Of a DNA stretch of 23,868 nucleotides, positions 1 through 23,868 are shown one piece after another. Each line of letters starts with the position of its first letter. Positions within the stretch are counted from its first letter, which is position 1. Both the position numbers and the translations under genes were made by a program. Location of the stretch: the IMG/VR virus record IMGVR_UViG_3300022929_000205, positions 1 to 23,868 of that record; one strand, 5' to 3'. The DNA is from a virus. The notes below the pieces were generated by a model, which was not told the origin of the DNA, searched no databases, and was given only the letters and a program-made list of their open reading frames with translations.

Positions 1-51
1 ACCATTGCCACTGGTTTTTTCATTGATTGTATCAACATATAAATTACTCAT
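1..51 (-). CDS. Tail fibre-like protein, N-terminal fragment (3' end outside window)
   Basis: Only the first 17 codons are inside the window, reading MSNLYVDTINEKTSGNG. The pattern VDTI-x-x-x-T/S-G is a common opening of marine phage tail fibre proteins, so this is most likely the next fibre gene of the array. The ATG overlaps the TGA stop of the upstream gene in an ATGA arrangement, which implies coupled translation and membership of the same transcript. Nothing can be said about the rest of the protein. Confidence 0.7.
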   Translation of the reverse strand, partial: MSNLYVDTINEKTSGNG

Positions 52-548
52 TGTGCAATCTCCCAAACTGATAAATCAGGTGTTCTAAATCTGTTGTCAG
101 TGGCAACAGTGTTTTGAAGCATACTTTCAAAAACACAAGTGTCTCCTATACTTCCTGTAGTTGTAATTTTGTGTTGTAATGATGACCTATTCCATGCAGT
201 ACCATCAGCTATGTATTTCCAGTAATTTGTTGTTGAACCGCCGTTTACACTAAATCGTACTCCTGCTCTTGCTTCGCCACTTGTTGATGCTCTGTATATA
301 ATAGTTGATAACTGAACAAGAAAATAAGAGTTAGCCTGTTTTCTTGTTAGAGTAACTCTTAGAGTATTATATAACGTAGCATTGCTAACACTATAATTAA
401 TGCCATTGTCAGTTTTTTCATCATACCCAACTTGTATTATACTATTGGCTCCGCCCACCAGTGTATTATTTGAAGGAACTAGAACTTGATTAGCATTCGA
501 TCCTGTTGTGGGTCCTTGTAGTGTTTGTACTGTTAATATTCCTGCCAT
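48..548 (-). CDS. Small tail fibre accessory or tip protein, 166 aa
   Basis: The protein is rich in Ser, Thr and Asn and has no transmembrane segment or signal peptide. It opens with MAGILTVQTLQGPTTG, similar to the short leader of other marine phage fibre proteins. The rest alternates short hydrophobic and polar stretches, suggesting a beta-sandwich such as a C1q-like or receptor-binding head, and it ends in DLSVWEIAQ, a plausible closing strand. It has no VGIG repeats, so it may be a free-standing tip or partner of the 367-aa fibre encoded just upstream. Start and upstream stop overlap by one base (TAATG), and its own stop overlaps the next start (ATGA), so it is translated within a coupled operon. 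The beta-head idea rests on sequence texture only; biochemical function is unknown. Confidence 0.65.
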   Translation of the reverse strand: MAGILTVQTLQGPTTGSNANQVLVPSNNTLVGGANSIIQVGYDEKTDNGINYSVSNATLYNTLRVTLTRKQANSYFLVQLSTIIYRASTSGEARAGVRFSVNGGSTTNYWKYIADGTAWNRSSLQHKITTTGSIGDTCVFESMLQNTVATDNRFRTPDLSVWEIAQ

Positions 549-1651
549 TATACTACCGTCATATTTCCGTTAATTGTAAGTGTGACTCCAGTAGCTACAC
601 TGATTGGTCCGCTTGCTATTGCATTTTCACTAGAGTCAATTGTTGTGTTAGTACTTATCGTATTACTGTGCTTGCGAATTGGAGATGTTTTTATCTCTGC
701 ATCGCTAGAGCCTTGAAGTATACCTGCACTTGTAAGTTTTAAGTCTTGAGAATAACTAGACCCCATTCTGAATATTAAACTACCTGAACCATTCATATTG
801 ATGTAACCAGTATTACCATAACCTTGAATTTGTAATTCACCAGATCCTTGAGCTAAATTTGTACTAACTATTGCACCATCAGTGTGTAACTTACTAGTAG
901 GATTCGTTGTACCAATTCCAACATTTCCATTTGATCCTAAGATAGTCATTGCAATATCATAGTTACTATTGTGTCTAAATTTTAAGTTATTGTTTGTTCC
1001 TCTAGTATCGATATAGCTATCACCATCACGGTTGAAACGTAAACTGTTAGCTCCGAAGAATGCTTCATATCCAATAGCTGACTTATCACCAGATTTGACT
1101 TCTTGAGCACTAGATGCGTATAAATCTCCGCCACTTTTAAAACGCCATTTCTCAGATCCACCCATCATAATTCTTAAATCGTTATTATAAACGTCTATGT
1201 GGTTTATGCCAATATCTGTATAGTATGTGCCATTTTGAGCAACTCTTAACTCAACCGCAGATCCATTGCCATCAACATGTAGCTTGGTATTAGGACTATC
1301 AGTGCCGATGCCAACATATCCACTGTCTAAAATAGTCATTTTTTGGGCACCATCAACAGTAAATGTTAGGTAACTGTTAGCCGCAGCGTTGAGAGGATCG
1401 CTTTCAATTGCAATACTGTTGGTTGGCGAACTCCAGTTGCGTATTCTACCTGATACTTCGCCTCCCACATCTAGTACATTAAAACTAGCATTGTTGCCTG
1501 TGTTAAAATCACCTGAACTGGCATCCAACATGGTAACTCCGCCCATTTGCAAATTACCATTTACAATGTTTAGGTGTCCACTAGAGTCAATGCTGATGTC
1601 AGGTCCAGCATTATCAATGTGTGCTATATGTTCTAGTTTGAGTGTACTCAT
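548..1651 (-). CDS. Tail fibre protein, 367 aa, VGIG-repeat type
   Basis: A phage structural protein expected in the tail fibre or an adhesin attached to it. The N-terminus reads MSTLKLEHIAHIDNAGPDIS, a typical short attachment leader. Two scaffold repeats are visible: YVGIGTDSPNTKLHV near residue 113 and NVGIGTTNPTSKLHT near residue 243. The C-terminus (NAIASGPISVATGVTLTING) resembles that of the 99-aa protein at 3578-3877, a small closing module seen at the end of many marine phage fibre proteins. No Peptidase_S74 chaperone domain is visible. It is preceded by its own late promoter and a 9-bp leader hairpin that overlaps the ATG. The stop overlaps the next gene by one base (TAATG). The family call is firm; the exact position in the tail is inference. 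Confidence 0.8.
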   Translation of the reverse strand: MSTLKLEHIAHIDNAGPDISIDSSGHLNIVNGNLQMGGVTMLDASSGDFNTGNNASFNVLDVGGEVSGRIRNWSSPTNSIAIESDPLNAAANSYLTFTVDGAQKMTILDSGYVGIGTDSPNTKLHVDGNGSAVELRVAQNGTYYTDIGINHIDVYNNDLRIMMGGSEKWRFKSGGDLYASSAQEVKSGDKSAIGYEAFFGANSLRFNRDGDSYIDTRGTNNNLKFRHNSNYDIAMTILGSNGNVGIGTTNPTSKLHTDGAIVSTNLAQGSGELQIQGYGNTGYINMNGSGSLIFRMGSSYSQDLKLTSAGILQGSSDAEIKTSPIRKHSNTISTNTTIDSSENAIASGPISVATGVTLTINGNMTVV

Positions 1652-1677
1652 ATGTGTATCCTAGTTGTTACACATAT
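1650..1677 (-). promoter_or_regulatory. Leader hairpin with RBS in loop and start codon in stem
   Basis: On the minus strand ATATGTGTA (1677-1669) is a perfect complement of TACACATAT (1658-1650). The ten-base loop ACAACTAGGA holds the AGGA ribosome-binding site, and the right arm includes the first two bases of the ATG at 1651. The left arm overlaps the late promoter core. RNA starting at that promoter would begin at about the end of the left arm and could not form the stem, whereas read-through RNA could. Confidence 0.65.
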
Positions 1678-1682
1678 TTATT
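1675..1682 (-). promoter_or_regulatory. T4-type late promoter core, AATAAATA
   Basis: The minus strand reads AATAAATA followed by TGTGTAACAACTAGGA, matching the NATAAATA core of T4-like late promoters (sigma-like gp55 family). It sits directly after the TAG stop of the 86-aa gene and ends 23 bases before the ATG at 1651. The first base is A, where the other four copies in this window have C. Confidence 0.8.
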
Positions 1683-1943
1683 CTATTCATCGTCTGGTGT
1701 CTGAGCTGCTATGTATGCGGCATAAGCATCTTTGATTTCTTGTGTATGTACTGCATTACAAATTGCCTGTACTTCTGTACTTTCACTTGTAATATCATCA
1801 CCTGGTGATACTACATGTCGATGAAAACTTCTACTGATCTCTTCACCATCACGTTTAATGACCGTGGCTGTTCTCACCTGAACATGTTTGTAATCACCTA
1901 CGATCTCGATTTTATCTTCTACTGTTTCTTCTGTTAGTGCCAT
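1683..1943 (-). CDS. Conserved small phage protein, 86 aa, fibre-locus partner
   Basis: A short acidic soluble protein beginning MALTEETVEDKIEIVGDYKH, with a central stretch VQVRTATVIKRDGEEISRSF. From memory this resembles a conserved uncharacterised protein of marine T4-like phages encoded in the tail fibre region; I know no assigned biochemical function. It has no membrane segment or signal peptide. A strong Shine-Dalgarno (AAGGAGAT) lies seven bases before the ATG, the best in the window, which fits its being separated by about 50 bases from the 527-aa fibre gene. It is the last gene of the long transcript starting near 8965. The next late promoter begins immediately after its TAG stop. 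Confidence 0.75.
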   Translation of the reverse strand: MALTEETVEDKIEIVGDYKHVQVRTATVIKRDGEEISRSFHRHVVSPGDDITSESTEVQAICNAVHTQEIKDAYAAYIAAQTPDDE

Positions 1944-1973
1944 CGTTTATCTCCTTTATGGCTTGGACTGTCC

Positions 1974-1995
1974 AACTCTATAATCCAATAGAGTT
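1974..1995 (-). other. Intergenic 8-bp stem-loop
   Basis: AACTCTAT and ATAGAGTT form a perfect 8-bp inverted repeat with a six-base loop. The first bases of its minus-strand form overlap the TAA stop of the 527-aa gene. A shorter near-palindrome, GGACTGTCC, follows at 1965-1973. No run of T follows on the minus strand, so this is not a standard intrinsic terminator. It could be an RNA processing or stability element, or a weak attenuator. Confidence 0.5.
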
Positions 1996-3577
1996 ATTGA
2001 TTTGTTTTATACGTAAGACTTATACTACCTTCGAAATTACTGCTTATATCTCCAGGCTGTAATGCTCTGTAAGAATGGGTACTACCATCACCTTGCCCGT
2101 AAAACTTTCCTGTATTTGTACCTGGGATTAGTCCTATATGAAAACTGTAATCCCATTCATAACTTGAACTAGATGCACCTCTTAAAAGTATTGGATAGGT
2201 AAAACTTGCGTTACCACCGGTTGGTGCAGTTGTATCTACATTAAAAGGTAGACCTGCTAATTCTATATCTCCACTTGGAGAAGAGCGTCCTTGCGTTTCA
2301 TATCTAAGATGAATAGTGACCAACCTACCCACTTTAGTATAGAATCCCTTTGCATATCCAGTTCTTACAGTAAAAGATCCACTACCAGCACAAGGCAAGC
2401 TATAAGTCCACTCGCCCTCCTCATAGTCGTCCAACTTATTAGACCGTGCATCAAACTGAATGCCGCCTGTTAGATATAAATCACGCCAGCCACCATTGGA
2501 TCTTCCTAAGTCAATAGTATCATTTTTTGATAGCCAAGGACCAAAATGATATGTGCCGACATTAGAGTATTGAACACCATCAGTATCTCCATTGAGTTTT
2601 TGAGAAATATATTGAGTTCCCGCATTTGTAGATATTGCTAATTCACTACCGGATCCCATTCCGATGGTTCCTATATTACTGTTATTTTCGTTTATACTAA
2701 TAACAGCTCTGTTTGAACCCGAAGAGCTAGTTCTATTTAAATATAATGAAATTCCATTTACTTTAGAAGCAAGAACTTCACCCACAGGATTAAACTGTAC
2801 ACCTGTACCATTGCCCCAACTTGCTGTTGGAGCGGTAATACCGATTCCTACCATTTTATTAGATGCTAATCTCATCACTTCATTGTGAGACCCACTACCA
2901 TAAGTTAAAAATCTTATGTTACTACTAGAATCATTTTCAGAACTAATATCTAATAGGCTTTGTCCTGCTGTTGTATTACTTCCAATATATCCAATTTTAT
3001 TAGTATCTTTCCATAATCCCAGTATCTCACCATCAGATGTAAGACGGTTGAGATTGAACGCTCCCCCGCCATCTCTTGTTACAGCAAGAGAACCAGCAAT
3101 AGTGTATTGAAGTCCTACTTGTGCTAAGTTAGCAGTTTTGTTTGCTCCAAAGAAGATATTGCCACTAGTATCAATTACTACATGTGAGTTGCCAACACCG
3201 CCAGCTGAGAATCTAAGCTCGTTGTATGAGCCTACTTCAAAATGTGTGGTTCTAGAATCTAATCTGGCTAAACTAGTGGTACCATCGTTTTCGTAAAATT
3301 TTAACTGACCAATATCGTCTGCACTTCTGCCTCTGATGTTTATTGCTTCACCACCACTAGGCGACACAATATCTAATGTAGTATTTGGACTAGCAGTGCC
3401 AACACCAACTCTATTGTTTGCCGCATCAACATACAGTGTATTAGTATCCATTGCAATATTACCATTGATATCTGCTTGTGGTATTTTATCCAAATTCAAC
3501 GTGGTTGTACCTGCATTGTCAGGTACAGCGATATCTACATATCCACTAACATCACCGTATATTCTAACTTTACTCAT
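1994..3577 (-). CDS. Tail fibre protein, 527 aa, with YEEGEW-type C-terminal domain
   Basis: The N-terminal leader MSKVRIYGDVSGYVDIAVPD, continuing into a TTLNLDKIPQ stretch, resembles phage fibre attachment segments. Scaffold repeats appear at about residues 56-70 (RVGVGTASPNTTLDI) and near 241 (MVGIGITAP). From about residue 380 the sequence switches to LDDYEEGEWT, then a GFYTKVGRLVTIHL stretch and GLPFNV. This combination is a recurrent C-terminal beta domain of phage tail proteins and probably the surface-contacting part. The ATG directly abuts the TAA stop of the preceding 99-aa gene with no intervening base and only a weak ribosome-binding site, so translation is probably coupled. No late promoter of its own is visible. 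No S74 autoprotease is present. Confidence 0.8.
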   Translation of the reverse strand: MSKVRIYGDVSGYVDIAVPDNAGTTTLNLDKIPQADINGNIAMDTNTLYVDAANNRVGVGTASPNTTLDIVSPSGGEAINIRGRSADDIGQLKFYENDGTTSLARLDSRTTHFEVGSYNELRFSAGGVGNSHVVIDTSGNIFFGANKTANLAQVGLQYTIAGSLAVTRDGGGAFNLNRLTSDGEILGLWKDTNKIGYIGSNTTAGQSLLDISSENDSSSNIRFLTYGSGSHNEVMRLASNKMVGIGITAPTASWGNGTGVQFNPVGEVLASKVNGISLYLNRTSSSGSNRAVISINENNSNIGTIGMGSGSELAISTNAGTQYISQKLNGDTDGVQYSNVGTYHFGPWLSKNDTIDLGRSNGGWRDLYLTGGIQFDARSNKLDDYEEGEWTYSLPCAGSGSFTVRTGYAKGFYTKVGRLVTIHLRYETQGRSSPSGDIELAGLPFNVDTTAPTGGNASFTYPILLRGASSSSYEWDYSFHIGLIPGTNTGKFYGQGDGSTHSYRALQPGDISSNFEGSISLTYKTNQ

Positions 3578-3877
3578 TTATAGTATTACCCATCTTTGTC
3601 CGCTTGGTATAGTAACTGTTGCACCGCTTGCTAGTGTTACAGGTCCTACCGTCATTGCATTTCTATTAGTACTTAGTGTATAATTATTGTTCACAGTATT
3701 GTCAGTTTCTACAAAAGCTAGATCACCGTTGCCTCCAGTAGCACCTCCATCAAAGTGTTGTGTGCCATGCACCAAGTGTCCGTTACTGATGTCAATATCA
3801 CCTGTAACTGTAATATTGCCAGTGGTGTGTGCATCAACACCCAGTGGCATTTCTCTCATTTCTTTTGCTCTACTCAT
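3578..3877 (-). CDS. Mini-fibre protein, 99 aa
   Basis: The start at 3877 is chosen over an in-frame ATG six codons upstream (3895). It gives an ATGA overlap with the previous stop and places GGAG eight bases ahead. Its opening, MSRAKEMREMPLG, also lines up with the fibre N-termini MSKALELSQL, MGKAKEIAEL and MSNARKLGNM. After about 50 residues the protein goes directly into NAMTVGPVTLASGATVTIPS, matching the C-terminal module of the 367-aa fibre. It therefore looks like a fibre N-terminus joined to a fibre C-terminus with the long shaft missing. It may be a short tail spike or collar piece, or the remnant of an internal deletion; the intact frame and coupling favour a working gene. Confidence 0.7.
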   Translation of the reverse strand: MSRAKEMREMPLGVDAHTTGNITVTGDIDISNGHLVHGTQHFDGGATGGNGDLAFVETDNTVNNNYTLSTNRNAMTVGPVTLASGATVTIPSGQRWVIL

Positions 3878-4287
3878 TGTGGTTTCTCCGGCCAAATTAC
3901 GTCATCTAAACTTGTATAAGTTTCAGTAATATCTCTAAGTGCTTGTCTATAAGTCTGCCAACTACTAGGAACTGCTACTCCAGATTCTAAACTTTTAGTT
4001 ACTATCCAGTCTGTTACAGCTAACTTTTTATCTCTAGCTTCACGCAATAACGAAATTGGATGAGCTGCGACAAGTTCATCATATTTTGCTTTTACTTGTG
4101 TCCATGTTACGCTCCATTCGCTGGAATCTGTTTCAAGAATAGCACTACCATGTTCATCTTCTCCAGTAACTGGAGCATACATTTGTTCAAATTCCGCTTG
4201 AGTTGTTGGATCTCCGCTACAAACAAAATTTGTTTGCCCCAGTGCTTTAAGCGCATCTGTAATTGTTATTTCAATCGGTAATGTCAT
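3874..4287 (-). CDS. Tail assembly chaperone-like protein (Phage_tail_APC type), 137 aa
   Basis: The C-terminal half has the family pattern: a basic LREARDKKLAVTDW segment, then SSWQTYRQALRDIT, then VIWPEKPQ at the end. Proteins of this type (Pfam Phage_tail_APC, by memory) are small soluble factors thought to help tail or fibre proteins fold or assemble. The N-terminal half (MTLPIEITITDALKALGQTN) is unlike the other two copies in the window and may decide which fibre is bound. It follows the 1547-aa fibre by nine bases, with a TAAGGA ribosome-binding site overlapping that gene's stop, and it overlaps the 99-aa gene in an ATGA. The last 30 or so residues are nearly identical to the 13055-13426 protein, indicating duplication. 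Assignment to the 1547-aa fibre as client is inferred from order. Confidence 0.78.
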   Translation of the reverse strand: MTLPIEITITDALKALGQTNFVCSGDPTTQAEFEQMYAPVTGEDEHGSAILETDSSEWSVTWTQVKAKYDELVAAHPISLLREARDKKLAVTDWIVTKSLESGVAVPSSWQTYRQALRDITETYTSLDDVIWPEKPQ

Positions 4288-4296
4288 ATTTGTTCC

Positions 4297-7200
4297 TTAC
4301 CCATGTAATCTACTAACTTCTCTAACATGTATATACCCATATTTGTTGTAAGACGTTTGATACATGTTCACATATGCTGAATCTGAACCACTCCAACACT
4401 TCATTTCAAAATACATCTTAACTACACCAACACCCGTATTTGATAAAAAGTTTTCAGTATTCCAAGTGTAGTTTAAGATATCAGCTGTATCTCCGCCATA
4501 TCCACCAGCACCCCAACCATGCGCTGGTCCATCGTTCAATTGGTCAATTGCATATGTATTAGATCCTGGAGGCGCAATTCTTAATCTTATGCCTATGCCA
4601 CTACCCGCACCAGGCATATAAAACGGAAAATGTACACTAACAATCAAATCACTGTCCGCATCTATTTTTGTAAATTCTAGTACATTATTACTACCACTTA
4701 ATCTATCGCCTGTACTACTAGTTCCAGCGATATTTACTGTAACCCAGCTTGTGGTGGTTAGATCTGTTCTTGCACCTGATCCCCAGCCTGTGCAGTAGCT
4801 TTGTTCATTGTTTATAGGCAATCCATATTTTGTTACAATTTTTTTACTAGCAGTGTAAGTATCATAAGCATCGTCTGCGTTGCCATTACCTGCCCACCAT
4901 TCTAATCCATGTTCGCCACTCATAGACATTAGAGACATGCCACCGGATGATTGTGCTTTCCAGGTGCCGTCTTCATAGTGTCCGCCACTGCTTAAATATG
5001 TTCTACCTCCACTCCATGGCAACACCCCAAATGCATTATTGTATGATTTGCTACGTGCAGTTATTGCACCACTATTAGTGGATACCGACTGAACACTTAG
5101 ACCGGCGCCAGTATTTCCTGCGCCAATGCTGGGTGTGTTTATAGTGAGTTGGCCTCTATCTGTAAATTTAAAATTTTCTGAAAATGTAATATTTGTTCCT
5201 GCATTATCACTTGTAACAGTGCTTTCAAAACTCATGTAATCATCATGAAAAATTAGTCTGTTGGCTTTGCCTGTGGCAATGCGTTTGTATGCACTATCGT
5301 CATAATACCAGTTATGCCCTATCTGCATTGTACCATCAGTGGCTGCAATTACACCCTTGGTGTCCCACTGACTTTTGGCTCCAAACACTGTGCCCCATGC
5401 ACTAGGCGAAACTTCGTTAGTACTAATATTACCAAATCCTATTGCTCCATTTTGATCAGACACATTGATTCTGGTTAGTCCGTTTTGTCCGATCCAAATT
5501 GGTTTATTTTCATAGTTCCACACATAACCTCTTCCTAGACCACTGCCTGTGCCAATAACACCTAACCACATGCCTTGACCATTGCCCATTCCTGTATTAT
5601 CATTTTGTAATGCTATTGCAGGATAAGCGGCATTGTTATCGTTGTTACTGATAGTTAATACATTGTTGCTTCCAATTTCACTAGCTTCACCACCTATTAT
5701 CATTTTACCAGTGGAGTCAATGCCTGCTCTATGAACATCAGATGTAGCAAAATTAAGATTGCCAGCTTCTCTGTTCCAAATATATCCATGAAGGCTAGTT
5801 GTAATAATTTCAAATCCACTGGTTGTTTCATGCCCAGTGACGCTATCAGTAAGTTTTAAACTAGATCCTGTGCCAGTACTTTTAACATGTAGATTAGCAC
5901 CATAGTTTCCAGCTTGAGCCGCGCTTGCACCTTGACCTACACACACGTCACCATCTGAAAATACAACCACACGGTGGTCATTGTTGTTATCATCATATGC
6001 AAGATAAAGTTTTCCATCGCCTGCGCCAATTTGGAATGCTCTACTTGTACCTGTGTTATCCCTGTCGCCTCGCAAACTTAAAACACCGTATGCATCTCCA
6101 GCAGTTCCATCAATTGTTAAGAACTTACTTCCAGCCTGCCATTCACTATTACTTAAATTTGTATCTGTACCAATACCAACGTGACCGTTGATATCGATAC
6201 GCATGCGTGTTGCGTGATTGGTACCAAACAACATAGCATTATTAGCATGATCATATTGTACAAAACCTTCATATTGATTGCTTGTTGTTGTACCATCTGC
6301 AAATAAAATTGAACCTGTGCCAGTATTGCCAGTATAAATTGTCATACCTTGATCGCCAGCACCACTACCGAGAACAAATAAATCAGCACCGCCAACTTGA
6401 TTAAAAGAAGAATTTGCAGATGTTTTAAGACCTAATCGACCATTACTATCGATTGTAGCTCTAGTAGTTCCATCTACCATAAATTTAATAGTAGAATTGG
6501 CTATTGCATTGTCCGGATCACTTTCAAATCTCAACGATGTGTTGTCCAGTGTTATTTCACCATTGTTATTGGTGTCAGAATCTTCAAATCTTATCTCAGG
6601 GTTTTGATAATTTAGTACTGGTCTGCCAGTCATTGTGCCGCCTGCTAGGGGCAGATATGCGGCCACCGCTGTACTAATCTGACTGTTGGTTTCAGCCTGT
6701 GTGTATGTTTGTGATTGAGTATAGTAAGCACTGTTGGTCAAAAGTTCGTAAATCTGTATGTCTGCAACATCTCCACTTTGTAAGTTACTGATAAATGCAA
6801 CACTACTACCTGTGGTAGCAACATAATCATAGCTACTACCTTCTACTTGTTTAACACCATTGACATATACTTCAACATTTTCTGTTCCGTTGGTAACATA
6901 GTTAAGTACATGTCCAGCTGTGCCTGTTCCTGTGCCAGCGCCTGTTGCAGTAAAAGTAACACCAACAGTGTTTGCACTTGCACCAATAGCTGTAAAATCT
7001 GTAGTTCCTACACTGATAATTTCATATTGATATCCGGTAATAAAACTACCTGCTGTAACCACAATATCATCTTTACCTGTGAGTGTGTTAGTGCTACTGG
7101 TCACAGTGTAGGTGTATTTTCTGAAAGTAGTATTTGCATCAGTAGCACTACCACCTCCACCTCCGCCTCCAGCAGGCACAGCGTCAACAAATGCACTACC

Positions 7201-8940
7201 AGTATAAACTTTTAGTTTTTGATTGAGGCTGTCAAAGAAGAAACTACCTTGTGCAGGTGTTCCGCTGTAGCTGGTTGCATACTGTACTGTGGCATTATTT
7301 ACAGTACCACGCAAACTACCTCCAGTTAATGTGCTTGCTTTTACCCTAGCGTCTGTGTAATATAAATTTGTACTTCCTTCGCTTAGGTTGTCTGTGTCTT
7401 TTGAACTTAGATCTAAATTCGAACCTGTTTGCGCATTAACTCTTGCATCAGCTCTAGCATCTGTGTAGTATAAATTAGTGCCTTCTGTTAAGTTAGCAGT
7501 TGTTTTAGTACCCAGTCTTGTATCAAAATCTGTGTTAAAACTTGTGTAAACAGTATCACTGTCTGCTACCCAAGCATAGTCACTGCCATTCCAACTTAGC
7601 ACATACCCCGCTGTTGGGTTTGACTGATTTAGATGTGCATCCACTCTTGCGTTTGTGTAGTATAAATTTGTGCCTTCGCTGAGATCGCTTGTTGTTTTAG
7701 AACTTAGGTCTAAATTCGCACCAGCTTGTAGTGCAATACGTGCGTCTGCTCTTGCGTTTGTAAAGTATAAGTTTGTACTTCCTTCACTTAGCGCATCTGT
7801 GTCTGCGGCAGCAATACGTGCATCTGCCCTTGCATCTGTGTAGTATAAGTTAGTGCCTTCACTTAAATCGCTGGTTGATTTGGTTGCGATCCAAGTGTTT
7901 GCTGTTGATGTAAAGTCTGAGGTTGCTAATTTAGTAGCAATACTATTTGTTATAGTTGTACTAAAGTTAGCGTCATCGCCTAAGGCTGCTGCTAATTCGT
8001 TAAGTGTGTCCAGTGTATTTGGCGCACTATCAACCAATGCATCTATTTTAAGTTGCGCTCTAGCATCTGCTCTTGCATCTGTGTAGTAAAGGTTTGTACT
8101 GCCTTCACTAAGTGAATCTGTGTCAGCTGCCGCAATGCGAGCATCTGCTCTAGCATCTGTGAAGTATAAATTTGTTTGCTCTGGAATGTCTGCTGTACTA
8201 ACTTGATTAGTACCAGTGCCAAAGTCTATGTGTGTATCATTAATACTATCAGCTGCAATACTTGTTAAGTAGCCTGCTGATCCATGATCTCCCCAACCAT
8301 AAGCAGTATCCCACTGTCCAACTTTGGTATCAGTGATTAGATTAGTACCCATGTCAATGTCATTGCCATTGGCATCTAGTGTACCACCAAGTTGTGGAGT
8401 TGTATCACTTACTAGATCTGTGTTAATAGAACTGGTGCTTGCGGCTGTGATTCTACCTTGTGCATCAACAGTAATTACTGGTATTGCAGTGGATCCGCCA
8501 TAACTACCAGCAGTTACCGCTGTGTTGTCCAGTGCTATACTTACTTGATTGTTTGTTACTGTACTTGTAAGAGCTGTACCACCTGCAAAGGTAAGTGTAT
8601 CAGTTCCAAGTGTGATAGTGTCTGTTCCACTATCGCCTGCAATGTCTGTGGTGCTAACAATGTTTACAGCTTGTGTGCTTACTGCGGTTACCAAGCCTTT
8701 AGCGTTCACTGTTACAACTGGTATTGCACTACCGCTACCAAAACTTCCAACATTGCTGTTGACTGTAGCTAATGTAACTGCACCGTTACTGGCAACTGTA
8801 ATGTCACCACTAAAATCATTGTATGCCAATAGTACATCTGTACCAACAGTGATATTGGCTTGTCCAAACGAAAGTGTGTCTGTGCCTTCGTTGTATGTTA
8901 CATCATTGGCTAATTGTGAAAGTTCGAGTGCCTTGCTCAT
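4297..8940 (-). CDS. Giant tail fibre protein, 1547 aa
   Basis: This is the largest gene of the window. The N-terminus MSKALELSQLANDV is shared in style with other fibres here. Residues about 40-235 repeat segments such as IPVVTVNAKGLVTAVST and IPVITVDAQGRITAAST. Residues about 250-535 hold seven NLYYTDAR-type repeats and one DSAPNTLDTLNELAAALGDD module. A run of seven glycines (591-597) looks like a hinge. Next comes a YTVTSSTNTLTGKDD...VEVYVNGVKQ module, apparently interrupted by an inserted VGTTDFTAIGASANTVGVTF block. A long shaft with loose VGIG repeats (HVGIGTDTN, AIGFGN) follows, and a unique C-terminal domain of about 160 residues ends in REVSRLHG. It has its own late promoter and leader hairpin. 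It probably forms a long trimeric fibre; the trimer and the receptor role are inferred from family behaviour. Confidence 0.85.
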   Translation of the reverse strand: MSKALELSQLANDVTYNEGTDTLSFGQANITVGTDVLLAYNDFSGDITVASNGAVTLATVNSNVGSFGSGSAIPVVTVNAKGLVTAVSTQAVNIVSTTDIAGDSGTDTITLGTDTLTFAGGTALTSTVTNNQVSIALDNTAVTAGSYGGSTAIPVITVDAQGRITAASTSSINTDLVSDTTPQLGGTLDANGNDIDMGTNLITDTKVGQWDTAYGWGDHGSAGYLTSIAADSINDTHIDFGTGTNQVSTADIPEQTNLYFTDARADARIAAADTDSLSEGSTNLYYTDARADARAQLKIDALVDSAPNTLDTLNELAAALGDDANFSTTITNSIATKLATSDFTSTANTWIATKSTSDLSEGTNLYYTDARADARIAAADTDALSEGSTNLYFTNARADARIALQAGANLDLSSKTTSDLSEGTNLYYTNARVDAHLNQSNPTAGYVLSWNGSDYAWVADSDTVYTSFNTDFDTRLGTKTTANLTEGTNLYYTDARADARVNAQTGSNLDLSSKDTDNLSEGSTNLYYTDARVKASTLTGGSLRGTVNNATVQYATSYSGTPAQGSFFFDSLNQKLKVYTGSAFVDAVPAGGGGGGGSATDANTTFRKYTYTVTSSTNTLTGKDDIVVTAGSFITGYQYEIISVGTTDFTAIGASANTVGVTFTATGAGTGTGTAGHVLNYVTNGTENVEVYVNGVKQVEGSSYDYVATTGSSVAFISNLQSGDVADIQIYELLTNSAYYTQSQTYTQAETNSQISTAVAAYLPLAGGTMTGRPVLNYQNPEIRFEDSDTNNNGEITLDNTSLRFESDPDNAIANSTIKFMVDGTTRATIDSNGRLGLKTSANSSFNQVGGADLFVLGSGAGDQGMTIYTGNTGTGSILFADGTTTSNQYEGFVQYDHANNAMLFGTNHATRMRIDINGHVGIGTDTNLSNSEWQAGSKFLTIDGTAGDAYGVLSLRGDRDNTGTSRAFQIGAGDGKLYLAYDDNNNDHRVVVFSDGDVCVGQGASAAQAGNYGANLHVKSTGTGSSLKLTDSVTGHETTSGFEIITTSLHGYIWNREAGNLNFATSDVHRAGIDSTGKMIIGGEASEIGSNNVLTISNNDNNAAYPAIALQNDNTGMGNGQGMWLGVIGTGSGLGRGYVWNYENKPIWIGQNGLTRINVSDQNGAIGFGNISTNEVSPSAWGTVFGAKSQWDTKGVIAATDGTMQIGHNWYYDDSAYKRIATGKANRLIFHDDYMSFESTVTSDNAGTNITFSENFKFTDRGQLTINTPSIGAGNTGAGLSVQSVSTNSGAITARSKSYNNAFGVLPWSGGRTYLSSGGHYEDGTWKAQSSGGMSLMSMSGEHGLEWWAGNGNADDAYDTYTASKKIVTKYGLPINNEQSYCTGWGSGARTDLTTTSWVTVNIAGTSSTGDRLSGSNNVLEFTKIDADSDLIVSVHFPFYMPGAGSGIGIRLRIAPPGSNTYAIDQLNDGPAHGWGAGGYGGDTADILNYTWNTENFLSNTGVGVVKMYFEMKCWSGSDSAYVNMYQTSYNKYGYIHVREVSRLHG
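7335..8185 (-). repeat. Seven NLYYTDAR-type coding repeats
   Basis: Within the 1547-aa fibre the unit (L/S)-x-EG-(S)-TNLY-(Y/F)-T-(D/N)-AR-(A/V)-DA occurs seven times, spaced irregularly and separated by short linkers such as IAAADTD and LQAGANLDLSSK. Single copies occur in the 868-aa, 905-aa and 1294-aa fibres. The repeat is a known texture of marine phage fibre proteins and probably forms shaft strands. Copies differ at many third codon positions. Confidence 0.85.
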
Positions 8941-8967
8941 ATGTGTATCCTAGTCTGCTACACATAT
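8939..8967 (-). promoter_or_regulatory. Leader hairpin with RBS in loop and start codon in stem
   Basis: On the minus strand ATATGTGTA (8967-8959) pairs perfectly with TACACATAT (8947-8939) around an 11-base loop, GCAGACTAGGA, that exposes AGGA. The right arm includes the AT of the ATG at 8940. The left arm overlaps the late promoter. The loop differs in length and sequence from the copy at 1650-1677 while both stems are kept. Confidence 0.65.
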
Positions 8968-8972
8968 TTATG
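8965..8972 (-). promoter_or_regulatory. T4-type late promoter core, CATAAATA
   Basis: The minus strand reads TAAACATAAATATGTGTAGC, a match to the NATAAATA late promoter core, 24 bases before the ATG of the 1547-aa fibre. It likely drives the longest cassette, 1683-8940, because no other promoter is visible inside that stretch. The 47-aa gene upstream stops at 8988, so the promoter lies in a clear gap. Confidence 0.82.
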
Positions 8973-8987
8973 TTTAGTTTAATGGTT

Positions 8988-9131
8988 TTAATCAGAAAGA
9001 GGATCCCATTGATCGTTGTTAAAAACAAACCAATAACCAAACTGCTCAACTGTATCTCCTTCTGATACTTCAGGAAAGAACATTTGTCGAACTTTATCTA
9101 ACGCTTGTTCTGCTGTGTATTCTTCTTCCAT
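8988..9131 (-). CDS. Small acidic partner protein of the 1294-aa fibre, 47 aa
   Basis: This short open frame begins MEEEYTAEQALDKVRQMFFP and ends VFNNDQWDPLSD. It is acidic, with a helix-like first half and an aromatic second half (FGYWFVF). The ATG overlaps the TAA stop of the 1294-aa fibre by one base (TAATG). The bases encoding the fibre's last residues, GGAGTTTAT, supply GGAG as its ribosome-binding site. The same junction occurs at 13426 between another fibre and its chaperone, which strongly supports translation. It occupies the slot where other cassettes have a chaperone, so it may be a minimal fibre partner. I do not recognise a family and it lacks the Phage_tail_APC motifs. Confidence 0.72.
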   Translation of the reverse strand: MEEEYTAEQALDKVRQMFFPEVSEGDTVEQFGYWFVFNNDQWDPLSD

Positions 9132-12100
9132 TAATAAACTCCACTTGTATTGGTTGATCTAGTGTATGCTGAAACCTCAACATCTCTCCATGTGTATTCA
9201 TAATTTTGCATATAGTCAATAGAAACACCTGCATATGTGTTAACCCCAAGATCAAGAACAATAACAACTTTGTTGTCTGTTGATCTATAAGGCGCCCAAC
9301 TGCTACTGACAACTGTACTATGACCATTATTTGTATAGGCTGTGTTGTAATAACTTCCGCTCCAGTTATGAAATCCCAACATTGAGTCGATGTTATGCGC
9401 TGAATAAGTATAACCTCTTATGTGAAACATAGACATAGTAGGTTGAGGATTACTACCAGTTTGATTGACCAAATTTGTTTTTATGTGTAGGTACCTAGAT
9501 GAACTCTGACTACCATAGTTGAACCAATTGATCACAGTACGTCCAACTCTCAGGCCTCTTTTTCCTGTAGTAGCATTATAATTAGCACCTACACTTAACC
9601 TTTCTTTTGTTGTGTGTATATAACCAGCACTATCAATCTCTAAATCCACATTACTACTACTTGGAGCTCCGTGTCCCATAATAAATTTATTAGCTCCAAC
9701 ACTCCAAGTATTATCTGTTGCAACCATGAAGAATTCAGCGCCACCAGAAGTGTTATTATCAAACATTAAAGTAGCGTTGTACGAAGCAGTTGTTCCTCCT
9801 AATGTGAGCTTTGTATTGGTATATGGAGTAACACCCATACCAATAGCTCCACCAGGATGGATTTGCAAACGTTCATTCATATTGCTATCGTTTGGAGTAG
9901 CATTACCGTCAAGGGCATCAGGAGTAAGGAAAGATATAGAACCATAAGAAGAGAATATCTGGAATTTTTCTGTGCTGCGATGATCGTATACTATTCCAGC
10001 ACGAGTGTTGGTCTGATAATTCCATAACCATCCAAAAGCACTATCTGCACCTGTTATGCCATCTAACCAGTTACCATCCAATCTTGAGAATGTAAGTAGT
10101 TGTGATCCAGCAGTATCATAGCTGGTTTGAAATCCGACTACGTTTTCATTAATACCAGAAGAAGGTTCATAGGTATTTGACCCTTTATTAACATGTAATT
10201 TAAAATTAGGATCAGTAACACCAATGCCAACGTTGCCCCCGTATGGATTTAAACTGATTTTTTTTGCAGTGGATAAATCTGATGTTAATGATTGTATACT
10301 TACATAGTCTGTCGCACCACTAAATCTCAATTGTGCTCCACTTGCTCTTGAATTAATAACAAGAGGTGTATGACTAAATTCGGATAGGTTAGCAGCAGTC
10401 CAAGCCTGTGTAGTATTAATGAATACCGTTGCTCCACCGGCTGCATTTGCAACTTCTAATTTAGCAGTTGGGTCTCGAGTACCTATGCCAACATCTCCAT
10501 CAGTTTGAACAGCTATACGATAGGCATTGGTGTTATCATTATATAACTCCCAACCTTTTGATGTTGCTCCTATTTGCCAACTAGAACTAGCCCCACTTTG
10601 TTGGAGCCACGGATTACCGTTTGATTGAATCTTTGCTACAACACCACTAGGAGCTCCATTGTGATTTATATGAAGAGGATTTCCTGGGTTAGTGCCGGCA
10701 TTTCCAATACCAACAAAACCATTAGGTAAAATTGTTAGGCGTTCAACCAAGTTACCAGCTGTACCATCAGGGCTTGTAAATAATCCTAATCTACCAGCAC
10801 CGCTAGATATGTCGGTGTTTACTGTTCTAATTGCACTAGGAACAGCAGAGTTATATTGAAACCTTAGACCCACTGTATGACCAGTCGCACTAATACCTCT
10901 GTTTCTGACAGAGATAGAATCGCTTGTAGTGGCAGCAGCATTAGTATCAACAGTTAGTAGGTTAGGTGGACTATCTGTACCGATACCAACATTGCCGCCG
11001 GTGAGGTATGATGTTCCGTCAGAGAATAACTGAACTGTTCTTGTCCCGTCACCTTTTTGTATATTAATAAACCCTTGAACAGTCCCTGCTCCAATTTGCA
11101 CCTGGCCTTGAGCACCGCCAGTAGTATCTTTTACAAACAAATCAGCTACGTCGATATTGAGATTACCAGTCATAGTACCACCTGCCAATGACAGTTTAGT
11201 TGCTATGCTGTTTGTCACTGTTGTGCTGAAGTTAGCATCATCACCTAGTGCAGCAGCTAATTCGTTTAACGTATCTAATGTGCTTGGGGCTGAGTCTGTA
11301 ATACTAGCAACGATGTTTGTTGCAGTATCAAAATCATTACTACTTAAATAACTTGCTACTCGTGCGTCTGTATAATATAAATTTGTTCCTTCAGGTAATT
11401 CACCTGTGTTGGCTGCACCAGCCAACTGCCATGCACTACCATCCCAAATATACAATTTATCTGTATCTGTTGCGAATGCTTGATCACCTGCATTATTATC
11501 TGTTAGTGGTAAGTAAGTACTGTCTGCATACACATTAACTTTAGCAACAACTGCACTACCATCTTCTACAACAAGTTCTGCTGTACCTGCCACTTCTCTG
11601 ATCTTGTTTTCAAAGCTGGGCGTGTTTTCAACATATGTTGCCAAATCTTGAGGAACAAATTTATTAACGCTGGAATCATATACCAAACACATCTGATTAA
11701 CAAGACTTGGAATAGGTCTTAGTTCAACTGGTGTTTTGTGTCCTTCTTGTGTGTGTTGTGCATACACCACATAGTTGCCGTTAATGTTTGTTTCCACAGC
11801 AAGGTCTTTAACTGTAATAGCACCTCTCATACTACTGTGATTGCCGCATTGATAATACAGTGTATCTGGTGCATTGGCTGGTACTACAAAAGTAAGTGTT
11901 CCACTATCTGTTCTTGATCCAGTAACTCCACTGGTATATTCACCAAAATATGTTCCTGCACTAAAGTTAGTGCCGTTGTCAGTTGTTAGATAAAAGGGAT
12001 GACCTGTTGCACTAATATTAAATGTATATGTGCCGCCTCGACGAAGTGGTCCAATGTTTGGGTTGTTTCCATCACGTGGTCCACTAAAGGTGTACGATCC

Positions 12101-13015
12101 CGAGCCGCTGTTTGTAACTGTATATGTTACGCTAGGAGCAGTTAGGGTAGGAGGTGTAATTGTACTAGGTACACTAATACTTAATCTTTGTACTGTGGTG
12201 TCTGCACCGCCATTTATATCTGGATGACTATCTGTGAATGTTCCCTGATCTGTGACCCAACTGATGTTGTTTTGTGTACCCGCTCCATCGATCCATTTGA
12301 AATGCATAGTATGTGCTTGAGTCATTGACCCATACTGTGTTTTAGCAAAATTATTAACAGTATATGTACCTTGCTTGTACAGTGGCACGTTTAATTCGTT
12401 TGAGTTGGTAATTGCACGTCTGGCGTAAGGCAAACTGCTTGTAAGCCAATTCCAAAGCCACTGTGTGTCTTGTCCAGCAGCTGGAGCTGCCACATCAATT
12501 GTTAATACTTCAGGAGCAATAGCTAGATTAACATCAGGAACATTGTCTTGACTGATAGTTCTAGTGCCTAATTGTATACTATTGCCACTGAGATACAAAT
12601 CTCTAAATCTCTGTGTAGTACTGCCTAAGTCATATGTAATGTTAGTATCTGGAAGTATGTGACCTGCTACATTAACTCCGCCTTGCACTGCAATACCGCC
12701 TTGAAATGTACCACCTGTGCTGGCAGGAACAACGTCTGCAACTTCAAATACATTTACTGCAACTATGCTTAATTCATCATTGACAACTGCGGCATTTGCT
12801 AGTACAATACTAGTACCGTTAGTGGCTGTAAAGTCACTTTCTTCTAATCTAGCACCATTGAAATACACTTCAATGTTACCAGGTGTATAACTTAGTGTAT
12901 TATTATTAGAGTCAGCACCTGTGAAGGTAGTTTGTCCGCCTGTAGCAGTGTAGTTGTATTCGTTTTGAGCGTTTCTGCTGATTACATTATCTGGTCTACT
13001 ACCAATGTATGCCAT
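9131..13015 (-). CDS. Tail fibre protein, 1294 aa, with internal cupredoxin-like domain
   Basis: The N-terminal module (MAYIGSRPDN, then YTATGGQTTFTGADSNN, IEVYFNGARL, about residues 1-100) is a standard marine phage fibre opening. Residues roughly 300-400 form a cupredoxin-like domain: GHPFYL with His339, then YYQCGNHSSMRGAI with Cys390, His393 and Met396. This is the Cys-x-x-His-x-x-Met spacing of amicyanin-type copper sites. One NLYYTDAR repeat (near 545), a DSAPSTLDTLNELAAALGDD module (near 572) and an LAGGTMTGNL motif (near 613) follow. VGIG repeats then run to about 1150, and a unique C-terminal domain ends in SGVY. Copper binding is not shown; a structural beta-sandwich role is equally possible. 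It is preceded by a late promoter and a class-2 hairpin, with AAGGA before the ATG. Confidence 0.85.
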   Translation of the reverse strand: MAYIGSRPDNVISRNAQNEYNYTATGGQTTFTGADSNNNTLSYTPGNIEVYFNGARLEESDFTATNGTSIVLANAAVVNDELSIVAVNVFEVADVVPASTGGTFQGGIAVQGGVNVAGHILPDTNITYDLGSTTQRFRDLYLSGNSIQLGTRTISQDNVPDVNLAIAPEVLTIDVAAPAAGQDTQWLWNWLTSSLPYARRAITNSNELNVPLYKQGTYTVNNFAKTQYGSMTQAHTMHFKWIDGAGTQNNISWVTDQGTFTDSHPDINGGADTTVQRLSISVPSTITPPTLTAPSVTYTVTNSGSGSYTFSGPRDGNNPNIGPLRRGGTYTFNISATGHPFYLTTDNGTNFSAGTYFGEYTSGVTGSRTDSGTLTFVVPANAPDTLYYQCGNHSSMRGAITVKDLAVETNINGNYVVYAQHTQEGHKTPVELRPIPSLVNQMCLVYDSSVNKFVPQDLATYVENTPSFENKIREVAGTAELVVEDGSAVVAKVNVYADSTYLPLTDNNAGDQAFATDTDKLYIWDGSAWQLAGAANTGELPEGTNLYYTDARVASYLSSNDFDTATNIVASITDSAPSTLDTLNELAAALGDDANFSTTVTNSIATKLSLAGGTMTGNLNIDVADLFVKDTTGGAQGQVQIGAGTVQGFINIQKGDGTRTVQLFSDGTSYLTGGNVGIGTDSPPNLLTVDTNAAATTSDSISVRNRGISATGHTVGLRFQYNSAVPSAIRTVNTDISSGAGRLGLFTSPDGTAGNLVERLTILPNGFVGIGNAGTNPGNPLHINHNGAPSGVVAKIQSNGNPWLQQSGASSSWQIGATSKGWELYNDNTNAYRIAVQTDGDVGIGTRDPTAKLEVANAAGGATVFINTTQAWTAANLSEFSHTPLVINSRASGAQLRFSGATDYVSIQSLTSDLSTAKKISLNPYGGNVGIGVTDPNFKLHVNKGSNTYEPSSGINENVVGFQTSYDTAGSQLLTFSRLDGNWLDGITGADSAFGWLWNYQTNTRAGIVYDHRSTEKFQIFSSYGSISFLTPDALDGNATPNDSNMNERLQIHPGGAIGMGVTPYTNTKLTLGGTTASYNATLMFDNNTSGGAEFFMVATDNTWSVGANKFIMGHGAPSSSNVDLEIDSAGYIHTTKERLSVGANYNATTGKRGLRVGRTVINWFNYGSQSSSRYLHIKTNLVNQTGSNPQPTMSMFHIRGYTYSAHNIDSMLGFHNWSGSYYNTAYTNNGHSTVVSSSWAPYRSTDNKVVIVLDLGVNTYAGVSIDYMQNYEYTWRDVEVSAYTRSTNTSGVY

Positions 13016-13026
13016 AAAGATATCCT

Positions 13027-13045
13027 TGCGTAAATGTGTTACACA
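13027..13045 (-). promoter_or_regulatory. Leader hairpin, class 2, upstream of RBS
   Basis: On the minus strand TGTGTAA pairs with TTACGCA around the loop CACAT, with one U-G wobble. The right arm directly abuts the AAGGA ribosome-binding site, so the start codon is not in the stem. The same structure, with a full Watson-Crick stem, precedes the 1102-aa fibre. Confidence 0.5.
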
Positions 13046-13053
13046 TATTTATG
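13046..13053 (-). promoter_or_regulatory. T4-type late promoter core, CATAAATA
   Basis: The minus strand reads TAAACATAAATATGTGTAAC, 30 bases before the ATG at 13015. The leading TAA is the stop codon of the chaperone gene just upstream, so stop and promoter share bases. Sequence and position match the other four promoter copies. Confidence 0.82.
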
Positions 13054-13054
13054 T

Positions 13055-13426
13055 TTATGCAGGTGGTGTTGGCCAAACCACATCGTCTAGACTGGTGTAG
13101 GTTTCTGTAATGTCTCTTAGTGCTTGTCTATAAGCAAGTTGTTGCGATGTAGCTGGAAAGTCTTGTAAACCCCATAAATCTGTTTCTTTAAGTTTCTGAT
13201 CTCGTTCAAATCTAAGTTGATCTAACCCTAAATTTTCTGGAGGAGCAAGATCTTGTATATCGATTTCATCATCGACTAGTGTAATAATTTTACCTTCCGT
13301 AACAAAATCATCTGCTACTTGTTTTACTACACTGTTTTCACCAAGTTGAATAAGACAAGAATCATCATTTGGATTCTCGTGTGTAAAAAATTTCATATTA
13401 TTATTTTCAAAAACAATATAAGCCAT
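13055..13426 (-). CDS. Tail assembly chaperone-like protein (Phage_tail_APC type), 123 aa
   Basis: The C-terminal half shows LRFERDQKLKETDLW, then LAYRQALRDITETYTSLDD and a final VVWPTPPA, the pattern of phage tail assembly chaperones. The N-terminal half (MAYIVFENNNMKFFTHENPN) is different from the other copies and acidic in its middle. Its start overlaps the stop of the 905-aa fibre by one base (TAATG), and GGAG within the fibre's last codons acts as ribosome-binding site, so the two are translated together. The fibre is therefore the likely client. The last 30 residues nearly match the 3874-4287 protein although many third codon positions differ. The stop codon TAA forms the first bases of the next late promoter motif. 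Confidence 0.8.
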   Translation of the reverse strand: MAYIVFENNNMKFFTHENPNDDSCLIQLGENSVVKQVADDFVTEGKIITLVDDEIDIQDLAPPENLGLDQLRFERDQKLKETDLWGLQDFPATSQQLAYRQALRDITETYTSLDDVVWPTPPA

Positions 13427-16143
13427 TAATAAACTCCTACTACATTTACTATCCTAGGACTATAGATAATTATATTAGTCAACATGCCTCCTGCATATGT
13501 TCCAGCTGCTTTTACAATATCTACCTCAGTGGCACTGTGTCTACTAAAGCTCCAAGACCCTTGTTGACTACTGGTTTGATTGTGCATATTGGATTCACTC
13601 ATTGTTGAGCTGTTATCTAGCATAAGATAGCTTTCTCTCCATAATCCATATGGGCTACTCCAGTGAGATCCTTGCGCCATTATTCTAAGAATGCCGTTGC
13701 CATGTCCTGATGTTCTTACAACATATGCTTGGTTGCCTATCATGTTCATTGAAAAACTAAATTTATACAGATCAGTATAGCCCACACTGTTGTGAATTTG
13801 ACTTGCGTTTGTACTGTATTGCTTGAAAGTAAATCTACCTTCTGGTGATATGCTTGCTCGTTCTAATATACCAGCATCTTCGTCACTTGTGTCGTTATTA
13901 GTAGCAAAGGCCAGAGCTGATGTTTCATGACCAGGTGTAGATACAACTCTAGGTCCAATCCAAGCATGTACGTTTTCGTCATGTTGCGCACTATGACCAC
14001 CTAAGTGATTGAAGCCTATGCCTCCGCCATAGGCTCCCACAGCACGAGTTCCGTTTGAAGAATTCCATAATGTTTCAACACGCAGAGCTACTTGTTGTTT
14101 ACTTAGTGTTGTGCTCCAACCACTATAAGCACTGTCTAATACATGTAAACCAGCAATTGGACTTGTTGACTGATTATTATTACCACCTATAATAGCTGCT
14201 CCGTTAACGTGTAGTGGTGCATCTGGAGAACTCATACCAATACCAACTCGCCCATCGCCTTGTACAACAAAGTCTGTACCGGAATTATCATATGCATGAA
14301 TAAATCTTGTACCTGATCCACTATAACTACCAGCATCGAGTTCTATCATTCCCGCATTTGAGTTAGTACCGTTTGTATAATTAGCTCCAGCAATTTTTAA
14401 TCCACTACCTTTATGACTACCATAACCTCTGTTTATCAAAACAACATGTGCATCACCACTACCTGGAGGTGAAACGTTAAGTGTTGTTTGCGAAACATCA
14501 CTGTTAGCAATATCTAAGGTTGCAGATGGATCAGATTTATTGATACCAACATTACCTGCACCTTCGATAACCATTCTTTCTGTATTATTAGTTCCAAAAG
14601 ATATAGCTTTGGTTAAATTTTGCGTAGTTCCAATTTCCATAGTATTGTTACCAAATGATTCAACTCTACCTATATACTGATTTCCGCTCCACCCAACACC
14701 AGAACTCGTATACATATACATATTTTCGCCATGTGTGCCGGTGTTACGAGTAACTTGTATGCCTTCGATACCAACACCATTACTAGTCACAAACCCACTA
14801 TTGTTAGAAGTAACATGTAGTTTACTACGGGGAGCGTCATGATTTATACCAACGTTGCCGTTAGCTCCAGATATTAACATTTGAGGACTTGTTGGTAATA
14901 AGTTAGCAGCATTGGCTGAATTTACATAAAATCTCAAATCTGTATTGTTACTACCAAAAACTCCTCTTGTACCAATAAAGGCTTGAACATATTCGTTTCC
15001 GCTGTTGTCTCTGTGTTTGTAGAAACTTAATCCTGGGCCGTTAGAATCTGAATTGAATACATTACCATCTGTTAATTTTAAGTTACCTTGTGGCCAGTAT
15101 CTATCTGCAGGGACACTTGCTGAAGCGTCATCCATATTTTCATCAGAAAGTCGATCTATTATAAGTCCGTTACGATATCCATACTCTAGATCATTTGAAT
15201 TATCAATATAGACTTGAAATTTTTGTCCAGGATTCGTTGTACCAATACCAACGTTGCCTCCGGGTTTAATTGTTACATATTGAGTAGGAGTTCCGCCGCC
15301 ATCACCTGCGTGTAAAGACAAGTGTGTATCACTTCTTAGTTGACCACCACCGGTGGAACTACTATCTTGATTTCTAAAATAAATAGATCTAGATGTACTA
15401 CCCCCACTATCAAGACGTATGTCCCCTCTAACATCTAATTTAGAACCTGGACTTGTCGTACCAATACCAACTCCTGTATCAGTAATACGAACTCTTTCGT
15501 CAGACCCAGTAGCAAATCTAATGTCTGTGGCTCTGATACCAAAAGCAGTGTTAGCATTTCCAGCAGTGTTTACAGCTTGGAATCCAGCAACACTGCCAAT
15601 TTCTCCGATATTTCCTGCAAATAAAATTCTTTTATCGGTTCCAACTCTTACGTCTAAACCGTTATCGCCAGCAGCAACAATTAATGCACCAGTCATTGAA
15701 CCACCTGCTAGAGGTAGTTTGGCAGCAATTGAGTTTGTAACTGTTGTACTGAAGTTAGCATCGTCGCCCAGTGCTGCGGCTAATTCATTTAATGTATCTA
15801 GCGTATTAGGTGCGCTGTCTACTAGTGCATCTATCTTCAACTGGGCTCTTGCATCTGCTCTAGCATTTGTAAAATATAAATTAGTACTGCCTTCAGTTAG
15901 CGCATCTGTATTGTGATTACTAATACTACTTGTAGTTCCAGTAACATTGCCTGTTAACGGTCCCACAAATGCTGTAGCTGTAGCTGTTCCTGTTATGTCT
16001 AGTGTTGTTGTAGGTGTTGCACTACCAATTCCTACACGATTATTTGTACTGTCCACTACTAGTGTATTGTCAGTCGGGTCAACATTAAAGTCTCCGTCTA
16101 ACCCATGTGTTGTCATGTTTCCTAATTTACGTGCGTTACTCAT
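13426..16143 (-). CDS. Tail fibre protein, 905 aa, VGIG-repeat type
   Basis: The N-terminus MSNARKLGNMTTHGLDGDFN is followed by a first VGIG repeat near residue 37, one NLYFTNARADARA repeat (near 88-100), a DSAPNTLDTLNELAAALGDD module (109-128) and LAGGSMTGAL (near 144-153). The shaft then carries further repeats, including GVGIGTTSPGSKLDV, NVGIGTTNPGQKFQV, NVGINHDAPRSKLHV, NVGINKSDPSATLDI and RVGIGMSSPDAPLHV, at intervals of roughly 70-110 residues. From about residue 785 a unique domain begins (NSVGYTDLYKFSFSM) and ends in VVGVY. No S74 domain is present. A late promoter and a class-1 leader hairpin precede it. The last codons, GGA GTT TAT, also provide the ribosome-binding site of the chaperone gene downstream. 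Receptor binding by the terminal domain is inferred. Confidence 0.85.
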   Translation of the reverse strand: MSNARKLGNMTTHGLDGDFNVDPTDNTLVVDSTNNRVGIGSATPTTTLDITGTATATAFVGPLTGNVTGTTSSISNHNTDALTEGSTNLYFTNARADARAQLKIDALVDSAPNTLDTLNELAAALGDDANFSTTVTNSIAAKLPLAGGSMTGALIVAAGDNGLDVRVGTDKRILFAGNIGEIGSVAGFQAVNTAGNANTAFGIRATDIRFATGSDERVRITDTGVGIGTTSPGSKLDVRGDIRLDSGGSTSRSIYFRNQDSSSTGGGQLRSDTHLSLHAGDGGGTPTQYVTIKPGGNVGIGTTNPGQKFQVYIDNSNDLEYGYRNGLIIDRLSDENMDDASASVPADRYWPQGNLKLTDGNVFNSDSNGPGLSFYKHRDNSGNEYVQAFIGTRGVFGSNNTDLRFYVNSANAANLLPTSPQMLISGANGNVGINHDAPRSKLHVTSNNSGFVTSNGVGIEGIQVTRNTGTHGENMYMYTSSGVGWSGNQYIGRVESFGNNTMEIGTTQNLTKAISFGTNNTERMVIEGAGNVGINKSDPSATLDIANSDVSQTTLNVSPPGSGDAHVVLINRGYGSHKGSGLKIAGANYTNGTNSNAGMIELDAGSYSGSGTRFIHAYDNSGTDFVVQGDGRVGIGMSSPDAPLHVNGAAIIGGNNNQSTSPIAGLHVLDSAYSGWSTTLSKQQVALRVETLWNSSNGTRAVGAYGGGIGFNHLGGHSAQHDENVHAWIGPRVVSTPGHETSALAFATNNDTSDEDAGILERASISPEGRFTFKQYSTNASQIHNSVGYTDLYKFSFSMNMIGNQAYVVRTSGHGNGILRIMAQGSHWSSPYGLWRESYLMLDNSSTMSESNMHNQTSSQQGSWSFSRHSATEVDIVKAAGTYAGGMLTNIIIYSPRIVNVVGVY

Positions 16144-16169
16144 ATGTGCGTCCTAGTTGTTACACATAT
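16142..16169 (-). promoter_or_regulatory. Leader hairpin with RBS in loop and start codon in stem (variant)
   Basis: On the minus strand ATATGTGT pairs with GCACATAT, seven Watson-Crick pairs plus one U-G, around a loop that includes ACAACTAGGA. The ninth position is a mismatch, unlike the copies at 1650 and 8939. The right arm again covers the AT of the ATG at 16143. Keeping a wobble pair where the sequence changed mildly supports selection on RNA pairing. Confidence 0.55.
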
Positions 16170-16174
16170 TTATG
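16167..16174 (-). promoter_or_regulatory. T4-type late promoter core, CATAAATA
   Basis: The minus strand reads TAAACATAAATATGTGTAAC, 23 bases before the ATG at 16143. The gap between this promoter and the stop of the 86-aa gene (16175-16214) holds two weak short inverted repeats, GAGG-AAG-CCTC and TTAGA...TCTAA. I do not call a terminator there. Confidence 0.82.
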
Positions 16175-16214
16175 TTTAGATTGATAGTTCTAATTTTAGA
16201 GGCTTCCTCAGATT

Positions 16215-16475
16215 CTATCTTTCGTCTGCAGCGTTTCGTTGTTCTGATGTTTGCACAACTCCTAAATCAAACGCTTGAGTAACTTGAGCATCTGTACCTA
16301 CTGCTAGTGCTATATCATTTGCGTTACAATGTTTTACTAGCAAAGCAACAATTTCGTCAGTGGCTTTTCTAGCTCTGTTAACGATTGCATTTTCCATCCA
16401 CTCTTGAGGATCCGCACCAACATAAGCCAGCGATTTTATCTGAGTATCCGAAAGTGAAACTGTATAATCTGTCAT
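16215..16475 (-). CDS. Conserved small phage protein, 86 aa, partner of the C1q-tipped fibre
   Basis: The protein begins MTDYTVSLSDTQIKSLAYVG, followed by PQEWMENAIVNRARKATDEI and an alanine-rich helical second half. From memory the pattern YTVxLxDTxxKxLxYVxxDPQEW...NRA belongs to an uncharacterised small protein of marine T4-like phages. It looks mostly helical, soluble and without signal peptide. A good ribosome-binding site (AAGGA) sits between the fibre stop at 16490 and the ATG. It takes the slot that a tail assembly chaperone fills in neighbouring cassettes, so an assembly role for the 1102-aa fibre is possible, but that is inferred only from position. Confidence 0.75.
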   Translation of the reverse strand: MTDYTVSLSDTQIKSLAYVGADPQEWMENAIVNRARKATDEIVALLVKHCNANDIALAVGTDAQVTQAFDLGVVQTSEQRNAADER

Positions 16476-16489
16476 GTTTTTTCCTTATT

Positions 16490-19400
16490 TTATCCTAATA
16501 AATGTCCTGCAAAAAATCCCCAGTGGCCACTACCCATATGGAATGGGTTAGATCCGCTAGCGTGTACTCCTACCAAACGAACATAATCTCCAGAACTTAA
16601 TTTTATTGTTGTTGAATAGTGTCTGCTTTCCCAACCATTATCAGTTCTTCCAGTTGGCTCCCATTTTACATAGTAACTGTTTGTGTTGATTAATAAATTC
16701 AATCCACCTTGAGATGTAAGTGAATCCCACATTACTTCGAAAAGATATACGCCGTCTACAGGAGCAGTGAATCTACCATTACTGAAATCATTGTTATTGT
16801 CATGTTGTTCTGTCCAATTAGCAGATTCTAAAACACCGTTGGCAGTATAATCATTTGTACTGTAAGCTCTAAAACTTGGCTGATTAGGCATCATAACCTG
16901 ACCATATCTGTCGATGGTCATCTGTGTAGTTAATGTACCACTATGACTGGTTTGAAAACGCAAGTGCGCAGCGGCAGTTCCTACTCCATCATCTTGTAGG
17001 TCATTTTTTATTGCAGCATTTACTACACCTCGTTTATCTCTAAACAGGTATCCACTTTGATGTCCCCCAGATGTACCATTATATCTTATACTAACATTAT
17101 CTGCATTAGTTCCATTACTACTATCTGTCATAATTTGTAATCCATTAGCACCGTCTAAGCGCATGGATTCTGTAGTTGATGAACCTATATGAGCAGTAAG
17201 TATTCCTGTGCGTAACTGTAATTCAGCAGATGCACTTGTGGTACGATACAAGCTGTCTATTCTTTGTACAGTGTTAGCTGAATTATCATGACTTATCTCT
17301 AATCCAGCGCCGCCGCCTACTCTAATTGTACCGTTACCTGTAGAACCTGCCTGTACATGTAAAAGTTGCTGTGGATTCGACGTACCGATACCAACATTGC
17401 CGTTATGAAGAACTCTCATACGTTCTATAGGTGCAACAGCGGCTGCACCTGTTGCTGTTTCAAATACAATGCTGTTTTGATTGTAGTAGCTGTCTACTGT
17501 TCCTCTGATAGCCGCCCTAACTCCTTCACCACTTGAATTATCACCTGTAGAAAACTCAATACTACCAAGATAATCATTAGTTGATGCGCTAGGATTATTA
17601 CCGTATCCGCTTTCCCACTGAGCTTCATGATGTAACTTTATAGTTGCTCCAGAACGGCTAGCTCCGCCTGATAAGGTCCCGTTTGTTTTCTTTAATTCTA
17701 ATAACGAATTATCTCCATCTAAAATCATTATTGCATTTGTATTATCAGCAGCACTGACTTGGAATCCACTTGCTTGTTTATATCCAAAACCAAACTTGTT
17801 TCCATTATTATAAAGTGTTCCTGTGTACCATGTACGCAGATTAGGTACATTATAATAATATACCCCTTGTCCTCTATTACCTGGATTACTCGATGAATCA
17901 CTACTTTCAATGATCATAGCACCTTGGGTATATCCAGTGTCCCCGCTAGACTTTAATCTAAGTTGCGTAGCACCTATTCCACCAATATCTAATTTATAAG
18001 CAGGATCAGACATACCAATACCAACATTACCAGCAGGCTCAATAAGCATTTTAGTAGTTGTTGAATTTGATCCATTACCAACATTAAAATTTAAATTACC
18101 GCTAGATGTGTGTTCAATATATGCATAGTCGCCTCCTGCACCATCACCGTTCGCAGCCCCATCTAATACTATATAAGATCCTGCACCACTAGTGCTACCA
18201 CAAATGATACCGTGACGTCCACTAAATCTTAAATCCAGATGCTCCACTGGACTCGTTGTACCAATACCAACTTTAGCATCTCCAGTAAATGTAACTTTTC
18301 TTGATCCAGCATACTCAAAATCTAATTTGTTGCTATCGTTTTGAGTGTAGTCATTAATAATAGACCATTCTGTAGTTGTATCTTTTCTAAAATTAATTCT
18401 ACTTGCACGGTGCGTTGAACCGCCGTCATGATATCCATCAAGATACAGAGCTGCTTGGCCTGAAGATGATGTAGCTTTTATTTTAACAATAGGTATTGAA
18501 GCGTGGTGTACTTCTAAAGGCGCACCAGGACTCGTCGTACCAATACCAACGTTGCCATCATATTTGATGCGCATGTTTTCTTGATACCCACCACCACTTC
18601 TATTCTGGAATACTAAATCTGCACTGCTTGTGTTGCTGGGTTGAACTGCACTAATACCAGCAAGTCCTGTTGTTATACCTTCCCAACCTGTGGCAACAAG
18701 TGATAATGTAACAGCTTGATTATTTGTGTTGCTACTATTTTTTCGAGATATTTGCATACCTGTCCCAAGAGAAGAAGCGGAGTATGTTCCAGTATCACTG
18801 TGTTCTATGTGTAGCTTATCGTTCGGGCTAGTAGTACCAATACCAACTCTGTTGTTTGTGGTATCTACATGTAAGGTATTAGTATCTACAGTTAAGTCAC
18901 CTGTTAAATCAGTTGTACCTGCTACTGTTAGATTTGTACCATTAATTAGTTGCAGACTATCACTTCTAAACCTAGCACTAATATTATTACTGCCAGCTTT
19001 TTTATGAGCAATTTCTATAATACCATCTTCAGTGCCATCACTAGCATCTAATATTTTACCAGTAATTTTTGCGTATACTATAGATTGTCCTGCATCATTT
19101 TTACCATCAAATTTAATTTGACCTAAGTAATCAGCATCTGCAGCACTAGCACTGTTTCTAAATAATACAAACTCAGGACCAGCAGAACTGCCAGCGTCTG
19201 TGTTTTCCATTGTTAAATTACCAGTGAGTGTGCCGCCTGCTAATGGCAATTTAGTAGCAATACTGTTTGTAACAGTTGTACTAAAATTAGCATCATCTCC
19301 CAATGCCGCAGCCAATTCATTCAGTGTATCTAATGTACTAGGCGCACTGTCTACCAGTCCTGAGACTTCAGTATCAACGTATGCTTTTACACTTTGTTGA

Positions 19401-19798
19401 CTAGGAACTTTTGTATCATCATTTGATGCCATATTGTCTTCATCTATTAGATGATTGCTGATGTCACTGACTTGTCCAGTTATGTTACCTACTACACCGC
19501 CACTAGCTGTGACAGCGCCTGTGAACGTGCCGCCTTGTGCTGCACTCACTGTATCAGTGACACTGAACAATTGATGTGCAATAATTGTAATTTCGTCGTT
19601 TAATGCCGCACCTACAGCAAGTACAACCTGAGAGCCATTGGTCGCAGTATAGTCTGCTTCGGCTAGCAAGATACCATTTTGATAAACATCAACATATCCT
19701 GCATCATAAATTATATTAAATGTGGTTTGATTAGCAGTAGCAATAAACGTTTCTACTCTACGTCTGCCTTCTGTTAATCCTTGTCCTATATATGGCAC
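16490..19798 (-). CDS. Tail fibre protein, 1102 aa, with C1q-like C-terminal head
   Basis: The start is a GTG at 19798, supported by AAGGA eight bases upstream and by alignment of MPYIGQG with the MAYIGSR start of the 1294-aa fibre. The N-terminal module (TANQTTFNIIYDAGYVDVYQ, NGILL, DYTATNGSQVVL) covers about residues 1-95. A DSAPSTLDTLNELAAALGDD module (150-169) and LAGGTLTGNL (186-195) follow, then VGIG repeats near 318, 420, 512, 593 and 802. From about 970 the protein has a C1q/TNF-like head: NGRFTAPVDGVYLFEV, then LSSGDYVRLVGV and the closing WGFFAGHLLG. C1q-like heads form compact trimers, which suits a fibre tip. It is preceded by a late promoter and a class-2 leader hairpin. Head identification is by motif; ligand unknown. 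Confidence 0.85.
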   Translation of the reverse strand: MPYIGQGLTEGRRRVETFIATANQTTFNIIYDAGYVDVYQNGILLAEADYTATNGSQVVLAVGAALNDEITIIAHQLFSVTDTVSAAQGGTFTGAVTASGGVVGNITGQVSDISNHLIDEDNMASNDDTKVPSQQSVKAYVDTEVSGLVDSAPSTLDTLNELAAALGDDANFSTTVTNSIATKLPLAGGTLTGNLTMENTDAGSSAGPEFVLFRNSASAADADYLGQIKFDGKNDAGQSIVYAKITGKILDASDGTEDGIIEIAHKKAGSNNISARFRSDSLQLINGTNLTVAGTTDLTGDLTVDTNTLHVDTTNNRVGIGTTSPNDKLHIEHSDTGTYSASSLGTGMQISRKNSSNTNNQAVTLSLVATGWEGITTGLAGISAVQPSNTSSADLVFQNRSGGGYQENMRIKYDGNVGIGTTSPGAPLEVHHASIPIVKIKATSSSGQAALYLDGYHDGGSTHRASRINFRKDTTTEWSIINDYTQNDSNKLDFEYAGSRKVTFTGDAKVGIGTTSPVEHLDLRFSGRHGIICGSTSGAGSYIVLDGAANGDGAGGDYAYIEHTSSGNLNFNVGNGSNSTTTKMLIEPAGNVGIGMSDPAYKLDIGGIGATQLRLKSSGDTGYTQGAMIIESSDSSSNPGNRGQGVYYYNVPNLRTWYTGTLYNNGNKFGFGYKQASGFQVSAADNTNAIMILDGDNSLLELKKTNGTLSGGASRSGATIKLHHEAQWESGYGNNPSASTNDYLGSIEFSTGDNSSGEGVRAAIRGTVDSYYNQNSIVFETATGAAAVAPIERMRVLHNGNVGIGTSNPQQLLHVQAGSTGNGTIRVGGGAGLEISHDNSANTVQRIDSLYRTTSASAELQLRTGILTAHIGSSTTESMRLDGANGLQIMTDSSNGTNADNVSIRYNGTSGGHQSGYLFRDKRGVVNAAIKNDLQDDGVGTAAAHLRFQTSHSGTLTTQMTIDRYGQVMMPNQPSFRAYSTNDYTANGVLESANWTEQHDNNNDFSNGRFTAPVDGVYLFEVMWDSLTSQGGLNLLINTNSYYVKWEPTGRTDNGWESRHYSTTIKLSSGDYVRLVGVHASGSNPFHMGSGHWGFFAGHLLG

Positions 19799-19810
19799 GG
19801 GCGATTTCCT

Positions 19811-19829
19811 TGTGTAAATGTGTTACACA
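19811..19829 (-). promoter_or_regulatory. Leader hairpin, class 2, upstream of RBS
   Basis: On the minus strand TGTGTAA pairs perfectly with TTACACA around the loop CACAT. The right arm touches the AAGGA ribosome-binding site of the GTG-started fibre gene. It shares stem, loop and placement with the copy at 13027-13045. Confidence 0.55.
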
Positions 19830-19837
19830 TATTTATG
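19830..19837 (-). promoter_or_regulatory. T4-type late promoter core, CATAAATA
   Basis: The minus strand reads TAAACATAAATATGTGTAAC, 31 bases before the GTG at 19798. The leading TAA is the stop codon of the 123-aa chaperone gene, the same stop-promoter sharing as at 13055. Confidence 0.82.
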
Positions 19838-19838
19838 T

Positions 19839-20210
19839 TTAACTAGGAGGTGTTGGCCACACTACATCTGCTGTTGATTCAGCAGTTGTGATATCTCTGA
19901 GTGCAGTTCTATAGGTTGCCCAAGGGTCTTTGATATTATCAGGAACATCTGCACCTTGTGTCCAATCACTTGCTATAAGTAATTTGTTTCTATGCTGTCT
20001 AATCTGTTCCCATGTGTCTAGTTCTCTGTGTTCTATAATCATATCATCTGTAATTATATCATCACCAACAATTTGCTGCACAGTTCTACCAAAATCTTCA
20101 TGATCTGGCATTACTGGAACTTCAGCACTTGGATCATAAGAGTATTCTACACCATCTATTACTATAGGATGATATAACCAAGTTGGACTATATTCAAATT
20201 CTTCTATCAT
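19839..20210 (-). CDS. Tail assembly chaperone-like protein (Phage_tail_APC type), 123 aa
   Basis: The C-terminal half is a clear family match: LDTWEQIRQHRNKLLIASDW, then TQGADVPD, WATYRTALRDITT and a final VVWPTPPS. This is the most canonical of the three chaperone-like proteins in the window. The N-terminal half (MIEEFEYSPTWLYHPIVIDG) is acidic and distinct. The ATG lies nine bases after the stop of the 868-aa fibre, with AGGA between, so the pair is co-translated from one message. The fibre is the probable client. The TAA stop is used as the start of the next late promoter motif. Confidence 0.85.
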   Translation of the reverse strand: MIEEFEYSPTWLYHPIVIDGVEYSYDPSAEVPVMPDHEDFGRTVQQIVGDDIITDDMIIEHRELDTWEQIRQHRNKLLIASDWTQGADVPDNIKDPWATYRTALRDITTAESTADVVWPTPPS

Positions 20211-20219
20211 TTTTTTCCT

Positions 20220-22826
20220 CTAAGTAAATAATGCAAACGAATTCACCGATCCCATTACACTTGTTGTTGTATAATATTCACTATGTGATACTTCTACCCT
20301 TACCATATAATAATAGTAAGCTGGTATACTAATCGAAACATCAACTATTTCAGCCGCACTGTTACCTGGTGATCCACCTGGCTGATTCAGCGACAATCTG
20401 CTACTACCTGGGCCATTGTATACGTCAACGTATGCTAAATTATAATTAGGACTATAGCTACCATCACTTCTACCATGTCCTGTTAGCCAGTACTCACCTT
20501 CTGCGGTACTACTATAGTATGTTTGCGATAGTGTAAATTTTACACTACCGCTTCCCCAATAGTGTCTTCTATATCTTAGTAGATTATATGTGGTTGTGCT
20601 AGAACCCGCTCCATATAACCTATGACACACATAGCAACCACCGCTATTATTGTGTCGTTGCACAGACCAATTGTTTGTACCTTTGAAAATAGTTTGATGG
20701 CCTTCTTCATGAATTCTATGTCTTAAAACAGCAGCACTTCCTGGACCTATCGATTCTGGTTTAGTATAAAAATCTAAATTAGCCGGAGCACTCGATCCGC
20801 TGTGATTACCAGCGGCAACAGCTTCAATTTTAGCATCTGCACCAGCAACTGTATTACCTTGGGAATATCCTTTGAACCCTATTACACCTAGCTTTTGACC
20901 TGATGTAACTGTGCCACTGTAATATGTTGATTGAAGTATTCCGCCTCCGTTACCAACAGTCATTGTTAGTTTGTCTGTTGGATCTGTATTGCCAATACCA
21001 ACATTGCCGGCACGCTCTACTATAAATCTAGGAGCACTCTGACTATTATCATCCCACACTGTAAATGCATGCGAGCCTGATCCGACAAACACATCTAAAC
21101 CGCCTACATCATCAACACTATCTGTCCAACTTGAATGTGCTGCACTCCCAACTTTAACATTGCCGCTAACTTCCAACTTTGCGTCTGGACTAGTTGTACC
21201 AATACCAACTTTACCATTTGCTTGTATTTTTAGTGTATTACTTCCAGCGGCCATAAATTGTATATCACCACCACTACCACTGCCCTGATTGTCTATATTA
21301 TGATTTGTACTACCACTTGCCTGATAAAATATCATGCCATTGGTAGATGCTGATCCACTTGTGTTATTTGTAATTTGAAAAACAGGTTGGTCATCGTTAA
21401 ACAAAGTTAAAAGACGTCCTGGACTACTAGTTCCAATTCCAACATTGCCGCCGTTAAAGTGACTATTACCATAAGTACGGATCATAACATCTTCGTTGTT
21501 AGAACTATCGCCCATTCTCAAAAAATATCCACCACTTCCTGAATATTGTAACTGAGCCAGAGGAGTATTTGAGCCATTGCTACTTGTTAGTCTAACCGCA
21601 GTGTCTGCACTGTGTAGATGTAGAGTACCCAATGGACTAGTTGTGCCAATACCAATTAAGCCATCACTTTTAAGATGTATTCTCACTGCACTGTTTGTAC
21701 TATCATAAAACTGCAATGCTCCGTTGTGTGTAATACCGTCTGCAATTTTCCAAGACTGTGTGGTTGATCCTGTTTTATTAATTTCAAATCCAACTGTACT
21801 GTTTGAATTTACATCTGCTCTGTATACAGTAGTTCCTGAACTATTGTAAATATGCATCTTGTCTGCAGGACTATCTGTACCAATACCAACGTTGCCACTG
21901 CTTTTTATAGTTAAACTAGGGGATGATGAATTGTTTACAAGTGAGGTGCTAGTCATGAAATCTAGTCTACCGCTAGTACCTGTAGCGTCATCTGTTCTTG
22001 CTCTTATGAGAGCATACGCATTTCCATCTAAACTGTTTTGAAACCATATACCGCCCATGCCAGTGTCTGCATTAGCACCAGCCGCAGATTGAAATTGTAA
22101 GCCAGCATCATTATTTGCACCGCCACCAGTCCTTTTTAATCTAATTGTTGACCCAGCAAAGTCTGAACCTTCAATATGTAATGCTCTATCAGGATCGTTT
22201 GTACCGATACCAACATTTCGATCACTATTGATTACTAGACCTCTACCAGCATTTGTTCCATACTTGTATACGCCAAATAAATCTGTTCCATAATCACTGA
22301 AAACACTCCAACGTCCACTACTAGTATGCATTATCAGTTCACTGTCTGAATTTTTTGTATTACTGCCAACTTCTAAATTACCAGACATGACATCGCCTGT
22401 CTTACTTACTTTGCCAGCAATTGAGTTAGTAACCGTTGTAGAAAAATTAGGGTCATCTCCTAATGCAGCCGCCAGTTCATTAAGGGTATCTAATGTGCTT
22501 GGTGCGCTGTCAGTAATACTTGCAACAATATTAGTTGCTGTATCAAAATCATTGCTACTTAAATAACTAGCTACTCGTGCGTCTGTGTAGTATAAGTTCG
22601 ACCCTTCGTCTATACTACTTGTGTTTCCTGCAACTACTTCAAACTGTGTGTTACTTAAATTATATTTTAAGAACATATTGTGTGCAATACCTGTCAGGTC
22701 AACATCTTGCATACTGTGTATACTTGTGCCGCTGAATGTAGATGTGCTTATATCAGCAACTGTAACAGTACCACCGGATACTGTGATCTTATCACCTAGT
22801 TCTGCAATTTCTTTTGCCTTACCCAT
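20220..22826 (-). CDS. Tail fibre protein, 868 aa, VGIG-repeat type with CYVCH motif
   Basis: The N-terminus MGKAKEIAELGDKITVSGGT is followed by one NLYYTDARVASYL repeat (77-89), a DSAPSTLDTLNELAAALGDD module (106-125) and SGNLEV. Six VGIG-type repeats are visible near residues 204, 314, 390, 460, 541 and 610. From about 719 a unique Tyr/Ser-rich domain of about 150 residues follows, containing CYVCH (Cys731, Cys734, His735), the only cysteines I see in the protein. The motif has the spelling of a haem c site but could equally be a disulfide or metal clip. Residues about 82-125 nearly match the 1294-aa fibre. Translation starts nine bases after the previous stop with AAGGA overlapping that stop, so this gene is transcribed from an upstream promoter beyond the small gene. 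Confidence 0.85.
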   Translation of the reverse strand: MGKAKEIAELGDKITVSGGTVTVADISTSTFSGTSIHSMQDVDLTGIAHNMFLKYNLSNTQFEVVAGNTSSIDEGSNLYYTDARVASYLSSNDFDTATNIVASITDSAPSTLDTLNELAAALGDDPNFSTTVTNSIAGKVSKTGDVMSGNLEVGSNTKNSDSELIMHTSSGRWSVFSDYGTDLFGVYKYGTNAGRGLVINSDRNVGIGTNDPDRALHIEGSDFAGSTIRLKRTGGGANNDAGLQFQSAAGANADTGMGGIWFQNSLDGNAYALIRARTDDATGTSGRLDFMTSTSLVNNSSSPSLTIKSSGNVGIGTDSPADKMHIYNSSGTTVYRADVNSNSTVGFEINKTGSTTQSWKIADGITHNGALQFYDSTNSAVRIHLKSDGLIGIGTTSPLGTLHLHSADTAVRLTSSNGSNTPLAQLQYSGSGGYFLRMGDSSNNEDVMIRTYGNSHFNGGNVGIGTSSPGRLLTLFNDDQPVFQITNNTSGSASTNGMIFYQASGSTNHNIDNQGSGSGGDIQFMAAGSNTLKIQANGKVGIGTTSPDAKLEVSGNVKVGSAAHSSWTDSVDDVGGLDVFVGSGSHAFTVWDDNSQSAPRFIVERAGNVGIGNTDPTDKLTMTVGNGGGILQSTYYSGTVTSGQKLGVIGFKGYSQGNTVAGADAKIEAVAAGNHSGSSAPANLDFYTKPESIGPGSAAVLRHRIHEEGHQTIFKGTNNWSVQRHNNSGGCYVCHRLYGAGSSTTTYNLLRYRRHYWGSGSVKFTLSQTYYSSTAEGEYWLTGHGRSDGSYSPNYNLAYVDVYNGPGSSRLSLNQPGGSPGNSAAEIVDVSISIPAYYYYMVRVEVSHSEYYTTTSVMGSVNSFALFT

Positions 22827-22835
22827 GAGCTATCC

Positions 22836-23144
22836 TTATGTTTGTTCTAGCACACTTACAATTGCATCTAAGCTACTGGCTGCACTGCTGGTTACAATTA
22901 TAGTGTCTGCCGCTTCTGCTATGATCTTGCCTTCAAGAACACTTAACGCACCGCCACTTGGAATAGGTGCATCTTTTACAATATAAGTGCTGCCTAGTTG
23001 CGCACTTGCTGTGACTGTGCTTGCGCTTCTATTTGCAAGATTAAGTCCAATTACAATGCTTGTGGTTGCTCCTGGTACTGTGTAAACAGTTGTTGGACTA
23101 GTGCCAACACTTGCTGATGTATAATTTTTAAATACTTGTGCCAT
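22836..23144 (-). CDS. Conserved small phage structural-type protein, 102 aa
   Basis: The sequence opens MAQVFKNYTSASVGTSPTTV and runs through VYTVPGATTSIVIGLNLANR, then YIVKDAPIPSG and a C-terminal SVLEQT. From memory it resembles a conserved uncharacterised protein of marine T4-like phages, and the alternating strands suggest a small beta-rich virion component. It begins four bases after the stop of the upstream fibre gene, with TAGGA overlapping that stop region, and it is followed nine bases later by the 868-aa fibre, so it sits inside a transcript. No promoter is visible. Function is not known; a joint between tail parts or a tail fibre accessory is possible. Confidence 0.75.
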   Translation of the reverse strand: MAQVFKNYTSASVGTSPTTVYTVPGATTSIVIGLNLANRSASTVTASAQLGSTYIVKDAPIPSGGALSVLEGKIIAEAADTIIVTSSAASSLDAIVSVLEQT

Positions 23145-23148
23145 ATTT

Positions 23149-23868
23149 TTATCCTAGTGCGATGGCTAATGCTGTTGCTTCAGCAATAATCTCATCGTAT
23201 TGTTTCCCGTCTAATTTATCCGCATTCAAGTTTGTTACCACAGTATCACTTGTTACTGTTAAAGGTGCTGTTCCTGAGGCTACTGTACTTGTTAGTGTAT
23301 TTACACTGATATCATTTGTGGTTGTTGCACCTCTGCCAGTAACACTGTCTAGTGTATCAGTTTCTGTAAAAGATATACCTGTAAGCGCACTACCATCACC
23401 TGTGTATGCAGTAGCGGCTACTGTTCCTGTTACTGTGACACCTGTATTAGTTGTTTCAAACTTTTTACTTGTGCCATAAAGCATTTCAACATGACTTGTA
23501 CTTACATTTCCAGTTACAAGTATTGTATTAGGATATCCTCCACTGCCACCATTTGATCCAATGTTAACACTACTACCTCTGAGGTATGTTGTACTAGAAC
23601 CTTGAATAATACTATTACTACTTCCGTCAGTTTTTACTTGAAGTGTGTCTGAGCCAAAACTAATTTTCGTAGCATTGTCTAATAGAATATTGTTTCCGTT
23701 TGCATCTAAATCACCACCTAACTGCGGAGTAGTATCTTGTACGACACTTGTAAATGTTTCGCTAGTTAGGTATCCACTTAGATCCGGAGGTGTATATGTA
23801 AACACACCAGTTGAATTATTGTATGCAATTGCACCAGTACCGCTTGCACTTGCAGGAGTGCCTACACT
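23149..23868 (-). CDS. Tail fibre-like protein, C-terminal 239 residues (5' end outside window)
   Basis: The reading frame is open to the window edge. Upstream of an internal GTG at 23805 it encodes ASGTGAIAYNNSTG, which continues smoothly into VFTYTPPDLSGYLTSE, a known repeat unit of marine phage fibres, so the true start lies outside. The visible part has DTTPQLGGDLDANGN (also in the 1547-aa fibre) and a YTGDGSALTGI unit. It closes with TAPLTVTSDTVVTNLNADKL and LDGKQYDEI, ending in AIALG. It has no VGIG repeat or S74 domain in this portion. It is the first gene of the visible transcript and is followed four bases later by the 102-aa gene. The function as a tail fibre or fibre-connecting protein is by family resemblance. 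Confidence 0.8.
   Translation of the reverse strand, partial: SVGTPASASGTGAIAYNNSTGVFTYTPPDLSGYLTSETFTSVVQDTTPQLGGDLDANGNNILLDNATKISFGSDTLQVKTDGSSNSIIQGSSTTYLRGSSVNIGSNGGSGGYPNTILVTGNVSTSHVEMLYGTSKKFETTNTGVTVTGTVAATAYTGDGSALTGISFTETDTLDSVTGRGATTTNDISVNTLTSTVASGTAPLTVTSDTVVTNLNADKLDGKQYDEIIAEATALAIALG

Follow-up and report, generated by a model that had tools for sequence, protein, structure and literature searches.

In bacteriophage T4, the genes e, soc, 49 and I-TevI carry inhibitory helices at their start regions, and lysozyme synthesis is 100-fold lower in the long RNA (PMC3014915); similar hairpins accompany I-TevII, I-TevIII, segB and mobE (PMC2988022). The hairpins described here meet the sequence-level criteria of the T4 e/soc/49/I-TevI device, a late promoter lying immediately upstream and the pairing being kept in relatives, while the functional criteria are inferred.

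The window, by which we mean the whole 23,868-nucleotide stretch of viral DNA analysed, carries a tail-fibre array on its minus strand, in which long fibre-like proteins are interleaved with small genes, several of which match tail-fibre assembly or Phage_tail_APC families. Its CATAAATA and AATAAATA promoters start 31-39 nt ahead of the start codons; in cyanomyoviruses the T4-type late promoter takes the form NATAAATA. Five late promoters with an identical ATAAATATGTGTA extension are present, and their hairpins fall into two classes (Table 1). In class A (three copies) the promoter extension pairs with bases overlapping the start codon across a spacer of 10 to 12, whereas in class B (two copies) TGTGTAA pairs with TTAC(G/A)CA just 5' of AGGA across a spacer of 5. 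In the leader of fibre gene 9131-13015, promoter CATAAA is also able to pair with TTTATG at 13018-13013. There was no match to an Rfam family anywhere in the window.

Table 1. Hairpins, late promoters and contrasting genes in the fibre array
Feature	Position	Strand	Remark
Class A copy 1, left arm ATATGTGTA	1677-1669	-	about -8 to +1 by T4 spacing (PMC2988020)
Class A copy 1, loop ACAACTAGGA	1668-1659	-	
AGGA, Shine-Dalgarno-like	1659..1662	-	inside copy 1 loop
Class A copy 1, right arm TACACATAT	1658-1650	-	takes in AU of ATG 1651-1649
Late promoter AATAAATA	1675..1682	-	fibre gene 548-1651
Class A copy 2, left arm ATATGTGTA	8967-8959	-	followed by loop GCAGACTAGGA
Class A copy 2, right arm TACACATAT	8947-8939	-	takes in AU of ATG 8940-8938
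Late promoter CATAAATA	8965..8972	-	fibre gene 4297-8940
Class A copy 3, left arm ATATGTGT	16169-16162	-	
Class A copy 3, right arm GCACATAT	16149-16142	-	takes in AU of ATG 16143-16141
Late promoter CATAAATA	16167..16174	-	fibre gene 13426-16143
Fourth late promoter CATAAATA	13053-13046	-	fibre gene 9131-13015
Class B hairpin TGTGTAA-CACAT-TTACGCA	13027..13045	-	directly 5' of AGGA; fibre gene 9131-13015
Fifth late promoter CATAAATA	19837-19830	-	fibre gene 16490-19798 (GTG start)
Class B hairpin TGTGTAA-CACAT-TTACACA	19811..19829	-	directly 5' of AGGA; start codon uncovered; fibre gene 16490-19798
Fibre-like gene MGKAKEIAELG...	20220..22826	-	internal contrast: no late promoter, no right arm
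Fibre-like gene MSKVRIYGDVS...	1994..3577	-	internal contrast: no late promoter, no right arm

The initial annotation had reported three inverted repeats, at 1650-1677, 8939-8967 and 16142-16169, with left arms overlapping the promoter and a G-U wobble in the third. All of this held: the positions are correct, the last three bases of the promoter (ATA) are part of the left arm in each class A copy, and the third copy has 8 pairs, one of them U-G. The claim was nevertheless understated in being limited to three fibre genes, since two further promoters carry the other, class B hairpins.

Taken alone, the window offers nothing remarkable beyond the position and recurrence of these repeats. It contains 10 inverted repeats whose arms match perfectly over 8 or more bases with a spacer of 5-15, against 6.1 (maximum 16) in shuffled sequence; the stems consist largely of A and U and are only moderately stable (-6.6 to -8.6 kcal/mol), and the fold z-scores of the three copies are weak (-2.1, -0.9 and -0.1). 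Repeat count and z-scores were therefore dropped as proof, and the significance of the repeats rests on covariation in relatives and not on window statistics.

Relatives were gathered by exact-pattern scans of viral contigs and by a protein-guided scan, the larger contigs being examined in full or nearly so. They are uncultivated T4-like fibre arrays, among which G012, G021, G024 and G028 form one close group, with portals 88-91% identical. No close isolate was found (the G021 portal is at best 55% identical to those of named phages), and an isolate with related fibre domains, Pelagibacter phage HTVC008M, lacks hairpins of this kind across the 40 kb examined.

In this marine T4-like group the two halves of the hairpin have changed together in evolution, a statement made without correction for shared ancestry. 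Among the window's nearest relatives, class A leaders almost without exception read TGTGTA ... CACATATG, and the pairing of the window clade is TGTGTA/TACACATATG; G021, G022, G023, G024 and L250 have TGTATA as promoter extension and TATACATATG as right arm. Between homologous fibre genes, TGTGTA/TACACATATG and TGTATA/TATACATATG differ by a compensatory change from G-C to A-U. It is found within the same gene families (MSTLK, MSKAL, MSNAR, LNFP, SKN and NKL) and is cleanest in the MAINFP genes, which have TGTGTAGCAGACTAGGATACACATATG in L075 against TGTATAACAGACTAGGATATACATATG in G024. Two positions of the stem are found with U-G pairs, the examples being TATACGTATG, TGTACATATG and the third copy in the window. 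A left A facing the old right arm costs about 3 kcal/mol, while a left G can pair with either type of right arm, so that a G-U intermediate provides an easy evolutionary path. In two other families this position is taken by unrelated stems, with several bases replaced. Fibre genes of the QIxxRA family have TGTATA/TATACAT in G021 and G023, ATACATATAACT/AGGTTATATGTAT in G015 (12 pairs, -12.3 kcal/mol, z -3.8) and ATATATAAC/GTTATTATAT, a stem with a bulge, in G016. The NLDH genes have ATAGTAGT/ACTACTAT in G012 and ATATATGT/ACATATAT in G028, which differ by three adjacent double changes; no comparable stem was found for this family in G021 and G024.

Across 17 arm types, two-sided changes affect 4 of 9 pairs; they fill 13 cells where shuffling gives 4.3 (0/500), and covariation reaches 0.289 where slid structures give 0.163 or less. 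When the set is restricted to TGTNTA, a single pair covaries, with types G-C, A-U and U-A. For both counts the arms were joined through an artificial GAAA linker with the register fixed to the AUG, and the rows were hand-chosen, the second set leaving out a small number of leaders from the first that were weak or shifted; the table of paired bases (15/0 versus 1/16) was taken from the leader sequences themselves. Because leaders inside one phage are alike, the main G-C/A-U switch could represent only a few evolutionary events, and neither the covariation nor the association statistics are corrected for shared ancestry.

Most fibre genes of this phage group have a hairpin of which one half is made by their own promoter. 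In 45 deduplicated TGTNTA leaders from clade contigs, pairing between a gene's own promoter and its arm averages -6.3 kcal/mol, against -2.1 when shuffled, and swapping left arms among genes never did as well (0/20000); 38 other late leaders show no pairing excess on average. A right arm scoring -6 or better against a TGTGTA probe is present in 69% of TGTNTA leaders, in 0/38 other late leaders and in only 2/235 non-late genes; it is not a feature of leaders in general. Conversely, TGTGTAACA is found with no right arm at further T4-like late genes, MAVVQIS and MANRIP among them, and the left-arm sequence alone is thus an acceptable promoter extension.

Within gene families, too, the right arm tracks the gene's own promoter, and promoterless homologs mostly lack it, again without correction for kinship. 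In a hand count over seven families, 32 of the 35 leaders that have a TGTNTA promoter carry the arm, while it is missing from 7 of the 8 that have no such promoter (Fisher p 2.8e-5, uncorrected for relatedness, and with some shifted or partial arms among those counted). The initial annotation had looked to related phages for compensatory changes, and these were found, both as the G-C/A-U switch and as multi-base replaced stems. It had also held that keeping the promoter while freely losing the arm would refute its reading. Such cases are a minority only: L013/L037 VLDG, G024 NKL and G023 VLDG have a promoter but no full arm (the last counting in part, as does G021 MPYIG), and the MPYLGN fibre genes have kept the promoter while the arm is missing. 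The G022 VLDG gene has the arm but no promoter. G022 MPYIG is an apparent exception, yet its promoter core CATAAAT is able to pair with ATTTATG.

At the three class A copies the helix is predicted to pair the AUG in RNA started upstream, while RNA from the gene's own late promoter would lack the 5' strand. The latter is inferred from T4 spacing, which places the first box base at -13 (PMC2988020), transcription starts being unmapped in this phage; own transcripts would lose the left arm because it runs from about -8 to +1 on this spacing. For the three window copies, folding predicts the AU of the start codon to be unpaired with a probability of 0.05 in the long RNA and of 0.55-0.80 in the own RNA. 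The corresponding means are 0.20 (long) and 0.48 (own) across the 45 TGTNTA leaders, and 0.52 (long) and 0.59 (own) across other late genes. The same folding procedure shows T4 e and 49 passing from closed to more open. Own-start RNA is predicted to be closed too in some relatives, and the start codon of VPYIG, one of the two class B promoters, is predicted to be unaffected.

We consider it likely that the hairpin is a translational lock on RNA begun elsewhere than at the gene's own late promoter. Its basis in the sequence is shown, namely both arms, their covariation in relatives, the link to the gene's own promoter and the predicted closure; the RNA starts, the read-through RNA and the effect on translation are inferred. 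In this model, the 5' arm would be the final ATA of the late promoter NATAAATA with the next six bases, and the 3' arm the bases through the AU of the start codon, with AGGA in the loop. Read-through RNA from the upstream fibre cassette would hold both arms, closing the AUG, while RNA begun about six bases past the promoter would lack the 5' arm and stay open. That the long RNA would be translated less is inferred by analogy with T4 e, soc, 49 and I-TevI. Read-through RNA is plausible because no intrinsic terminator (a stem followed by a T run) is predicted on the minus strand at the hairpin sites or between cassettes. Since the upstream RNA would itself be late, the probable use is not timing but the tying of fibre output to its own promoter, or the insulation of cassettes. 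The design is economical, in that the promoter's fixed final ATA already complements the (T)AT of the start codon and about six further bases would build the lock.

Much of this had been anticipated by the initial annotation, which proposed that read-through RNA folds and own-start RNA is open, that the logic is that of T4 e, and that each fibre's translation could depend on its own promoter. Folding predictions support the first point, with starts, read-through RNA and translation still inferred; the likeness to T4 e held, with the amendment that the upstream RNA here is also late; and dependence on the own promoter is supported, with the amendment that a nearby upstream stop may let a ribosome open the hairpin.

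That amendment leads to the first of several rival explanations. Among the promoter leaders compared, the upstream gene's stop codon most often lies about 6 nt ahead of the left arm (5-6 nt at three of the five window promoters), so translating or terminating ribosomes might melt the hairpin. Under translational coupling, the ribosome ending the upstream gene would open it, and on read-through RNA the downstream fibre would follow upstream translation and not be blocked. We regard this as unlikely, however, because the stop distance is inconstant, being 45 nt and, if an intervening 47-residue frame is ignored, 163 nt at two class A copies in the window; the distance from stop to AUG, about 30 nt, is long for coupling; and homologs lacking both arm and promoter are left unexplained. 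It is similarly unlikely that the hairpin is a processing or stability element marking a cleavage site that separates cassettes in read-through RNA. Such an element would likewise be specific to read-through RNA, and the class B hairpins, lying 5' of AGGA with the start uncovered, are in its favour, but cleavage would not need stems anchored on the AUG as in class A, and no known nuclease signature was recognised. An intrinsic terminator is disfavoured, no stem with a T run being present on the minus strand at the sites.

Two further alternatives seem to us very improbable. The inverted repeat might be an operator in double-stranded DNA, bound by a dimeric regulator overlapping the promoter; the dyad does overlap the promoter, and covarying arms are expected of a palindromic site too. 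Against this, the spacer differs within class A and between the classes; U-G pairs recur, which an RNA stem tolerates but which count as mismatches in a DNA site; arms of unrelated sequence are found at this position; and the right arm is anchored to the AUG. Alternatively, the right arm might be ribosome-leader sequence copied with the fibre cassettes, its complementarity accidental and due to shared ancestry only. The likeness of leaders within one phage and the arm retained without a promoter at G022 VLDG would fit, but the compensatory changes and replaced stems would not, nor would the near absence of the arm from other genes and its absence from most promoterless homologs.

On the translational-lock reading, a classic T4 control device is apparently under selection in uncultivated marine phages, repeated within one tail-fibre array and not placed on single lysis or endonuclease genes, and this offers a specific and testable explanation of how each cassette could set its own fibre output. 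A bolder reading, which we doubt slightly more than we credit, is that a trick used for timing in T4 serves here to insulate the genes of a whole array, each fibre being translated only from its own promoter. If so, fibre levels would be independent of array position although all RNAs belong to the same late phase, cassettes could be gained, lost and reshuffled as self-contained promoter-plus-lock units, and promoterless fibre genes would remain open to read-through.

The literature searched, which left out many subscription papers, yielded no description of hairpins like these in fibre arrays. Several individual systems are nonetheless closely comparable. T4 soc resembles class A in having a late promoter just upstream, the AUG in the stem and the Shine-Dalgarno sequence in the loop (PMC3014915), but it is a single gene and its left arm begins just after TATAAATA. 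In T4 e, as here, the late promoter lies in the 5' strand of the helix that closes the start; late RNA of T4 e lacks that strand (PMC3014915), as is inferred here from T4 spacing. Unlike here, the Shine-Dalgarno sequence is also paired, the stem is stronger and the helix guards against early RNA. The same promoter-in-hairpin logic applies to T4 49, I-TevI/II/III, segB and Aeh1 mobE (PMC2988022), although these are mostly homing endonucleases, concern early or middle RNA, sequester the ribosome binding site and form no array. Class B has its analogue in seg43 of Aeromonas phage 25, where the hairpin lies directly 5' of an uncovered ribosome site (PMC2988022), but seg43 is a homing endonuclease. 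What distinguishes the present hairpins from the known device is their repetition along a fibre array, together with the inferred late phase of the upstream RNA.

At the site of the class B dyad, the inverted repeat upstream of AGGA in two of the window's leaders, related viral contigs retain a dyad with compensatory changes: ATGTG-TAA-CACAT becomes ATGTA-TAA-TACAT in G012 and G016, and G023 carries TGTATA-A-TATACA. Because this hairpin covers the start codon only sometimes, it has no clear role.

At the late promoters at 19837, 13053 and 1682, the small gene ahead ends in a stop codon that directly adjoins the promoter on its upstream side; GTTAAACATAAATA is found repeatedly, at many cassettes (fibre-gene units). 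In three relatives, divergent late promoters overlap head-to-head, TATAAATA...TATTTATA.

Positions of leaders, promoters and genes
Feature	Position	Strand	Remark
Class B leader promoters (n=2)	13053-13046, 19837-19830	minus	TGTGTAA-CACAT-TTAC(G/A)CA, then AGGA
Divergent overlapping late promoters	L180 13616-13645		between two late genes
Divergent overlapping late promoters	L234 4106-4135		between two late genes
Divergent overlapping late promoters	L239 11023-11054		between two late genes
Open frame, 47 residues	between 9131 and 8972	minus	MEEEYTAEQALDKVRQMFFPEVSEG...; separates two fibre cassettes
Fibre genes with common block	4297-8940, 9131-13015, 13426-16143, 16490-19798, 20220-22826		

The fibre proteins of five genes in the window have in common a repeated block, LVDSAPNTLDTLNELAAALGDDANFSTTVTNSIATKL or near variants, from which we infer that fibre cassettes may have been shuffled.
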